Below are positions 1-64,000 of a stretch of DNA of 64,000 nucleotides, in pieces (positions within the stretch are counted from its first letter, which is position 1; every line of letters starts with the position of its first letter). A model generated the notes under the pieces. That model searched no databases. It was not told where the DNA came from and saw only the letters and a list, made by a program, of their open reading frames with translations. The stretch comes from Flavobacteriales bacterium (lineage in GTDB: Bacteria; Bacteroidota; Bacteroidia; Flavobacteriales_D; Sanyastnellaceae), in NCBI GenBank assembly GCA_022447625.1, contig JAKVAX010000003.1, forward strand, positions 124,001-188,000. Reading direction: 5' to 3'. The position numbers and the translations under genes were made by a program.

Positions 1-1
1 C

Positions 2-976
2 ACTCTAGGTGATGGTACTCCTATCGCTACTGGTGATCTAGATAACGCTCTATACTCAGAAGACAACGATAACTTCGCTGGTCCTGAATTTGGATTCGAC
101 CTGCTATGTCTACAAGATGGATGTTACATCATCACTCTTGGTGGTGGTACGTTCGACGGAGAGATTTCTTTCGATATCGTTGACGAACTAGGTGGAGTAA
201 TTGCTACTGGAATTGCTGGTGAAACTTCATTCCAGATCGGTGGTGCAGTATGTGGATGTACTGATCCAGGTGCTTGTAACTTCGATCCTCTTGCAACTGA
301 CGAAGACGGTTCTTGTGAATTCCTTTCATGTGCAGGATGTACTGACGCTGCTGCTTGTAACTTCGACGCTACAGCAACTATCGAAGATGGTTCTTGTTGT
401 TTCGATAACTGTCTGACTATCCAGATGGGAGATACATTCGGTGACGGATGGAACGGAAACGTTTACGAGATCTACTCTATCGACGGTACTCTAGTTGCTT
501 CTGGTGACCTAGACACTGCTCAAGATGGAGACGGTACTACAACTGGTACTGACGTTCTATGTTTGACTGACGATTGTTACTACATCGTAGTAGACGGTGG
601 CGCATTCCAAGGAGAGGTTACTTGGACGCTTCTAGGAGCGAACGAAGGACCAATCTTCGGTGGTGCTCCTGTTCTTGCTGGAGACTTCATCACATTCTCT
701 CTTGGAGCTGGTGCTTGTGTATCAGGATGTGCTGAGCCTGTAGCTTGTAACTTCGATCCTGCGGTTAACATTCCAGTATGTGAAGCTTGTGAATACAGCT
801 CATGTCTAGGATGTACTTACCCAGACGCAACGAACTACGACATGGCCGCTGGAATTGACGACGGTTCATGTACGTTCGACACGGCAAACCCTTGTCCTGA
901 AGACTTGAACGAAGACTGTATCGTTAACGCGGCTGACCTTCTTCAGTTCCTAGGTGCCTTCGGTACAACTTGTTAA
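2..976 (+). CDS. Secreted Cys-rich repeat protein, 5' end outside window
   Basis: The frame is open from base 2 to TAA at 974-976, so the gene starts upstream; 324 residues are visible. It contains a 'GDTFGDGWNG' module (from about base 425), a 'GGGTFDGEISF' strand motif, and four Cys repeats of the form GCTDPxACNFDPxAxxDDGSC (about bases 248, 335, 722 and 809). The last 27 residues form a dockerin-like segment, DLNEDCIVNAADLLQFLGAFG, ending in Cys; no type A T9SS domain is present. Such Cys/DDGSC repeats are common in secreted Bacteroidota proteins, so an extracellular or surface structural role is inferred. Codons are strongly biased (AAC, TAC, TTC, GGT/GGA), as in the next gene, which suggests high expression. 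The exact function is unknown. Confidence 0.9.
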   Translation, partial: TLGDGTPIATGDLDNALYSEDNDNFAGPEFGFDLLCLQDGCYIITLGGGTFDGEISFDIVDELGGVIATGIAGETSFQIGGAVCGCTDPGACNFDPLATDEDGSCEFLSCAGCTDAAACNFDATATIEDGSCCFDNCLTIQMGDTFGDGWNGNVYEIYSIDGTLVASGDLDTAQDGDGTTTGTDVLCLTDDCYYIVVDGGAFQGEVTWTLLGANEGPIFGGAPVLAGDFITFSLGAGACVSGCAEPVACNFDPAVNIPVCEACEYSSCLGCTYPDATNYDMAAGIDDGSCTFDTANPCPEDLNEDCIVNAADLLQFLGAFGTTC

Positions 977-990
977 GATTAACCAAAAAT

Positions 991-1029
991 AAATGGGAGG
1001 GCCAAGGGCCTTGTGCCCTCCCATTTTCC
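991..1029 (+). terminator. Intrinsic terminator after the first gene
   Basis: A 12-bp perfect stem AAATGGGAGGGC (991-1002) pairs with GCCCTCCCATTT (1015-1026). It lies 15 bases after the stop codon and separates two highly biased secreted-protein genes. Confidence 0.85.
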
Positions 1030-1054
1030 TTTATTAACTATATATTCTAGCACT

Positions 1055-4000
1055 ATGAAAAAGTTATTATTGTTCTGTGCGGCAGTATGCACCGGTCTGA
1101 TGAGCTTTGCTCAGCTAAACCAGATCGTTGTGGAAGAATACACTCCGGCTTTCGGTGGTGTAGGTGAGCCAATCTACCGCATCTACGCTGAGATGGGAGA
1201 TCCAGCTGACATCGTATCTGCGGTATTTGCGATCGATCAGTGTCACCCACTTGACGTATCTACTACTACGGATTTCTTCAATGATGCTTTGGGTGGAATT
1301 AACCCGTCAGGGATCAACCCAGCGTTCTTTGCAGTATTCCCAACGATTGAGGCTGACTCATGGGTAACAATCGGTGTTGACAACTCAACACAGCCAGGAG
1401 CTGCTGACATCGGTCAGGCTTCTACAGTGCCTGCAGATCCGTTTACAGGTTCTGTAAACACTGCTCCAGCAGGAGGAAACCTATTGATGGACGACGGTGC
1501 GTGGTTTACACTACCAACATCTGCGTCTGCACTTCCAACAGGAGTTAACAACCGAGTTCTACTTGGGCAGTTCACGACTGATGGTGACCTTTCATTCAAC
1601 ATTAACCTGCAGGTATTCGTAGGTGGTGACCAAGCTAACGGACGTGTTGATTACGTTTACGATTCTGCTTGTTCTGGAGCTGGTGCTCCGACAGGATTCG
1701 AGTCTGTAAACGCATCTTTGACTTTCCCTAGCGCGGTACCTGGATGTACTGACCCAACTGCTTGTAACTACGACCCAGCGGCAACTTCTGATGATGGTTC
1801 TTGTATCCTACCCGTTGCAAACGACAACTGTTCTGGAGCTATCGCTCTTGCTTCAGGTGTTGCTGTTCTTGGAGATAACACGAACGCTTGTGGTACTCCT
1901 GATATCTTGACTGTTCCTGCTGGTACTGCAGGTAACGGATGTCAGTCTAACGACGGATGGTGTTCATTCGAAACAAACGTTGATAACGACGTATGGTACT
2001 CTTTCACTACGCCAGCTAACCCTGCAACTGTAGTTCTACAAACTTCAGCTGGGGACATCTTTGACACGCAGATGGCTGTATACGATGCTTGTGGTGGTAA
2101 CTTTGTTGCTGGTAACGATGACAACCCAGGTGGTGGATTCTACTCATTCCTAGATTTCGATTGTGGTGAGCTTGCAGCTTCTACAACGTACTACGTAATG
2201 GTAGATGGTTTCGCGGGGTCAACTGGTACATTCAACATCCAAGTTGATATTGACGAAGCAGCTTGTTTAAACGGTTGTACTGATGTGAACGCAATTAACT
2301 ACGATCCAGGTGCATCAGTTGATGATGGATCTTGTATAGTTCCTACTTGTGCTCCAACTACTCCAGATAACTTCCAGTACTGCTACGATTCTAACGAATC
2401 AACTCAGTTTGTATACACAGCAGCGAACGCTGGTGATGAAGTAATCATTGAGATTCTTGCTGGTACTTTTGAAATAAATTTCGATGACATCACTATCTAC
2501 GATGGTGTTGGAAACGGAGGTGCTGTGCTATTCACAGGAGACGGAGATGTTTCTGGCGTAATCGCAGTTTCAACTACTGGTGCAATCACAATTGAAATCA
2601 ACTCTGACGCTTCAGTTAGCTGTGCTTCAGGTTCACAAACAGAACTAGATTACAACGTTTACTGTGGTGTAGCTGCTGTTCTTGGATGTACTGATCCATT
2701 GGCTTCTAACTACGATCCTGCGGCTACCGTAGACGATGGGTCTTGTATCGTATGTAACGACATCCTTGTTGACGTTACTGTTGACGGAAGTTTTTTCCCA
2801 GGTGAAGTAACTTTCGATATCGTTGATAGCGGTGCGAACGTAGTATACTCTGGAACTGGAAATGACGGTTCATTCACACTATGTCTTCCTGCTGGATGTT
2901 ACCAGATTGATATGTTCGATTCATTCGGTGACGGATGGAACGGAGCAAACATCGACTTCTCTGTAGGTGGTTCATCTATCGGAAATGTTGATCTTGACAA
3001 CGCACCAATCGGTGACGGTCTCAATAACGGTTCTGACTTCGTAGACGTAGGTAACACTGGATCTTGTCCTGTACTTGGATGTACTGATCCAACTGCATGT
3101 AACTTCGATCCAGCTGCAACGCTTGACGATGGTAATTGTATCGCTGCTCCATGTCTAAATGATCTTCCATCACTTGCCCTTGCTCTTTCTATGGAAGCGC
3201 TAGGTTCTTGTAACGGATACGTTGGTGAAGACATCTCTGGCGCAACTTTACAGGCTCCTGAAGCTACTGCTTTCACAGCTGGTGCTGGTCTTGACCTATG
3301 GTACTCATTCGTACCTATGACATCAGGTGTACGTCTAGAAGTAAACACTGCTGATTTCGATGCATTGATCGAGCTTCAGGATTCTGGTAACAACCCACTT
3401 GACGTTGAAGACGTTGTCTTCGTGAACGGTGGTGAGGTACTAAATATAGGAAGCTTGACAGCTGGTGACACTTACTTCGTACGTGTTACTCCTTACTTCG
3501 ACGTTGTAGGTCCTGCATTGTTCGATATCTGTGCTCAGTCTATTCCTGATACACGTTGTGATTACGGTCCTGGACCATACGATCTATGTGATATCTTCAA
3601 GGCTGACTGGGTTGGTGCTGATGATTACATCTTCAACTTGACTTCTCAAGGTGGTGGAACAGCTTACCAGTACGCGGCAGGTGGACCGAACACATTCGTT
3701 GTTCTTTCTGATATCGCTGACCTAGGATGGGGTGATACTTACGATGTAGCTATCAACTCTGTATTCGATCTTACTCGTGGAGACGGTGGAACTGAATCTA
3801 TCGAAGTATTGAACGATGAGCCTTGTACTCTAGAAGTGAACGATCAGCCACTGGCAGCTCTGCGTGCATCTGACAATCAGGCTAACTACGGTCCTCACTT
3901 CCTAGGAGACTACATCGCAGCTACTCCATACGTTTGTGGTGTTGTTGATTGGACATGGGAATTCGTTAACACTGACGGATCACAGCTTCCTATCATCCAC

Positions 4001-4480
4001 CTACGTGGAGCATCTAACCGTTACATGCGTATTAGCGACGTAGCTGGTCTTGTTGAAGGAGCAGTTTACGAAGTGCGTGTGAAGCCTGAGTTCTCTAACG
4101 GAGCGGCTACTAACTACGGTGGAACTGAACTACTATCGATCATCGGCCCTGCTGGTATCGTTGGAGAGATCGAATCTCCTGTAGTTCTTGCTGATGACGC
4201 TGAGCGTCTTGACGTTGTTGAAATGGGTGATCTTGCTATCTACCCTAACCCGTCAAACGGTGACAACGTGACAATCAACGTTTCAGGTATCGAGTCTGAG
4301 GTAGTTTCTATCGAAGTTCTTGATGCAACTGGTAAGCTTGTGCGTGCTGAGCAGATCGCTGCTACAGGTGCAAACCTTACTATCCAGACTTCAATGTCTG
4401 AGTTCACGTCTGGTCTTTACACAGTTCGCGTTATCGCGGGAACTAACGTAATGACTGAGCGTCTACAGATCGTTAAGTAA
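1055..4480 (+). CDS. Large T9SS-secreted multidomain Cys-repeat protein
   Basis: The ATG at 1055 is chosen because it opens a clean signal peptide, MKKLLLFCAAVCTGLMSFAQ; the longer reading frame from 1013 overlaps the preceding terminator. The product is 1141 residues. In order: an N-terminal part with no recognised domain, a GCTDPTACNYD Cys repeat (about base 1742), a PPC-like beta domain (about 1980-2250), a Cys repeat (2272), a CUB-like segment with DDITIYDG (about 2400-2660), a Cys repeat (2684), a DSFGDGWNG module (2917), a Cys repeat (3077), a second PPC-like region (about 3290-3540), and a type A T9SS C-terminal domain starting 'AIYPNPSNGDN' (from about 4235). Export across the outer membrane by T9SS is expected. 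A surface or matrix role is plausible but unproven. Confidence 0.92.
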   Translation: MKKLLLFCAAVCTGLMSFAQLNQIVVEEYTPAFGGVGEPIYRIYAEMGDPADIVSAVFAIDQCHPLDVSTTTDFFNDALGGINPSGINPAFFAVFPTIEADSWVTIGVDNSTQPGAADIGQASTVPADPFTGSVNTAPAGGNLLMDDGAWFTLPTSASALPTGVNNRVLLGQFTTDGDLSFNINLQVFVGGDQANGRVDYVYDSACSGAGAPTGFESVNASLTFPSAVPGCTDPTACNYDPAATSDDGSCILPVANDNCSGAIALASGVAVLGDNTNACGTPDILTVPAGTAGNGCQSNDGWCSFETNVDNDVWYSFTTPANPATVVLQTSAGDIFDTQMAVYDACGGNFVAGNDDNPGGGFYSFLDFDCGELAASTTYYVMVDGFAGSTGTFNIQVDIDEAACLNGCTDVNAINYDPGASVDDGSCIVPTCAPTTPDNFQYCYDSNESTQFVYTAANAGDEVIIEILAGTFEINFDDITIYDGVGNGGAVLFTGDGDVSGVIAVSTTGAITIEINSDASVSCASGSQTELDYNVYCGVAAVLGCTDPLASNYDPAATVDDGSCIVCNDILVDVTVDGSFFPGEVTFDIVDSGANVVYSGTGNDGSFTLCLPAGCYQIDMFDSFGDGWNGANIDFSVGGSSIGNVDLDNAPIGDGLNNGSDFVDVGNTGSCPVLGCTDPTACNFDPAATLDDGNCIAAPCLNDLPSLALALSMEALGSCNGYVGEDISGATLQAPEATAFTAGAGLDLWYSFVPMTSGVRLEVNTADFDALIELQDSGNNPLDVEDVVFVNGGEVLNIGSLTAGDTYFVRVTPYFDVVGPALFDICAQSIPDTRCDYGPGPYDLCDIFKADWVGADDYIFNLTSQGGGTAYQYAAGGPNTFVVLSDIADLGWGDTYDVAINSVFDLTRGDGGTESIEVLNDEPCTLEVNDQPLAALRASDNQANYGPHFLGDYIAATPYVCGVVDWTWEFVNTDGSQLPIIHLRGASNRYMRISDVAGLVEGAVYEVRVKPEFSNGAATNYGGTELLSIIGPAGIVGEIESPVVLADDAERLDVVEMGDLAIYPNPSNGDNVTINVSGIESEVVSIEVLDATGKLVRAEQIAATGANLTIQTSMSEFTSGLYTVRVIAGTNVMTERLQIVK

Positions 4481-4498
4481 TCTCTACTTATCATATAA

Positions 4499-4528
4499 GG
4501 AAGGCCCCACAAGGGGCCTTCTTTTTTT
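4499..4528 (+). terminator. Intrinsic terminator
   Basis: AAGGCCCC (4501-4508) pairs with GGGGCCTT (4513-4520) around a 4-base loop and is followed by a run of seven T. It ends the large T9SS gene. Confidence 0.9.
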
Positions 4529-4533
4529 CGGCT

Positions 4534-4541
4534 TAACTTTG
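4534..4541 (+). promoter_or_regulatory. Bacteroidota -7 element TAACTTTG
   Basis: TAACTTTG matches the TAnnTTTG consensus of the Bacteroidota primary sigma factor and lies 13 bases before the ATG at 4555. No clear -33 TTG is visible, so confidence is moderate. Confidence 0.45.
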
Positions 4542-4554
4542 ACACACAAGAAAC

Positions 4555-5469
4555 ATGAATGCTAAACTCATGACTAAGACTTTCTTTCTTTCGTTGATCG
4601 CGTTGACTATCACCAATTTCAGCCTAGCGCAAACCGTGAATTATGGTGAGGCCAATAAGGCAGACCTTTCGAAATTAGTTTACTTCTGTGGTGCTGATTC
4701 GCTACTAGATGACGCTCAAAAGGAGATATTGTTCGATGCTTTTTCTAGTCGAATGATCTTTCGTTCTGATTCGTACCAATTCGAGAAAATTTCAAAAGAC
4801 ACTTCTTTCGTCTTTTATGCGCTAGAGCCGAATAGTGATTCCACTCAATGGCAACTAGTTGGCTTCAGAGGAGGCAAGGAAGTAGCGAAACAAATTGAAT
4901 CAGAGCCGTTTTACAATGATATTCCGAGCGATATCGATTTGATGTTCACGCTTCAATTAGATAGCGCAAAGTCTCGAACTCGTTTTCTAGAGACTTACCT
5001 GATTTCTGGTCGTAAACTCATGAATGCATCAGCCAGAATGAAATCATACGATGATTACTGGAAGCGCTATGAGAATTTGGAGTGGTTCACAACTGATTTT
5101 AAAGCAGTGATTGATTCGGCAGATGCAAGCCCAAGGATCAGAAGAAAAGGATTTGATGCACAACGTGGCGCACGAATGGGTCTAATGACCAATCGCTTAG
5201 CCATGGCTGGAAGACGCAATCTCAAGTCACAGTTCCTGTACCTCGACCGTCAGATAATTATTGATGAAGAAGGTGATCAAACTGTAGCGTTCTACCTCTA
5301 CGACATCTCTAAAGGACTTGTGTTCTTCGTTGAAGAGCCTAAACAGAAGAAAGGGAAAGACTACATTCCAGAGGAGTACCTAGATTTTCTGCTTCAAGAA
5401 AACCAGTTGATGATTGGTAAACATCCTAAAGAAGCGGGCAGACCAATATTCGAAACTGAGAGACAATAG
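4555..5469 (+). CDS. Secreted protein of unknown function
   Basis: 304 residues with an N-terminal signal peptide (hydrophobic FFLSLIALTITNFSLA, probable cleavage after SLA-Q near residue 26). The start could also be the ATG at 4570 (MTKTFFLS). The mature part is mixed alpha/beta and charged, with no motif that I recognise, no lipobox and no T9SS sorting domain, so a periplasmic location is most likely. It has its own -7-like promoter and a terminator just downstream, so it is probably a single-gene unit. Confidence 0.8.
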   Translation: MNAKLMTKTFFLSLIALTITNFSLAQTVNYGEANKADLSKLVYFCGADSLLDDAQKEILFDAFSSRMIFRSDSYQFEKISKDTSFVFYALEPNSDSTQWQLVGFRGGKEVAKQIESEPFYNDIPSDIDLMFTLQLDSAKSRTRFLETYLISGRKLMNASARMKSYDDYWKRYENLEWFTTDFKAVIDSADASPRIRRKGFDAQRGARMGLMTNRLAMAGRRNLKSQFLYLDRQIIIDEEGDQTVAFYLYDISKGLVFFVEEPKQKKGKDYIPEEYLDFLLQENQLMIGKHPKEAGRPIFETERQ

Positions 5470-5491
5470 TATTCTTACAATACAAAGAACT

Positions 5492-5515
5492 AGAGGCCCA
5501 TTTGGGCCTTTCTTC
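5492..5515 (+). terminator. Intrinsic terminator
   Basis: AGGCCCA (5494-5500) pairs with TGGGCCT (5503-5509) and is followed by a T-rich stretch, 24 bases after the stop at 5469. Confidence 0.75.
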
Positions 5516-5566
5516 GCTGTTATAAATACGAGACAACAATCCATCAAATCATACTTACCTTGGCGT

Positions 5567-5977
5567 ATGCAAGAATTCCGCTCTGTCATTCTAATTCTAA
5601 TTCTTCCTCTAACGGTTGTTTTCACTAGCGTGGAATCGGTCGTTCAACAAGAGACGAGAACGTTCGTACGGGGAGCAGAATATGACGTAGAGCGATACCA
5701 CGCCCAGGTAGCAACTACTTCTGAAGATCAAATCTGGAGATTAAACGATAGTCTGAAGATTGAAACGGATGCTCCCTATGAAAATGATTCGTCGTGGTAT
5801 TTCGTAGACCCTTCGGGCGCTCAAGTTCCTTTCATCGTCAATACAGTTTCTGCAGAGCTTTCGCTAAGCATAATCAAAGAACTCCGATCGCCATATACCT
5901 ACGAAGTCATGGTATACCCACTCAGGTTAAATCAACAGGATCTGATCACTCCTTCAGTCACCATCAACGTCACATAA
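5567..5977 (+). CDS. Small secreted protein of unknown function
   Basis: 136 residues from the ATG at 5567; the open frame reaches back to 5414 but would then run through the preceding terminator. The N-terminus MQEFRSVILILILPLTVVF is hydrophobic and signal-like. The part coding ILILILPLT is a CT-rich repeat also found between genes elsewhere in this window. The rest is beta-rich with no motif that I recognise. It converges on the M28 peptidase gene. A lightly conserved or lineage-specific protein is most likely. Confidence 0.6.
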   Translation: MQEFRSVILILILPLTVVFTSVESVVQQETRTFVRGAEYDVERYHAQVATTSEDQIWRLNDSLKIETDAPYENDSSWYFVDPSGAQVPFIVNTVSAELSLSIIKELRSPYTYEVMVYPLRLNQQDLITPSVTINVT

Positions 5978-6003
5978 AAATAAATCCCATGGACGCCGGG
6001 ATT
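5972..6003 (-). terminator. Terminator of the M28 peptidase operon
   Basis: On the minus strand AATCCC pairs with GGGATT (plus-strand 5983-5988 and 5998-6003), followed by TATTTTTATG. It sits between convergent genes and may act both ways. Confidence 0.6.
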
Positions 6004-6008
6004 CCTGC

Positions 6009-7370
6009 CTAAAGATTATCCAAGAAATAAACCAAACTTGCCATACTCGCAGCCCCAAGGTGCAGCTCTCGTCGGTTGACATTTTCCCAGATGTCGTTGT
6101 TTGAGTGGTGGTAGTCAAAATAGCGTTGGTTGTCTGGGACTAAGCCGAAGAGTAATACCTCGTCATTCTTGAGTGGACGAATATCCACACCACTCCATCC
6201 ACGACGAGCCACGTGGATTCCATAGGGCTCAAGAACACCTACCCATTCTTTCAATGAGTCGTAGCCTTCGTCATCTCCTTCGATACTAAAGCCCCGTGGC
6301 GAGAATCCTCCGGAATCACTTTCAATCGCTGCGAAATGGAAGTCACTTTGGTCTTTGGCTACCGCAGCATAAGTTTTTCCTCCGTTGTTCCCGTTCTCCT
6401 CATTGATGAAGAGTACCACACGAATGGTGCGTTTCGGCGTGTAATTCAAGGCTTTCAGTGTTCGTAATACTTCAATGGATTGAACAATACCTGCACCATC
6501 ATCATGCGCTCCTTCACCGATGTCCCATGAGTCAAGGTGACCTCCTACAACGATGTATTCATCTGGGAACTCAGAACCCTTGATCTCTGCAATCACGTTG
6601 AATTGTTCTACATCGTCGTAGGCAACACAATTCATGTTCATGCTGACTTCTACTTCCTTTCCTTCTTTGAGGGCAAGTTTGATCTTTCGAGCATCTACTG
6701 TGCTAATACCTGCTGCAGGAATTCGTGGTATGTCTTCCTGGTAACGCATGGCTCCGGTGTGAGGGAAAGTATCAACGGCGTGCGTAAGCGAGCGAACCAA
6801 GGCTCCAACAGCTCCGTATTCAGCTGCTTTACTTGCTCCATATGATCGTTGGTCATAAGCACCGCCATATGCCATGCCCGTATTGATCAAGAGCGGATCC
6901 ATCGGACGGTTGAAGAGCACAATTTTCCCTTCCACCGCTTCACGGCCCAAAGTGTCTAGGTCTTCTAGGTACTTTACTTCAATGACCGGTGCTTTGATTG
7001 TTCCTCCAGTACCAATGCTTCCTCCAAGAGCCGTGATGCGAATGCGTTCTGCTTCTTCTCCTACATGCATGTGAGCCGTTTCTTGTTCGCCTCTGGTCCA
7101 TTTAGGAACCATGACGGGTTGCAAAAACACATTATCAGCTCCATAGTTTTCCAGAAGCTCTTTGCCCCAGTAAATGGCATTTTCCAATTGTGGTGAGCCA
7201 CTTAGGCGATGCCCAATCTCCTTGCAGAGGTAATGTAAGTTGTCGTGAGCTTCGGCGTTAGCCAATACTTCATCATAAATCTGACGAACCATAGCAGAAT
7301 CTTGGTTCATCTGTTGCCCTGAGGAGAGGAAAACTCCGAAAGCAAAAAGTAGCGTGAAGGTCAGTCTCAT
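6009..7370 (-). CDS. M28 family zinc aminopeptidase, exported
   Basis: 453 residues from the ATG at 7370, chosen because it opens a signal peptide, MRLTFTLLFAFGVFLSSGQQ. It is a carboxypeptidase-Q/M28-type metallopeptidase. An N-terminal segment is followed by a PA-like insert (about residues 120-240) and the catalytic zinc domain. The zinc ligands and catalytic residues are visible: GGHLDSWD (about 276-283), HDDGAG, NEENG (about 322), ESDSG (about 350) and HHSNND (about 419). It should remove N-terminal residues or split dipeptides in the periplasm or outside the cell. It is the last gene of a three-gene operon, 7 bases after the dehydrogenase gene. Confidence 0.92.
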   Translation of the reverse strand: MRLTFTLLFAFGVFLSSGQQMNQDSAMVRQIYDEVLANAEAHDNLHYLCKEIGHRLSGSPQLENAIYWGKELLENYGADNVFLQPVMVPKWTRGEQETAHMHVGEEAERIRITALGGSIGTGGTIKAPVIEVKYLEDLDTLGREAVEGKIVLFNRPMDPLLINTGMAYGGAYDQRSYGASKAAEYGAVGALVRSLTHAVDTFPHTGAMRYQEDIPRIPAAGISTVDARKIKLALKEGKEVEVSMNMNCVAYDDVEQFNVIAEIKGSEFPDEYIVVGGHLDSWDIGEGAHDDGAGIVQSIEVLRTLKALNYTPKRTIRVVLFINEENGNNGGKTYAAVAKDQSDFHFAAIESDSGGFSPRGFSIEGDDEGYDSLKEWVGVLEPYGIHVARRGWSGVDIRPLKNDEVLLFGLVPDNQRYFDYHHSNNDIWENVNRRELHLGAASMASLVYFLDNL

Positions 7371-7377
7371 AGGAAGA

Positions 7378-8139
7378 TCATTGCATCCAAGAGCCATTGT
7401 TGATGTCTAGGCCCTGTCCTGTAATACTTGTTTGTTTTTCAGACATTAAGAAATCTACAAAAGTGGCGATGTCTGAAGGGTCGCTCATTCTTCCGAGTGG
7501 TACGTAGCCCATTTGGTCTTTGTACTCATCTTCATATGGTCGATTACCGCGGTCAGCGAGCAATTGAATGCCTTGCTGTGCCATCTCTGTTTCAACCCAT
7601 CCTGGAGTCAATGCGTTGACTAGAATGCGTTCAGATGCCAATTCAACTGCAAGACTTCGGGTTAGTCCGAGAAGACCGGCTTTGCTCGTGCAGTACGCTG
7701 TGTAATTTGGAACACCGAAACGGGCGAGACATGAAGAAGTGATCAAAATGTGCTTGAATGGAGCTGAGCTCTTACGAAGGTAAGGAAGCGTCTCCATAAT
7801 CGAAATGTACGTCCCGTTGAGATTGATGTCCATGATCTGCGACCATCGATCACCTTCACCGTAGGTGTTTTCACCACCGATTCCCGCGTTAGCGAAGAGA
7901 CCATAAATCTCTCTGTCATGAACATTGGCCTTGTTTAACCCTGCTTTGAAACTCTCAGGGTCAGTGATATCAGCGCTCACTGCTGCGTGGGCAGAAGGGG
8001 TATCACATGCTTGAAGTGTTCGGTCTAGTTTATCTTGACGTCTTCCAATCAGAATAAGAGCGTAACCTGATTTAGAGAGTTGAACCGCTGTTGCTGCACC
8101 CATTCCGGTGCCAGCTCCAGTGATGATGATGGTTTTCAT
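7378..8139 (-). CDS. Short-chain dehydrogenase/reductase (SDR)
   Basis: 253 residues, the normal length for a classical SDR. The TGAGTGMG nucleotide-binding loop is at residues 7-14, NAG near 89-91, the catalytic Ser in the ITSSC region and YTAYCTSKAG (Tyr-x3-Lys). The ending LDINNGSWM resembles the usual VDGG end. An NAD(P)-dependent oxidoreductase of the cytoplasm; the substrate is not predictable. It overlaps the upstream gene by ATGA (8136-8139). One copy of the window's 15-bp iterated word, with one extra C, lies at 7881-7896 where it codes LFANAG. Confidence 0.93.
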   Translation of the reverse strand: MKTIIITGAGTGMGAATAVQLSKSGYALILIGRRQDKLDRTLQACDTPSAHAAVSADITDPESFKAGLNKANVHDREIYGLFANAGIGGENTYGEGDRWSQIMDINLNGTYISIMETLPYLRKSSAPFKHILITSSCLARFGVPNYTAYCTSKAGLLGLTRSLAVELASERILVNALTPGWVETEMAQQGIQLLADRGNRPYEDEYKDQMGYVPLGRMSDPSDIATFVDFLMSEKQTSITGQGLDINNGSWMQ

Positions 8140-9881
8140 AATTCCTTAAAAGTGAATGCAATTCGTTGTTTTGAGTTGCGGGGAACCCCTTCAAACTGCA
8201 TTGGATACATAAACGGTAATTGCTGAAGTACTCCGAGTGCATACTCGTAGAACTCCGGGCGGTTGAATTTAATACTTTCGATGCCAGTTACGTGTCCGGT
8301 ATCTTCAACGGTGACGAGAAAGACCACTTCTCCACTTCGTAGCTTCTTTCCGACCTCTATGCGCACTTCGAAGAATTTATCTCCAATCTTCTGCGTGCTA
8401 GGATAGATCATGAAATCAGGTACGGTAGGATAGGTCACCGCTGGTTTGAATCGGTAATCCGAAACGACCTTGGGTCCGGTAAGGAGTTGGTTCTGCGGTT
8501 CCAAGAGTTTGACGTAGGTCACAGGAGGAATGCTGTCAGTCCACGTAATTTTCTGGCGAACGTTGTAGGTATTCCAAACCCCTGTTGGCACTCCTTTGGA
8601 GTAGTAACCACTTTTGTAGAGTGATTCGCTTCGGTATTCTCTGAACTCTCCTTCTAAAAGACCTCGCTCATAGTTGTCGAATCGAAGTGTGTCTCCGTAA
8701 TAATCAAAGGTCAACCACGGTCCTTCTAACATGCCATTGACATACATGCCGCGATAGTCAATGATATCTCCTCGTTTAGTTTCTGAGAAGTAAGCCGTAT
8801 CGCCTTGAAAATCGCAGATGACTTTTAACCGTTCTTCGATGTCGTAGATTTTCCATTCTCCGTGACGTTTACCTGACTTGTAATTGCCTTGGTATGACTT
8901 ACGGTTCTGTTCTTCGTAGGTCAGAATAGGACCATGCAAAACGCCATTCACATAATTGGCGATTAAGGCCGTATCTCCACCCCGGTGGTAGGTAATGCGT
9001 TGGCCGGTGCCGTCTACGATATTCCCTTTGTCTTGTGGTTTGCCCCATTGATCGCTGGCTTCATAGTGCTCGAAAAGCAGGCCTTTGTCATAACTCAAGT
9101 GTTCCCAGAGGTAACCAGAGTCATGATAACGACGGTAGCTTCCATCCAGTAGATACGGATCTTTTTCTAGGCGGGGATCATTGACAGGGTCTGAACCAAA
9201 GACAACATCGAGTGGGTCTTGGTAAAAGTTTAGTTGTCTTTGAATCGTGGGGCTTTTGGTGTCTATGAGGTAACCATAATGCTCGTAACGAGGACCCGTC
9301 TTATAATAAGAGCGATGATCTACCTCTAACAGTCCATCTTCATTCCATCTAAAGTTACGGTGCAAGGCAGTATCGCCGTTCGCGTAGAAGAAATCGAGGC
9401 TTTGCAAGGTGGAGTCATTCTGAAGGATTCCTTGCATTCGCGTATTTCCGTTGTTGTACCAACTGATGAGTTGACCTTTGAGCTCCCCATAGTAATAGCG
9501 CTTTTGTGCCTTCTTTTGTCCGGTAGCGGTATAGAAGATCCATACATTATGACGTAGACCTGCCACGTACTGACCTTCAGCAGTGAGCATCTCGGTGTTC
9601 ATGTCGTAGTGTTGCCATCGGCCATTTTTTCGGCCTTTTTGAAACGACCCTTCCATAATGAGTCTACCTTCGAACGAGGCCAAAAAATCTCCATGTAAAA
9701 CGAGGGTGTCATCGACCAGTCGTTCGAATTTGAGGAGAAAGGCTTGGGTATTCCCCCAAACAGCCCATTCCGTGGAATCATCTGAGGTGAAATGACTTCC
9801 TGAAGAAGCAAATAGCGTTCCACCCGAAAGGGTGAAAAGGAGCACGAATACAACGTAAATATGACGGTAGTTGAGCATCAT
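8136..9881 (-). CDS. YwqK/MORN-repeat envelope protein with TonB-like C-terminus
   Basis: 581 residues from the ATG at 9881 (a second ATG follows at 9878), which opens a signal peptide, MMLNYRHIYVVFVLLFTLSG. Residues of about 70-470 are repeated MORN/YwqK-type units (GRWQHYD, NGVLHGP, SGKRHGEWKIYD, GPWLTFDYYGD). The last 90 or so residues (EVRIEVGKKLRSGEVVFLVT...) resemble the C-terminal periplasmic domain of TonB-like proteins. Such proteins are frequent in Bacteroidota; their function is unclear, and the name 'YwqK antitoxin' in databases is not supported here. First gene of the minus-strand operon, divergent from the redoxin gene. Confidence 0.8.
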   Translation of the reverse strand: MMLNYRHIYVVFVLLFTLSGGTLFASSGSHFTSDDSTEWAVWGNTQAFLLKFERLVDDTLVLHGDFLASFEGRLIMEGSFQKGRKNGRWQHYDMNTEMLTAEGQYVAGLRHNVWIFYTATGQKKAQKRYYYGELKGQLISWYNNGNTRMQGILQNDSTLQSLDFFYANGDTALHRNFRWNEDGLLEVDHRSYYKTGPRYEHYGYLIDTKSPTIQRQLNFYQDPLDVVFGSDPVNDPRLEKDPYLLDGSYRRYHDSGYLWEHLSYDKGLLFEHYEASDQWGKPQDKGNIVDGTGQRITYHRGGDTALIANYVNGVLHGPILTYEEQNRKSYQGNYKSGKRHGEWKIYDIEERLKVICDFQGDTAYFSETKRGDIIDYRGMYVNGMLEGPWLTFDYYGDTLRFDNYERGLLEGEFREYRSESLYKSGYYSKGVPTGVWNTYNVRQKITWTDSIPPVTYVKLLEPQNQLLTGPKVVSDYRFKPAVTYPTVPDFMIYPSTQKIGDKFFEVRIEVGKKLRSGEVVFLVTVEDTGHVTGIESIKFNRPEFYEYALGVLQQLPFMYPMQFEGVPRNSKQRIAFTFKEL

Positions 9882-9970
9882 GGGGAAAGTAACAAAAACT
9901 ATACCCTTCTTAAAGTTCAAATGATTACGAATAAGTCTGAAGTTTTTTGATTGAAACGTACCTTTGACGC

Positions 9971-10531
9971 ATGGCGAGAACATACACCACTCAGATTCCT
10001 TTGGGTTATAAAGCACCTCATTTTGCTTTGCCAGAGGTCATGCAAGGAAAAGAAATTCACTACAGAGACATTCGCGGACCGAAGGGAACGGTGGTGATGT
10101 TTATTTGTAATCATTGTCCTTATGTGATTCATGTACGAGAAGCATTGGTGAAGCTTGCCAATGACTACAAAGATAGGGGGGTTGGCTTCGTTGCCATCAG
10201 CTCGAATGATGTAGAGAATTACCCTCAGGATGGCCCAATGGAGATGGCGGCAATGGCTGAGGAATTGAACTTTCCGTTCCATTATTTGTACGATGAGTCA
10301 CAAGAAGCAGCAAAGGCATACGATGCAGCTTGTACCCCTGATTTCAGTGTGTTTGATGCAGATGACAACTGCGTATACCGCGGAGAGTTGGATGCTTCAA
10401 GACCTGGAAGTGGGATTCCTGTTACGGGTGAAGCCATGCGAGAAGTATTGGATTTACTTGAGAAAGGGAAGGTTGTGCCGGCCGAAGGACAACGCCCAAG
10501 CATGGGGTGTAACATTAAGTGGAAAGAATGA
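9971..10531 (+). CDS. Thioredoxin-fold redoxin (AhpC/TSA-like)
   Basis: 186 residues. An N-terminal 'GYKAPHFALPEV' strand and the active site CNHCPY (about residues 46-51) identify the redoxin/AhpC-TSA family. The CxxC arrangement suggests thiol-disulphide or peroxide reductase activity in the cytoplasm (no signal peptide). The YDAACTPDFSVFD segment holds the family's cis-Pro region. It is followed without a gap by a nitroreductase gene (ATGA overlap), suggesting joint redox work. Confidence 0.9.
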   Translation: MARTYTTQIPLGYKAPHFALPEVMQGKEIHYRDIRGPKGTVVMFICNHCPYVIHVREALVKLANDYKDRGVGFVAISSNDVENYPQDGPMEMAAMAEELNFPFHYLYDESQEAAKAYDAACTPDFSVFDADDNCVYRGELDASRPGSGIPVTGEAMREVLDLLEKGKVVPAEGQRPSMGCNIKWKE

Positions 10532-11112
10532 AATACAACTTAAGCGAGGTGAACGAAGTGATCAAGAATCGCCGTTCTATCTCTCCTGAAAAATACAGCG
10601 GGCGTAAAGTACACCGCGAAATTGTAGAGAATATTTTGACCAACGCCACTTGGGCTCCGAACCATGGCATGACCCAACCATGGCGATTCAAAGTGTTCAT
10701 GGATGAAGGAATGAACAAGCTTGCTGACTTCCTTCCGGAACTCTATAAATCATTCTCTGGAGATGACTTCTCAGTGAAGAAGTACGAAAAGATCAAGAAC
10801 CGCTGCGAGACCTTGTCTGTGATGGTGATGATTTGTGTGGAACCAGGCGAAAATCCTCGCATTCCTGAAATCGAAGAGATTGAAGCGGTAGCCTGCGGAA
10901 TTCAGAATATGTACCTCACATGCACGGCATACGGCATCGGAGGATTCTGGTCGTCGCCAAAATTTGTGTATACACGTGAGATGGCTGACTTCTTGAACTT
11001 GTCTGAAAAGGGGCAATGCTTAGGGATCTTCTACATGGGTTATCCAGAAGATGAGTGGCCAAACAGCCATCGCAAACCGCTCGAATATGTGAGCGAATGG
11101 ATTACTGAATGA
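10528..11112 (+). CDS. Nitroreductase family protein
   Basis: 194 residues from the ATG at 10528, which overlaps the redoxin stop as ATGA; a GTG at 10519 is an alternative. 'IKNRRSISPEKYSGRKV' and 'ATWAPNHGMTQPWRFKVF' are the FMN-binding motifs of the nitroreductase fold, with AYGIGGFWSSP toward the C-terminus. It should be an FMN-dependent NAD(P)H oxidoreductase acting as a dimer; the physiological substrate is unknown. Part of a tightly packed plus-strand operon. Confidence 0.92.
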   Translation: MKYNLSEVNEVIKNRRSISPEKYSGRKVHREIVENILTNATWAPNHGMTQPWRFKVFMDEGMNKLADFLPELYKSFSGDDFSVKKYEKIKNRCETLSVMVMICVEPGENPRIPEIEEIEAVACGIQNMYLTCTAYGIGGFWSSPKFVYTREMADFLNLSEKGQCLGIFYMGYPEDEWPNSHRKPLEYVSEWITE

Positions 11113-11441
11113 AACTGATCAATTACGAAGAGCATCCAGCCGACAATCGGTACTATGTCTTCCGTTTTTACGATGAAGACATTGCCAATGAGTTTGCCGA
11201 GCTCTTAGCAAGTAGAAACGTTACTTTTGAAAGAGATTCTGAAGGAGTTGAGCAGGATATTACCGTTTATTTCGGTATTCATAAAGATCACTTCAAAGAT
11301 GCGTTATGGTGCAACAACATGATTCATGCGAAATACCGAAGACCATTTATTCCAAGCGCGGTTGGAAGATGGGTACTCTTGCTGTTCGTAGCATTGATGA
11401 TTGCATTGGCCTTTATCGGTTTCTTCAAAGCCCAAGGCTAA
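11109..11441 (+). CDS. Small single-span membrane protein
   Basis: 110 residues with an ATGA overlap with the nitroreductase gene. The first 85 or so residues look soluble (YYVFRFYDEDIANEFAELL), somewhat like the DUF2007-type fold. A single C-terminal transmembrane helix (VLLLFVALMIALAFIGFF) follows, so the soluble part probably faces the cytoplasm. No function can be assigned. Confidence 0.75.
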   Translation: MKLINYEEHPADNRYYVFRFYDEDIANEFAELLASRNVTFERDSEGVEQDITVYFGIHKDHFKDALWCNNMIHAKYRRPFIPSAVGRWVLLLFVALMIALAFIGFFKAQG

Positions 11442-12184
11442 GAAGACGCGCACGCTCATTATCATTCTTTGTTTCATTCTCACTTTTACTTGTTGGCGAG
11501 GTAAATGCGCAAGAAGGGGTGGCTACTTTTGGTGTACAGTTTCGTCCGCTGATTCCAAATGAATTCGTTGACTTCGGTCCCGTGACTCAAGAAGGAAAAG
11601 AGCTCATTGCGACCTGGACTCCTAAAGTCTCATTGAACTTTGGAATGGTAGTTCGCTATGGATTCACCCAGAATTTCTCGATTGAGAGTGGAATCAACCT
11701 CGTACGTCGGAACTATAATCTTTCGATGGAAGCGGTGGAGGAAGGTGTGTCGGGAGAGATCGATTTCGCTTTTGTAGGCTACGAGATTCCCATTCAAGCC
11801 CTTTATTACGTGCAACTAGGTGAACACCTTTGGATGAATGCTAGTGGCGGATTATCGCTTGATATGTATCCGAGCAACACCTTTTCTGCGGGAAGTCTTC
11901 AACAGGATTCAACCTTTTACGACTTTGAACAATTCACTTCTAGAAATAATTGGCTGCAAATGGCCGTGCAAGCGAATTATGGATTTGAATGGCGTACCAA
12001 AGGCCAAGGGTATTTTTATTTAGGTGTTACCTATCACCAGCCTTTTTCAAACATGGCCATAGGAGAAGCGAAGTTCTTTTGGAATGATGCCATCCTTCGT
12101 GAATTCGGTGAATTGTCTGGGAACTACCTCACCTTAGATTTGAGGTATTTCTTCCACGAAGATCCAGACCGGCGAAAACAGTAG
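11369..12184 (+). CDS. Outer-membrane beta-barrel protein, start uncertain
   Basis: A signal-like stretch, RRRARSLSFFVSFSLLLVGEVNAQ, is followed by alternating beta strands with aromatic girdles (SLNFGMVVRYGF, ALYYVQLGEHLWMNA, YLTLDLRYFF), typical of small PorT/OmpA-like barrels of Bacteroidota. The only in-frame ATGs upstream (11369, 11306) lie inside the preceding gene, leaving an unusually long leader before the signal peptide. A non-ATG start such as the ATT near 11400 is possible. Translational coupling to the 11109 gene is likely. Confidence 0.7.
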   Translation: MGTLAVRSIDDCIGLYRFLQSPRLRRRARSLSFFVSFSLLLVGEVNAQEGVATFGVQFRPLIPNEFVDFGPVTQEGKELIATWTPKVSLNFGMVVRYGFTQNFSIESGINLVRRNYNLSMEAVEEGVSGEIDFAFVGYEIPIQALYYVQLGEHLWMNASGGLSLDMYPSNTFSAGSLQQDSTFYDFEQFTSRNNWLQMAVQANYGFEWRTKGQGYFYLGVTYHQPFSNMAIGEAKFFWNDAILREFGELSGNYLTLDLRYFFHEDPDRRKQ

Positions 12185-12189
12185 CCAAA

Positions 12190-12216
12190 GAAAAGGCCTC
12201 CATCGGGAGGCCTCTT
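12190..12216 (-). terminator. Terminator of the marR-yceI operon
   Basis: AGGCCTCC (12194-12201) pairs with GGAGGCCT (12206-12213). On the minus strand it is followed by TTTTCTTT, so it mainly ends the minus-strand genes, although it lies between convergent genes. Confidence 0.75.
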
Positions 12217-12235
12217 ACTACCAAAACCAGATATG

Positions 12236-12850
12236 TTATTTGCGAGCTACAAGCGTGAAAGAAACCTTCACGTCGTCGTAGATCACCTTATCTCCAAGGT
12301 TATCGAAGAATGAATCTGAACCGTAGCGGATGTCGAACTTCGAACGATCGAAAGTCAAATCAGCTGATACAGTTACCATATCATCCTTCATTGTCGCGTT
12401 CACTGGAAACTCGATTGGCTGTGTAATTCCTTTAATTGTCAATTGACCTTTTACCATGTAGTTGGCACCTTCTCCTTTGTATGGAGCGAATGAAGTCAAT
12501 TTGAAGTCTGCAGTTTCGTGCTCAGCTACGTTGAAGAAGTCTGCAGAAGCAAGGTGTCCCTTAAGATTCGCCTTCGTTTCATCATCCATTCCTTCGTCAG
12601 TAACTGTAATGGAGCTCATGTCGATAGAGATCATGGCTTTATCGATCATTCCCTGATCAAGAACCACAATACCTTCACGGATATTCAGCGTTCCCATGTG
12701 TGAGCCAGTTACTTTTTCACCTACCCAGTTTAGAGTACTTTCATTAGTAACTACTTTCAACGTTGTTGATTCTCCTTCGCCTTCTCCGCCTGTAGCGAAT
12801 GCGAATGTGCTCATAAGAGCCACTGCAAGTGTTAGTACGATCTTTTTCAT
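12236..12850 (-). CDS. YceI family periplasmic lipid-binding-like protein
   Basis: 204 residues with a signal peptide (MKKIVLTLAVALMSTFAFA). The YceI pattern is clear: 'STLNWVGEKVTGSHMGTLNI', 'HLASADFFNVAEHETADFKL', 'GQLTIKGITQPIEFPV' and 'DRSKFDIRYGSDSFFDNLGD'. The family forms a lipocalin-like barrel that binds isoprenoid chains and acts in the periplasm. It follows a MarR regulator by 40 bases in the same direction, so it is probably a regulated stress or lipid gene. Confidence 0.93.
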   Translation of the reverse strand: MKKIVLTLAVALMSTFAFATGGEGEGESTTLKVVTNESTLNWVGEKVTGSHMGTLNIREGIVVLDQGMIDKAMISIDMSSITVTDEGMDDETKANLKGHLASADFFNVAEHETADFKLTSFAPYKGEGANYMVKGQLTIKGITQPIEFPVNATMKDDMVTVSADLTFDRSKFDIRYGSDSFFDNLGDKVIYDDVKVSFTLVARK

Positions 12851-12890
12851 GTCTTTTGTTTTCGAGGGGGTTGTGTTGTTTCGAGTTTGA

Positions 12891-13355
12891 TTATTGAAAA
12901 GCGTCTCCGCTTCGAAGTTTGTCGAGGAGGTCGTTTAATTGAGCTGCCTCTTCTTTGTTTAATCCTTTAAATAGGTTGTCAACATCAGAGATGGTCACGT
13001 CGATCGCCTCTAAGAGGTCTAACCCTTTTTGTGTGATTCGAACTTCCGCTTGCCTACGGTCGCTCTCACACACTTGACGGTCGACGAGTCCTTTAATCCT
13101 GAGTTTTTCAACTAGCCTAGAAGTGTTTGAAGTCTGATCGATCATGCGTCCGCTAAGGTTGTTAACCCCGATAGGGTTCTCTTTTTGGCCTCGCAGGATA
13201 CGAAGTATGTTGTATTGTGGAACTGTTAGACCAAACTGGCGAAAGTAGCGCTGTTGATGTATATTCAGTGAACTTGAGGTGTACATCAAGTTAATCGCAA
13301 GCTTCACATATTCGTTCTGAAACTCCTTTTGCTGTATTGCGTCTTCAATTTTCAC
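12891..13355 (-). CDS. MarR family transcriptional regulator
   Basis: 154 residues from the GTG at 13355 (MKIEDAIQQKEFQNEYVKL); the open frame goes further up but would cross the likely promoter. The winged helix is seen in 'FGLTVPQYNILRILRGQ', the recognition region 'SGRMIDQTSNTSRLVEKLRIKGLV' and the wing 'ESDRRQAEVRITQKG'. The family represses genes until a small ligand binds. It heads the operon with yceI and is divergent from the MutS-like gene. Confidence 0.92.
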   Translation of the reverse strand: MKIEDAIQQKEFQNEYVKLAINLMYTSSSLNIHQQRYFRQFGLTVPQYNILRILRGQKENPIGVNNLSGRMIDQTSNTSRLVEKLRIKGLVDRQVCESDRRQAEVRITQKGLDLLEAIDVTISDVDNLFKGLNKEEAAQLNDLLDKLRSGDAFQ

Positions 13356-13359
13356 GCCA

Positions 13360-13367
13360 CAAATATA
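13360..13367 (-). promoter_or_regulatory. Bacteroidota -7 element TATATTTG before marR
   Basis: Minus-strand TATATTTG ends 4 bases before the GTG start, which would make a leaderless or nearly leaderless message. No TTG at the usual distance was found. Confidence 0.4.
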
Positions 13368-13371
13368 TGTC

Positions 13372-13412
13372 AACACAATAGATGTACATACATTAAATGT
13401 GTTAATAGATGT
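13372..13412. promoter_or_regulatory. Candidate MarR operator region
   Basis: The divergent promoter region holds ATGTACAT, the perfect palindrome ACATTAAATGT (13390-13400), outer arms AACACA (13372-13377) and TGTGTT (13398-13403), and the direct repeat AATAGATGT (13378-13386, 13404-13412). Such dyads beside a marR gene are usual autoregulatory sites; binding is inferred. Confidence 0.4.
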
Positions 13413-13466
13413 TTGGGATTGGATACCTACCATGTATTTTTTGATTCTTTCGCCAACAAGACCACC

Positions 13467-13474
13467 TATCTTTG
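13467..13474 (+). promoter_or_regulatory. Bacteroidota -7 element TATCTTTG
   Basis: TATCTTTG lies 4 bases before the ATG at 13479, with a T-rich TTTTTTG (13437-13443) 23 bases upstream as a possible -33 element. It supports 13479 as the true start of the MutS-like gene. Confidence 0.5.
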
Positions 13475-13478
13475 CCAC

Positions 13479-15251
13479 ATGAAAGCAGCGGAAGCTTACG
13501 ACATCATACAGAAAGAAGAGGGGAAGAAGGGAGATCAACTGAAGGTGAGAACGAACCTCATTGTGACCCTCCGTCTTTTATCTTTTTTCGGTTTCGTAGG
13601 GTTCATCTACCTCGCATTCACCATTTCTGAATGGATGATGCTTCCTATGCTGGCTTCCCTAATTGCCTTTCTCCTGTTAATTCGAGCGCATGGCAAGGCG
13701 CGTTTTTTACGTGATAAGGCGCTATCGCGGAAACGCATGGCTTCTCGGGAGCTTGAAATGTTAGCTGGCGACCTTTCATCATTTGATGGCGGACAGGCAC
13801 CACCTCCTGAACACAATTATGCCCAGGACCTAGATGTGTTTGGATCGAATTCACTCTATCAAGTGTTGAATCGTGCGTTCTCCCCAGGAGGTATCCGACG
13901 TGTGCGACAGCAGTTACTGGACGCTCCAGTGAAGCCAAGGGAAATGGCGGAGTGGCAAGAAGCTGCCAAGTCTTTGAGCAAGGAAGATGAGCATCGCATT
14001 GCAGTGATTGCTTCTGCTTCTCAATTAGACATCAAAGCGTCAACATTGGATTCGCTGATGACTTGGTTAGGAGAGAAGCAGACACGGAGTTTCCAATGGG
14101 TGAAGCCTTTTCTATACTCGGTTCCAGCATACAGCCTGGCGCTCATTATTCTGGCAAGTCTCTCGGTGATTACTGTCAACATGTGTATTCTCGGGCTGAT
14201 GCTTCCGTTAGGGCTCGTTGGTGCGAACCTCAAACACACCAATCACATCTACCAGGAACTGGGCAAGCAAGGTAAATCGTTGGAACAGCTGGCTGATCTG
14301 ATTGCTGAAGTCTGTGCCGGTGCTACTTCCGATGCGCGAAGTACGAAGATCAGAGAGGAGTTGACACAAGCAGAAGCTGCTTCTAGGAGATTAGCAACCC
14401 TCCTTTCTGCTTACGATCAACGAAACAACATCTTCGCATCCATCGTTACTAACGCGCTGTACTTAGCGGAGTTGAGAAACGCTTGGTTGGTCACGAAGTG
14501 GAAGAATACATACGGCAAGGAATTTCAAGACTGGCTGAACTCGCTTTCAGAATATGAACTCCTTGTGTCATTGGGAACCTTTGCGCGTAATCACGAAGGT
14601 TTGATTTGTTGGCCTGAATCCAATGCTAGCGCGGAAGTTGAAGGCGAGGCCCTAATTCACCCCTTACTCGCATTCAAAAAGGTGGTAGCGAATGATCTTT
14701 CGCTCACAAACGAGAAGAAAGTGGAGCTGATCACCGGAGCGAATATGGCAGGGAAAAGTACCTACCTCCGTACAGTGGGATTGTCTGTTTTGCTCGCTCA
14801 AATTGGAGCCCCAGTCTTGGGTAGCTCATTCAAGCTAGGAGATCTCCAACTATTCACCTCAATGCGCACCGAAGATGCTTTAGATAGCGGTACGTCGTGC
14901 TTCATGGCTGAGCTCAAGCGTCTGAATCGATTGGTGGAAACCATCGATGAAGATCAATGCACCTTCGCCTTGTTGGATGAGATCCTCAAGGGAACCAATT
15001 CCCTTGACAAAGAACAAGGCTCACGTGCCTTTATAGAAAAGCTCCTACAGCGCAATGTACGCGTGGTCGTAGCAACGCATGATGTTTCGTTGACAACCCT
15101 TGAGCAATCTTACCCAACTCAAATTGAGAATCATCATTTCGCAAGCGAGGTGAAAGGGGAAGACCTCACGTTCGATTACCGCATGCGCACTGGCGTATGT
15201 GATACCATGAATGCCACATGGCTAATGCGCTCCATGGGGCTCATTGATTAA
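13479..15251 (+). CDS. Membrane-associated MutS-like ATPase
   Basis: 590 residues from the ATG at 13479. Two transmembrane spans are near residues 30-70 (ILLSFFGFVGFIYLAF-like region) and two more near 205-245. A MutS-core-like helical part is followed by a MutS ATPase domain with Walker A 'GANMAGKSTYLRT' (about 424-436), 'SCFMAELKRLNRLV', Walker B 'FALLDEILKGT' and 'VVATHD'. It lacks the mismatch-binding and connector domains of true MutS, which is about 850 residues. Such membrane MutS paralogues are widespread in Bacteroidota with unknown roles; mismatch repair should not be assumed. Confidence 0.85.
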   Translation: MKAAEAYDIIQKEEGKKGDQLKVRTNLIVTLRLLSFFGFVGFIYLAFTISEWMMLPMLASLIAFLLLIRAHGKARFLRDKALSRKRMASRELEMLAGDLSSFDGGQAPPPEHNYAQDLDVFGSNSLYQVLNRAFSPGGIRRVRQQLLDAPVKPREMAEWQEAAKSLSKEDEHRIAVIASASQLDIKASTLDSLMTWLGEKQTRSFQWVKPFLYSVPAYSLALIILASLSVITVNMCILGLMLPLGLVGANLKHTNHIYQELGKQGKSLEQLADLIAEVCAGATSDARSTKIREELTQAEAASRRLATLLSAYDQRNNIFASIVTNALYLAELRNAWLVTKWKNTYGKEFQDWLNSLSEYELLVSLGTFARNHEGLICWPESNASAEVEGEALIHPLLAFKKVVANDLSLTNEKKVELITGANMAGKSTYLRTVGLSVLLAQIGAPVLGSSFKLGDLQLFTSMRTEDALDSGTSCFMAELKRLNRLVETIDEDQCTFALLDEILKGTNSLDKEQGSRAFIEKLLQRNVRVVVATHDVSLTTLEQSYPTQIENHHFASEVKGEDLTFDYRMRTGVCDTMNATWLMRSMGLID

Positions 15252-15253
15252 TC

Positions 15254-15985
15254 ATGGATTATGTCCTGATCTTCTTTGCTGGATTTCTGGCCTTCACGGT
15301 ATCTACTGTTGCTGGAGGAGGGGGAGCCTTACTCTTGGTACCCATCACAAGTTTCTTTTTGCCTGTGAACGCTGTTCCACCAGTAGTTCAATTGGGAAAT
15401 TTCTTGGGACGTCCTACAAGAGTGATGCTCTTCTGGAAATTCATTCGTTGGGACATTGTCAAAGTCTATTTGCCGGCCGCTTGGGTTGGTGCCTTTTTGG
15501 GAGCATGGTTATTTGTCCATCTTGACTTACGATGGGTGCAAGCGTTGATTGGAATTTTCTTGATAACCACGATCTTCCAATACCGCTTCGGACAGAAGTC
15601 GCGCTCTTTCCCAATGCAGTTATGGATGTTTGCGCCCTTAGGCGGACTCGTTTGTTTCGTGAGTTCCGTGGTTGGTGCTACAGGTGCAGTATTGAATCCA
15701 TTCTACATGAACTTTGGGGGCTCCAAGGTGGTGCTTGTTGCGACGAAAGCGGTCAATTCATTCCTCGTTGCCATCGTACAACTTTCCTCCTATGGATTCT
15801 TCGGGGTGTTGACAGCCGACCTCTGGCCTTATGGATTGTGCATTGGCTTGGGAGCCGCTTTCGGCAATGTTATTGGCAAACGCTGGCTTGCGCACATGAG
15901 TGAAGAACGCTTTAAGCAATGGGTAATCGCCATGATGGTTATTTCAGGAGTAGTGATGCTTGTCAAGCTCTACTTTGGAGACTGA
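15254..15985 (+). CDS. TSUP family (TauE/SafE) membrane transporter
   Basis: 243 residues with 7-8 hydrophobic spans. 'VSTVAGGGGALLLVP' near the N-terminus and 'SSVVGATGAVLNPFYM' in the middle are the two repeated family motifs of TauE/SafE (sulfite exporter-like) transporters. Inner membrane; the substrate is unknown, possibly a sulfur oxyanion or organic anion. It begins 2 bases after the MutS-like gene stop, so the two are probably cotranscribed. Its 3' end overlaps the convergent FISUMP gene by 16 bases. Confidence 0.9.
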   Translation: MDYVLIFFAGFLAFTVSTVAGGGGALLLVPITSFFLPVNAVPPVVQLGNFLGRPTRVMLFWKFIRWDIVKVYLPAAWVGAFLGAWLFVHLDLRWVQALIGIFLITTIFQYRFGQKSRSFPMQLWMFAPLGGLVCFVSSVVGATGAVLNPFYMNFGGSKVVLVATKAVNSFLVAIVQLSSYGFFGVLTADLWPYGLCIGLGAAFGNVIGKRWLAHMSEERFKQWVIAMMVISGVVMLVKLYFGD

Positions 15986-16599
15986 GGTTTCCAGTCTTCT
16001 ATTTCACAGACACATCGAATCGCAAAGTACCGCTTGTAGACTTCTTCAGCGTGGGAATGGAAATAGTAGGGCTCAAGGTTGTTCGTCCCGTCCATGTGGA
16101 AGTGCCAGAGTTCTTCGCCGCCTTCGGATGGTAGGTTATCAAACCATAGAGAGCAGTTGACGTGTTGATGAAGGTAGTGTCGTTTATGTTTGATGCCAGC
16201 GGGAACGAGTGAGAGTCCCGTTGAGTTGGAAGCCCATTTGTGCTGTTCCCATTCGCTTCCATCCATAAAGGCTTCTACACCTAGTTCATCCATCATGGCT
16301 TTGAGTTCGGGCCAGTCTTGAGTGGTCGGTAAACGCCATCCTTCCGGACAAACCGAATGATATTCTGTAGCGGGGTATAAGCGTCCCCAATCTTCTTTGA
16401 TTTCTTTTTCAGATAATGCAGGGACCGAGCCTTCGGTATGGAAATTGAGATTGGAAGTCATCCAGTAGAGAGAACCAATACGAACTGCCTCATAGCTTTG
16501 GGCATCGCGCGCATCAGTAAAGGAGATCTTTTGCTTGTGTTCAGTGTCCGATTCCGCGATAGCGAACACAGCCCAAAAGAGAATGAGAGCGTAGTTCAT
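15970..16599 (-). CDS. FISUMP-domain secreted protein
   Basis: 209 residues with a short signal-like N-terminus (MNYALILFWAVFAIAES). The Fibrobacter succinogenes major paralogous (FISUMP) pattern is recognisable: DARDAQSYEAVRIGSLYWMT, NLNFHT, 'CPEGWRLPTTQDWPELKAMM' and a C-terminal IRCVCE. These domains occur in secreted or surface proteins of Bacteroidota and Fibrobacteres with unknown function. A perfect copy of the window's 15-bp word (16552-16566) codes FAIAE inside the signal region. Confidence 0.85.
   Translation of the reverse strand: MNYALILFWAVFAIAESDTEHKQKISFTDARDAQSYEAVRIGSLYWMTSNLNFHTEGSVPALSEKEIKEDWGRLYPATEYHSVCPEGWRLPTTQDWPELKAMMDELGVEAFMDGSEWEQHKWASNSTGLSLVPAGIKHKRHYLHQHVNCSLWFDNLPSEGGEELWHFHMDGTNNLEPYYFHSHAEEVYKRYFAIRCVCEIEDWKPQSPK
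16552..16566. repeat. Iterated 15-bp word, exact copy
   Basis: TTCCGCGATAGCGAA, one of four exact copies of TTCCGCGNTAGCGAA in the window. Confidence 0.75.
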
Positions 16600-16668
16600 G
16601 AGAAGTTTGGTTGCGCTTATGCAACGTTCAAGTCTAAAGGATTGTTGTTACTTGTATATGAATATTGA

Positions 16669-17652
16669 ATGATGCGAATTCTAGCAATTGTTGTCCTGCT
16701 ATTTCTTGGTTGTGAGCTCACGGCTCAGCTAGACTATTGTGTTGGTCCGGTGCACTATGCACCAATCAATGCCGAGGGTACGGAAACAGGTCATGTATTG
16801 TCGCCTATCAACCCGGTACGTGAAAGTGATCGCGAGCTCTGTTTTTCTAGGAGATACTACCGCAAGATCCGCATACACCAAGATACCGCAGCTTATGGCG
16901 CTGAAGCCTGTGGACTACTTCAGCTACTGCATCGAACAGGTGATTTATGCGAAGCTCAATACATCAATGTGCCAGACTGTGATTCAGCTATTCTATCGCT
17001 AAATCACAAAATGAACAGCCTGATAGCCGGTGGCGCTTCGAGATGTGAAGACGGTTACGACGTGTACCGTTACCCCCTCGTTACTAGCTTCTCAGACACC
17101 ATGATTAGCATGGAAATCAGAGAAGTGTATATGCCATGGGATGAAAAGTACGCCGCAGAAGTGGAGGTCTTTCGTTCAAAGCGAATGGCACTTAAGGGTG
17201 AGCTGGATACCACCAAGCAGGCCATGGCTGAGATTATGCGCCAGGAAGGAATTCCCCAACTACCAGAGATCAACTATCTCTCACCTCGAGGAGATCAGGC
17301 CTTGGAAAGATGCGTCCGGTGTGAGAAGTACGCGGGTTCGTTAAATGGCAGTCCGTCACGAGATATCAGAGGCACAATGATTGGGTTGACTTTTGACCCA
17401 CGAGACTTCGATGATTTTCCTGATCCAGCAGATATTTTAGGTAAAGACTGGCGGAAAGTGGTGCATAAGCATGTCGTGAATTGGAACAAAGAATACCCTG
17501 ACTTAGAGGTGAATGAGTACCATTATCGACCGAAAGAAATGCGTCAATTCATGTACGCTTTCGCGGAAGATCATTTCATCGTCTACATCGGAAATGAAGG
17601 CGAGTTCGGGGCGTATTGGCGATTGAGGATTCCTTATGCAGAGTTTGAATGA
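16669..17652 (+). CDS. Secreted protein of unknown function
   Basis: 327 residues. The N-terminus MMRILAIVVLLFLGCELTAQ is a signal peptide, read here as signal peptidase I because it ends in TAQ; the Cys in 'FLGC' could alternatively be a lipobox. Several Cys pairs (ALERCVRCEKY) suggest disulphides outside the cytoplasm. No family recognised. It sits among other small exported proteins and may be lineage-specific. Confidence 0.75.
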   Translation: MMRILAIVVLLFLGCELTAQLDYCVGPVHYAPINAEGTETGHVLSPINPVRESDRELCFSRRYYRKIRIHQDTAAYGAEACGLLQLLHRTGDLCEAQYINVPDCDSAILSLNHKMNSLIAGGASRCEDGYDVYRYPLVTSFSDTMISMEIREVYMPWDEKYAAEVEVFRSKRMALKGELDTTKQAMAEIMRQEGIPQLPEINYLSPRGDQALERCVRCEKYAGSLNGSPSRDIRGTMIGLTFDPRDFDDFPDPADILGKDWRKVVHKHVVNWNKEYPDLEVNEYHYRPKEMRQFMYAFAEDHFIVYIGNEGEFGAYWRLRIPYAEFE

Positions 17653-17658
17653 TCTTAT

Positions 17659-18111
17659 CTACTCTACTCTTACGAATGTATAGCTAGCATAAGAGTAGTT
17701 GCTACTTGGGACAAAGTTTAATCGTCCACCTCCTTTAAGCGTGTCGGGATGACTGGCGTAGAAATATAGCCTTCGTGGTTCATCATGCTTAATGTGGTTT
17801 CTTAGTCCAGGACAATCAAACCGATAATTGTTTTCATGAGCTGATAGGTCACGAATTCGTGAACTTCCAGTCTTTTTACCGTCTTCATAGAAACAAATTC
17901 GTCCCCTGTCTGTGATGAGCATTTCAAGTTGGTAGCCGAGTTCACCGTTACGCACATCCCAAGGATACCCCGGTCGGTTTGCAGATGAAAGCGTGACTTC
18001 CACGCATTTCCATTTTCCGACTAAGAAAGAAGCGTCTCCTTCCAATCTATGCTTGCCACATCCTGAAGAAATAACAATTAAGACGAATAGGCAGAAGGCA
18101 ATTCTATTCAT
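17659..18111 (-). CDS. Small lipoprotein of unknown function
   Basis: 150 residues with a clear lipoprotein signal: MNRIAFCLFVLIVISSGCGK, lipobox ISSGC with the lipidated Cys at residue 18. The mature part 'LVGKWKCVEVTL...' resembles the short lipocalin-like beta domains (GKW start) seen in many Bacteroidota lipoproteins, though too weakly to assign. Convergent with the preceding gene, 6 bases apart. Confidence 0.75.
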   Translation of the reverse strand: MNRIAFCLFVLIVISSGCGKHRLEGDASFLVGKWKCVEVTLSSANRPGYPWDVRNGELGYQLEMLITDRGRICFYEDGKKTGSSRIRDLSAHENNYRFDCPGLRNHIKHDEPRRLYFYASHPDTLKGGGRLNFVPSSNYSYASYTFVRVE

Positions 18112-18230
18112 GACTATCTAATATACATTCTCAAACTGATTAGCCCGAACGATAAGTAGGATGTAACCGATTTCAGTTTCTAGCGTAAAAACACAGACGA
18201 ACCTCCGCGCGAGCGGACAAATACTGTGAC

Positions 18231-18761
18231 ATGACGCTTTACTCTTTCCTCATGGCTGCGATGCTAATGGTATCTGCGCCAACTGAAGACTCTATCCAGC
18301 CGATCGATCAGGAACATTTCCTCATCTATGGATTTATGATAGAAAAGGTATATGGCAGCGACAATGAGGCCAATGCCCCAGATACACGTTGTATTGTGTA
18401 TCGTGACAATGAGATCTACGTGGCTTTCAAAAGCAGCGACAAAGGGGAATACATCTTTAACCTTCCTCTCGGACATGAGTACACACTCGAGTTCGGTGGT
18501 GAAGACTTCGTGAACAAGCGCGTCGTGATTGATACAAAGAAGTGCAAGCCAAAAAAGAAGAAAGGGCATGTAGTTGAAATGGATATGTCACTCTTCCGGC
18601 CTGTGGATGGCATTGATTACAAAGATCTAGAGCAGCCGATCGTACGTTGGTATTACGATAACTACGAAAAGGCTATTGTACCTGACTTAGAGGTACTCGA
18701 CGGCATGTGGCGAACAGTAGAACGCCTTTACAAGAAATCTGAGAAAGAAGCGATAAAGTAA
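18231..18761 (+). CDS. Small exported protein of unknown function
   Basis: 176 residues with a short hydrophobic N-terminus (MTLYSFLMAAMLMVSAPT). Residues of about 30-110 (IYGFMIEKVYG... GEYIFNLPLGHEYTLEFGGEDF.NKRVVIDTK) have the strand pattern of the carboxypeptidase regulatory-like beta-sandwich used by many Bacteroidota surface proteins. It ends exactly where the convergent yqeY gene ends (18761/18762). Confidence 0.7.
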   Translation: MTLYSFLMAAMLMVSAPTEDSIQPIDQEHFLIYGFMIEKVYGSDNEANAPDTRCIVYRDNEIYVAFKSSDKGEYIFNLPLGHEYTLEFGGEDFVNKRVVIDTKKCKPKKKKGHVVEMDMSLFRPVDGIDYKDLEQPIVRWYYDNYEKAIVPDLEVLDGMWRTVERLYKKSEKEAIK

Positions 18762-19208
18762 TTAGCCGAGAAGAGCGCGTACTACGTTGGCGATGTCTTT
18801 TCCGTCAGCTTTACCTGCGAGTTCTTTGGATGCAATTCCCATCACTTTACCCATGTCTGCCATAGAAGAAGCTCCAACACGACTTACGATTTCTTCCACG
18901 GTAGAATGAAGTTTTTCCGGGCTGAGTTGTTCAGGTAAGTATTGCTTGATCACCTCAGCCTGTTGCATTTCCTCATCGTGCAGGTCTGCACGTCCTTGCT
19001 CTTTGTAGATAGCAGCTGCATCAACGCGCTGTTTGTAGAGTTTGTTCAGGATCTGAATACCCACACCTTCGTCAATACCATCTGACCCATCTTTGGTCAT
19101 CTCTAACATGAGTTTAGACTTGATATCACGCAATGCTTGAAGTGTTGCCATGTCTTTGGCTTTCATTGCGGTTTTGATGTCTGCGGTGATCTGTTCTGTA
19201 ATGTTCAT
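18762..19208 (-). CDS. yqeY: GatB/YqeY domain protein
   Basis: 148 residues from the ATG at 19208 (MNITEQITADIKTAMKAKD); a start at 19226 is possible. The whole length matches the YqeY family: 'LQALRDIKSKLMLEMT', 'LNKLYKQRVDAAAIYKEQGR', 'EEMQQAEVIKQYLPEQLS' and C-terminal 'MGKVMGIASKELAGKADGKDIANVV'. The domain is shared with the tail of GatB (tRNA-dependent amidotransferase) and is thought to contact tRNA. It lies directly after ftsZ, a common arrangement in Bacteroidota. Confidence 0.93.
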   Translation of the reverse strand: MNITEQITADIKTAMKAKDMATLQALRDIKSKLMLEMTKDGSDGIDEGVGIQILNKLYKQRVDAAAIYKEQGRADLHDEEMQQAEVIKQYLPEQLSPEKLHSTVEEIVSRVGASSMADMGKVMGIASKELAGKADGKDIANVVRALLG

Positions 19209-19230
19209 GATCCTGATTTTCGACAAAAGT

Positions 19231-19266
19231 AAAAAAGGCCGAACGATCTATTGATCATCCGGCCCT
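19231..19266 (-). terminator. Terminator after ftsZ
   Basis: On the minus strand GGCCGGATGATC... pairs with GATCGTTCGGCC and is followed by six T. It separates ftsZ from yqeY, so yqeY may rely on read-through or its own promoter. Confidence 0.75.
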
Positions 19267-19287
19267 TTATTGAGAAAACTATTGTGC

Positions 19288-21102
19288 TTAGTCTACATTG
19301 TTATGTAGGAATGAATTATCGTCACGGAGCTGTGCTCTACGGTTTCCATTTTCATCTTCTTCTTCACCCAAAGAGAATTTTGATACGGTGCTATCAGATG
19401 AGTGCGGAGTGTTATCAAGGTTGATTTGGCGACGAACAAATGCTGGTTCGCTTTCCAGGTCACTTAGTCCGCTAGGTGTCTTTAGTTTCATTGAGATTTC
19501 ACGGATACGCTGCTCGCGTTCGCGATTGCGCATCATCAATTCTTCACGTGTAGGTTGAGCCTCTTGTTCTTCATTTGCTGTTGGTTCTTCCTGTTCTGGA
19601 GTCACAGAGAGTTCATCAGTGAACTGCACGCTGTCAGTAGGGGTGGTGGAGAGCAATTCATCCTTGGTCACTTCTGCACCGTCAAGGGTGAAGTAGTGCG
19701 TTTCTTCAGGAGTTTCAGGCTCAAATTTCAATGCGTCGTTCGCCGTCGCTGATTCCTCTTCTTGGGTTGAGGCAACGGGCTCTTCAGAAGGAGTGATTGG
19801 AGACTCTACTTCAAACAGCATTGGCTGATCGTTCGCAGGAGCTTCCCATTCTTCTTCTTGTGTTGTTTCCTCCAAGGTGTGACGAATCACGTCGTCTTCA
19901 TTGGTAGGCGCTGCCGGTTCTGGAGCTGGTGTTGGTTCTGGTGTTGGTTCTGGTGTAGGTTTCACCAAGAACGGCTCTTCAGCTTTCGGCTGCTCAATGA
20001 TGAAAGGCTCATTGTTTGACGTTGGCTTGTCAACTTTCTGAGTTACTTCCTTCACGTTGTCCATCGGAAGATCGAATTTCTTCACTTCCACTGGCTTTTG
20101 CGGGATACCCGCATCGATATCATTTTGAGAGAATCCAGTGGCAATCACTGTTACGCAAAGGTCGCTTCCAAGTGCTTCGTCTGGTCCGTATCCCCAAATG
20201 ACTTCAGCGGTGCTTCCAGCGCGATCTTGGATGTAATCCGTGATTTCTGAAATTTCATCCATGAGGACTTCTTCAGAACCGTGAGTGATATTGAGGAGAA
20301 CGAAGTTTGCTCCCGTAATGTCATTGTCGTTCAATAGAGGAGATTCCAATGCCTGTTCAACGGCGAACATCGCACGTCCATCTCCAGATGCACGTCCAGA
20401 TCCCATGATCGCAACGCCCGAATCGCGCATCACAGTATTCACGTCGTTCATGTCGACGTTGATCTGTCCGGTGAGTGTGATGACTTCAGCGATTCCTTTA
20501 GCTGCAGTACAGAGTACTTCATCAGCATGGTCAAAAGCTTTCTTTAACGGAAGGTTTCCGAAGAGTTCGCGAAGCTTATCGTTTTTAATCACGAGCAGTG
20601 TATCTACTGCATCGCGCATTTCTTCTAGACCTGAGTCAGCTTGTTGAGAGCGACGACGACCTTCGAATATGAAAGGAATCGTCACGATACCAACCGTAAG
20701 GATGCCCATCTCTTTGGCAGCGCGTGCAATAACTGGAGCTGCTCCTGTTCCAGTACCACCGCCCATTCCGGCAGTAACGAATACCATGGTTGTGTTTTCA
20801 CCAATAATGGCTTTCACATCTTCCAGGTTCTCCACTGCTGCGTTTCGTCCAACTTCTGGTAGAGACCCTGCTCCACGTCCTTGCGTTAAGGTTTCTCCCA
20901 ATTGGATCTTCACTGGCACTGGACTAGCGTCCAATGCTTGCGCATCGGTATTGCAGACCATGAAGTCTACTCCCTTAATGCCTTGCTCGTACATGTAATT
21001 GACGGCATTGCTACCGCCCCCTCCAACACCGATGACCTTAATAATCGAAGATTGCTCTTTCGGCAGGTCAAAACGCATGGGCTCGAAATTCTGGTTTTCC
21101 AT
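19288..21102 (-). CDS. ftsZ: Cell division protein FtsZ
   Basis: 604 residues from the ATG at 21102 (MENQNFEPMRF); a TTG lies 6 bases upstream. Tubulin-like GTPase that forms the division ring. Seen: 'VIGVGGGGSNAVNYM', the GTP signature 'GMGGGTGTGAAPVIA' (about 115-130) and the T7 region 'QINVDMNDVNTVM'. After about residue 330 comes a long acidic Pro/Glu/Thr linker with PTPEPTPEPTPAPEP repeats. A conserved tail peptide, EPAFVRRQINL (about 550), should bind FtsA. The tail is longer than the roughly 380-residue proteobacterial protein, normal for Bacteroidota. Last division gene of the cluster. Confidence 0.98.
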   Translation of the reverse strand: MENQNFEPMRFDLPKEQSSIIKVIGVGGGGSNAVNYMYEQGIKGVDFMVCNTDAQALDASPVPVKIQLGETLTQGRGAGSLPEVGRNAAVENLEDVKAIIGENTTMVFVTAGMGGGTGTGAAPVIARAAKEMGILTVGIVTIPFIFEGRRRSQQADSGLEEMRDAVDTLLVIKNDKLRELFGNLPLKKAFDHADEVLCTAAKGIAEVITLTGQINVDMNDVNTVMRDSGVAIMGSGRASGDGRAMFAVEQALESPLLNDNDITGANFVLLNITHGSEEVLMDEISEITDYIQDRAGSTAEVIWGYGPDEALGSDLCVTVIATGFSQNDIDAGIPQKPVEVKKFDLPMDNVKEVTQKVDKPTSNNEPFIIEQPKAEEPFLVKPTPEPTPEPTPAPEPAAPTNEDDVIRHTLEETTQEEEWEAPANDQPMLFEVESPITPSEEPVASTQEEESATANDALKFEPETPEETHYFTLDGAEVTKDELLSTTPTDSVQFTDELSVTPEQEEPTANEEQEAQPTREELMMRNREREQRIREISMKLKTPSGLSDLESEPAFVRRQINLDNTPHSSDSTVSKFSLGEEEDENGNRRAQLRDDNSFLHNNVD

Positions 21103-21254
21103 TCTCAATATATTGGGCTGAAATAGAGGTGTTTAGTCAGATATATCAATGCTTCTGACAGCATACACAAGATGTAGAAATTGGGCTATGAGGTGACAAG
21201 AACTTTTACAAGTGATTCACCTTCGAATGTTGAAAAGTGGGGGCAATACGCGAC

Positions 21255-21668
21255 CTATTCCGGTTTCGTTCTGGCACTGATTAATTTATCGAACTCTTCG
21301 TCACACGGTTCCCATAGTTCAAGACGCAATCCATCACAGTCAAGGATGTGCGCGAACTTCCCGTATTCATAGGTTTCGATTTCTTTTACGACCTGCACGC
21401 CTTCCTCCTTGAGGACCTTGATCAACGCTTCCAAATCAGCTACTCGGTAATTGATCATGAATGCTTGTCCACCCTCGCCAAAGTAGTTGCTTCCTTCACC
21501 AAAAGTGCTCCATGCAGTGAATCCAGGGGTCTTAGCGTTATTCTTCCATTCGAAGCTGGTGCCATAGTCATCGGTGTCAAAACCAAGATGCTTCGAGTAC
21601 CATACGCGGGTTTTCTTAGGATCGGGTGTCTTGAAGAAAATACCTCCAATGCCAGTTACTCTTTTCAT
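21255..21668 (-). CDS. VOC (glyoxalase-fold) family protein
   Basis: 137 residues. 'VTGIGGIFFKTPDPKKTRVWYSKHLGF' and the C-terminal 'GKFAHILDCDGLRLELWEPCDEEF' are typical of a single-domain VOC metalloenzyme (glyoxalase/bleomycin-resistance fold). The Glu in LELWEP is the usual metal ligand. The substrate is unknown. It interrupts the normally adjacent ftsA-ftsZ pair and is flanked by repeat-rich DNA, suggesting a later insertion. Confidence 0.9.
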   Translation of the reverse strand: MKRVTGIGGIFFKTPDPKKTRVWYSKHLGFDTDDYGTSFEWKNNAKTPGFTAWSTFGEGSNYFGEGGQAFMINYRVADLEALIKVLKEEGVQVVKEIETYEYGKFAHILDCDGLRLELWEPCDEEFDKLISARTKPE

Positions 21669-21773
21669 AAGGGGGGCGGATTGCGGATCGCGGATCGCGT
21701 TGGGAGGGATGTGGAATGTGGAACGCGGTTATATGTTATTGGTCTCTAGTCTCTAGACCCTTGTCTCTCGTCT
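21669..21773. repeat. Word-like intergenic repeats between ftsA and the VOC gene
   Basis: No gene seen. The stretch holds short imperfect tandem words: GCGGATTGCGGATCGCGG (from about 21677), ATGTGGAATGTGGAACGCGG (21710) and GGTCTCTAGTCTCTAGACCC (21741). Related words recur near 53.1-53.2, 54.2 and 62.45 kb. Confidence 0.6.
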
Positions 21774-21801
21774 AAAAAGGAAAGGGCGCACCATGCGCCC
21801 C
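21774..21801 (-). terminator. Terminator after ftsA
   Basis: GGGCGCA-CCA-TGCGCCC (21784-21800) is a perfect 7-bp hairpin; on the minus strand it is followed by TTTCCTTTTT. The hairpin also resembles a small dispersed hairpin family in this window. Confidence 0.75.
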
Positions 21802-21802
21802 C

Positions 21803-21851
21803 TTCCATTCTTCCTCTATTTTTAATTCTTGTTCTAACTCTAATTTTTCCT
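21803..21851. repeat. CT-rich repeat (CATTCTTCCTC / TAATTCT type)
   Basis: A T/C-rich imperfect repeat running up to the ftsA stop codon. Similar sequence lies at 5588, 42049 and 52455. Confidence 0.55.
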
Positions 21852-23126
21852 CTATTCTTCTTCGTTCTCGAACCAATCACGAACACTATCCAAGAACTTG
21901 CGCATGCCGCGTTTGTCTTGTGTTTCTTGAAGTGTTTCCTGAGGAGTCATTTCGTCATTTTCTTGAGTTCCGTTGCGCTGATCGTAGCCTTTGATGACAA
22001 GACCAACACCGGTTGCGTACATCGGCCACATAAGCTCTTTGTTTGGAGCTTTGGCAACATGTTCGTTCGGGTAACCGATACGGCAATCCATACCTGTAAC
22101 GTATTCGAAGAGTTGTGTGATGTACTTCAGTTGGCTACCACCACCGGTGATGACGATTCCACCAATCAACTGCTTCTCAAAGCCACTGCTCCGGATTTCG
22201 TAGTACACGTGTTCTACGATTTCCTCCATACGTGCTTGAATGATCTGAGCGAGGTTCTTGAGCGAAATCTCTTTCGGATCACGTCCGCGAAGACCTGGGA
22301 TGCATACGATTTCAGTTTCTTTCATCTCTAGGGCGAGAGCAGCACCAAACTTGCGCTTGAGCTGTTCTGCTTGGGGACGAAGAATCGTACATCCTTGTTT
22401 GATGTCGTCAGTGATGACGTTCCCTCCGAAAGGAATCACCGCTGTGTGGCGAATAATCCCATCTTGGAAGATCGCGATGTCAGTAGTACCACCACCGATA
22501 TCTACCAACGCCACACCCGCTTCTTTCTCTTCTTCAGAAAGAACAGCTTCAGATGACGCCAATGGCTCCAAGATCAATTGGTCCACTTTTAGTCCGGCGC
22601 GAGCAACACACTTGTAGATGTTACGGGCAGCAGCCGTCTGTCCGGTAATGATATGGAAGTTCGCCTCTAGGCGAATTCCTGACATCCCGATAGGGTCTTT
22701 GATTCCTTGTTCGTTGTCAACAGTATACTCTTGCGGCAGTACGTGGATGATTTCTTCTCCAGGAAGCATCACCAATTTATACATGTCGTTCACCAACGCA
22801 TCAATATCTGTCTGTTCGATTTCGTCATCTAGGTTGTCACGTGTGCGCAACCCTCGGTGCTGAAGGCTCTTGATGTGCTGACCGGCGATACCAACATTCA
22901 CCACTTTGATCTCTACGTCAGAGTTCTTTTCTGCCTCCTCTACCGCTTCGCGAATAGCAGCTACCGTTTTTTCGATATTCGAAACCACTCCACGGGTGAC
23001 TCCAACAGAATCACTCTTCCCGTACCCGAGGATCTCGATCTTTCCGTGTTCAGTCTTGCGACCTACGAGGCAGGCGATCTTGGTTGTACCAATGTCTAGA
23101 CCTACAATGATTTCTGAGTTCTCCAT
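21852..23126 (-). CDS. ftsA: Cell division protein FtsA
   Basis: 424 residues. Actin/Hsp70-fold ATPase that tethers FtsZ to the membrane. Seen: phosphate-1 'VGLDIGTTKIACLVG' at residues 8-22, the 1C-domain insert (SHS2-like, about 85-165), phosphate-2 'GVALVDIGGGTTDIAIF' and the adenosine motif 'IGGIVITGGGSQL'. The C-terminal 'MRKFLDSVRDWFENEEE' is the amphipathic membrane helix. It starts 10 bases after the ftsQ 3' end. Its usual partner ftsZ is displaced by the VOC gene and about 730 bases. Confidence 0.98.
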   Translation of the reverse strand: MENSEIIVGLDIGTTKIACLVGRKTEHGKIEILGYGKSDSVGVTRGVVSNIEKTVAAIREAVEEAEKNSDVEIKVVNVGIAGQHIKSLQHRGLRTRDNLDDEIEQTDIDALVNDMYKLVMLPGEEIIHVLPQEYTVDNEQGIKDPIGMSGIRLEANFHIITGQTAAARNIYKCVARAGLKVDQLILEPLASSEAVLSEEEKEAGVALVDIGGGTTDIAIFQDGIIRHTAVIPFGGNVITDDIKQGCTILRPQAEQLKRKFGAALALEMKETEIVCIPGLRGRDPKEISLKNLAQIIQARMEEIVEHVYYEIRSSGFEKQLIGGIVITGGGSQLKYITQLFEYVTGMDCRIGYPNEHVAKAPNKELMWPMYATGVGLVIKGYDQRNGTQENDEMTPQETLQETQDKRGMRKFLDSVRDWFENEEE

Positions 23127-23136
23127 GAGCTATTGA

Positions 23137-23382
23137 TTAATAGAACCGTTCGCAGACCACCTGGTCACGGTACTTGACGTTGATGCGTTTATACTTGTTG
23201 AGATTATTCTTATGCGACATTTCTTTCATGAAAGCCTTGAGTCGTCGAAGCTTCGAATCTAGTTCGGTTTCGTCTCCGATGATGATTTCTGCGCGACCCA
23301 CTCTTGGGATCATCACAAAGTCTCCGTTGGCGTCAACCACAAAGTGCTCTGCCTGTGATGACCAAAATGAATTTCCTTCGAA
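23137..23382 (-). pseudogene. ftsQ: C-terminal part of ftsQ beyond an in-frame TAA
   Basis: In the same frame as the upstream ftsQ segment, directly after TAA (23383-23385), 81 codons read FEGNSFWSSQAEHFVVDANG, then DFVMIPRVGRAEIIIGDE and a C-terminal 'INVKYRDQVVCERFY'. This is the normal end of a Bacteroidota FtsQ. A GTG at 23340 could begin a separate 67-residue peptide. Its good conservation suggests very recent interruption or a sequence error. One base change (TAA to TAT or TAC, Tyr) would restore a 256-residue protein. Confidence 0.8.
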
Positions 23383-23907
23383 TTACTTGATGAGATCAAA
23401 ACACGATTGAATTAGTTCCTTTTCGCGTTCCGTTGATTCCGCGCTAGCGAAAGGCACATCAATATTTCCTGTAATCACTGGAACACGAGCCGTGTATTGA
23501 TTGGAAAGTGGCATTCTTCCTCCTTCGTTATCGACATAGTAGCTCCCGTGATTCTTCGTGATTACTCGAAATAGCGGACTGCGCTGTCTTACTTTCACCT
23601 TCACACAACCATCTACTGTTTTGTAGACGGTAGCCTCTTTCACTGATGGCAATTGCATAATGCGGGAACGCATATCGGTGATGTCAAGACTATCCATCAA
23701 ACTCCCAACTACAGGTTGACCCATGTTGTGAATTTGCTCGCGAACAAAAGCTTCGTCGATGAAGTACAAACCACTCAAGTGCTCCACTTCAACGTCGAAT
23801 TTCCAGCAACGCGCATCGTTTCGATCTACATTGGCAAAACCAAGCAGCACCAAAGCCAGCACAGCTGTGCTTCCCCATTTGATGATTTGTTTGATGCGAT
23901 TTATCAC
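23383..23907 (-). CDS. ftsQ: Cell division protein FtsQ, N-terminal part up to TAA
   Basis: 174 residues from the GTG at 23907, overlapping the murC stop as GTGA. A short cytoplasmic tail and one transmembrane helix (WGSTAVLALVLLGFANV) are followed by a POTRA-like region ('FDVEVEHLSGLYFIDEAFVREQIH') and part of the beta domain ('VRQRSPLFRVITKNHGSYYVDNEGGRMPLS'). FtsQ links early and late division proteins (with FtsL) and is normally about 240-260 residues here. The frame ends early at TAA 23383-23385 while homologous sequence continues in frame after it. An exact 15-bp word (23437-23451) codes FASAE. Confidence 0.85.
   Translation of the reverse strand: MINRIKQIIKWGSTAVLALVLLGFANVDRNDARCWKFDVEVEHLSGLYFIDEAFVREQIHNMGQPVVGSLMDSLDITDMRSRIMQLPSVKEATVYKTVDGCVKVKVRQRSPLFRVITKNHGSYYVDNEGGRMPLSNQYTARVPVITGNIDVPFASAESTEREKELIQSCFDLIK
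23437..23451. repeat. Iterated 15-bp word, exact copy
   Basis: TTCCGCGCTAGCGAA, within ftsQ. Confidence 0.75.
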
Positions 23908-25286
23908 TGTAATTCTTTCTCTTTCAGCATGATGCGTATTGGTTCAACCATGCGATCAATGTCTCCAGCCCCAAGTGTCAACAACACTTCGGGATCATCT
24001 TGCTTTAATTCGCTCAATAACGCCGATTTGTCGACGAGTTTCTTGTGGGGTGCATTGATTTTATCCAAAAGCCATTGTGAATCAACGCCTGGGATAGGCT
24101 CTTCCCTTGCTGGATAGATGTCGAGTAGGAAAATAGAATCAAGCAATTCGAGGCTTCGAGCAAAGCCGTCAATGTTGTCTTTTGTTCGGCTGAAAAGATG
24201 AGGTTGGAACACGCCTGTGACCCGCTTTCCTGGGTGACGCTGTTTCGCAGCTTCAATCGTGGCCTTCAGCTCCTCCGGGTGGTGCGCGTAGTCATCGATA
24301 AACACGATGTCGCCCGTACCTTGTTGGTATTCAAAACGACGCTTAACGCCTTTGAATGTGGCCAATGATCGACGAATAGCTTCGTGTTCAACGCCTAGGT
24401 GAAGCGCCACTGCCACCGCAGCAGTGACGTTCTCTTTGTTATGTTCTCCGGGCATAGGAAGCGGAATGCTCTTCACCGTGCCTTGCGGTGTTTCAAGATC
24501 CATCACATAAGTGTCGTTCTCAGGCCTTTCATCGCTAGCGCGGAACGTACTTTGTGCTTGAGATCCATAAGAGACTCCCGATCGATCGAGCTGATCGAAT
24601 GCTTTATCGCACACAAGTCGGTACCCATCTTCAGAAGTGAGATCTGCGAATTGTTGATACGCTGATACCATTTCTTCTGGAGTGCCATAGATATCCAGGT
24701 GGTCAGCATCCAGGGAGGTAATCACTGCAACATCCGGTGAAAGTGCTAAAAATGAACGGTCAAACTCGTCGGCCTCTACTACGTACCAGGCATTGGGTTG
24801 ATCGAAGATGAGATTGGATGAATAGTTAGCAGTGATCCCTCCCAAGAATGCATTGCATCCATGTCCGGAATCATGTAAAATGTGTGCGATTAATGAGGTT
24901 GTAGTGGTCTTACCGTGTGTTCCAGCGACCGCTATCGTTTTATGATCCTGAGTGATGGCACCCAGAACTTTGCTTCTTTTTTCTACTTGGTAGTCGTTCT
25001 CTACAAACCAGTTCAGTTCACGATGTGTCTTCGGAACTGCAGGAGTGTAAACAACGAGTACTTTTTCTTTTGGTGTCATGCGAACCACCGAAGGCAAATC
25101 GGCTACGCTGTCTTTGAAGCCCACAGGAATACCTTCCATTTCCAGCTCAGTAGTGAGCGGACTTGAAGTTCTGTCGTACCCCATTACTTGCTTCCCCACC
25201 AGATTGAAGTAGCGCGCCAATGCACTCATACCGATACCACCGATACCGATAAAATAGATCACTTCTTTCTGCTGGAGGTTGATCAT
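23904..25286 (-). CDS. murC: UDP-N-acetylmuramate-L-alanine ligase
   Basis: 460 residues, family length. Adds L-Ala to UDP-MurNAc using ATP, the first amino-acid step of the peptidoglycan stem. 'FIGIGGIGMSALARYFN' is the N-terminal UDP-binding loop, 'VAGTHGKTTTTSLIAHIL' (about 117-134) the Mur-ligase ATP loop, 'EADEFDRSFL' and 'DDYAHHPEEL' further hallmarks. Four-base ATGA overlap with murG upstream. Contains a near-exact 15-bp word (24531-24545) in the opposite orientation to most copies. Confidence 0.98.
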   Translation of the reverse strand: MINLQQKEVIYFIGIGGIGMSALARYFNLVGKQVMGYDRTSSPLTTELEMEGIPVGFKDSVADLPSVVRMTPKEKVLVVYTPAVPKTHRELNWFVENDYQVEKRSKVLGAITQDHKTIAVAGTHGKTTTTSLIAHILHDSGHGCNAFLGGITANYSSNLIFDQPNAWYVVEADEFDRSFLALSPDVAVITSLDADHLDIYGTPEEMVSAYQQFADLTSEDGYRLVCDKAFDQLDRSGVSYGSQAQSTFRASDERPENDTYVMDLETPQGTVKSIPLPMPGEHNKENVTAAVAVALHLGVEHEAIRRSLATFKGVKRRFEYQQGTGDIVFIDDYAHHPEELKATIEAAKQRHPGKRVTGVFQPHLFSRTKDNIDGFARSLELLDSIFLLDIYPAREEPIPGVDSQWLLDKINAPHKKLVDKSALLSELKQDDPEVLLTLGAGDIDRMVEPIRIMLKEKELQ

Positions 25287-26389
25287 GGGGCTACGATCTT
25301 TTCAAGTTCATCAACTACCGCTGCCGCCGCATTTGGGCGAGCGTGCTTTTTCAATTCAACGCTCAATGATTGACACTTTGCGGTGTCTTCAATGAGGTTT
25401 AATACTTCTTTCGCTAACGCGGAAACGGCTTCGTTGTCTTTGACGAGAATGGCGGCTCCAACGTCGGTTAGCGAACGTGCATTATACGTCTGATGATCTT
25501 CGGCTACATGAGGTGAAGGCACGAAGATGCTTGGTTTACCTACAATCGATAACTCGGCAATCGACATTGCTCCAGCTCGAGATACAATGACATCCGCTGC
25601 CGCATAGGCGAGGTCCATGCGGTTAATGAAACCGAGGACTTGAATATCGTTATGGCCATTGGCGGTGGCCCATTGTTGGTTCGATTCGTGAAAGCGTTTC
25701 CCTGTTTGCCATAGCACTTGCACTCCAGCCGCTTTCCATTCAGGGATGGCTGCCTTTACGGCCTCGTTTACAGATCTCGCTCCCAAGCTGCCCCCCATTA
25801 TGAAGACAACTTTCTTCGAAGGGTCGAGGTTGAAGCACTGCGTCGCTTCGTCACGTTTCCCATCAATAGATGCTATGGCTCCGCGTAGCGGATTACCCGT
25901 TTGAATGACTCGTTCTTTTGGGAACCAACGCTCCATATTCGGGAAGCCAGTGCAAATGCGTTGAACACGTTTAGCTAATAACTTATTGGTGATTCCAGGG
26001 TAGCTGTTTTGCTCCTGGATTAGGCACGGGATATTCTTGCCTGAAGCCTTTCGTAATAATGGGCCCGAGGCAAAACCACCGACACCAACCGCTGCCTGTG
26101 GTTTGTATTTCTTCAATAGTTTTCCTGCCTTGCTCAAGCTGCTGATCAAACGGAAAGGGAACAGGAGGTTCTTCTTAGAAAGAATCTTTCGTTCAATACC
26201 TGTAATCCACAAACCGTCAATCTCATAGCCTGCGGCGGGTACTTTTTCCATTTCCATGCGCCCTTCGGCACCAACGAAGCGTACTTCACAGTCAGGGTAT
26301 CGACGTTTGATTTCATCGGCGATAGCCAAAGCAGGATAGATGTGGCCTCCTGTACCGCCACCGCTAATGATGACGCTATTCAGAGACAT
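25283..26389 (-). CDS. murG: Lipid II synthase MurG (GlcNAc transferase)
   Basis: 368 residues. Transfers GlcNAc from UDP-GlcNAc to lipid I at the inner face of the membrane. 'SGGGTGGHIYPALAIAD' (about 9-25) is the signature, with 'GVGGFASGPLL', 'MGGSLGARSVN' and 'VSRAGAMSIAELSIVGKPSIFVP' from the GT-B fold. Overlaps ftsW by 14 bases. The exact 15-bp word at 25410-25424 codes SALAKE, a different frame from the ftsQ copy. Confidence 0.98.
   Translation of the reverse strand: MSLNSVIISGGGTGGHIYPALAIADEIKRRYPDCEVRFVGAEGRMEMEKVPAAGYEIDGLWITGIERKILSKKNLLFPFRLISSLSKAGKLLKKYKPQAAVGVGGFASGPLLRKASGKNIPCLIQEQNSYPGITNKLLAKRVQRICTGFPNMERWFPKERVIQTGNPLRGAIASIDGKRDEATQCFNLDPSKKVVFIMGGSLGARSVNEAVKAAIPEWKAAGVQVLWQTGKRFHESNQQWATANGHNDIQVLGFINRMDLAYAAADVIVSRAGAMSIAELSIVGKPSIFVPSPHVAEDHQTYNARSLTDVGAAILVKDNEAVSALAKEVLNLIEDTAKCQSLSVELKKHARPNAAAAVVDELEKIVAP
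25410..25424. repeat. Iterated 15-bp word, exact copy
   Basis: TTCGCTAACGCGGAA on the plus strand (reverse complement of the TTCCGCG form), within murG. Confidence 0.75.
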
Positions 26390-27566
26390 GGATATTCTTG
26401 ATTTCGTTGTTAATCTCTACGCTCTCAGTATCCCAGTCTTCTTGGTTGTACACGCTACGACTAACACATAGGATCATTCCAATGGCCAGTGCGGTGAAGA
26501 TCATCGAGGTTCCCCCCATACTTACCATTGGTAGCGGTTGTCCTGTATTTGGGAAGAGGTTCACGGCTACGGCCATATTGACAAAAGCCTGCGATACGAT
26601 CATAAAGGAGAGGCCCAAAACCAATAAGCCTCCAAAATGCTTCGGACATTTAAGTGAGATCCGAATGGATCGGAAGAGCAGGATGAGGTACAACATCAAC
26701 AGACCGAGTCCACCGAAGATGGCACCGTACTCTTCAATGATAAATGCATAGATCATATCACTGTAAGGGTGCGGTAAGTAATTCCGCGCTAGCGAAGAAC
26801 CAGGCATGTTTGGTGCTAAGCCTCCTTTCCAGATAGCTACCTGAGCTAAGTTGTTCTGGTAGTTTCCTTCTCCTTCATCGCTTCCAAAGTTCTCAATACG
26901 ATTTACCCACGTTTGAAAACGAGGGAATACGTCAGGAGCACCTTTGCCTAAGGATATGAGAAGTAGAATACCAGCCACCCCAGCACCGGCTATTTTGAGC
27001 AAGTGCTTGATCGGTACTCCACCGAAGAACATCATCAGATAACAAACCATAAAGATGAGCGCGGCGGTAGAGAGATCGGATGGGAAGATCAATCCGCAAA
27101 CAGCCAGTATTGGCCAGAGGATTGGCATCACTCCATTTCTGAAATCATGCAGTTTGGTGCGGTTGACATTCAGCTGACGGGCAACGAAGGTGATCAACAC
27201 AATCTTTGCGAAGTCAGAGGTTTGGAATGTCAATCCGGTACCCGGGATTTTAAGCCATCGAACGGCATTGTTCACGTTGGAACCGAATAACCACGTGAGG
27301 ACAAGCAATCCGATTGCTACCCAAATCATGATCATAGACACACGACTGAAATATTTGAAGCGCATTTTGTGGATCACAAACATGACCCCAAAGCCCATTC
27401 CAATAATGATCGTGTGCTTGAAGAGGTACTTCAGCGAGTGCGCTCCATCACGGAATGTCAGCGCGGAGATTGCGCTGTACACGGCCAGGATAGACAGCAA
27501 GCTCAACAGAATCGCTATCATCCATATTACCTTATCGCCTTGAAGTCGCTTGAGTACCGCTTGCAT
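26376..27566 (-). CDS. ftsW: Septal peptidoglycan polymerase FtsW (SEDS)
   Basis: 396 residues with about ten transmembrane helices. SEDS-family glycosyltransferase that polymerises lipid II at the septum with FtsI. Seen: 'AVRWLKIPGTGLTFQTSDFAKI' (the conserved RW..G..FQPSE-type region, about 118-140), 'PHPYSDMIYAFIIEEYGAIFG' and 'FPNTGQPLPMVSMGGTSMI' (the GLPLPLVSYGGSS-type signature). The SYGGSS segment reads SMGGTS here. The exact 15-bp word (26782-26796) codes SLARN. Confidence 0.97.
   Translation of the reverse strand: MQAVLKRLQGDKVIWMIAILLSLLSILAVYSAISALTFRDGAHSLKYLFKHTIIIGMGFGVMFVIHKMRFKYFSRVSMIMIWVAIGLLVLTWLFGSNVNNAVRWLKIPGTGLTFQTSDFAKIVLITFVARQLNVNRTKLHDFRNGVMPILWPILAVCGLIFPSDLSTAALIFMVCYLMMFFGGVPIKHLLKIAGAGVAGILLLISLGKGAPDVFPRFQTWVNRIENFGSDEGEGNYQNNLAQVAIWKGGLAPNMPGSSLARNYLPHPYSDMIYAFIIEEYGAIFGGLGLLMLYLILLFRSIRISLKCPKHFGGLLVLGLSFMIVSQAFVNMAVAVNLFPNTGQPLPMVSMGGTSMIFTALAIGMILCVSRSVYNQEDWDTESVEINNEIKNIHVSE
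26782..26796. repeat. Iterated 15-bp word, exact copy
   Basis: TTCCGCGCTAGCGAA, within ftsW. Confidence 0.75.
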
Positions 27567-27577
27567 GATCTAGGGTA

Positions 27578-28930
27578 TTAGAGACGACGAACTGCTGACT
27601 TGAAACGGTGTCCGCGGTCTTCGTAGTTTTCGAATAGATCGAAACTGGCGCATGCAGGCGAAAGCAACACAGTGTCTCCGTCGTATGCCATTTCATAGGC
27701 AAGACCTACAGCTTCTGTGGCGCTTGAAGCATCTAGGATTGTCTCAATGCGCCCTTCGAATGCCTGTTTCAATTTTTCATTGTCTTTACCTAGGCAGATC
27801 AACGCTTTCACTTTGTTATCTGTCAGTTCATAAAGCTCTGAGTAGTCATTTCCTTTGTCGACACCACCTGCAATCCAGATCGTTGGACGATCCATGCTTT
27901 CGAGTGCGTACCAAGTACTGTTGATGTTTGTCGCTTTTGAGTCGTTGATAAAGCTTACACCGTGTACTTTAGCCACGAATTCGAGGCGGTGTTCAATGTT
28001 GTCGAAGTTTGTCAAACTATCGCGTACAATTTCTTTGCGTAGTTCGAATAGGCGAGCAGTCACTCCTGCTGCCATAGAGTTAAAGAGGTTGTGCTTCCCC
28101 TGGAGGGCGAGTTCTTGAATTTTCATCGTGAACAGTTCGGTTTTGGTTTGTATCTGTAAGAGGTTGTTATCTATTCCTGCTCCTTCGAATTGGAGCGCTT
28201 CTATGGTCTTGCTTAGGCTAACTGGCCAGTAATTCATCGGTAGTGAACGCTTCTCGAGTTCAGCTTGGATGATTGGGTCATCTGCGTTGGTGATGAAGTG
28301 GTCAGCTGTTCCTTGATTTTGGATCACACGGAACTTGGAGTCGATGTAGTTCTGCAACTCGTAGTTGTAGCGATCTAAATGGTCAGGAGTGATGTTGAGT
28401 AGAATGGCAATGTTGGCCTTGAAGTCGAACATTCCATCGAGTTGGAAACTGCTTACTTCAAGCACGTACACGTCTTTTTCATCTTCCTCAACAAGGAGGC
28501 GAGCGAAGCTCTTGCCGATATTTCCGGCGATTCCGGCTTCAATACCACCTTTGGTTAGTACATGGTGAATCAGGGTTGTTGTGGTTGTCTTACCATTCGT
28601 TCCAGTGATAATTACCTTCTTCGCATCGGTATGACGACCTGCAAACTCGATTTCTGAAATCACCGGTGTTCCCTGGTCAAGTAGCTGCTTGATGAGCGGT
28701 GCTTTCTCTGGAATTCCAGGGCTTTTTACGACTTCGTCGGAAGACAGAATGCGTTCTTCGCTGTGCTTTCCATATTCGAATTCGATTTCGGCGCTAGCCA
28801 ATTCTTGCGCATACTTATCCTTGATCGTACCTAAATCAGACACGAAGACGTCATAGCCTTGCTTTTTCGCAAGCAAAGATGCTCCAACGCCGCTTTCACC
28901 GGCACCCAATATGGAGATGCGACGACTCAT
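27578..28930 (-). CDS. murD: UDP-N-acetylmuramoyl-L-alanine-D-glutamate ligase
   Basis: 450 residues. Adds D-Glu to UDP-MurNAc-L-Ala. 'ISILGAGESGVGASLLAKKQGYDV' is the UDP-binding N-terminus, '[20 protein letters not shown]' the ATP loop (about 110-129), 'LNITPDHLDRY' and 'NDSKATNINSTWYALES' conserved catalytic segments, and 'LLSPACASFDLFENYEDRGHRF' the C-terminal D-Glu-binding signature. TAATG overlap with the mraY stop (28928-28932). Confidence 0.98.
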   Translation of the reverse strand: MSRRISILGAGESGVGASLLAKKQGYDVFVSDLGTIKDKYAQELASAEIEFEYGKHSEERILSSDEVVKSPGIPEKAPLIKQLLDQGTPVISEIEFAGRHTDAKKVIITGTNGKTTTTTLIHHVLTKGGIEAGIAGNIGKSFARLLVEEDEKDVYVLEVSSFQLDGMFDFKANIAILLNITPDHLDRYNYELQNYIDSKFRVIQNQGTADHFITNADDPIIQAELEKRSLPMNYWPVSLSKTIEALQFEGAGIDNNLLQIQTKTELFTMKIQELALQGKHNLFNSMAAGVTARLFELRKEIVRDSLTNFDNIEHRLEFVAKVHGVSFINDSKATNINSTWYALESMDRPTIWIAGGVDKGNDYSELYELTDNKVKALICLGKDNEKLKQAFEGRIETILDASSATEAVGLAYEMAYDGDTVLLSPACASFDLFENYEDRGHRFKSAVRRL

Positions 28931-30156
28931 TAGCGGACTTTCAGCGTTACGATGGTGATGACTGCAAGGAGAATTCCTACGATCCAGAATCGAGCAGTGA
29001 TCTTAGATTCAGGTAGGTTCTTCTTTTGATAGTGGTGGTGCAGTGGCGCCATGAGGAATACGCGACGTCCTTCACCGTATTTCTTCTTAGTGTACTTGAA
29101 CCAGCTCACCTGGATCATCACCGAGAGGTTTTCAATGAGGAAGATTCCGCACAGCACAGGAATCAATAATTCCTTGCGGATGGCAATGGCAAACGTTGCG
29201 ATGATCCCACCAAGGGCCAATGACCCCGTGTCTCCCATGAACACTTGGGCAGGGAAGGCGTTGTACCACAAGAAGCCGATACACGCACCTACGAATGCAG
29301 CGATGTACACTACAAGCTCGCCCGATTCAGGAATGAACATGATGTTCAGGTAATCAGCGAAGATGTAGTTACCACTCACATAAGCGAGGATGGCAAGGGT
29401 GGTTCCAATGATGGCGGAGGTTCCGGTAGCCAGGCCATCGAGGCCATCGGTCATGTTCGCACCATTAGACACGGCAGTGACGATGATGATCACCATGATG
29501 ATGAACACAATCCAAGTGTAGTCTGCAGCTCCTTCGCCCATCCAATCGATCAACCATGCGTAGTCGAACTCATTGTTTTTGATGAATGGAATGGTGGTTT
29601 TCGTAGACTTCGTTTCTACCCATTCGCTCGTGCCCGCAACGTTGGTGATTGGGTCAACTGAAGACGTCATTGGGTTCTCCTTAATGGTGACATCCGGAGA
29701 GAAGTAAAGCATGGCACCTACAATGATCCCCACACCTACTTGGCCAATCACTTTGAATTTGCCGGCAAGCCCCTTTTTGTTCTTACGGAATACCTTGATG
29801 TAGTCGTCAATGAATCCAATCATTCCCAGCCATACTGTAGCGAGGATCATCGTCTGCACGTAGATATTCGTCAAGTCATTGAAGAGGAGAGAAGGGATCA
29901 AGATCGAAGCCAGAATGATAAGCCCACCCATGGTTGGTGTCCCTTGCTTCTGCATTTGGCCTTCGAGTCCGAGATCACGAACAATCTCACCTACTTGCTT
30001 CAGTTGAAGCCATTGAATCACGCGCTTACCGAATACAAGTGAGATCAACAATGAGATGATCACACTCAATGCTGCCCTGAACGATAGGTACTGGAAAAGC
30101 CCTGCGCCTGGAAGGTCATAGGCCTGGTCGAGGTATGTAAACAGATGGTATAGCAT
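28930..30156 (-). CDS. mraY: Phospho-MurNAc-pentapeptide transferase
   Basis: 408 residues with about ten transmembrane helices. Moves phospho-MurNAc-pentapeptide onto undecaprenyl phosphate to make lipid I. '[14 protein letters not shown]' and '[17 protein letters not shown]' hold the catalytic Asp pair, '[12 protein letters not shown]' the third Asp motif and '[10 protein letters not shown]' the HHH motif. A roughly 50-residue insertion around residue 150-205 ([10 protein letters not shown]...) is typical of Bacteroidota and explains the longer length. Confidence 0.98.
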
Positions 30157-30157
30157 A

Positions 30158-31618
30158 TCAGGCTGGCGTGTTGAGTGATTCGTTAACTACCTGCAGGTCA
30201 TCGAATGGGAAGCGTTCCCCTTTGATCTCCTGGTACTTTTCATGGCCCTTACCAGCCACAAGAATGATGTCTCCCTTTTGGGCAATCGAACAGGCCAATC
30301 GGATGGCCTCTTTGCGATCGGTAATGCTGAATGTTTTCGAGAGTTGAACTGGGTCCAACCCTTCTTTCATGTCGGTGATGATTTGATCTGGATTCTCGCT
30401 GCGTGGGTTGTCACTTGTGAGAATGACACGGTCAGAGAGTTCAGAAGAAATACGCGCCATGAGTGGTCGTTTTCCTTTGTCACGATCGCCTCCGCATCCC
30501 ACTACGGTGATCACTTGCTCATTCCCAGTGCGGATGTCTTTGATTGTGGCCAAGACATTCTTTAGTGCGTCAGGCGTATGAGCGTAATCGACGATAGCTG
30601 TCACTTCATTTTTCCCTTTCAGGTACTGGAATCGTCCGTCGACATTACCGAGCATGCTCATGTTGGTGAGCGTATCCATTTCGTCTTGATCCAGCTCCAT
30701 CGCTACAGCGTAAACTGCTAGCAGATTGTAGGCGTTGAAACCTCCGATCAACTTCGTGTAGAGATCTTTGCCATTGATGTTTATGTGCAAGCCGCTGAAC
30801 TGATTCTCAAGAATCTTAGCGCGGTAATCGCTCATCGTGCGCAAGCCGTAAGACAAGTGGCATCCACGGCAGTTCTGAAGCATGATTTCAGCGTGGTTGT
30901 CGTCGTTGTTTACCAGCGCAAACGACCCGCTTGGGAGCATGTCGAATAGACCTTTCTTCGCCTTGATGTAGTCGTTGAACGTCTTGTGGTAATCCAGATG
31001 GTCACGGGTGATGTTGGTGAACACGCCTCCGGCAAATTCAACGCCTGTTACACGGTGTTGGTGAATGGCATGAGAGCTGGCTTCCATAAAACAGAACTCA
31101 ATGCCCTGGTCTGCCATATCACGCAACATACGGTTGAGAGAAATGGCATCTGGAGTGGTGTGTGTAGCAACAACCTCAGTGTCGTTGATGCGATTCACCA
31201 CCGTACTCAATAGTCCAGTCTTCTTATTCATCAGACGGAATAATTGGTAGAGTAGGGTTACCGTCGTCGTCTTGCCATTGGTGCCGGTAACCGCAACTAC
31301 TTGTACTTCCTTGCTCGGATTGTCGTAGAAGTTTGCAGCGATGAAGCCTAGCGACTTTGCTGAGTCATCTACCTGAACGAATGTGATTTGCTCAGGACGA
31401 TCAGAAGGAAGCTCTTCGCAGATAATGGCGATGGCTCCAGACTTAATCGCAGATTCAATGTATTTATGACCATCTACTTGTGTTCCCTTCACGGCAACGA
31501 ATAGCGTACCACCTTTCACTTCACGACTATCAGCAGTGATGTGCTCGATCGTGATGTCCATCGGGCCAATCGCCTCGGTGAGACGGCATTTGTATAGTAT
31601 GTCTTTCAGAAGCTTCAT
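30158..31618 (-). CDS. murE: UDP-MurNAc-tripeptide synthetase
   Basis: 486 residues. Adds the third residue of the stem, expected to be meso-diaminopimelate: the 'SDNPRSENP' segment near residue 400 matches the DNPR motif of Dap-adding enzymes. '[20 protein letters not shown]' is the ATP loop (about 109-128), '[20 protein letters not shown]' carries the carbamylated Lys region. TGATG overlap with ftsI. murF, the next enzyme, is not in this cluster. Confidence 0.97.
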
Positions 31619-33726
31619 CAGGATAGTTCGATTCTGATTCGACGGTGATTTCTTATTGCGGCTCCCGCCGGAACGCTCTGTCGCTTCACGGTTCCGTAGC
31701 CTGAGACCTCTACTTGTAAGCCTGCGTTTTCTAGGAGGTAGAGGGCGTCTTGTAGCCCCATTCCGACCACATTCGGAATCAAACCGCGCGCTTGTTCGCG
31801 AGCGCCAAGTGCTACGTGGTCTTCTTTGGTTGATGTCTCAATCCAAGGGCTTTCGTTGTTGTCAGATGTTGGGATAGCTAAACCAGCAAACACACGTTCG
31901 AGGTCTTCACGGGCACCACTTCTCGATACCGGAAGTTTCGATTGGTCTCCAAGCAAAAGCTCAGGCTCCTGATTGTCGTGGAGTTCAAGCTGTGTGGCGT
32001 AGATTTTATCTGCGAGCCCTTTAAATACGGGAGCAGCAATAGCAGATCCGTAGTATACTCCACTACGTGGGTCGTTAACGACCACGATACAAGAGTACTT
32101 AGGGTTCTCAGCTGGAAAGAAGCCTACAAATGAGGCGCGGTAACGATTTTTGTAGTAACCACCTGAGTAGGCAATCTTCGCTGTTCCTGTTTTTCCAGCT
32201 ACTCGGTATGGACTGTCTTTAAAGATGTAATCAGCAGTACCGCCTTCTTCGCATACCCCTTGCATCATCTGCCAAGTCTTCTTCAGTGTAGAGCGTGAAC
32301 AGATGCGTTCTTGAAGAACAATCGGGTCATTGGTTTCAATGGTCTTGCCATTCCGCGTTAGCGACTCAACGAATTGAGGACGCATCAATGTTCCGCCATT
32401 GGCGATGGCATTGTAGAAGGCGAGGGTTTGAAGCGGTGTTTGCTGCACCTCATACCCAATCGACATCTGTGTCAGTGATAGTCCAGACCAGTTGCCTTCA
32501 CGTACCTTTTCGTAGATGAAGGGGTTCTTCTCGCCTTTGAGTCGGATGCCTAATGGCTGGCGAAGTCCCATGGCTGTGAGGTGATCGAGGAACTTCTGTG
32601 GTTGGTCTTTATAGTAGCGATCAACCAAGATGGCCGTTCCTACGTTGGAAGACTTCTCGAACACTTGTTCCACGCTAATCTTACCATAACCGTCTTCGTG
32701 CGAATCGCTCATCGGTTCATCGTAGAAGTAAACAACGCCATCTCCCGTGTCTACGCTGTCAGTGAGGTCAACATGGTTGTCCTCCAGCAAGCTGATAAGG
32801 CTAGCCAACTTGAATGTCGATCCGGTCTCAATCGATTGACCAATTCCGTAGTTATATGTTTCAGAATATCCTTCTTCGTCTTGATTTCGTGTGAGGTTCG
32901 CAATTGCACGGATGTAGCCTGTTTCTACCTCCATCAGGATGACAGTGCCCCATTCAGCATTGTGCTTGCGTAAGAGATTGTTGAGCTCGTTGCTGGCCAC
33001 ATCCTGAAGGTGTACGTCAATCGAAGAAATGATGTCTACGCCGTCAACTGGAGCTTCGATGTATTCGTCAGTAGCTGGCTTCCAAACGTTCCCAGCGATG
33101 CGCTCCATCAATTGTTTTCCTGTCTTTCCGGCGAGTTCTTCGTTGTAGGCTAGCTCTAGGCCCACGCGAGACCCCAATCGGTCGATTCCGATTGTACGTG
33201 AAGCGAGTTCGCCGAAAGGCTTTTTTCGGATGTCGATGCGTTCAAAAATGAATCCGCTTCGGTGTCTACCACGCTTGATGAAAGAGAACGTCTTAAGCTC
33301 TTTCATATCGGTATAGCTCATCTTCTTGACTACTCGGTAGTAGCGCTTTCCAAGACGTCTGGCTTCCAAAAGGTCCATGCGGTAGTCGCTTGGGGTGCGG
33401 TCTTGGAATTTTTCAGAAAGCTGGAGGCAAAGGGAATCCAGTTCAGTGACGAATGTGATCGAGTCAATGCCTGTAGCTTTTGAATCCCAGTAGAGGTTGT
33501 ATACCGGAACAGATGTGGCCAAAAGGCTACCGTCAGTGCTGTAGATTTGACCGCGCGTAGGCTCGATATCTTGCGTGCGTTGCTCAATGCTTTGGGCATG
33601 CTGCGCCCATTGATCAGCTTGGGCAAACTGAATCCAGAGGATTTTGCCGAAAATGGCAAAGGCCAACAAGGCAAAGGCGATAAACGCCATCCACGAACGG
33701 GTTGATATTTCCTTACTATTCTTCAA
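31618..33726 (-). CDS. ftsI: Septal class B penicillin-binding protein with PASTA domain
   Basis: 702 residues. One N-terminal transmembrane helix (WMAFIAFALLAFAIFGKILWI), a dimerisation/pedestal region and the transpeptidase domain: SxxK in 'GSTFKLASL' (Ser near residue 303), SxN in 'FEKSSNVGTA' and KTG in 'VAGKTGTAKIAY'. The last 60 or so residues are one PASTA domain ('LIPNVVGMGLQDALYLLENAGLQ'). Cross-links septal peptidoglycan with FtsW. Overlaps ftsL by 11 bases. A one-mismatch 15-bp word is at 32351-32365. Confidence 0.97.
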   Translation of the reverse strand: MKNSKEISTRSWMAFIAFALLAFAIFGKILWIQFAQADQWAQHAQSIEQRTQDIEPTRGQIYSTDGSLLATSVPVYNLYWDSKATGIDSITFVTELDSLCLQLSEKFQDRTPSDYRMDLLEARRLGKRYYRVVKKMSYTDMKELKTFSFIKRGRHRSGFIFERIDIRKKPFGELASRTIGIDRLGSRVGLELAYNEELAGKTGKQLMERIAGNVWKPATDEYIEAPVDGVDIISSIDVHLQDVASNELNNLLRKHNAEWGTVILMEVETGYIRAIANLTRNQDEEGYSETYNYGIGQSIETGSTFKLASLISLLEDNHVDLTDSVDTGDGVVYFYDEPMSDSHEDGYGKISVEQVFEKSSNVGTAILVDRYYKDQPQKFLDHLTAMGLRQPLGIRLKGEKNPFIYEKVREGNWSGLSLTQMSIGYEVQQTPLQTLAFYNAIANGGTLMRPQFVESLTRNGKTIETNDPIVLQERICSRSTLKKTWQMMQGVCEEGGTADYIFKDSPYRVAGKTGTAKIAYSGGYYKNRYRASFVGFFPAENPKYSCIVVVNDPRSGVYYGSAIAAPVFKGLADKIYATQLELHDNQEPELLLGDQSKLPVSRSGAREDLERVFAGLAIPTSDNNESPWIETSTKEDHVALGAREQARGLIPNVVGMGLQDALYLLENAGLQVEVSGYGTVKRQSVPAGAAIRNHRRIRIELS

Positions 33727-34108
33727 TTGACTTCGCGTCGAATTCGATAATAACTGGAGGAGCGGTTGGCTCTACTAGTCCGAGTGATGAGATGGCTTGC
33801 GCTACGGAGCTCTGTTGCTTTTTTGCTTCGAGCTCGCTCTTTAGTGTTTTGTACTCTGCGCTGAGTTCTTGCAATTGGCGTTCAACACGAATCTTTTCTC
33901 GTTCAGTGTTTTCGAAGACGTATCCGATGTAGATCGACAGCAAGAAGAATGTGCACACGTACAGCACAAATGGGAGGTGTGCTGTCACGCTTTCCTTTGT
34001 TAGGAATTCTCCGCTCAACACGTTGGTGACGAGGCGGGAGAATCTTCCCCTAGACTTTTTGGCCGGCGCTTGCTGTTCTTCGTTAGGTGTCGCTAGTCGG
34101 TTCTTCAT
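33716..34108 (-). CDS. ftsL: FtsL-like division protein
   Basis: 130 residues. A basic cytoplasmic tail (KKSRGRFSRL), one transmembrane span (FVLYVCTFFLLSIYIGYVF) and a coiled-coil stretch (EREKIRVERQLQELSAEYKTLKSELEAK) give the FtsL layout. Position between rsmH and ftsI and the 4-base overlap with rsmH support the call, as FtsL is too variable to judge by sequence alone. It would bridge FtsQ to FtsW/FtsI. Confidence 0.85.
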   Translation of the reverse strand: MKNRLATPNEEQQAPAKKSRGRFSRLVTNVLSGEFLTKESVTAHLPFVLYVCTFFLLSIYIGYVFENTEREKIRVERQLQELSAEYKTLKSELEAKKQQSSVAQAISSLGLVEPTAPPVIIEFDAKSIEE

Positions 34109-35010
34109 ATGCGTTCCGCAATGCGGAGTCGTGCACTTCGTGCTCGGTTATTCTTTTCTATTTCTTCTTCGTCGGCAACGATGGCGCTACGAGAGATGAC
34201 TTTCCATGGGGTGATTGGATTTCCGTAGAAGTCTTTCTTGACTTCGCCTTGGAAATTGCCGGCACGCATGTAGCGCTTCACCATTCTGTCTTCAAGGCTG
34301 TGGTAGGAGATGACTGAGAGTCGACCGCTAGGTTTGAGTAGCGCTTCAGTCTGTGCCAGGAATTCTTCCAGTGCCTTCATCTCGTCATTGACTTCGATGC
34401 GCAGCGCTTGGTAAACCTGAGCCTGAAACTTGTGTGCTTTGATCGCAGGGGCGAATGGTTGCAGCACTTTGTTCAGGTCGCCTGTGGTTTTGAAGCCTTC
34501 CTCGTTGCGGAATTTGAGAATGGCGCGAACAACGCGTCCGGCTTGTCTCACTTCACCATAGGTTTTCAGGATCCTGATGAGGTCTCCCTCTTCGTATTCG
34601 TTGAGAATACTCGCTGCGGACTTGGTGCCGCTTTGAGACATTCGCATATCAAGAGGAGCGTCGAAACGAAGAGAGAATCCGCGTTCAGCGGCGTCGAATT
34701 GATGGGAGCTTACGCCGAGGTCAGCCAGAATTCCATCAACTTCAGTTACGCCATACATGCGCAGGAAATTCCGCATGTAGCGGAAGTTCTGTGGGATGAG
34801 GGTGAAGCGGTCATCTTCGGGAGCATTATCCTGAGCATCAGGGTCTTGGTCGAATGCGAAGAGTTTTCCTTGGTCCAGTCTTGTCAAAATCTCTCGTGAG
34901 TGCCCACCTCCTCCGAAGGTGACATCCACGTAGACCCCGTTTGGGTCGATGTCGAGTGCGTCTATTGAAGCATGGAGTAGAACGGGTACGTGGTAATCGC
35001 GCTCTTCCAT
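34105..35010 (-). CDS. rsmH: 16S rRNA m4C1402 methyltransferase RsmH
   Basis: 301 residues. SAM-dependent N4-methylation of C1402 in 16S rRNA. 'HVPVLLHASIDAL' and 'YVDVTFGGGGHSREIL' (about 29-44) are the start and SAM-binding loop, 'GILADLGVSSHQFD' and 'ISYHSLEDRMVKRYMR' later family motifs. Second gene of the division cluster, 8 bases after mraZ; formerly mraW. Confidence 0.98.
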   Translation of the reverse strand: MEERDYHVPVLLHASIDALDIDPNGVYVDVTFGGGGHSREILTRLDQGKLFAFDQDPDAQDNAPEDDRFTLIPQNFRYMRNFLRMYGVTEVDGILADLGVSSHQFDAAERGFSLRFDAPLDMRMSQSGTKSAASILNEYEEGDLIRILKTYGEVRQAGRVVRAILKFRNEEGFKTTGDLNKVLQPFAPAIKAHKFQAQVYQALRIEVNDEMKALEEFLAQTEALLKPSGRLSVISYHSLEDRMVKRYMRAGNFQGEVKKDFYGNPITPWKVISRSAIVADEEEIEKNNRARSARLRIAERI

Positions 35011-35018
35011 GTTCTTAT

Positions 35019-35504
35019 CTAGTTGAGTGGAAAGCCAGGGCCTTCGATCTGCCCTCTGATGTCGTCAGCGATATCGCCGAAGTCATCATCGTCATTCAAT
35101 ACTGATTCGTCGTAGCGGTCAACGCTCCACAGTTCCATCTTCTCAAGCACTCCGGTGAGTACCATTTCGTTTTTGCCGCCAGGCTCGATGCCGGCGTACT
35201 TCAATAATGAAGCTGGGATCAGCATTCTGCCTGCGCTATCGAGTTCGATGAGGGTAGCCCCTTTCATGAACTTTCGCTGAAAGGCTTGGTGCTTTCTATT
35301 GTAGCGACTCAGTCTGCTCATCTCTTGGTTGACCTTGTCCCATTCAGGTTTCGGGTACAAGACCAAACACTGTTCGAAAATGTCACGGTTGAGCACGAGA
35401 CCGTGGTGCAACACAGGTTCTAACTGTTTCCGAAGCTTCGCTGGAAACATGAGCCTGCCTTTGGCATCCACTTTACATCCGTATTCCCCGAGGAGATTGA
35501 GCAT
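35019..35504 (-). CDS. mraZ: Transcriptional regulator MraZ
   Basis: 161 residues with two AbrB-like MraZ half-domains: 'GEYGCKVDAKGRLMFPAKLRKQL' (7-29) and 'ATLIELDSAGRMLIPASLLKYAG' (83-105), both with the DxxGR signature. MraZ binds short direct repeats before its own gene and controls the division cluster in other bacteria. The matching repeats lie 38-73 bases upstream. First gene of the minus-strand cluster. Confidence 0.97.
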   Translation of the reverse strand: MLNLLGEYGCKVDAKGRLMFPAKLRKQLEPVLHHGLVLNRDIFEQCLVLYPKPEWDKVNQEMSRLSRYNRKHQAFQRKFMKGATLIELDSAGRMLIPASLLKYAGIEPGGKNEMVLTGVLEKMELWSVDRYDESVLNDDDDFGDIADDIRGQIEGPGFPLN

Positions 35505-35541
35505 ATGATCGCGCTTTCCTGAAGTAAAATTATGAAATATT

Positions 35542-35577
35542 TACCACTGGCTACCACAATCTACCACTTTTTACCAC
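35542..35577 (-). promoter_or_regulatory. MraZ-box array: four GTGGTA repeats at 10-bp steps
   Basis: On the minus strand GTGGTA occurs four times with exactly 4-base spacers (plus-strand TACCAC at 35542, 35552, 35562 and 35572). MraZ operators in E. coli (TGGGN repeats) and mycoplasmas also have 10-bp periodicity, so this is the probable MraZ binding site. Confidence 0.85.
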
Positions 35578-35825
35578 CGTGTTGAAAACTTCTGTGGCTT
35601 AGTAGGTTATATCCGCTTTTGGAATTCATCCTGCGGATCTCTCGTATGCGGTGAATTTGAGGCATTTGCGCTTTGGTCTGAATCGACCTTGATCAGCTTC
35701 TGAACACGAGACTGTGAAAAGGGGGGGTATCGCTTATGAACACGTTATGAACAATCGTGTCTAATCGAAGGCGAGATGTTGAGGATGCTCCATTTATCTA
35801 TCTTTGTCGCCAGATAATTCGTCAC
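35578..35825. other. Intergenic region between mraZ and the hydrolase gene
   Basis: No gene seen. Beyond the MraZ boxes it holds no obvious hairpin or repeat, only the plus-strand promoter near its right end. Confidence 0.5.
35779..35806 (+). promoter_or_regulatory. Bacteroidota promoter TTG-N17-TATCTTTG
   Basis: TTG at 35779-35781 and TATCTTTG at 35799-35806 with a 17-base spacer fit the Bacteroidota -33/-7 pattern; the gene start at 35826 lies 19 bases downstream. Confidence 0.65.
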
Positions 35826-36587
35826 ATGACTGAGAACCTCAAGCACGACGGGCAATTCAAATACATTGAAGAAGGACAAGGGGAACCTTTGATTTTGCTT
35901 CATGGTTTGTTTGGAGCGCTCAGTAACTTCCGAGAAACAGTAGATCACTTCAAGCAGAAGTACACCGTGGTCATTCCGATGCTCCCGTTGTACGAATTGC
36001 CGGTATTAGAAACCAGCGCGAAGAGTATCGCGAAGTTCTTGACCAAGTTCATTGACTTTAAAGGGTACAACAAGGTGCACCTCTTGGGTAACTCCTTGGG
36101 TGGGCACGTAGCGCTTATCTACACGCGTAAGCATCCTAAGAAAGTGAAGTCGCTGATTTTGACTGCGAGTTCTGGCTTATATGAAAATGCCTTCGGTTCA
36201 AGCTTCCCTCGAAGAGAAGACAAAGAATTCATCCGTAAGAAGGTGGCAGTGACATTCTTTGATCCTAAACACGCTACTGATGAGTTGGTAGACGAGTGTT
36301 TTGAGATCGTGAATGATCGTAACCGTGTCATCCGTATCCTGGCAATTGCCAAGTCTGCGATTCGTCATAACATGGCCAAGGACCTTCCAAACATGGATAT
36401 GCCAGCTTGCCTAATTTGGGGTAAGAACGATACAATTACGCCACCAGAAGTGGCGGTTGAGTTCGAAGAGAAGCTTCCAGATGCAGATTTGTTCTGGATC
36501 GATGAATGTGGACACGCTCCGATGATGGAACATCCTGAAGAGTTCAATCGCATTCTCAGCGAATGGCTCGACTTACGAGGATTCTAA
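35826..36587 (+). CDS. Alpha/beta hydrolase
   Basis: 253 residues from the ATG at 35826, chosen because the promoter ends at 35806; the open frame reaches back to 35757. 'LILLHGLFGALSNFRETV' holds the oxyanion region, 'LLGNSLGGHVAL' the nucleophile elbow (Ser near residue 95), 'IWGKNDTITPPEVA' the acid and 'DECGHAPMMEHPEEF' the His. The substrate is unknown. As I recall, a hydrolase of this type commonly sits between mraZ and engB in Flavobacteriia, pointing to a conserved but undefined house-keeping role. Confidence 0.9.
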   Translation: MTENLKHDGQFKYIEEGQGEPLILLHGLFGALSNFRETVDHFKQKYTVVIPMLPLYELPVLETSAKSIAKFLTKFIDFKGYNKVHLLGNSLGGHVALIYTRKHPKKVKSLILTASSGLYENAFGSSFPRREDKEFIRKKVAVTFFDPKHATDELVDECFEIVNDRNRVIRILAIAKSAIRHNMAKDLPNMDMPACLIWGKNDTITPPEVAVEFEEKLPDADLFWIDECGHAPMMEHPEEFNRILSEWLDLRGF

Positions 36588-36588
36588 G

Positions 36589-37221
36589 ATGGCAAGAGAT
36601 ATCCATAGTGCGGAATTCGTCAAGAGTAGCACGCGCCTAGAGCAATGTCCTGAGCCAGAGCTCCCAGAGTACGCCTTTATCGGCCGCTCAAACGTTGGGA
36701 AATCGTCGCTGATCAATATGCTGACGAGCCGAAAAGGACTCGCAAAGATTTCCGGTACGCCAGGGAAGACACAGCACATTAATCACTTCGTTATTAACCA
36801 AGGCAAGAAAGGGGCATGGTACCTCGCTGACCTTCCTGGATATGGCTACGCGAAAGTCTCAAAGAAAGACCGGCGCATCTTTGATAACATGATTCGAGAG
36901 TATCTCAAGAATCGTTCGAATTTGATGTGTGCCTTAATTCTTCTCGATGGTCGCCACAAGCCACAGAAGATTGACCTTGAGTTTATGGAGTGGATGGGGA
37001 ACAACGGAATCCCTTTCGTGATGGTATTCACCAAGCTTGATAAACTGTCTTCTTCTGAGAAAGCAGAAAACCTACGTCAATACCAGAAGGAAATGCTCAA
37101 GACATGGGAGAGTCTTCCGCAGATCTTCCATACTTCTTCATCTCATATTCAAGGAAAAGACGAGCTCATTGAGTTCGTCGACAAGACAAACGAATATTGG
37201 GAAGGATATGAGGATGATTGA
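36589..37221 (+). CDS. engB: Ribosome biogenesis GTPase EngB (YihA/YsxC)
   Basis: 210 residues, normal length. G1 'IGRSNVGKSSLINML' (about 31-45), G2 region 'SGTPGKTQHINHF', G3 'YLADLPGYGYAKV', G4 'VFTKLDKLS' and G5 'TSSSHIQGKDEL'. Essential GTPase for late 50S assembly. It follows the hydrolase stop by one base, so the two are cotranscribed. Confidence 0.98.
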   Translation: MARDIHSAEFVKSSTRLEQCPEPELPEYAFIGRSNVGKSSLINMLTSRKGLAKISGTPGKTQHINHFVINQGKKGAWYLADLPGYGYAKVSKKDRRIFDNMIREYLKNRSNLMCALILLDGRHKPQKIDLEFMEWMGNNGIPFVMVFTKLDKLSSSEKAENLRQYQKEMLKTWESLPQIFHTSSSHIQGKDELIEFVDKTNEYWEGYEDD

Positions 37222-37250
37222 GCTGAACTCAACCATCCTTAAAAATCATA

Positions 37251-40200
37251 TTACATCTTGATCACCTTAAAGCACTTCTGGTCAGTTTGCGTATAGCAAC
37301 GAACCAAATAGGTGCCCGAGCCTTGACCTTCTAGAGACAGGGTGGCACGCGTGCTTGCTCCACTTACAATAGAACTGGTTTCGATGATTCGACCGAGGTG
37401 GTCGTAGACTTCAATTTTGATTGTTTGTGTGGCGTAAGAGCTGATCTCTACATTGAATAGGTTGTCTGTAGGGTTCGGGTAGATTTTAATCTCTTCCGAG
37501 AAGTCTCCCTGCGTCTCTTCAACGTTGACCTCATCCTCAATCAAAATCGGTACATCAAGTTCAAATGCGCAAACTCCAGTAGCATCTTCCACCACCACGT
37601 TGTATGGTCCGATGGGAAGATCGGTGAAGAGGTTTGTGTCAAAGAATGTTTGTCCTCCATCAATGCTGTACTGATAGGGGGCAACACCTGAAGTCGGGTT
37701 GATTTCAATCGAGCCGTCTGTAGTTACTGCAGAGGAAGCATTGACCGTGATGACATCAGCGGTTGTGAATTCACACGCTTGAATAGAAACTACCTCTTCA
37801 TAGCTACACAACCCAGTTGCTCCAACCACTACCACAGTGTATTCGCCAGGTGGGAGATCAGTAAATGAGTTTTCAGTGCTGAATGTTTGTCCACCGTCAA
37901 TACTGTATTCGAACGGACTCACCCCTGAACTCGTGTAGATTGTAATAGATCCGTCGTTCGCAGAAGTCGAACTAGTGTTCGAAATGGATAGGTCAGCAGT
38001 GATGGTGCAACCTGTTTCATTCGGACAAAAGACTTCAACCACTTCAAAGTCGAATTCACCATTGTTAAATACGATGACTTCTCCTTCCGCGTTCAATACC
38101 TGGAAGTCTCCTTCTCCATAAGCGCAGCAGATTCCGTCGCCGTATGAATCATAGAAGTACACCGAGAAGCACGAGCCGTAGTTCACACAAATGTCTTCGC
38201 TGTAGTACTCGTCACCATTATTTAATGCTCCTGTAGAAACAATTTGTCCAGTAGTTTCATCTTCGATTTTCCATGAAGTCTCTTGAGGATAATCGTCTGC
38301 ATTGATGATGAATGTAATGATGTCGTAATTCGATTCTAGATTGGTGGTGACAGACGCAGAGTTATTTGCCAGATCTAGGTCGTTCTCATCATTCACAGTG
38401 ATAATGTTGAGCTCAATGTCGTTATCCATCTCCTCCAAATTGTCATCAATGGAGACCGTAAGCTCTTCGCTTTCTTGGTACGGGATTTCGACATTGAAAT
38501 CAACCAGATCAACTACTAGGCCGTTGGCAATCACTTCAATTTGCACCTCTGTTATCATTGATTCACCTACGTTCGTAACGAGTGCTTTCACCTCTAGAAT
38601 GTCATCACATACGGCTTCCGTTTCGGTAATCGCTAGGGCTCCGTTCAATGCGTATAGATTGCTCAACACCACATTTAGGGTGTCGTTGTTTCCATACTCG
38701 TCATCCGGATCACTTACGATTGTTTGGATGTCATAATCTCCCACAAAAGACAGGTCAATTGGTACCGTGAATTGGAAGTTGGCCTCGTTAAATGGATGGA
38801 TGGAATCTGTAATGAAAATCGTCTCCATTGATTCGCCATCAACGACAAGTTCGATGTCGAAATCGTACATCATGTTTAGTCCTTGATTCGCAATCGTAGC
38901 GGTTACTAGCTCTTCGCTTCCTAGGGAAGAAGAAGACTGAGGTTCCACCACAGCTTCCGCGCCAAGGTCATTGTTCCCTTTGATGTCAGCCCAGAATGAT
39001 ACCCAAGGTCTCGCCTGTTTGATGGCCAGTTGTTCCTGAGCAGTCACCTTGTATTCGATGTCCATCCCAAATCCATCCACACCTTCGACCCCATAAAGAA
39101 TCGCAAACTCATCATGAATTACTGTGAGGTAGTCTCGCATTTGGTCTAGGTATTCCTGGTCCATCACTAGCTCCCCTTGGTTAACTAAGTTCGAGAGTGC
39201 TAGTACCAAATACCCACCTGCCTCTTCAGGATCTTGGTAAAGCAGAATCTCCTCTGGAACCGAGTTAGGGTCAGGATTGGTGATAAGCGACTCGCCAACT
39301 TGAGTGTTCAAGTAATACGTGCTATCGGTATCGTAAATAGGATCGATACTGATCCCTACACCATTCGACTGTTCCTCTTGGAAATTAGGGTGACATAACA
39401 CGCCCATCGCGGCTTGGAAGTGATCTACGCGGTAAAAGTCTCTTTCTTCATATGCTCGGAAATTCCACATACTCGCATACACCTGTTTGATCGACTTTTG
39501 AATGTGCCCTTCATCGAGGTGCTGCGTCTTCGACGTGTATAATCCAGCACCGCTGAAACCAGGTAAGTCTTCATTGTTAGTACTTGAACGACAGCGAACA
39601 GCGGTTCCTTCTGGGAAAGCGTCGTGCATCGCTTGCAATTCATCTAACATCCAATCCGGCATCGGTGCCGCTTTAATGTCATCTCTAAATTCATCCAAAC
39701 GTTCGATGCGGAAGTTAATGTCGTTCTGGAACGACGGATTGTCAATCATGACTTGTGCTTCTTCGTAGAAGTTGTTGAACTGCATGAATTCATCGTAGAA
39801 ATAGAATGGGATTCCGAATCCATCCGGAATGGTTCCTTCTGAGAAACCAAAGGTTCTCATCGTAGCTACGTTTGAACATTTAGCTCCGAAAGCAGAAGAC
39901 ATATCAAACTCAATATCGTCCAATGGTATGATCTCCGTAATGCTCAAATCCCGCACTGGAATTTGAGGTTCCGTCGGACGTAAATCTTCATACCAAGCGT
40001 TCACCTCGTCCAAGGTGGCTTCTCTGAACTGGAAGGTTTCGTTCTCTGCTTTGTAGTAAACGTAGCTACCCAGGAGATTCGCAATGGAATCAATAGAGAG
40101 TGGATCAGTGATGTATGCATTCGGGACATTATCCTGAATCGCGCGCAAGTTTACGTGTGACAGCGGTGTCTGAACTACCGAAGTAATGATCCCTCCCACG

Positions 40201-41198
40201 CGAGGAAGTGAGTTTGGAAGCTGATCATAAAGCACAATGTCTCGTGAACCAGGTGTCTCATCAAGACTCATGTGTCGGAAAAATCCGTATCCCTCTGCTT
40301 CATGGAATGGGATGTAATTAATGTCAGCAAATACGTCTGACTCCAGCACCACGTCAAAGTTGGCGTCTTCGTATTGATCAGCGTAGTTGTTGAGGTAATT
40401 GTTTTCAGAACCCTGGCCAATGAAGTGGTTCATGTTGTTCTGAAGGAAAGGCATGTTGGCAATGAGGAGCTCATACGTTCGTTGAGCATCTTCAAAATTA
40501 TAAGCGTTTCCGAAAGAAAAGTTGAAGGAGTAACTACCAATGACTCCATTAGGCAAAATGTCATTGGCATTGAAAACGATTTCTCCCGAACCGTCGTCTC
40601 CATCTACCGTAGCTCCAATAGCTCCCCAGAATCCAGCGTGGATGACGTGAGTGTTACTGTTAATGAAGTACACTTTTGGTTCGTCGGTGTCGCGATCAAG
40701 AATGCCAAACTTGACATATAGCTGTCCGTCAAGGAAGGGAGCCCAGCCAACGTTATTGATTGTTGCCAGGTCCATGAATGTCTGGGCATCTGGAATGGAA
40801 GTGGTTCCATCTTCAAAGTCAACTGCGTAGGCGTTATTGATCGGCGCGTCGGTAGGCATATTCGAGAATTCCGTGATATCGTCAATTCCATCGCCGTCCC
40901 AATCATCAGGGTCAGCAATGTCATGTTCGGTAATGGTGTAATTCTCCAACGGATAGGCAGCACCAGGTGCCGCAATGATCATGGTTCCGTCTACACCGAT
41001 GGTCATAGAAACAGCCCAATTGTAATCCGGACCGTGTTGAGCATGCAAGATGTAGTATTTGTCAGCTTCACCTTGAATAGAAAGCTGAGCTTGACCAATG
41101 GTATTTACAGAGTAATTGTCAATGTCAACAGTCTGAGCAGAGCAAAAGCTCACTGATGAAATCATACAAATAAGAGAAAGGACGATTCTCAATTTCAT
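37251..41198 (-). CDS. T9SS-secreted dikinase-like protein (phosphohistidine + PPDK-type ATP domain)
   Basis: 1315 residues with a signal peptide (MKLRIVLSLICMISSVSFCSAQ). Order: an N-terminal region with a Ca-binding-like 'DPDDWDGDGIDDITEF'; a mobile phosphohistidine-like domain with 'VVQTPLSHVNLRAI' (His near residue 348); a PPDK/PEP-synthase-type ATP domain (about 430-735) with 'AVRCRSSTNNEDLPGFSGAG' and 'IKQARPW'; CARDB-like and 'YFYDSYGDGICC' modules; two near-identical 'PYQYSIDGGQTF' repeats; and a type A T9SS tail ('IKIYPNPTDNLFN'). The His-before-ATP-domain order resembles glucan, water dikinases, and no PEP-binding barrel is seen. The activity outside the cell is unknown. Not in an evident operon. 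Confidence 0.88.
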   Translation of the reverse strand: MKLRIVLSLICMISSVSFCSAQTVDIDNYSVNTIGQAQLSIQGEADKYYILHAQHGPDYNWAVSMTIGVDGTMIIAAPGAAYPLENYTITEHDIADPDDWDGDGIDDITEFSNMPTDAPINNAYAVDFEDGTTSIPDAQTFMDLATINNVGWAPFLDGQLYVKFGILDRDTDEPKVYFINSNTHVIHAGFWGAIGATVDGDDGSGEIVFNANDILPNGVIGSYSFNFSFGNAYNFEDAQRTYELLIANMPFLQNNMNHFIGQGSENNYLNNYADQYEDANFDVVLESDVFADINYIPFHEAEGYGFFRHMSLDETPGSRDIVLYDQLPNSLPRVGGIITSVVQTPLSHVNLRAIQDNVPNAYITDPLSIDSIANLLGSYVYYKAENETFQFREATLDEVNAWYEDLRPTEPQIPVRDLSITEIIPLDDIEFDMSSAFGAKCSNVATMRTFGFSEGTIPDGFGIPFYFYDEFMQFNNFYEEAQVMIDNPSFQNDINFRIERLDEFRDDIKAAPMPDWMLDELQAMHDAFPEGTAVRCRSSTNNEDLPGFSGAGLYTSKTQHLDEGHIQKSIKQVYASMWNFRAYEERDFYRVDHFQAAMGVLCHPNFQEEQSNGVGISIDPIYDTDSTYYLNTQVGESLITNPDPNSVPEEILLYQDPEEAGGYLVLALSNLVNQGELVMDQEYLDQMRDYLTVIHDEFAILYGVEGVDGFGMDIEYKVTAQEQLAIKQARPWVSFWADIKGNNDLGAEAVVEPQSSSSLGSEELVTATIANQGLNMMYDFDIELVVDGESMETIFITDSIHPFNEANFQFTVPIDLSFVGDYDIQTIVSDPDDEYGNNDTLNVVLSNLYALNGALAITETEAVCDDILEVKALVTNVGESMITEVQIEVIANGLVVDLVDFNVEIPYQESEELTVSIDDNLEEMDNDIELNIITVNDENDLDLANNSASVTTNLESNYDIITFIINADDYPQETSWKIEDETTGQIVSTGALNNGDEYYSEDICVNYGSCFSVYFYDSYGDGICCAYGEGDFQVLNAEGEVIVFNNGEFDFEVVEVFCPNETGCTITADLSISNTSSTSANDGSITIYTSSGVSPFEYSIDGGQTFSTENSFTDLPPGEYTVVVVGATGLCSYEEVVSIQACEFTTADVITVNASSAVTTDGSIEINPTSGVAPYQYSIDGGQTFFDTNLFTDLPIGPYNVVVEDATGVCAFELDVPILIEDEVNVEETQGDFSEEIKIYPNPTDNLFNVEISSYATQTIKIEVYDHLGRIIETSSIVSGASTRATLSLEGQGSGTYLVRCYTQTDQKCFKVIKM

Positions 41199-41229
41199 TT
41201 CCAGGATATTTTGGTTTCAATGCTAAGAT

Positions 41230-41237
41230 CAAAAATA
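41230..41237 (-). promoter_or_regulatory. -7 element TATTTTTG before the dikinase-like gene
   Basis: Minus-strand TATTTTTG matches TAnnTTTG, 31 bases before the ATG at 41198. No -33 TTG at the usual spacing. Confidence 0.4.
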
Positions 41238-41305
41238 CCCTGCAGAATAGCTAGTCAGCTTTCTTGCAATTCTTTCCGGCCTAAGAGGAAAAGGAGAGCG
41301 ATTCG

Positions 41306-41839
41306 TTATTCACAGCTAAAAGCAGTGTGAAAGACATGAAGCCTACCGCTTTCCTTGTGAATCACTACTTGATAGATACGATTGTAGATACTCTCATCAA
41401 ATGCCCCGAGTTCTTCCCCTACGAGCAGTCCGGCAAGAACAGCTGTAGTATTGCTATGTCCAACTACAAGAGCGTCTTCTTTATTCTGAATCAATGTGCT
41501 CGCGAATTCCGATAAGGCACGTGGGTCATAGCTTTCAATAGACATAGACTTAATATCAGCTGTTGGTTGGGCGGTGCTTTTCGTTCGGCTGTATTCGGTG
41601 CTGTATATAGCGTCAAGCTCAATATGACTTAAGAATTGGCTAATCATCTCAGAACGCTCTTCACCACAAGGAGTCAGGGGAGGATCGGAGGGGTTCGAAG
41701 AGTTCAAGTCCTTCTCAGCGTGGCGAACCAGGTAAATAGTAAAGATCTCTTCGTTTTCTTGATTATCTGGTGTCATTCTAAACCCCAGAACAACCACGAC
41801 TCCAACGAGCAGTGATATGGTGATGATTCTATTTCGCAT
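41306..41839 (-). CDS. Histidine phosphatase (SixA-like), membrane-anchored
   Basis: 177 residues. An N-terminal hydrophobic helix (IITISLLVGVVVVLGF) acts as an anchor or signal. The phosphatase core has 'YLVRHAEKD' (RHG-type catalytic His, about 37-45), 'IYSTEYSRTKSTAQP' and 'ALVVGHSNTTAVLAG' (second His). Short length fits SixA-like enzymes, which remove phosphate from phosphohistidine or small molecules. It faces the periplasm if the helix anchors it. It lies 5' of the dikinase-like gene on the same strand, an attractive but unproven phosphohistidine pairing. Confidence 0.88.
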   Translation of the reverse strand: MRNRIITISLLVGVVVVLGFRMTPDNQENEEIFTIYLVRHAEKDLNSSNPSDPPLTPCGEERSEMISQFLSHIELDAIYSTEYSRTKSTAQPTADIKSMSIESYDPRALSEFASTLIQNKEDALVVGHSNTTAVLAGLLVGEELGAFDESIYNRIYQVVIHKESGRLHVFHTAFSCE

Positions 41840-42207
41840 AACAGTTGTCTTTTTCTGCGCGCCTTAGTCAAGGAACACAAGGATTTCCGCAATATCGTCG
41901 GTTTCATGAATTACTCAAACTTTTCTTTCCGACCAACATCTGAATCTTTCGTGTTCTTCGGTGGCGTAGCAGGCGGGCGCAATTATGCGTCCCTCTCGTG
42001 ATCATCCTGAGGATGTAGACGGTGGATGCATTCTTGCATCCACCCCTCCATTCTCATTCTTAATATAAATCTTCCTCTTCCTCTTCCTCTTCCTCTCGCT
42101 CTTCCTCTCCTCTCACCGTCCATACATTTCCACCAGCAGAATTCGTTACGCTGTTCTATATTGTGTCCGTTAGAATGAAGTCTAGCTATTGACCAAACCT
42201 CCTATTT
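41840..42207. repeat. Repeat-rich intergenic region
   Basis: No gene seen. It contains an imperfect hairpin GGGCGCAATTATGCGTCC (about 41975-41992), a perfect 10-bp hairpin GGTGGATGCA-TTCT-TGCATCCACC (42021-42044), a CATTCTCATTCTTAA stretch (42049) and a CTTCCT microsatellite (about 42071-42112). The last 90 bases lead to the VPS10/BNR gene without an evident promoter match. Confidence 0.7.
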
Positions 42208-45200
42208 ATGAAATTCAAGTTTCTCATCCTTGCGCTAGCTGTGCTCTTCGCTTCAGCAGACGCAGTAGCTCAAAAAAAGAAGAAAGGTTCAAAGAATGCC
42301 GACACTGAATACTGGCTCAACTCTGGTCAGATAAGTGGTTTGCAGTTCCGTAATATCGGTCCGGCGTTGACCTCGGGAAGGGTAGCTGACATAGCTGTTA
42401 ATCCTGATAATTTCAATGAATACTACGTTGCTGTAGCGTCTGGAGGTGTTTGGAAAACAAGCAATCACGGGGTGAGTTACACGCCGATTTTTGACGGAGA
42501 AGGTTCATACTCTGTGGGTTGTGTGGCCATTGATCCAAACCAATGCTCTACGATTTGGGTTGGGACTGGGGAGAATAACAACCAACGCTCTGTTGCCTAC
42601 GGTGACGGTGTTTACAAGTCTACGGACGGAGGTAAGTCTTGGGAGCACATGGGGTTGAAAGACTCTGAGCACATTTCGAAGATCATCGTTGATCCGCGCA
42701 ATTCTGACGTGGTGTATGTAGCAGCTTACGGACCACTTTGGTCTGATGGTGGCGATCGCGGTGTCTACAAAACCACAGATGGTGGTGAGAATTGGGAACA
42801 GATTCATTTTATCTCCGAAAAGACAGGAACCTGTGATTTGATCATGGATCCATCGAATCCAGATATCCTCTATGAAGCCGTTCATCAGCGCCGTCGCCAT
42901 GTCTTTACTTACATCGGTGGAGGTCCGGAAAGCTCAGTGTATAAGTCGATGGATGGAGGAATGACTTGGAAAGAGATGACCAGTGGACTTCCAGCGGGAA
43001 AGATGGGGCGCGTAGGTTTGGCGGTTTCTCCTGTTGATCCTAATGTGGTTTACGCTATCGCGGAAGCGGAAGAAGGTAGTGCGGGGTTCTTCCGTTCAAC
43101 CAATAAGGGAGCTACTTGGGAGAAACGTAGTAGCTACGTGACTTCAGGAAACTACTACCAAGAGATCATCTGTGATCCGCACGATGTAGATAAGGTCTTC
43201 AGTATGGCAACTTGGTTACACCATACTGAAGATGGAGGGAAAACATTCATCCCCACAGGCGAATCGCAAAAGCATGTTGATAACCACTGCATTTGGATTA
43301 ACCCTACCAATACTGATCACTGGATTGTAGGTTGTGATGGGGGTATCTATGAAACCTATGACCATGCCAATACTTGGGAGTACAAAGCGAACCTGCCGAT
43401 TACTCAATTCTACAAGGTGTCGATCGATTACGACGAGCCTTTCTATAACGTTTTCGGGGGTACCCAAGACAACAACTCACAAGGAGGTCCATCGCGTACG
43501 ATCAATAATGCTGGTATCCTAAATTCTGATTGGTACATCACCGTTGGAGGTGATGGATACGAAACACAGGTAGACCCAACCAACCCGAACATCATCTATG
43601 CGCAATGGCAGTATGGTGGCTTAATTCGATTCGATCGCCAATCAGGTGAGCGTATTGGAATCAAACCTCAGCCAGGGAAAGGTGAAGCAGCATATCGCTG
43701 GAACTGGGATTCCCCACTTTTGATTTCACCACATGATCCGAAGACACTCTTCTTCTGTGCAAACAAAGTGTTCAAGACCACTGACCGTGGAAATAGCTGG
43801 GAGACCATTTCTCCAGACTTGACACGCCAACTTGACCGAAACAAGATGAAGGTGATGGGAGAGGTGCAGTCTCCAGATGTGGTCATGAAGAACAAGTCAA
43901 CAACCATCTACGGTAATATCGTAGCATTCGATCAATCGCCGCTTGATGAAAACCTCTTGTATGCTGGTACGGATGACGGACTAGTTCAGGTTTCTCATGA
44001 TGGAGGGGCCACTTGGAGCAAGAAAGAATCGTTCCCAGGAGTACCAAACCTGACTTACGTGAATATGCTTTGGGCGTCACAACACGACAAGAACGTGGTT
44101 TATGCAGCCTTCAATAACCATAAAAAGGGTGACTTTAAGCCTTACCTACTTAAGAGCACGGACAAAGGGGATACATGGACGGCCATTCAGAATGACCTTC
44201 CTGAACGTGGAACAGTGTATTCTGTAGCAGAAGACCACGTAGATGGTAATCTCCTTTTTGCAGGAACGGAGTTTGGCTGCTACGTAAGTGTGAATGGAGG
44301 TAAGAATTGGGTAGAACTTTCAGCTGGATTGCCAACGATCTGTGTGCGAGATATGGCCATCCAGAAACGAGAAAACGACCTCGTTCTCGGAACCTTCGGT
44401 CGTGGATTCTATGTGTTGGATGATTACTCACCACTTCGCAACCTCACAGAGGCTTCACTAGAAGCCGATGCTAAGATTTTCCCAATAAAGGATGCTCTCG
44501 CTTACGTTGAATCAAACCCTCTCGGACTACGCGGAACGGGAAGTCAAGGTGCTTCCATGTATGCAGCGCCTAACCCTGAGTTTGGAGCGACCTTCACTTA
44601 CTTCGTGAAAGAAACACCCAAGTCTCCGAAGGCACAACGTCAAGAGAAAGAGAAAGAAGACAAAGAGGCTGGACGTACCATCGACTACCCAAGCTATGAG
44701 GAGTTCGTTGCAGAGGATAATTACGAAGACGCTTACCTACTGTTCTTAGTCAAGGATGCTGCAGGAAACGAAATGCGAAAAATGAAGCGTTCGGCGTCTA
44801 CAGGTTTGCAACGTGCTACGTGGAACCTACGTTATCCAGCCACAACACCAATTCGCACAAGTTCTGGTGAAGTAGGCCGCTACAGCAATCCAGATGAAGG
44901 GCCATTGGTTCTTCCGGGAACCTACACGGTTGAGATTTGGATGGTAGATAATGGAGTGTTCACCTCCTTGGCAGCTCCAGAGAGTTTCAACGTGAAGGCA
45001 CTTGAGAACTCTACGCTTGACCGCCAGACGGAAGCAAACATCGCCTTCAAGAAGGAAGTACAAGAACTCCGCCGTAGAATGCGCGGAAGCTTGAATGAGC
45101 ACTCAGATCTTGACAATCGTTTGCGTCACATCAAGGCGGTTATTCAAAGTTACCCAGGAGCGGATATTGCTTGGATGGAAGATGTGAAGAAGCTAGAGAG

Positions 45201-45495
45201 CGAATCGCATGATATCGGAATCGATATGACTGGCGATTACCACAAATCAAGCAGAGACGTAGAAGCACTTCCGGGGGCGGTGTATCGAATTGAAAACATC
45301 GTGTGGAATACTTGGTACTCTACGTCAGATCCAACCACAACGAATCAGGAGCAGTTCGAGCTAGCGAAAGAGGAATATGCAGTTGCTAGAAAATCACTGG
45401 ATGATATGAGAGCTGCAATTCAAGCCTTAGAGACGAAGCTTGACGGAAAGAACATTCCATACACTCCACAGCGCCCTAATTGGAAGTTGGATTAA
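42208..45495 (+). CDS. Secreted VPS10/sortilin-like BNR-repeat protein
   Basis: 1095 residues with a signal peptide (MKFKFLILALAVLFASADAVAQ) followed by a Lys-rich stretch. It opens with 'LQFRNIGPALTSGRVADIAV', then repeated BNR/Asp-box blades (KSTDGGKSWEH, KTTDGGENWEQ, RSTNKGATWEK, KTTDRGNSWET, KSTDKGDTWTA) forming sortilin-like beta-propellers to about residue 740, then a C-terminal beta/coiled part. Databases often label such proteins glycosyl hydrolases, but no catalytic residues are evident. No T9SS domain is visible. Paralogue at 54277-57180. A one-mismatch 15-bp word (43051-43065) codes YAIAE. Confidence 0.9.
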   Translation: MKFKFLILALAVLFASADAVAQKKKKGSKNADTEYWLNSGQISGLQFRNIGPALTSGRVADIAVNPDNFNEYYVAVASGGVWKTSNHGVSYTPIFDGEGSYSVGCVAIDPNQCSTIWVGTGENNNQRSVAYGDGVYKSTDGGKSWEHMGLKDSEHISKIIVDPRNSDVVYVAAYGPLWSDGGDRGVYKTTDGGENWEQIHFISEKTGTCDLIMDPSNPDILYEAVHQRRRHVFTYIGGGPESSVYKSMDGGMTWKEMTSGLPAGKMGRVGLAVSPVDPNVVYAIAEAEEGSAGFFRSTNKGATWEKRSSYVTSGNYYQEIICDPHDVDKVFSMATWLHHTEDGGKTFIPTGESQKHVDNHCIWINPTNTDHWIVGCDGGIYETYDHANTWEYKANLPITQFYKVSIDYDEPFYNVFGGTQDNNSQGGPSRTINNAGILNSDWYITVGGDGYETQVDPTNPNIIYAQWQYGGLIRFDRQSGERIGIKPQPGKGEAAYRWNWDSPLLISPHDPKTLFFCANKVFKTTDRGNSWETISPDLTRQLDRNKMKVMGEVQSPDVVMKNKSTTIYGNIVAFDQSPLDENLLYAGTDDGLVQVSHDGGATWSKKESFPGVPNLTYVNMLWASQHDKNVVYAAFNNHKKGDFKPYLLKSTDKGDTWTAIQNDLPERGTVYSVAEDHVDGNLLFAGTEFGCYVSVNGGKNWVELSAGLPTICVRDMAIQKRENDLVLGTFGRGFYVLDDYSPLRNLTEASLEADAKIFPIKDALAYVESNPLGLRGTGSQGASMYAAPNPEFGATFTYFVKETPKSPKAQRQEKEKEDKEAGRTIDYPSYEEFVAEDNYEDAYLLFLVKDAAGNEMRKMKRSASTGLQRATWNLRYPATTPIRTSSGEVGRYSNPDEGPLVLPGTYTVEIWMVDNGVFTSLAAPESFNVKALENSTLDRQTEANIAFKKEVQELRRRMRGSLNEHSDLDNRLRHIKAVIQSYPGADIAWMEDVKKLESESHDIGIDMTGDYHKSSRDVEALPGAVYRIENIVWNTWYSTSDPTTTNQEQFELAKEEYAVARKSLDDMRAAIQALETKLDGKNIPYTPQRPNWKLD

Positions 45496-45539
45496 CATTA
45501 TAGTAGGTCTCGTTGATGTTTCGCTACGAACCACTAGCG

Positions 45540-46805
45540 TTATTCGCAATCAGTGCCGTAAACAGAGATAAATTGGAGCAAGTCAGCTGAATTTATCGTG
45601 TTATCTAGGTTTAGATCTCCGATGCAGTACCCTGGGCAAACCACAGAGGAGACACCAGCGTCAAAGGCATCTTGATTGTCAACAGTAATGTCTACAGAAG
45701 CTATGCCGGCAGAGTACGCATCATCGTAAATTTGCTGGTTATCAATAGTGATGTCGCATTCAAGATATAGACATGAACCATCATCCATGGTGGCCTGGGA
45801 ATTGTAGTTAGTCGCACTTGCATAGGTGCATCCCAAGATTTCGAGGTTATCGCAGATTCCATTATTATTGAAATCCATTGCGTCTAGGGTGTTTCCATCA
45901 CAGTCACATTCACCTGCAGCAATATATGTGCAACTACCGTCATCATACGTAGCATTCGTATCAAAATTACAAGCACTAGAATCCATGCAGCCAGGAAAAC
46001 AAATAGAGGTAATGTAGTCGTTCGTGAGAGGTAGATTACCTACCCAAACCCCACATTGATAAATCGTGTCTAAATTGTCCAGAACCCCGTCGTTATCGAT
46101 AGTTCCATCATTGTCAATGAATCCGTTATTATTGAAAGTGTTCTGATTCTCAATGATGCCTGGTTCCAAATTGCTAATGGTTCCAGAATTGTCAAAACTA
46201 TTCTGATTGACCATTGTTCCAAGGTTGTCGATAACGCCATCATTAGTGAATTCACCGTAGTTGGTTAATTCCCCATTGCCATTATTGGTTATTTCCCCCC
46301 CAAAGTTATTCCCCATGTAGCCGTTATTTATGAGGTCGCCATTATTGAGTAATTCACCGGAAATATTAACGACTGCATTTGAGTTTGAAGAATTTTGAAA
46401 ACTATCATTATTTTGAAGAACCCCATTTATGCTCATGGCTCCGCTATTTGATATGCTGCCGAAGTTTAAGACGACGGAAAAACCACTCATATTCAATGTA
46501 CCGAAAGAATTATTCTGAAAACTATTGTAGTTCTGCACTGTTCCAGATGAACTGAAATTAGCCGAGTTTAAGACAGTGCCATAGTTCTGGAAACTTGTTG
46601 ATGAAACCATGTTGACATTAGTAGTAATCAAAACCGTTGCTCCAGATGAAATTACAACATTGTCAAAGGGTGACGGTACGCCGTTGGTCCAATTGGCAGG
46701 ATTGTTCCACTGAGTACCAGGACCTGTGAAGGTTGTAGACTGCGAATAAGAATGAAAAGTGGCTAACACAAAGAAGGCGAGAGTTAAGTATTTGAATACG
46801 TGCAT
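45540..46805 (-). CDS. Secreted Asn-rich repeat protein with dockerin-like C-terminus
   Basis: 421 residues with a signal peptide (MHVFKYLTLAFFVLATFHSYSQ). A 'WNNPANWTNGVPSPFDNVVI' start is typical of parallel-beta adhesin-like proteins. It is followed by about 200 residues of short N-rich beta repeats (NNGDLINNGYMGN, TNYGEFTNDGVIDN, DNDGTIDNDGVLDN), two GCxxxxACNFDxNATYDDGSC-type Cys repeats (about 270-340), and a tail GDLNLDNTINSADLLQFISVYG ending near a Cys. That tail matches the one in the gene at 2-976. The repeat DNA is AT-rich and AAT-biased, unlike the neighbours. A surface adhesin or solenoid is likely. Confidence 0.8.
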   Translation of the reverse strand: MHVFKYLTLAFFVLATFHSYSQSTTFTGPGTQWNNPANWTNGVPSPFDNVVISSGATVLITTNVNMVSSTSFQNYGTVLNSANFSSSGTVQNYNSFQNNSFGTLNMSGFSVVLNFGSISNSGAMSINGVLQNNDSFQNSSNSNAVVNISGELLNNGDLINNGYMGNNFGGEITNNGNGELTNYGEFTNDGVIDNLGTMVNQNSFDNSGTISNLEPGIIENQNTFNNNGFIDNDGTIDNDGVLDNLDTIYQCGVWVGNLPLTNDYITSICFPGCMDSSACNFDTNATYDDGSCTYIAAGECDCDGNTLDAMDFNNNGICDNLEILGCTYASATNYNSQATMDDGSCLYLECDITIDNQQIYDDAYSAGIASVDITVDNQDAFDAGVSSVVCPGYCIGDLNLDNTINSADLLQFISVYGTDCE

Positions 46806-46976
46806 GATAAGCAGGTTGGTTAACGATTAAAGATACGTTTTATTTGGTGCTGTTTATGCGGGTTTTAAATTGCAATTCGCACGAATGAGAATTGCGATTA
46901 CTTAGGGTCAAAACGAAAGTAAATTGATCAATCTTTCATTTTATCTACTCTAGGATTATCAGGTTGGTGTGAAGCT

Positions 46977-47309
46977 TCATTTATTCGGCTGAAGATTCAT
47001 CTTCTCTGCGTAATAATCGCAGAAGTCGCGCATTGTAGCCGCCATTTTATCTTCTCCGGTAGCACGTTCAAAGCTGTCAGCAAGGGTTAAGATGGTTTGG
47101 TGGACGAAGAACTTCATTTCTTCCACCTCCATTTGCTTGTCCCATAGGTCAATGCGCAGCGTGTTGCGTTCATCCTTGTCCCACATGGCAAGGATCATGG
47201 CCTTTGCTTCCTTATTGATCACATTCGCTTGAGGTGCAGACCAAATGATCTGTTCAGGTACTTTGTTTTCGTCGGTAGTAACGTTGATCTCAATCTTAGA
47301 AGAGTCCAT
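46977..47309 (-). CDS. gldC: Gliding motility protein GldC
   Basis: 110 residues. 'SKIEINVTTDENKVPEQIIWSAPQ' and 'TLRIDLWDKQMEVEEMKFFVHQTILTLADSFERAT' match GldC of gliding Bacteroidota. No signal peptide. GldC supports gliding together with the lipoprotein GldB; its biochemical role is not known. It starts directly at the gldB stop (shared base 47309). Confidence 0.9.
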   Translation of the reverse strand: MDSSKIEINVTTDENKVPEQIIWSAPQANVINKEAKAMILAMWDKDERNTLRIDLWDKQMEVEEMKFFVHQTILTLADSFERATGEDKMAATMRDFCDYYAEKMNLQPNK

Positions 47310-48334
47310 TATCCTGGTCTGTATGCGTTGAGTAATTTTAAATAATTCGTTTCCTGAAGTAATTGTTCAGGGGTGACCTCATTGTTACGCTCCATGTAAT
47401 CGCGGATGACTTGCCAGCCGATCCACATACCGAGGCGTGAAGGAGATTCTTGAGGTACACTTTGAGCGCTGGTGAACGGACCGTCATTTACCCAGCGATA
47501 AATCTCAAACTTGCGCTTTTCGTAAAGGATATCTTGTTGTGAAAAGGCAGCCCATAGGTTTCGCTCGTTGGCTTGGCACCATGCAATTTCATCTGGAGTA
47601 TAGTTGATCTTTTGCCCATCAGTCAGCTCAGGAAAAGTGACATCCATTAAGTACAGAATCTTCCCCCAATACATCACCGTTGAGAGGAGGTCACTATCGT
47701 CATAATACTGGTGCTGAAAATGAACGGCTAGCCAACCTCGCATGGCATCTCCTACCAAAAACTCAGGGGCCATTTTCTTGCGGATGTAGTTAGGGAAGGT
47801 ATTCTCATCCAAGCTTTGTGTGATGTGGTGCTCTGTTCCCAAATACCATTCCTGTCCTACCGCTAAGTGTGTTTCAGTAGGGAAGATTCCATAGTTGAAT
47901 CCACTGTTCATGAAGACAACTTGGGGCGCAGGTGTTTCTGGAAAGAAGTAACGCATACGTCGGAATGCCTTATCCAGTTGATCAATGCGTTCTGCTTGTC
48001 CGGGACCGAGGACGGCAGAGACTTCTGTGTTGATTTCACTAATCGTAGGGTCAGTCATAAACTGAGCAATCTTTCCGAGGGTTGCAGGATCATCAAAAGC
48101 ACCTTCACGCAAGATAGACTCGGTATAGTCTCTCCAGAAAGATCCTAAGCTTTGGTACAGTTGTTGGTTTATTTCTTCCGCGTTAGCGAGATCAAATTGC
48201 TGCAGCGAATCATTGAGTGCATAGAAATCGCACTGTTGATCAATGTTAGAAATGTCTGCTTCACGCACGCCCTCATCGCAGGAGATGAACAGCATAGTGG
48301 TGAAGAACCCGAGTGTGATAAGCCGTTTGAGCAT
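47309..48334 (-). CDS. gldB: Gliding motility lipoprotein GldB
   Basis: 341 residues from the ATG at 48334, which places a lipobox (TMLFISC) correctly after MLKRLITLGFFTTMLFISC; the open frame reaches 48427. Later blocks 'VVFMNSGFNYGIFPTETHLAVGQEWYLG' and 'RLGMWIGWQVIRDYMERNNEVTPEQLL' resemble the GldB family, which has remote similarity to M1-type zinc peptidases. GldB is required for gliding and cell viability in Flavobacterium. A one-mismatch 15-bp word (48176-48190) codes LANAE. Confidence 0.9.
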   Translation of the reverse strand: MLKRLITLGFFTTMLFISCDEGVREADISNIDQQCDFYALNDSLQQFDLANAEEINQQLYQSLGSFWRDYTESILREGAFDDPATLGKIAQFMTDPTISEINTEVSAVLGPGQAERIDQLDKAFRRMRYFFPETPAPQVVFMNSGFNYGIFPTETHLAVGQEWYLGTEHHITQSLDENTFPNYIRKKMAPEFLVGDAMRGWLAVHFQHQYYDDSDLLSTVMYWGKILYLMDVTFPELTDGQKINYTPDEIAWCQANERNLWAAFSQQDILYEKRKFEIYRWVNDGPFTSAQSVPQESPSRLGMWIGWQVIRDYMERNNEVTPEQLLQETNYLKLLNAYRPG

Positions 48335-48354
48335 ATGAAAAATTGGTAGCTTTG
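48326..48354 (+). promoter_or_regulatory. Possible promoter TTTG-N17-TAGCTTTG
   Basis: TTTG (48326-48329) and TAGCTTTG (48347-48354) have the right spacing for a plus-strand Bacteroidota promoter. It overlaps the gldB start and would give the barrel-protein gene a leader of about 130 bases. Confidence 0.35.
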
Positions 48355-48493
48355 ACGCCAACCGAAGGATATAAGAACTGAACGAATCAGAAACGCCAAA
48401 ATTATGAATATGCTTCGAGATAGACATTTATTCCTTGAATGGATGACTTTTTTGAAGGGTTAACGTCATAATCACGGTAAAAACAACAACACG

Positions 48494-49285
48494 ATGAAAA
48501 AGACGCTTTCTGTACTGATCGCCATTATGGCATTTACTCAGCTTTCAACTGCACAGGAAGACTTTACCAAATTCCGCATGGGATTCAAGGTAAGTCCGAA
48601 CATTTCCTGGTTCCAACCTCAAGATAAACACTTCACGAGCGAAGGTTCAGTGTTGCGCTTTGGCTTCGGATTGAATGCCGATATCTTCTTCGCACAGAAT
48701 TACGCCATCGGAACAGGGGTGAACGTGATACGCAATGGAGGTATAATTTCTTACCTAGAAGTAACTAACTCTCAGGGAACTGATTACATTGTTCGTCGCG
48801 AACGTAGCATGAGCAACCAGTACGTTGAAGTTCCATTGACCTTCAAATTACGTACGAACGAAATCGGATACATGACTTACTGGGGGCAGTTTGGATTCGG
48901 TCTTGGCGTGAATATCAATGCACGTGGAGATAACGAAGATGAATTGATGTACTTCTACGACGAATCAGATCCGATGGATCCAGGATGGAAGACTGTGGAT
49001 GACCGCGTAGTACAACTCGAAGAAGACGTAAACTTCTCTGATGATGTACAGCTATTCCGCATGTCGATGATCATCGGAGGAGGTATTGAATACAACCTGA
49101 GTGGATCAACTTCGATCCTAGTTGGTGTGACATATAACAATGGATTCACCAACGCATTCAAAGACATAGACGTAATCCGCACTGAAAACGGAGAGGCAGT
49201 GTTTGAATCAGGTCAGCCACGTGACGACGTAAGATTACGGACAATTTCAAACTTCATCGAACTTAATCTCGGTATCTTGTTTTAA
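48494..49285 (+). CDS. PorT-family outer-membrane beta-barrel protein
   Basis: 263 residues with a signal peptide (MKKTLSVLIAIMAFTQLSTAQ). Regular amphipathic strands (FGFGLNADIFFAQNYAIGTGVNVI, EVPLTFKLRTNEIGYMTYWGQFGFGLGVNI) and a final strand 'FIELNLGILF' ending in Phe fit an 8-strand barrel related to PorT, a T9SS accessory protein. Whether it is the T9SS PorT/SprT or another barrel cannot be decided. It precedes nadE on the same strand. Confidence 0.8.
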   Translation: MKKTLSVLIAIMAFTQLSTAQEDFTKFRMGFKVSPNISWFQPQDKHFTSEGSVLRFGFGLNADIFFAQNYAIGTGVNVIRNGGIISYLEVTNSQGTDYIVRRERSMSNQYVEVPLTFKLRTNEIGYMTYWGQFGFGLGVNINARGDNEDELMYFYDESDPMDPGWKTVDDRVVQLEEDVNFSDDVQLFRMSMIIGGGIEYNLSGSTSILVGVTYNNGFTNAFKDIDVIRTENGEAVFESGQPRDDVRLRTISNFIELNLGILF

Positions 49286-49315
49286 TAGAGTGTGTCGCAC
49301 TCAAGAAAACATGAT

Positions 49316-50104
49316 ATGAATACATCAGGTGTTGTTGAGCACATTGTTGAATGGCTCAAAGAATATTCACTGAACTCAAAAACTCGCGGTTTTGTCGTGG
49401 GTATTTCCGGAGGAATTGATTCAGCTGTTACTTCAGCGTTGGCCGCCCGTACAGGACGGCCTTTGCTTTGTGTAGAAATGCCTATTCACCAGGCTGCTTC
49501 CCAAGTGAGCCGCGGTCGTAAGCATATTGAAATGCTCAAAGCGCAGTTTGATAATGTGAGTAGCGTTGAGGTAAAATTGACCGATCTCTACGAAGATTTC
49601 ATCAACGCGGTTCCAGATACTCGAGATAAAGATGAAGCGATGGCGTTGGTGAATACGCGTGCTCGCCTCCGTATGACAACGCTCTATTACTTCGCCGGTC
49701 TGCGCCAATCGTTGGTGGTTGGGACAGGTAATAAAGTCGAGGATTTCGGGGTCGGTTTCTTCACCAAGTATGGCGACGGAGGTGTTGATCTTAGTCCAAT
49801 TGCTGATTTATATAAGTCTGAGGTCTACGCTATCGCGGAAGAGATGGGTGTCATTAGTGAGATCATGAATGCAGCGCCAACTGACGGCCTGTGGGGAGAT
49901 GATCGCACCGATGAAGATCAGATTGGAGCCAGTTATCCTGAGTTGGAATGGGCGATGGAATTCCAGAAGAGTCAAGGTGATGAAAGCACCTTGAAAGGAA
50001 GGCAACAAGAGGTTTATGCCATCTATACTTGCCTGCACCGGGTGAATCAGCACAAAATGGTTCCCATTCCAGTATGTGAGATTCCAGCGCAGCTGAAAGG
50101 CTGA
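49316..50104 (+). CDS. nadE: NAD synthetase, ammonia-dependent type
   Basis: 262 residues from the ATG at 49316; a GTG at 49292 is the longest frame. PP-loop 'VVGISGGIDSAVTSALAA' (about 30-47), 'RARLRMTTLYYFA', 'VVGTGNKVEDFGVGFFTKYGDGGVDLSPI' and 'LWGDDRTDEDQIG' are the NadE signatures. It amidates deamido-NAD to NAD using ATP. The glutaminase domain of long NadE is absent, so ammonia is the expected nitrogen donor. A one-mismatch 15-bp word (49826-49840) codes YAIAE. Confidence 0.96.
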   Translation: MNTSGVVEHIVEWLKEYSLNSKTRGFVVGISGGIDSAVTSALAARTGRPLLCVEMPIHQAASQVSRGRKHIEMLKAQFDNVSSVEVKLTDLYEDFINAVPDTRDKDEAMALVNTRARLRMTTLYYFAGLRQSLVVGTGNKVEDFGVGFFTKYGDGGVDLSPIADLYKSEVYAIAEEMGVISEIMNAAPTDGLWGDDRTDEDQIGASYPELEWAMEFQKSQGDESTLKGRQQEVYAIYTCLHRVNQHKMVPIPVCEIPAQLKG

Positions 50105-50199
50105 TTTCCAATACACGCACAAACAATTTTCCGACGAGTGTAAACTGCTTGCCGAACGGGAAGAAATTGTCTGCACCTTCGCAGCGGAGAACCTAACCT

Positions 50200-52314
50200 A
50201 TGCTCGATACCCTCAAGAAATATTTCGGTTACGATAGCTTTCGTCCGAATCAAGAAGAGATCATTTCTGCGCTTCTTGAAGGACAAGACGTCTTAGCCTT
50301 GATGCCTACTGGAGGAGGGAAATCCATCTGTTATCAGGTGCCGGCAATGATCAAAGAAGGGGTGTGTCTGGTAATTTCTCCGCTCATAGCCTTGATGAAA
50401 GATCAGGTAGAAGCGCTCAAACAGAATGGTATCGCAGCAGCTTATTTGAATTCAACGCAAACAGCTACCGAACAGCGCGAAATCGAAGATCAGCTAGTTA
50501 AAGGTGAGATCAAACTCTTGTACGTAGCGCCCGAGAAACTCTTCTCTGGCTATGAGCCGTTCACACGCTTTCTGCAGCAATTGAATGTTTCATTTTTCGC
50601 CATCGATGAGGCACACTGTGTGTCGCAATGGGGACATGACTTCAGGCCAGAATACCTAAAGTTGAAGGAGCTTCGGGACCTGTTTCCGGAGATTCCTATG
50701 ATCGCTCTGACGGCCACAGCAGATAAGAAAACAAGGGCTGATATCGTCAATAACCTGACGATGCGTGCGCCGAAGATTATCATTGCCAGTTTCGATCGTC
50801 CGAACATTCAATACACCATTGAACCACGCCAGCAAGGACGAGAGAAGTTGTTGGCTTTCCTTTCGAAGTACAAAGACGATAGCGGTATTATCTACACGCT
50901 ATCGCGGAAGTCAACAGAGCAGTTGGCTATGTGGCTAAATAACTCCGGATTCACCGCCTTGCCTTATCACGCAGGACTAACTCCAGAAGTAAGGAGCCGC
51001 AATCAAGAACGTTTTATCCGTGACGATGTCCAGGTGGTAGTAGCCACCATTGCCTTCGGTATGGGGATTGACAAATCGAACGTGCGCTATGTAGTGCATT
51101 GGAACCTTCCAAAGAACATAGAGGGATACTACCAAGAGACCGGTCGTGCAGGACGAGATGGGGTAGATAGTCACGCCATGCTATTGTACAGTGTGGGTGA
51201 CGCGCACATGCTTCGTGGATTTATTGATGATGTTCCCGATGATAATCACCGGGAAAACCTGCTGAAGAAGTTGAATCAGATGATCGACCTCTGCGAAAGC
51301 AGGGTGTGTCGTCGTCAATCATTGCTCGCCTACTTTGATGAAGAGTACCCAGAATCGTGTGGGAATTGTGATGTGTGTCTCCGAGAAGAGACCTATTTCG
51401 ATGGGACCATCATTGCTCAAAAAGCCCTTTCCGCGGTAGCGCGCTTAGGAGGTAGATTTGGAATAGGCTACGTCATCGATTTCCTTCGAGGATCGAAGTC
51501 GCAAAAGATCAAAGATCAGCACAAAGAACTCAAGACCTACGGAGTAGGGAAGGACCTAAGCAAGAACGAATGGAATCGACACTTACGCTATTTGATTGAT
51601 CTAGGTTTGCTTGAAATCGACGGAGGCAAGTTTCCTCTGTTGAAGCTCACAGCAAAAAGCCATGCCGTTCTCAAAGGACAAGAAAAGGTAGAGCTCATTC
51701 AGCATACCGAAGTCCACGACCAAGAAGTGTTGGCAGAAGATGTTCCGGAGCACCTTGACTTAACCAAGACCTTGAAGAAGATACGTAGAGGTTTGGCGAA
51801 GAAAGCAGATCTGCCGGCCTACATGATCGTGAATGACAAGACCCTCCAAGAGTTGAGCAGGTATCGTCCGACCAACATCGAAAACATCTCCAAGATCTCC
51901 GGATTCGGTGAGCAAAAGACCGAGCAATTTGGTGAGGCCTTCGCCGCCGCGATCGCTGAATTTTGCAAAGGCAAAGACATTGAGGTGGATCTTACACCAG
52001 CACGCGTAATCAAGCGCAAGAAAAAATCTGCTGGTCCGGGAATGTCGGCCATAGAAACGTTGACCATGCTCAACGCAGGTGAAACCGTAGGATCCATCGC
52101 TCGCCAAAGAAAACTGGCCACCTCCACCGTTGAAGGACACGTGTACGAGCTCATCACCGCTGGTAAGGTGTCCTCAGAAGCTTTCATCCCTGCTGAAAAG
52201 CGAGCAAAGATCCTCGAAGCGTTCAAGCGAAAGCCAAAGGCTACGTTGACGGAGATTCACAGAGAGTTTAAGGGCGAGGTGAGCTTTTTTGAGTTGAGGA
52301 TTGCTAGGCTTTAA
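50200..52314 (+). CDS. recQ: ATP-dependent DNA helicase RecQ
   Basis: 704 residues. A 3'-5' superfamily 2 helicase for recombination and fork repair. 'FRPNQEEII' (Q-like region), Walker A 'MPTGGGKSICYQVP' (about 37-50), 'AIDEAHCVSQWGHDFRPEY' (DEAH and the RecQ aromatic loop), 'YYQETGRAGRDG' (motif VI), zinc Cys in 'CRRQSLLAYFDEEYPESCGNCDVC', RQC winged helix and an HRDC domain (about 530-605, 'RRGLAKKADLPAYMIVNDKTL'). A C-terminal helix-turn-helix-like extension (about 625-704, 'ETVGSIARQRKLATSTVEGHV') follows. Confidence 0.97.
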   Translation: MLDTLKKYFGYDSFRPNQEEIISALLEGQDVLALMPTGGGKSICYQVPAMIKEGVCLVISPLIALMKDQVEALKQNGIAAAYLNSTQTATEQREIEDQLVKGEIKLLYVAPEKLFSGYEPFTRFLQQLNVSFFAIDEAHCVSQWGHDFRPEYLKLKELRDLFPEIPMIALTATADKKTRADIVNNLTMRAPKIIIASFDRPNIQYTIEPRQQGREKLLAFLSKYKDDSGIIYTLSRKSTEQLAMWLNNSGFTALPYHAGLTPEVRSRNQERFIRDDVQVVVATIAFGMGIDKSNVRYVVHWNLPKNIEGYYQETGRAGRDGVDSHAMLLYSVGDAHMLRGFIDDVPDDNHRENLLKKLNQMIDLCESRVCRRQSLLAYFDEEYPESCGNCDVCLREETYFDGTIIAQKALSAVARLGGRFGIGYVIDFLRGSKSQKIKDQHKELKTYGVGKDLSKNEWNRHLRYLIDLGLLEIDGGKFPLLKLTAKSHAVLKGQEKVELIQHTEVHDQEVLAEDVPEHLDLTKTLKKIRRGLAKKADLPAYMIVNDKTLQELSRYRPTNIENISKISGFGEQKTEQFGEAFAAAIAEFCKGKDIEVDLTPARVIKRKKKSAGPGMSAIETLTMLNAGETVGSIARQRKLATSTVEGHVYELITAGKVSSEAFIPAEKRAKILEAFKRKPKATLTEIHREFKGEVSFFELRIARL

Positions 52315-52485
52315 GGGCTGAAGGACTCAATGGCAGAAAGGCGAAAAGGCTAACTAATCATGCTAAGCCACCGAAGGTGGGCTATCCATGCTAAAAACTA
52401 GCTCTTTTTAATGCTCACTGAATAAGTCATCCCTTTTCCCCAAATTCACCCCCTCATTCTGATTCTAATTATAATTCTTCCTCTC
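52315..52485. repeat. Intergenic repeats after recQ
   Basis: Holds a hairpin AGCCACC-GAA-GGTGGGCT (52366-52383) without a T-run, and the CT-rich repeat CATTCTGATTCTAATTATAA (52455) followed by TTCTTCCTCTC up to the next start codon. Confidence 0.55.
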
Positions 52486-53013
52486 TTGATCATCAACATC
52501 CCCGGCCTCCGAAACTCACCACAAGACCATTGGCAGAGTTATTTTGAAAATCAACTTGGCGATCAATGCCTGCGTGTAAAGCAAGAGAATTGGGGAGAGC
52601 CAGATTGTGAAACGTGGATCCAACGAATGGAGGAGGTGCTGTCAAGCCATCCGCATAAAGAGTTGGTCTTGACCGGACATTCAATCGGGTGCATGGCTAT
52701 AGTGCATTGGGTGAAGAAGTATGGTCATCAAATCAAAGGTGCATTACTTGTGGCTCCTAGCGATGCTGAAAAATCGAGCTACCCTTCATACATTACCGGT
52801 TTCGCACCCATTCCGATGGATAAACTTCCTTTCCCATCGATGGTGGTGGCAAGTACAGATGATTTCGTCACGGATTTTCGAAGGTCAAAGGAGTTTGCCA
52901 ATGCATGGGGAAGTGAATTGATCGTGTTAGAAGGCGCCGGACATATTGAAGGGAAGTCAGGGTATGGTGAGTGGGAGGAAGGACTTACTCTTCTTGACCG
53001 GCTTAAGGCTTAA
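52486..53013 (+). CDS. RBBP9/YdeN-type serine hydrolase
   Basis: 175 residues if started at the TTG at 52486. 'INIPGLRNSPQDHWQSYFE' is the family N-terminus, 'VLTGHSIGCMAIVHW' the nucleophile elbow (Ser near 67), 'VASTDDFVTDF' the acid and 'GAGHIEGKSGYGEWEEG' the His loop. Function is unknown; small alpha/beta hydrolase of the cytoplasm. There is no ATG. Upstream in the same frame the CT-rich repeat reads ILILIIILPL, so the true start may be a rare codon inside that repeat. Confidence 0.82.
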   Translation: MIINIPGLRNSPQDHWQSYFENQLGDQCLRVKQENWGEPDCETWIQRMEEVLSSHPHKELVLTGHSIGCMAIVHWVKKYGHQIKGALLVAPSDAEKSSYPSYITGFAPIPMDKLPFPSMVVASTDDFVTDFRRSKEFANAWGSELIVLEGAGHIEGKSGYGEWEEGLTLLDRLKA

Positions 53014-53213
53014 GGCCTATGGCTTATGTTCGAGGTTGAGGTGGAAAGTTGAATCAATCCAATGTAGGGACGGATGAAATCCGTCCAAAACCTCCGACAA
53101 TGGGTAATCGGTAATTGGTTCTTGGTCGTTGGTCTAAAGAGAACGCAGTTATCGATTCCAGACTATAGTCTAACGATTGATGGCCTCTAGTCTCTCGACT
53201 CTCGACCCTTGAC
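53014..53213. repeat. Intergenic word-like repeats and hairpin
   Basis: Contains TTAAGGCTTAAGGCCTATGG at about 53006 (overlapping the previous gene end), a perfect hairpin GGACGGAT-GAA-ATCCGTCC (53068-53086), AGTTATCGATT (about 53147), ATAGTCTAACGATTGA and CTCTAGTCTCTCGACTCTCG (about 53186). Confidence 0.6.
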
Positions 53214-53405
53214 TCAAACAGCCTGCAGCCACCCAATCACATTCTGTAGATGTCGTTGTCCGTAGAGTGAGACGAATTTCTGGGTTTCAGGATTGTTGTT
53301 GTTCTGATACACTTCCAAACGTTGCTGTGCAAAATTTTTGGTGAGTTGGATGCCGCAATCGTGAACGATGCAGTGCTTCCATTCTTCAAATGTCATTGGA
53401 ATCAT
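53214..53405 (-). CDS. Small conserved protein of unknown function
   Basis: 63 residues from the ATG at 53405, or 60 from the ATG at 53396 (MTFEEWKHCIVHDCGIQLTK), which I think more likely. It is a compact, charged, helical protein (LEVYQNNNNPETQKFVSLYG, HLQNVIGWLQ) of a kind I recall as conserved in Bacteroidota, with no known role. It starts 8 bases after the DUF1826 gene end, so it is probably in the same operon. Confidence 0.7.
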   Translation of the reverse strand: MIPMTFEEWKHCIVHDCGIQLTKNFAQQRLEVYQNNNNPETQKFVSLYGQRHLQNVIGWLQAV

Positions 53406-53413
53406 TGGGGTGA

Positions 53414-54034
53414 TTAGTTGGTGTCTATTCTGAGTAAAAGACGATTTATTCGACTTTCTTCAATGGTTGGCGAACGATGCACAATGGCTTCAATACCTCG
53501 CTGAGGGTACCTGCTGCCTTTGAGTAAAACGACTGATCCTGTGGTAGCTTGACGTATTTCTTCCTCATTGAGCACGATGTCTTCATTGCCGCCGTGGCAG
53601 TTCAGTGCTTTTCGATTCACGTTCTCGTTTTCTAACCAAAGTGTTCCCGGCCCAGAGTAAGTGCACAACAAACGAAGATCGTTGACGTCTGAATGAAAGC
53701 GGCGGCACATATTTGAGTTCACCACAGCCAGTAACAATCGAAATTGTCGAACACCCGTGATTTCTTGAAAAAGATCCAGCTGAGATTGGATGTCTTTTAG
53801 GACTTTCGAATCTGCACCAAGCACAGATTCTGAAATAATTTGATCAAGTATTGTATCAATGTTTCCGCTAACTCGCAGGTCAGCTCGCGAGTCTATCAAC
53901 CGGTCAATCTCTGCTTGAAAAGGGTCAATTGAACGTTCGTAAATCGCAATGTTCACTTCGTTGTTAAGGATGTATTCAAGGGTGTCTGGCGAATGACCAA
54001 TAGCCCAGTTTCGAACAGCGGTGGAAGAGTGCAT
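53414..54034 (-). CDS. DUF1826 family protein
   Basis: 206 residues. 'MCRRFHSDVNDLRLLCTYSGPGTLWLENE' and 'TGSVVLLKGSRYPQRGIEAIVHRSPTIEESRINRLLLRID' are the DUF1826 hallmarks, with the layout of a cupin/dioxygenase-like fold. In other bacteria DUF1826 genes often lie near COG0523 GTPases in zinc-limitation regulons; no such neighbour is seen here. The reaction is unknown. Confidence 0.85.
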   Translation of the reverse strand: MHSSTAVRNWAIGHSPDTLEYILNNEVNIAIYERSIDPFQAEIDRLIDSRADLRVSGNIDTILDQIISESVLGADSKVLKDIQSQLDLFQEITGVRQFRLLLAVVNSNMCRRFHSDVNDLRLLCTYSGPGTLWLENENVNRKALNCHGGNEDIVLNEEEIRQATTGSVVLLKGSRYPQRGIEAIVHRSPTIEESRINRLLLRIDTN

Positions 54035-54276
54035 GCCTCGGATAATAAAGTGATGATTGGCAACAGGAACTCACCTGCCGCCATGCTCAAGTATTTCACC
54101 CTAAAGGTAATGAATTAACCCTAAACGCAACAAAGTTGCAATAGCATATAACGAAGAGGGGGTGTTTGTGTTTAGTTCTTGGTTTTTAGTTCTGAGAATC
54201 TCGTCACCCCAGTTATCGATTATTGATTATAGTTTAACGATTGACAACCCCTAGACCCTAGACTCTCGTCTCTAGA
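54035..54276. repeat. Intergenic region with AGTTATCGATT-type repeat
   Basis: No gene seen. From about 54196 it repeats the layout found near 53.15 kb: AGTTATCGATT, ATAGTTTAACGATTGA, then CCTAGACCCTAGACTCTCG and CTAGACT words up to the stop of the next minus-strand gene. Confidence 0.6.
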
Positions 54277-57180
54277 CTATTCAACAACCAGTATTGATGT
54301 TTCAGTAGCGCTTCCATTACTCACTCTCAACTCATACTCCCCAACCGGTAAGTAGACTTTCCCGTTGTCTGCTGCTTCTAATGGTATTTCTTCCCTGCCT
54401 TCGCGGGTTTGATTTACCACGTCAACTTTTCCTTCCGAGAGAATGGGCTCGATTTCGATGATGTTCACGCCTGGAGATGCGGCGATCTCCTCACCGAAGA
54501 ACTGTTCGCCTTCGCTGTTCCAAATTTCGATAGTGTGGGATTGGTCTTCGCTGCTAGCGGAGAAGAAAGCTACTTCAATCGTTGGTTCCCATGGTTTTAC
54601 CCATGGGCTCCAATTGCTTCCCCAGCCGTCATTCCAACGGATAGGATTGACATCAAAGACCATGAGGTCACTGGCGTTGATTGACTCTTGAAGGTAGCTC
54701 ATGTTGGCTACATAGATCGATCTGCCATGCGTTCCTACGACTAAGTCATGTTCACGTTCTTGCATCACCAAATCATGAATGGCTACGGGTGGTAGGTTGT
54801 TTGAGAAGCGATGGAAGCTTGTTCCGCGATCCATACTCACGTACAATCCATGGTCTGTTCCGAGATAGAGAATGGATTCTTCTACCGGGTCTTCGAGGAT
54901 GACATTGACAGGTTCTAGAGGAAGGTCTTTCCCGATGCGTGTCCATGAATTGCCACGATTTTCAGAAACATATACCATAGCGTCAAAGTGGTCGAAACGG
55001 TATCCGTTGAGCGTGACATACACTCGATTCGGATCATGATTTGAGGCCTCAACACGTGTCACCCAGAAGTTAGCAGGTAGCCCTGAGCTGATGTCGTTCC
55101 AGTCTTGTCCAGCGTTGTCTGACATCCAAACCTTCCCATCATCCGTGCCTAAGTAGAGCAGTCCGAATTGCAATGGAGACTCATCAATCGAAGTAGAGGT
55201 CCCGAAAGGAACATTCCCCTTTTTTCCGCCTTTCGTGAGCTCTTTGGAAAGTGTCTGCATTCCGCTTCCTTTTTTCATTGAGCGATGGAAACGGTTCGAA
55301 GCCATGTACAGGATATCCTGATTGTGGCGTGAAAGATGAATAGGCGTTTGCCAGTTCCAGCGCAATGGGTTTTCACCGAGTTCATGACTAGGATGAATGT
55401 AGGAGCGATCACCTGTTTCACGATCAATGCGATAGTAATGTCCGAATTGGTAGCCAGGGTAAAGTGACTCATTGGTGCGTGTATCCACTTGCACTTGCAT
55501 TCCATCTCCACCCATCAAGAACTCATAAGGGTATTTCCCTGAGTCATGCCAGCCATCGCTGTATTGGTAGTTCGATGGGCCAACCCAGACTCCGTTGTCT
55601 TGAAGTCCGCCATAGATGCGGTATGGCTTGGCATCATCCACAGCTACTGTGTAGAACTGACCTACGGATGGTGAGTTACATTTTACATAGTTTTCGCCAC
55701 CATCCCAACTGATATTGATACCACCGTCGTTTCCAGAGATAAGATGCGTTTCGTCTTGCGGATCAAGCCATAGTGCGTGATGATCTACGTGTTGGTTCTC
55801 GCCTTGAATGGAACGCCAGGAAGCACCGCCGTCTTCGCTGGTCAATACCGGAACTCCAGCAATGTAAAGTCGGTTCGGATTCGCAGGATGAACGCGAATC
55901 AATCCGAAGTAGTAGCCATAACTGTAGACCACATTGTCCAAGTAATCTTCATGAGTGCGAGTCCAGCGCTTTTCAACTAAATCGTAGGCATAAACTTCAG
56001 CGCCCGTCACTGGGGTGTCAAACAATTCCGCGTTAGCGTCATGTAAATAATCAAACAAAGCACGAGGTGAAATTTCATCTTTAGAAACCATGTCGAAAAC
56101 CACCTCTACTGAATAATGCTCTGGGAAGTAGTTGTCTTCGAGGTAAAGCTGAACCAAGGCAGAGTCAAGTTGCAAGAACTCCGTCTTCGACATGATCTCA
56201 AAGTCTTGTTTCTTGAGCGTCGTATCAGCAACGATTTCTACTTTTTCTTTTTCTGGTCGAAGTACTTGGTTGTCTACCATAGCATATAGAAAACGCCCTT
56301 TCGGACCCTGGTAAGAGGTCAGTCCGATTCGTCCGCAATCAGGCCCTGAAGGGAATCCGTTTTCCACCTTCGTGATCAATTCCCAGGTCAATCCACCATC
56401 GTTACTTTCGTACACACCAGAACCAATACCACCTTCAATGAAGTTCCAAGCAGAACGGGAACGCTCCCACATGGCGGCGAACAAATGCTGCGCTTCTGGA
56501 TCCATCGCCACGAGGTCAATGGCACTCGTATTTTCATCAACGTAGAGCGTGTTTTTCCATGACTTTCCGCCATCCGTTGTGACGAATAGACCACGTTCTT
56601 TATTTGGAGTGTACAAGTGTCCGGCAACAGCAATCACTGCCTTATCTTCATTTGCCGGATCGAGAATGATGCGTCCAATATGATGACTGTCAGGAAGACC
56701 AGCATATTCCCAAGAAGCCCCGTCGTCTTTACTGCGGTAGATGCCTGTACCAGCGTAAGAGCTGCGCGATGAGTTGTTCTCACCGCTTCCAATCCAAATA
56801 TGGCCGTTAGACCAATTCACGGCAATATCGCCCACGTTTTGAGTGGGTAGATTATCAGCGATTGGTTTGAAACTCGTCCCGTTGTTATTCGTGAACCAAA
56901 CACCACCAGAAGCATACGCCACGTAGAATTCTTGTGGGCGATCAGGGTTCACATCCACGTCAACCACACGACCACTCATGATCGTAGGTCCGACGTTTCT
57001 GAACTCAATTCCTCGGACTAGCGATGCAGCGTCTTGCTGCGCTTTCCTCTCAAAAGACGCCATGCGATCTTCAGCTGAAGTAGCTTCTATGAGGTCTTTT
57101 TCTTTCTTTTTTCGCTGCGCGGAAGCATCAAGGGATCCGGTAATTAGTAGAATGAGGAGGGCAAGTAGGAGACGTTTCAT
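54277..57180 (-). CDS. Secreted VPS10/sortilin-like BNR-repeat protein (paralogue)
   Basis: 967 residues with a signal peptide (MKRLLLALLILLITGSLDASAQ) and a basic RKKKEK stretch. 'IEFRNVGPTIMSGRVVDVDV' parallels the protein at 42208-45495. Asp-box blades (RSKDDGASWEY, VTTDGGKSWKN, ESNDGGLTWEL, TSEDGGASWRS, MSDNAGQDWND, VSENRGNSWTR) build propellers to about residue 830, with an inserted helical part around 310-400. The C-terminus is a beta domain ending ELRVSNGSATETSILVVE, similar in outline to simple T9SS type B-like or Ig-like ends but not assignable. Its start overlaps the mazG-like gene by ATGA. Confidence 0.9.
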   Translation of the reverse strand: MKRLLLALLILLITGSLDASAQRKKKEKDLIEATSAEDRMASFERKAQQDAASLVRGIEFRNVGPTIMSGRVVDVDVNPDRPQEFYVAYASGGVWFTNNNGTSFKPIADNLPTQNVGDIAVNWSNGHIWIGSGENNSSRSSYAGTGIYRSKDDGASWEYAGLPDSHHIGRIILDPANEDKAVIAVAGHLYTPNKERGLFVTTDGGKSWKNTLYVDENTSAIDLVAMDPEAQHLFAAMWERSRSAWNFIEGGIGSGVYESNDGGLTWELITKVENGFPSGPDCGRIGLTSYQGPKGRFLYAMVDNQVLRPEKEKVEIVADTTLKKQDFEIMSKTEFLQLDSALVQLYLEDNYFPEHYSVEVVFDMVSKDEISPRALFDYLHDANAELFDTPVTGAEVYAYDLVEKRWTRTHEDYLDNVVYSYGYYFGLIRVHPANPNRLYIAGVPVLTSEDGGASWRSIQGENQHVDHHALWLDPQDETHLISGNDGGINISWDGGENYVKCNSPSVGQFYTVAVDDAKPYRIYGGLQDNGVWVGPSNYQYSDGWHDSGKYPYEFLMGGDGMQVQVDTRTNESLYPGYQFGHYYRIDRETGDRSYIHPSHELGENPLRWNWQTPIHLSRHNQDILYMASNRFHRSMKKGSGMQTLSKELTKGGKKGNVPFGTSTSIDESPLQFGLLYLGTDDGKVWMSDNAGQDWNDISSGLPANFWVTRVEASNHDPNRVYVTLNGYRFDHFDAMVYVSENRGNSWTRIGKDLPLEPVNVILEDPVEESILYLGTDHGLYVSMDRGTSFHRFSNNLPPVAIHDLVMQEREHDLVVGTHGRSIYVANMSYLQESINASDLMVFDVNPIRWNDGWGSNWSPWVKPWEPTIEVAFFSASSEDQSHTIEIWNSEGEQFFGEEIAASPGVNIIEIEPILSEGKVDVVNQTREGREEIPLEAADNGKVYLPVGEYELRVSNGSATETSILVVE

Positions 57181-57518
57181 GAATTCAGTTTCGGGTTATT
57201 CTTGTGGCGGTCTTTATCGCGATTGGTCTTCTTTTCAATGTTCTTTTGAAGAGCTTCAGTTAGGTCAACATCGCATTGGTTTGCAAGGCACATCAATACC
57301 CACAGCACATCAGCCATCTCATCTCCAAGGTCATGGTTCTTGTCTGATTCTTTTTCGCTTTGTTCGCCATATCGTCGAGCGATAATGCGTGCGAGTTCAC
57401 CCACTTCTTCGGTAAGGATGGCCATGTTGGTTAACTGATGGAAATAGCGGACACCGATGGTCTTAATCCAATGATCCACTTGCTGTTGTGCTTCTGATAT
57501 CGTGATGTCTTGTGTCAC
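57177..57518 (-). CDS. MazG-type nucleotide pyrophosphohydrolase
   Basis: 113 residues from the GTG at 57518. 'MAILTEEVGELARIIARRYGEQ' and 'DLGDEMADVLWVLMCLANQCDVDL' give the all-alpha NTP pyrophosphatase EExxE...ExxD metal-binding motifs. It probably cleaves non-canonical NTPs to NMPs and pyrophosphate (house-cleaning). Overlaps the downstream BNR gene by ATGA. Confidence 0.92.
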   Translation of the reverse strand: MTQDITISEAQQQVDHWIKTIGVRYFHQLTNMAILTEEVGELARIIARRYGEQSEKESDKNHDLGDEMADVLWVLMCLANQCDVDLTEALQKNIEKKTNRDKDRHKNNPKLNS

Positions 57519-57630
57519 TTTTCGTATCTTTAAGGAGAATTCAGCCGGAAGATAGCAAGTAAACTCTTGCCGCTGGCTGAAGACACCTTAACTAAAAGAG
57601 CGGCTGGCACACTACTGTGCTACTATTGAC

Positions 57631-59865
57631 GTGAAGCACCTTGTCGTCATATTTATCCTATCGGTTACTGCCCTTGGCATGACCGCGCAATGCACGAATT
57701 ATACCATCGATGCAGGTGGTGGAACATGGGATTCTGAAATCTCCTGGCAGCTATATAACGAAGACGGAGTGCTTGTGGCAAGTGATATCGCTGTTGTTGG
57801 TTACACAGTTTGTCTACCCGCCGGTTGTTATTCCCTCAATCTTCTTGATTCTTTTGGTGATGGTTGGAACGGCGCCAACTGGGTGCTTTATGAGTCCGGT
57901 GTTGCTGTGGCTACCGAAACCATGTTGAATGGAACAGCTGAGACTTTTCAAGTCAGTATCGGAGGAGCTGTATGCGGAGGTCCTGGCCCCTGTGCAGAGC
58001 CATTTACCTTCAGCGCTTTTGGGGGGACCTTCGATGGAGAAATTTCATGGAATTTATCAGATGGGGCTGGAAACCTGGTCCAATCAGGATTCGCTACTAC
58101 TGGCGTAGACCTTTGTCTCGAAGCTGATTGTTACCTCTTGGAACTATACGATAGCTTCGGAGATAGCTGGAATGGAGCTACTTGGGCCTTGATTGACTTT
58201 GCAGGTAATACCATTGGTACCGGTACCTTGGCAACAGGGGGCTACGGCTATGTTCAAGTTCCAATTGGAGGAGCTGCATGTGATCCAATGAATACAGATG
58301 TTATTTCTGTAGAGAGTGGTTCTTACACTGCAGATCAGTTGATTACTGATGTATTCCTCGGAGATTGTTTGGAGGCAACAAACGTGACCTACACCGGTGA
58401 TGCAGGTGCGATTGGAACCTTCAGTAATGGAAGCGCTATAGGAATCGAAGAAGGAATCATCATTACCAGTGGTAGCGTGTTTAACGCACCGGGACCAAAC
58501 ACCTCGGGGTCTGCCGGCACAGCCACAGGAGCCGGTGGTAGTTTACTTCTGGATAATATCTCTGGTGTATTTACCTATGATGCATCGGTTTTCACTTTTG
58601 AATTCACCGCGAGTACGTCTCAAGTGACCTTCACTTATGTCTTCGCATCTGAGGAATATCCGGAATTCGTGTGTTCAGGATTGAACGATGTCTTCGGATT
58701 TTTCGTAAGCGGACCAGGGTATGCAGATAATACCAATATTGCCATCGTTCCAGGAACTTCAGACCCGGTAACCATCAATAACGTGAACAACAACGGGGGG
58801 CTGTGCCTGCCATACTATCCGGCTTATTACAACGATAACGCTGGATCGGCGATTCAATACGACGGATACACAGAACCAATGGAGGCCGTGATTAATACTG
58901 TGCCTTGCCAAACCTATACCATCACCATTGCCGTTGCGGATGGAGGAGATTCTATCTATGATTCAGCGGTATTCCTCCAGGCAGAAAGTTTCTCGGCAGG
59001 TGTAGATGTGGCAGCAGCAGCGGTTGCTCCGGGTGGCGGACAATCGACATCAGGGACCTGTGAAGATTACGGTAGTTTCTTACTTGTCAACAACGGTGAT
59101 CCATTTGAAGAAGAAGTGACGGTGACCTTCAATTTTTCGGGGTCTGCAGTGGCTGGAGTTGACTACGAAGACCTTGTGACATCAGTGACGTTTCAGCCCG
59201 GAGAGTCATGGCAAACGATTGATGTGACGGGTATCCTCGATCAACTGGATGGCATACCCGAAACCCTCACTATGCAACTGGATAACGTTTGTAGCTGCAC
59301 CGTCCCTGAGCCCGTAACACTTTATCTCTGCTCTTCGATTTTGCTCGCTGTAGAGTGGCTTGAATTTGAAGTGATTCCAGAAGACGATGGAAGGGTGGCC
59401 AAATGCTATTGGGAGACGATCAGTGAACGCAACAATAGCCATTTCATCGTTGAAAGATCCACCGACGGAAACCACTGGGAAGCTATCGGTCAAGTCGCAG
59501 GAAACGAAGACTCGTATGACTTGCTACACTATGAGTTCCGTGATGAAAACCCACTCATCGGACTATCCTACTACCGCATCAAACAATTTGATTTCGACGG
59601 CCAATGGGATGTCACTGAAACCCGAGCACACTTCTTCAAACCCGATGCAACGTCCGTAGTTTACCCAAACCCAACTACCACAGGCTTCTATGCTTCTGGC
59701 TGGAATGGTGAGATCAAGGCTGTTTCACTTGATGGCAAGGTATTCTCGCTAACGCGGAACGCCGAATCGGCTTACTTAACCGACCACTTGACTGAAGGGA
59801 TGTACATTCTTCAATTTATCATTGAGGATGAGGTGTTTTGGCGGGAGAGATTGGTTGTCCGTTAA
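57631..59865 (+). CDS. T9SS-secreted protein with choice-of-anchor L domain
   Basis: 744 residues from the GTG at 57631 (signal MKHLVVIFILSVTALGMTAQ). Two 'CYSLNLLDSFGDGWNGANW'-type modules (about 55-215) are followed by a choice-of-anchor L domain (about 235-455; 'FSNGSAIGIEEGIIITSG', 'TFTYVFASEEYPEF', 'DVFGFFVSGPGY') and a Calx-beta-like domain (about 475-565). Then come 'WLEFEVIPEDDG...CYWETISERNNSHFIVERS', a T9SS-linked beta domain, and a type A sorting tail ('VVYPNPTTTGFY'). It is expected outside the cell; adhesion is a guess. A one-mismatch 15-bp word (59745-59759) codes SLTRN. Confidence 0.9.
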   Translation: MKHLVVIFILSVTALGMTAQCTNYTIDAGGGTWDSEISWQLYNEDGVLVASDIAVVGYTVCLPAGCYSLNLLDSFGDGWNGANWVLYESGVAVATETMLNGTAETFQVSIGGAVCGGPGPCAEPFTFSAFGGTFDGEISWNLSDGAGNLVQSGFATTGVDLCLEADCYLLELYDSFGDSWNGATWALIDFAGNTIGTGTLATGGYGYVQVPIGGAACDPMNTDVISVESGSYTADQLITDVFLGDCLEATNVTYTGDAGAIGTFSNGSAIGIEEGIIITSGSVFNAPGPNTSGSAGTATGAGGSLLLDNISGVFTYDASVFTFEFTASTSQVTFTYVFASEEYPEFVCSGLNDVFGFFVSGPGYADNTNIAIVPGTSDPVTINNVNNNGGLCLPYYPAYYNDNAGSAIQYDGYTEPMEAVINTVPCQTYTITIAVADGGDSIYDSAVFLQAESFSAGVDVAAAAVAPGGGQSTSGTCEDYGSFLLVNNGDPFEEEVTVTFNFSGSAVAGVDYEDLVTSVTFQPGESWQTIDVTGILDQLDGIPETLTMQLDNVCSCTVPEPVTLYLCSSILLAVEWLEFEVIPEDDGRVAKCYWETISERNNSHFIVERSTDGNHWEAIGQVAGNEDSYDLLHYEFRDENPLIGLSYYRIKQFDFDGQWDVTETRAHFFKPDATSVVYPNPTTTGFYASGWNGEIKAVSLDGKVFSLTRNAESAYLTDHLTEGMYILQFIIEDEVFWRERLVVR

Positions 59866-60161
59866 CAGGGTCTTGAGCTCTTTTGTCTGCCATCCGGCGT
59901 CCGTTTTTTGCTGATTGCTTGTGTTCCTAATAGTGCCTAATCGTCCGAGCTAGGTCACCTATTTATCTAGATTCCGTCTGCCGTCTCCCATACCCCGTCA
60001 ATACCCATCTATACTTCGAAAACATCTCCTTGAACCGAAAGCAAAATCCGTCCACCGTCCACTGTCTACGGTCCACGGATTTATCCTTTTCGTCGAAAAC
60101 ATCATGTGAAAGCAGAATAATAATAGTATCTTAGCGAACAAACCTACTAAGTCTGACTATT
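59866..60161. repeat. Intergenic region with CCGTCCAC-type words
   Basis: No gene seen. Contains TCCGTCTGCCGTCTCCC (about 59970), CCGTCAATACCCATC and, near 60050-60080, CCGTCCACCGTCCACTGTC followed by ACGGTCCACGG, partly self-complementary. Confidence 0.5.
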
Positions 60162-62444
60162 GTGAGCCGAGCATTGCGATGTACGCGGGGGCTCTGTCTG
60201 CTTTTAGTGCTACTGACTTTTTTATCATCTGAATCCATAGCCCAGTGCGGGTATAGCGGAATTAATTGGGGTGACGTGACTCCGGCTGGAGTTGGGAACA
60301 CCGTTACGCTTACCAATGTATGGGGTGGAGATCAGTATAGCTTACAAGCTACGACAGGGTGTACCTACACGGTATCGACCTGTGGTGGAGGATGGGATTC
60401 TCAAATCACCGTTTTCGACCCAGCGTTGACTGCCGTCGCTTATAATGACGATTTCTGCGGGTTGCAATCTCAAGTTACGTTCACGGCATTGACTACAGGG
60501 ACTTTCACTATTCAAGTGAATGAGTATTTCTGTGGCTCCAACTTTACATCGCTACCTAGTTTCACCGTTACGCTTGATTCATGTACTGCCATGGATGGGT
60601 GCAATGACCCCGCAGCATGTAATTACAATGCCGCAGACAGCAATGCCAATGCTTGTTGTTATGATAATTGCTCCACCATTGACCTGGCAGACTCATGGGG
60701 AGATGGTTGGAACGGTGCAACCTACACCATCACAGATGACGCGAACAATGTCTTGGGTACCGGAACGATGGCTGCCGGAACAAATCAAACAGATCAACTC
60801 TGCCTTCCAGAAGGATGCTTCACAATCACCGTAGGAGGCGGAACCTTCGATGGAGAGATCTCTTGGACATTCAATGACTCAACAAATGGCAGTACTTCAG
60901 GCGCTGCTGGCACCTACACCATTACTGTGGGTAATGTGGTCGCAGGTTGTACTGATTCAAATGCTGCCAATTATGATCCTGCTGCGCAATGTGATGACGG
61001 CTCTTGCGTCGATTGCTATTCATCCGATCCAACAGGCTGTCCCGAAATTGATTTGGGTGCAGATATCGCCATCCCTGAATGCTCGGATCCTTGCGAGAAC
61101 CTCACCTTGACCGCAGACTATTTCGAGACGGGAGAGACGACAGACTACGAGGCATGTGGAATCGCATACAATCCTCCATATCCTTACAATACCGGAACTC
61201 AGTTTTCCATTAACACAGATGACGTTTGGTCAGACGTGATTAGCCTTCCTTTCGACTTCTGTTTTTATGGAACGAATTACTCCCAAATCATCGTAGGTTC
61301 GAATGGGGTGATTTCTTTCAACCTGGCCGACGCTGCAGGTTATTGTGGATGGGCCTTCAACGAGAGCTGCCCAGATCCAAACCTTCCCATGAATAGTATC
61401 TTCGGGATCTACCATGATATCGATCCTTCTGTTTGTGGAGCGGCGAGATATGCGGTGCTTGGCACGGCACCATGTCGCGTTTTTGTGGTGAACTACGACG
61501 GAGTGTGCCATTTTTCATGTAATGCCATGACGAGTACATCGCAAATCGTGCTTTACGAAACAACCAACGTCATCGAGGTATACGTAGAGCAAAAGGAAAC
61601 TTGCACAGGTTGGAACAGCGGAAATGCATTGATTGGTGTTCAAAACGCGACTGGTACCGCAGGTGTGACCCCAGACTCACGTCAAACCGGTCCATGGACC
61701 GCTGGGAATGAAGCGTGGCGTTTCACTCCAAGCGGTAACTCAATCGTTGACGTCAATTGGTACAGTCAAGACGATGGTTTCATTGGCTCGGGAGCTTCGA
61801 TTGAGATTTGTCCTGACCAAGACACCGAGGCTTTCGTAGCTGAAGCGGTATATACCTTATGTGACGGATCAACCATTACCGTAGCTGATAACGTCATTGT
61901 GACCTGTGCTCAAATTCTATTACCAGTTGAGTGGCTAGATTTTCAAGCAAAGTTGATCAATCAAGACCAAGAGGTGCTCTGCCAGTGGCAAACCGCCACG
62001 GAGGTTAACAATGAATACTTCACCGTAGAACGATCCGCAGATGGCGAAACATGGGAAGACATTGGAAATGTTCTTGGCGCTGGAACCATTACTGAGCCTC
62101 AGAGCTATCAATTCATTGATCGAGATCCTCTTTTCGGTGTAAGCTACTACCGCATCAGACAAACAGATTACAACGGTGAATTCGACCACTCAGTCATCCG
62201 CTCTGTAGAGCGATTACACAGTGGTTTCTCAGTCTATCCAAATCCAGGAAACGGAGTGTTCCGCCTGCAAGGCGCCCAGAAAGGAAACATCAAGATCTAC
62301 AACACCCGAGGCAGGCAAGTGCAGGTGCACTGGATGAGCCGCAACGAACTACAACTAGATGTAGCAAGTGGTGTATACTTTTTCGTGTTGGAGTTAGGAA
62401 AGGGGGTAGAGCCTCTGCGTCAACGCGTAATCGTTCAGCGATAG
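60162..62444 (+). CDS. T9SS-secreted repeat protein
   Basis: 760 residues from the GTG at 60162 (signal 'LCLLLVLLTFLSSESIAQ'). Order: a CUB/PPC-like beta domain (about 30-140), a GCNDPAACNYNAADSN Cys repeat, a 'LADSWGDGWNGATYTI' module with GGGTFDGEISW, a GCTDSNAANYDPAA Cys repeat (about 265), a large beta domain with paired Cys (about 320-560), the VERSADG beta domain ('WLDFQAKLINQDQEVLCQWQ') and a type A T9SS tail ('FSVYPNPGNGVFRL'). It shares modules with the genes at 2-976, 1055-4480 and 57631-59865. Confidence 0.9.
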   Translation: MSRALRCTRGLCLLLVLLTFLSSESIAQCGYSGINWGDVTPAGVGNTVTLTNVWGGDQYSLQATTGCTYTVSTCGGGWDSQITVFDPALTAVAYNDDFCGLQSQVTFTALTTGTFTIQVNEYFCGSNFTSLPSFTVTLDSCTAMDGCNDPAACNYNAADSNANACCYDNCSTIDLADSWGDGWNGATYTITDDANNVLGTGTMAAGTNQTDQLCLPEGCFTITVGGGTFDGEISWTFNDSTNGSTSGAAGTYTITVGNVVAGCTDSNAANYDPAAQCDDGSCVDCYSSDPTGCPEIDLGADIAIPECSDPCENLTLTADYFETGETTDYEACGIAYNPPYPYNTGTQFSINTDDVWSDVISLPFDFCFYGTNYSQIIVGSNGVISFNLADAAGYCGWAFNESCPDPNLPMNSIFGIYHDIDPSVCGAARYAVLGTAPCRVFVVNYDGVCHFSCNAMTSTSQIVLYETTNVIEVYVEQKETCTGWNSGNALIGVQNATGTAGVTPDSRQTGPWTAGNEAWRFTPSGNSIVDVNWYSQDDGFIGSGASIEICPDQDTEAFVAEAVYTLCDGSTITVADNVIVTCAQILLPVEWLDFQAKLINQDQEVLCQWQTATEVNNEYFTVERSADGETWEDIGNVLGAGTITEPQSYQFIDRDPLFGVSYYRIRQTDYNGEFDHSVIRSVERLHSGFSVYPNPGNGVFRLQGAQKGNIKIYNTRGRQVQVHWMSRNELQLDVASGVYFFVLELGKGVEPLRQRVIVQR

Positions 62445-62539
62445 TTGGTGGAATGCGAAATGTGGAACGTTGAATAAAGGAATTAAGGTAGGCGTCCCTA
62501 TTATTAGAAGGATTTTGAATTAGCTGCCTACTGCCTGCG
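62445..62539. repeat. Short intergenic words
   Basis: GTGGAATGCGAAATGTGGAA (about 62450) resembles the GTGGAATGTGGAACGCGG word next to ftsA. Nothing else seen. Confidence 0.45.
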
Positions 62540-63067
62540 TTAAGCTGTCATTCGTTTACGCTTAACAATCACTTCATCCAAAAAATCTACTAAGTCTTTT
62601 CGGCGTGTGATAAGCCTGCTGAAGTGCTCGTCATGAATGAGCAGTTGACGAAGGAAATATGGGTTCTTCTCATCTTCAAGACGCAAGTAGAGTGGTTCTT
62701 TTTGTCCTACCTCTTGAGGGAAGTTGATTTCGGCATCGGGTAATTCGAGGGGGTCGACGAGCAGTAGCTTTTCTAGTGGGATCACACGCTTCCAACGCGT
62801 GAAAGAAGAGTAGTCTACGATGACTCCGTAGTTGAGGCTAATCCAGTTTCGGTGATACACCATGCTGTTTAGCGTCAAGCCAAGCATCATGGTCAATCCG
62901 AAGAATACAACGAGAAGCAGTACGGCAGTAATGTAGAGCACACCGTGAATTTCTACCTCTCCCATAAGGGTTGGGATGATGAATTTGTCAAGGTAGGTCC
63001 ACCACAAACATGAAATTGTCAAGAGAAGCACTATGGACTTCCATAGCACGGATCTAACATTACGCAT
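62540..63067 (-). CDS. Two-span membrane protein of unknown function
   Basis: 175 residues from the ATG at 63067; a TTG lies at 63073. Two transmembrane helices (about 10-30 and 42-68, 'LYITAVLLLVVFFGLTMMLG') are followed by a soluble cytoplasmic part of about 100 residues ('WKRVIPLEKLLLVDPLELPD') with a PH-like strand pattern. No family assigned. Confidence 0.75.
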   Translation of the reverse strand: MRNVRSVLWKSIVLLLTISCLWWTYLDKFIIPTLMGEVEIHGVLYITAVLLLVVFFGLTMMLGLTLNSMVYHRNWISLNYGVIVDYSSFTRWKRVIPLEKLLLVDPLELPDAEINFPQEVGQKEPLYLRLEDEKNPYFLRQLLIHDEHFSRLITRRKDLVDFLDEVIVKRKRMTA

Positions 63068-63138
63068 AGCCAACGGTTAAGTTTAATAGTAGTCTTGTCG
63101 TAGTAAAAAAAGTCTGCTCAGTACTTAAGCCATTCGCC

Positions 63139-63591
63139 TTAAGCCTTATCATGCGTATCCATCACAATCGTCACGGGTCCCTCGTTGACTAATGAAACAT
63201 TCATCATCGCTCCGAATTCCCCGCGCTGCACGAGTTTACCTATGGCTTCCGATAGCTTCGTACAGAAGTGCTCGTAAAGCGGAATGGCTTGGTCAGGTTT
63301 TGCTGCGCGTATAAAAGAAGGTCTGGTTCCCTTCTTATACTTCGCATGCAGTGTAAACTGGCTTATCACTAAGCAGTTGCCATTGACGTTACGTATGTCA
63401 AGATTCATTTTTCCTTCCGCGTCAGCGAAAACTCGCAAAGAAGCTACTTTGCTTGCTAGCCAATCCGCGTCTTCCACTTGGTCATCGACACTGATGCCCA
63501 CTAGGATCATAAAGCCTTGGTCTATTTCACCGATGATCTCTCCTTCTACCTCTACCGAAGCTCGACTTACACGTTGTATGACGATCCGCAC
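63139..63591 (-). CDS. dtd: D-aminoacyl-tRNA deacylase
   Basis: 150 residues from the GTG at 63591 (MRIVIQRVSRASVEVEGE), the standard start and length; the open frame reaches 63666. It hydrolyses D-aminoacyl-tRNA, and Gly mischarged on tRNA-Ala, for proofreading. 'SQFTLHAKYKKGTRPSF' (the SQFTL active-site motif, about 78-94) and 'VNEGPVTIVMDT' (the NxGPVT motif, about 133-144) are present. A one-mismatch 15-bp word (63415-63429) codes FADAE. Confidence 0.97.
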   Translation of the reverse strand: MRIVIQRVSRASVEVEGEIIGEIDQGFMILVGISVDDQVEDADWLASKVASLRVFADAEGKMNLDIRNVNGNCLVISQFTLHAKYKKGTRPSFIRAAKPDQAIPLYEHFCTKLSEAIGKLVQRGEFGAMMNVSLVNEGPVTIVMDTHDKA

Positions 63592-63757
63592 AATTCGAAG
63601 GTAAGGAATTTCATGGTGTAGGTTAATTTGTTCTGTAGACTTGGTCTGGTCTAGGTATAGAGCCAATAGTCATAAGTGAAGTGCACATGGTTCTACGTTG
63701 TTCATATCCTGTATGGATCATGGTAAAACTCTACTGCCTGGATCAAGCTGAAAAACG

Positions 63758-63765
63758 TACTTTTG
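63758..63765 (+). promoter_or_regulatory. -7 element TACTTTTG before purL
   Basis: TACTTTTG matches TAnnTTTG, 19 bases before the purL ATG at 63785; no clear -33 TTG. Confidence 0.5.
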
Positions 63766-63784
63766 CACCAAAGTTTCTTGTCAA

Positions 63785-64000
63785 ATGAGTACAGCCGCAG
63801 CCCAGGAGCTAGCTACCCTCGATCAGGCCCAAGAAATGGGTCTATTGCCAGAAGAGTTCGAACAGATTAAATCGATCCTCGGACGAACACCTAATTTCAC
63901 GGAAATGTGTGTTTACTCTGTTATGTGGAGTGAACACTGTTCTTACAAGAACTCCATCAAGTGGTTGAAGACCCTCCCGAAAGACGGTCCACACATGTTG
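63785..64000 (+). CDS. purL: Phosphoribosylformylglycinamidine synthase, 3' end outside window
   Basis: The first 72 codons are present; the frame runs off the window. '[45 protein letters not shown]' is the N-terminus of PurL, including the [14 protein letters not shown] signature. The start [10 protein letters not shown] fits the roughly 740-residue form that works with PurQ and PurS. It catalyses the ATP-dependent fourth step of purine synthesis. Confidence 0.95.

Follow-up and report, generated by a model that had tools for sequence, protein, structure and literature searches.

A predicted extracellular dikinase of Bacteroidota, a variant on known dikinases, is genomically linked with a gene for an exported histidine-phosphatase-superfamily protein

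To our knowledge, the characterised dikinases of the PPDK-type ATP-grasp/phosphohistidine superfamily act in the cytoplasm or in plastids. In plant GWD the phosphohistidine domain lies ahead of the ATP domain, and the starch-binding modules of GWD and PWD are CBM45 or CBM20. PEP synthase and PPDK are ordered as ATP, His and pyruvate domains, and RPH is, as far as we know, not an exported protein. Published work adds that the plant dikinase domain is C-terminal (PMC6805951), that the SEX4 phosphatase acts on the product of the plant dikinases (PMC12892837), and that RPH runs from an ATP-grasp domain through a rifampin-binding domain to a C-terminal His domain, with Lys22, Arg117, Thr136, the Mg ligand Glu297 and His825 as named residues (PMC4844700). 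In the open-access literature, judged partly by title, no report of a secreted dikinase or of a dikinase with T9SS stood among the matches listed.

The locus compared here lies in a window (the whole stretch of DNA analysed, 64,000 nt, to which all coordinates refer) from a Flavobacteriales bacterium (GCA_022447625.1, JAKVAX010000003.1, positions 124,001-188,000 of the forward strand). A single minus-strand ORF with an ATG start fills 37251-41198 exactly and encodes 1315 aa, ordered as signal peptide, His swivel domain, ATP-grasp domain, surface repeats and T9SS tail. The signal peptide, assigned by eye (residues 1-21, 41136-41198; cleavage after FCSA), is followed by a weakly matched fibronectin-III-like beta sandwich (residues 22-100, 40899-41135) and a family-specific domain (residues 101-291, 40326-40898). 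The phosphohistidine swivel domain (residues 292-394, 40017-40325) holds the motif TPLSHVNLRA, in which His348 (codon 40155-40157) is the phospho-carrier predicted from sequence and conservation. The ATP-grasp domain (residues 419-741, 38976-39944), with Lys440, Arg537, Ser556, Glu715, Gln728 and Arg730, includes a Pfam PPDK_N match (residues 436-732, 39003-39893; E 9.7e-20, 71.5 bits against a cut-off of 27). Beyond it lie a CARDB repeat (residues 755-834, 38697-38936; Pfam, E 4.9e-5), a SprB repeat (residues 1159-1184, 37647-37724; Pfam, SprB repeats E 3.5e-9) and a T9SS C-terminal sorting domain (residues 1239-1312, 37263-37484; Por_Secre_tail, E 4.7e-12, 46.5 bits against a cut-off of 27). 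Neither a PEP barrel nor a CBM or other starch-binding module occurred among the seven Pfam families matching the protein at E up to 10. The original prediction had described a signal peptide and a T9SS tail bracketing a phosphohistidine-type motif, with its His near residue 348, and a PPDK-type ATP domain, with no PEP barrel, and all of this was borne out.

The prediction had also proposed a look at the fold and at the Walker-like and metal residues; the predicted fold supports both domains, and the residues look intact. An AlphaFold model covers residues 21-742 (mean pLDDT 86.6); its whole-model pTM of 0.68 leaves the relative placement of the domains uncertain. In this predicted model the ATP-grasp fold is present, with RPH bound to AMPPNP (5hv1; Z 28.7, rmsd 2.4, 293 residues aligned) and PEPS (2ols; Z 28.2) tied as matches. 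The His domain of the window protein had no Pfam match over cut-off and is assigned from its conservation and predicted fold (model residues 272-374 against RPH 754-867 of 5fbu; Z 10.0, rmsd 2.8, 97 residues aligned). In the alignment as read, Lys440, Arg537, Ser556 and Glu715 pair with Lys22, Arg117, Thr136 and Glu297 of RPH, and His348 matches His825 by fold. Lys440, Arg537, Ser556 and His348 are kept in 88/88 aligned sequences and Glu715 in 86/86, with two gaps. Selection of the ORFs in this count relied on the sequence pattern R[SA]S[TA]N.ED, with an ORF present at 80/80 loci, and the scan for relatives used peptide seeds that included the His motif. As a control for this bias, the counts were repeated on 28 relatives from a whole-protein search without motif selection (L130-L157), and the same five residues were kept in 28/28 (27/27 for His348, with one gap). 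Conservation of Glu715 says little, since replacement of Glu297 did not eliminate the activity of RPH (PMC4844700). Across the ten relatives compared, the His and ATP domains were 74-90% identical to the window protein and the surface tail 40-61%, indicating that constraint falls on the catalytic core. The agreement of domain match, predicted fold and unchanged catalytic residues is more than chance. With PPDK_N over its cut-off and the ATP ligands and carrier His kept, the protein belongs to the PPDK-type ATP-grasp/phosphohistidine superfamily, and from these sequences catalysis looks retained.

The reversed, GWD-like domain order also stood, and the homologue search extended it: His precedes ATP in the relatives read from groups A, B and C, and this order, judged by sequence, is common to a larger collection of proteins destined for export. 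In the tree, which left out two fragments (L020 and L032), three exported His-before-ATP groups lie apart from PEP-synthase-like enzymes across a well supported branch. Like GWD/PWD, the window protein shows no barrel and places its phosphohistidine domain ahead of the PPDK-type ATP domain, its TPLSHV presumably resembles the GWD motif, and a phosphatase accompanies the dikinase in both systems. It differs from GWD/PWD in being bacterial and exported, and its partner phosphatase is of a different family from plant SEX4. Membership of the GWD family itself was not supported, as the GWD1_pHisD profile stayed under its cut-off for the window protein (12.2 bits against 27, E 0.14) and no starch-binding module was found. 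That profile matches 21/48 aligned sequences at E <= 1 (best 0.0042). A search for GWD homologues with PF22973 gave nothing over cut-off in 395 Bacteroidota genomes, where no control genome matched either, and its single sub-threshold match had three internal stops. PEP synthase and PPDK share the ATP-grasp fold and phosphohistidine chemistry with the window protein, which differs from them in placing His first and in being exported. Identity with these enzymes was rejected on the order of the domains and because no barrel was found; the PEP synthase models of NCBIfam align to the ATP domain alone and score far under their cut-offs. On its sequence, the window protein is a predicted extracellular dikinase, a variant on the known ones.

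The partner gene (41306-41839), also on the minus strand, begins its run 107 bases upstream of the dikinase gene and encodes an exported histidine-phosphatase-superfamily protein of 177 aa (Pfam His_Phos_1, E 5.7e-14, 52.7 bits against a cut-off of 21.7). It carries an RH motif together with a further Arg and a further His, which we take to be histidine phosphatase functional residues, and these place it in branch 1 with SixA and others, from which it differs in being exported. Arg39 and His40 are present in 38/39 copies (L037 is an N-terminally short ORF), and Arg85 and His128 in 39/39. No specific function can be named, because the protein reached none of the listed NCBIfam equivalog cut-offs (SixA, 27.3 bits; alpha-ribazole phosphatase, 35.8 bits). 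The coupling of the window-type dikinase to this gene, which the original prediction had not noted, is new. Among 199 genomes of the order, the dikinase is patchy, occurring in 22 and missing from two genomes of the same genus as the window genome; a close phosphatase (E <= 1e-49) occurs in 21, all inside the 22, and in 0/177 genomes without the dikinase, where a weaker relative (E <= 1e-5) occurs in 13/177. The Fisher value of this co-occurrence, 1.8e-27, is overstated, since relatives are not independent. Twenty of the 21 pairs lie on one contig, with the phosphatase upstream on the same strand in 13, downstream and convergent in 6 and downstream on the same strand in 1. By tblastn it is nearby at 39/43 of the closest loci with at least 900 bases upstream; it was not found beside 30 less similar loci of the 80 examined (the best 80 of at least 519 relatives confirmed in the collection scan), nor was it found in the 7 genomes with the 830-aa type. 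The partner has no T9SS tail and several copies look lipoprotein-like by eye, suggesting that it may occupy a different compartment from the dikinase.

The N-terminal region may hold the acceptor. Residues 21-291 were modelled well (pLDDT 93.4), and no PDB match reached E 0.001. VIA-align returned mostly fibronectin-III-like or receptor matches on the first 80 residues, the best being the adhesin SiiE (Z 5.9); residues 101-291 had no structural match in that list, which barely covered them, and we claim no new fold. With gaps and X set aside, His187 is invariant (86/86 aligned sequences; 24/24 in relatives not chosen by motif) and Asn180 nearly so (85/86 and 23/24 in the same sets). Residues 101-291 are a candidate acceptor-binding domain.

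We consider it fairly probable that the protein is a secreted, catalytically competent two-step dikinase with an exported phosphatase partner, acting on an extracytoplasmic acceptor. From the chemistry of PPDK, PEPS and RPH we infer that ATP would bind in the ATP-grasp domain and that His348 of the swivel domain would take the beta-phosphate, converting ATP to AMP and Pi. The swivel domain would then swing off and phosphorylate an extracytoplasmic acceptor, which the family-specific domain near the N-terminus would hold in place. As acceptor we would guess at a glycan or some other polymer of the surface, close to the surface or extracellular polysaccharide of the original prediction; this is a guess because no carbohydrate-binding module was found. 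The partner may undo the modification or reset the phosphohistidine, in which case phosphate would be added and removed in a cycle run by the two proteins, either within the envelope or on the cell surface.

The Por_Secre_tail match lies at the C-terminus, and the genome encodes other T9SS cargo (150 scored tails of 211 candidates); as T9SS cargo, the dikinase would leave via Sec, followed by the type IX system. A script assigned the start codons, leaving some ORF lengths off (L053, L041); a hydrophobic stretch falls within the first 40 residues of 63/65 complete related ORFs, one of these, L053, on a mis-set start. The T9SS tail is present in 65/65 complete window-type ORFs among the best 80 of at least 519 relatives, which argues against an alternative that we judge unlikely: that the enzyme works in the periplasm, its tail sorting it to the surface later, or that its phosphate comes from a donor that is not ATP. 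That alternative draws support from sister groups B (about 630 aa) and C (about 970 aa), as they have signal peptides by eye, showed no T9SS tail in the scanned members L005, L009 and L015, and are probably periplasmic; group C also co-occurs with a TLC ATP/ADP-carrier-like gene in 9/10 genomes. A search of the window genome for such a carrier gave no match, and neither did the controls; this bears against the alternative and, together with the scarcity of free ATP outside cells, against the preferred reading as well.

Quite unlikely, in our view, is an extracellular ATP scavenger, in which hydrolysis of the phosphohistidine would leave AMP and phosphate from ATP, to be taken up as sources of nucleotides or phosphorus, while the phosphatase strips the remainder. 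The conserved N-terminal domain, with His187 and Asn180, suggests a defined acceptor instead, and simple nucleotidases would achieve scavenging at lower cost. In its favour, no gene neighbours the window-type dikinase more often than one of the phosphatase superfamily, and RPH variants unable to phosphorylate rifampin retained ATP pyrophosphatase activity (PMC4844700). RPH also suggests a small-molecule target outside the cell, for instance a toxic natural product: it ranks among the top structural matches for each of the two domains and has the same ATP ligands, and presence in so few genomes of the order would fit an accessory trait. We regard this as decidedly unlikely, as the three-domain order of RPH (PMC4844700) and its substrate domain were not found in the window protein, and the surface repeats and T9SS tail would sit better with a polymeric acceptor or one at the surface. 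Loss of catalysis, an option raised by the original prediction, would leave a surface protein that only binds nucleotides; adhesin-like repeats and the scarcity of free ATP outside cells would suggest this, but it is highly improbable with an invariant catalytic His and ATP ligands and a core conserved more than the repeats.

The preferred reading, a secreted dikinase with a phosphatase partner, adds to the superfamily a set of dikinases with export signals and intact active sites, a combination that points to a defined phosphorylation powered by ATP beyond the cytoplasm. Together with the adjoining conserved gene for an exported phosphatase, it hints at bacteria that phosphorylate an extracellular target, perhaps in much the way that plants treat starch. 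The phosphatase coupling and the carrier-like gene of group C turn the acceptor and the source of ATP into testable questions. More tentatively, and somewhat improbably as a whole, Bacteroidota might run an extracytoplasmic ATP-driven cycle on a surface or environmental polymer, the T9SS dikinase adding phosphate and the linked phosphatase removing it, as a counterpart of the plant GWD/phosphoglucan phosphatase cycle, with sister enzymes fed by a dedicated ATP/ADP carrier.

A scan of 41100-42300 gave no promoters or terminators; it used a sigma-70 consensus, which is unsuited to Bacteroidota. Twelve window proteins were searched against the 80 loci by tblastn, with flanks of up to 10 kb and often shorter; neighbour names other than GldB were assigned by eye. 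MraZ, RsmH, FtsL, FtsI, EngB, GldB and ORF 48494 matched at 0 of 80 loci, and a sortilin-like protein at 8 scattered loci, ORF 45540 at 2, an alpha/beta hydrolase at 1 and ORF 46977 at 1. Only the phosphatase recurred, at 42 of 80 loci, indicating that the location among cell-division genes in this window is incidental.

The window belongs to contig C23 in a genome of 3.9 Mb, and the ORF at window 37251-41198 (minus strand) encodes a protein of 1315 aa. Pfam identified PPDK_N at residues 436-732 (E 9.7e-20), CARDB and SprB domains, and a T9SS sorting tail at residues 1239-1312 that NCBIfam TIGR04183 also matches. NCBIfam agrees with Pfam in that PEP synthase (PEPS) models match the ATP domain only. 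Given that 150 T9SS tails were scored among 211 candidates in the same genome, this export route very likely exists there. Relatives at 80 loci included 65 complete ORFs (831-1570 aa, cut by script); Por_Secre_tail was present in the final 110 residues of all 65 (E ≤ 0.001), and a strongly hydrophobic stretch fell within the first 40 residues of 63, one of these with a mis-set start. What lies between core and tail differs among relatives, and in one of 830 aa (L004) the core runs almost directly into the T9SS tail. A lamin-tail domain precedes the tail in another relative, L033 (residues 1226-1335 of the scanned ORF), which L044 and L049 resemble by eye. The closest named relatives among the matches listed are from Flavobacteriales, Flavobacteriaceae, Crocinitomicaceae, Saprospiraceae and Bacteroidetes bacteria, most of them assembled from metagenomes.

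Residues 21-742, modelled from 48 aligned sequences, gave a mean pLDDT of 86.6 and a pTM of 0.68. The ten Foldseek matches at E ≤ 0.001 were entries for rifampin phosphotransferase (RPH), PEPS, PPDK and HpeI, the last a dikinase relative. The ATP-grasp domain aligned with AMPPNP-bound RPH 5hv1 (VIA-align Z 28.7, rmsd 2.4, 293 aligned residues, 17% identity) and, in a tie, with PEPS 2ols (Z 28.2). Model residues 272-374 aligned with residues 754-867 of RPH 5fbu, the segment containing His825 (Z 10.0, rmsd 2.8, 97 aligned). The matches of both domains bear out the original prediction of a His domain followed by an ATP domain.

As given in excerpts from the RPH study (PMC4844700), phosphates are bound by Lys22, Arg117 and Thr136, metal is bound by Glu297, His825 carries the phosphate, and replacement of Glu297 does not abolish activity. 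By profile alignment and fold, Lys440, Arg537, Ser556, Glu715 and His348 of the window protein fall at these positions. We compared 88 sequences: the window protein, the 80 loci (the best 80 of at least 519 relatives in a collection scan) and seven from a phylum search. His348, Lys440, Arg537, Ser556 and Arg505 are kept in all 88, and Glu715, Gln728 and Arg730 in 86 of 86, with two gaps. Since the 80 loci were partly motif-selected, the count was repeated on 28 loci from a whole-protein search. His348 was retained in 27/27 (one gap), Arg505 in 27/28, and Lys440, Arg537, Ser556, Glu715, Gln728 and Arg730 in 28/28. Ten relatives share 74-90% identity with the window protein in the His and ATP domains, and 40-61% in the part that joins core and sorting domain. 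The invariant catalytic residues and the greater conservation of the core argue against the binding protein with lost catalysis that had been offered as an alternative.

PPDK, RPH and glucan, water dikinase (GWD) share the proposed mode of working, and GWD also shares the domain order. However, the window protein scores under the GWD profile cut-off and no carbohydrate-binding module was found in it, and it differs from PEPS/PPDK, and likewise from RPH, in both domain order and substrate domain. The only assignments made are T9SS cargo and membership of the PPDK-type ATP-grasp/phosphohistidine superfamily. Among the papers listed by searches covering part of the literature, we found none that describes an exported dikinase.

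The best-supported mechanism is an extracytoplasmic dikinase cycle of the classic type. In it, ATP would be bound by the ATP-grasp domain, the beta-phosphate would pass to His348 with release of AMP and Pi, and the phosphate would then be transferred from His348 to an acceptor; a linked phosphatase would reverse the modification or reset the enzyme. Residues 101-291 probably make up the acceptor domain: this region is modelled well, has no match among the structures listed, and carries an invariant His187 and a nearly invariant Asn180. The acceptor itself may be a glycan, as suggested by analogy with GWD, by the surface repeats and by weak but repeated GWD1_pHisD matches (E ≤ 1 in 21 of the 48 sequences, 0.0042 at best). 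The better best E-value of PEP-utilizers (0.00066) counts against a glycan, although fewer sequences match (10/48).

The candidate phosphatase gene (window 41306-41839, minus strand) lies immediately upstream of the dikinase gene on the same strand, 107 bases apart. Its 177-aa product carries a His_Phos_1 domain (E 5.7e-14) and, by eye, begins with a hydrophobic signal. By tblastn, this partner is near 42 of the 80 dikinase loci. The 50 loci closest to the window type (L033-L080, L109 and L110) include 43 with at least 900 bases upstream, and the partner is present at 39 of these, two of them with it downstream on the other strand; it was found by tblastn at none of the other 30 loci. Under a stricter criterion (an ORF with a gap under 700 bases) the count was 35/43. 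The other neighbours in the window are not regular companions of the dikinase gene. These include a cell-division cluster at 31618-35504 (MraZ, RsmH, FtsL-like and penicillin-binding FtsI-like, named by eye) and, on the other side, the gliding lipoprotein GldB at 47309-48427.

Of the 199 genomes scanned in this order, 39 give a dikinase match of some kind (E ≤ 1e-20), and 22 have the long window type (≥80% identity over the core). The partner (E ≤ 1e-49) occurs in 21, all within those 22, with G570 alone lacking it; a weaker relative (E ≤ 1e-5) occurs in 13 of the other 177. No partner was found in the seven genomes with the 830-aa type, and the dikinase is absent from two genomes of the window's own genus. 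In the 21 genome pairs the partner is upstream on the same strand (13), downstream and convergent (6), downstream on the same strand (1) or on another contig (1). That the linkage survives such differing arrangements points to a shared function. Arg39 and His40 of the partner are conserved in 38 of 39 sequences, and Arg85 and His128 in all 39. It reached no NCBIfam cut-off and may be either a phosphohistidine phosphatase or a product phosphatase. Two cysteines of this protein (window 41309-41839), residues 58 and 176, are conserved in 38 and 39 of 39 sequences and may form a disulphide in the exported protein.

The phylum search gave matches at E ≤ 1e-5 in 41 of 296 genomes, PEP-synthase-like proteins included, and revealed two further kinds of His-first protein with signal peptides by eye. 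In group B (about 630 aa) the signal peptide is followed by an N-domain, then His and ATP; the four that were aligned share 23-26% identity with the window protein across the common part. In group C (about 970 aa) a long N-part precedes His and ATP, and identity across the core is 20-24% in the ten aligned. A T9SS tail was not found in the two group B proteins and one group C protein scanned. A tree built from 41 ATP domains has a branch (support 100/98) that separates the window type (group A, 14), B (6) and C (10) from 11 others, of which ten were judged PEP-synthase-like by eye and one is a long-branched protein of the window genome resembling RPH. Because the tree is unrooted, it shows a consistent split rather than proof of a single origin. 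Besides the dikinase of the window, this genome has a second PPDK_N protein, RPH-like by eye (L001; G000 C76:7979-8650), whose layout appears to be ATP domain first with a long middle part.

Group C loci, L122-L128 among them, have recurrent neighbours. A same-strand beta-lactamase-fold hydrolase gene follows the dikinase in 8/9 loci (gaps of 4 to 4069 bases, median 7), and another lies 1.3-4.2 kb off on the other strand, also in 8/9; their Pfam assignment rests on the L126 copies. A lipoprotein-like histidine-phosphatase relative lies about 5 kb from the dikinase at one of the nine loci (L128, 16076-16585). By clustering, a 940-aa membrane protein is nearby in six of the nine. The N-part of the L126 copy (11989-14811) matches the TLC ATP/ADP carrier family (52.4 bits, cut-off 21), and the L128 copy gave no TLC match at E ≤ 0.01; HEAT repeats are also present in the TLC-like protein. 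Among the 296 genomes, group C occurs in 10 (E ≤ 1e-60), relatives of the membrane protein in 14 (E ≤ 1e-30) and both in 9 (Fisher 4.6e-13, with relatives not independent), and by coordinates the two lie within about 1.5 kb in 7/10. This co-occurrence is a hint that ATP can be supplied to exported dikinases across the inner membrane; a search of the window genome gave no TLC ATP/ADP-carrier-like match. Group B genes are convergent with a DUF4956 membrane protein gene in 6/6 loci, Pfam having been run on two (L117, 10995-11549; L119, 9206-9763).
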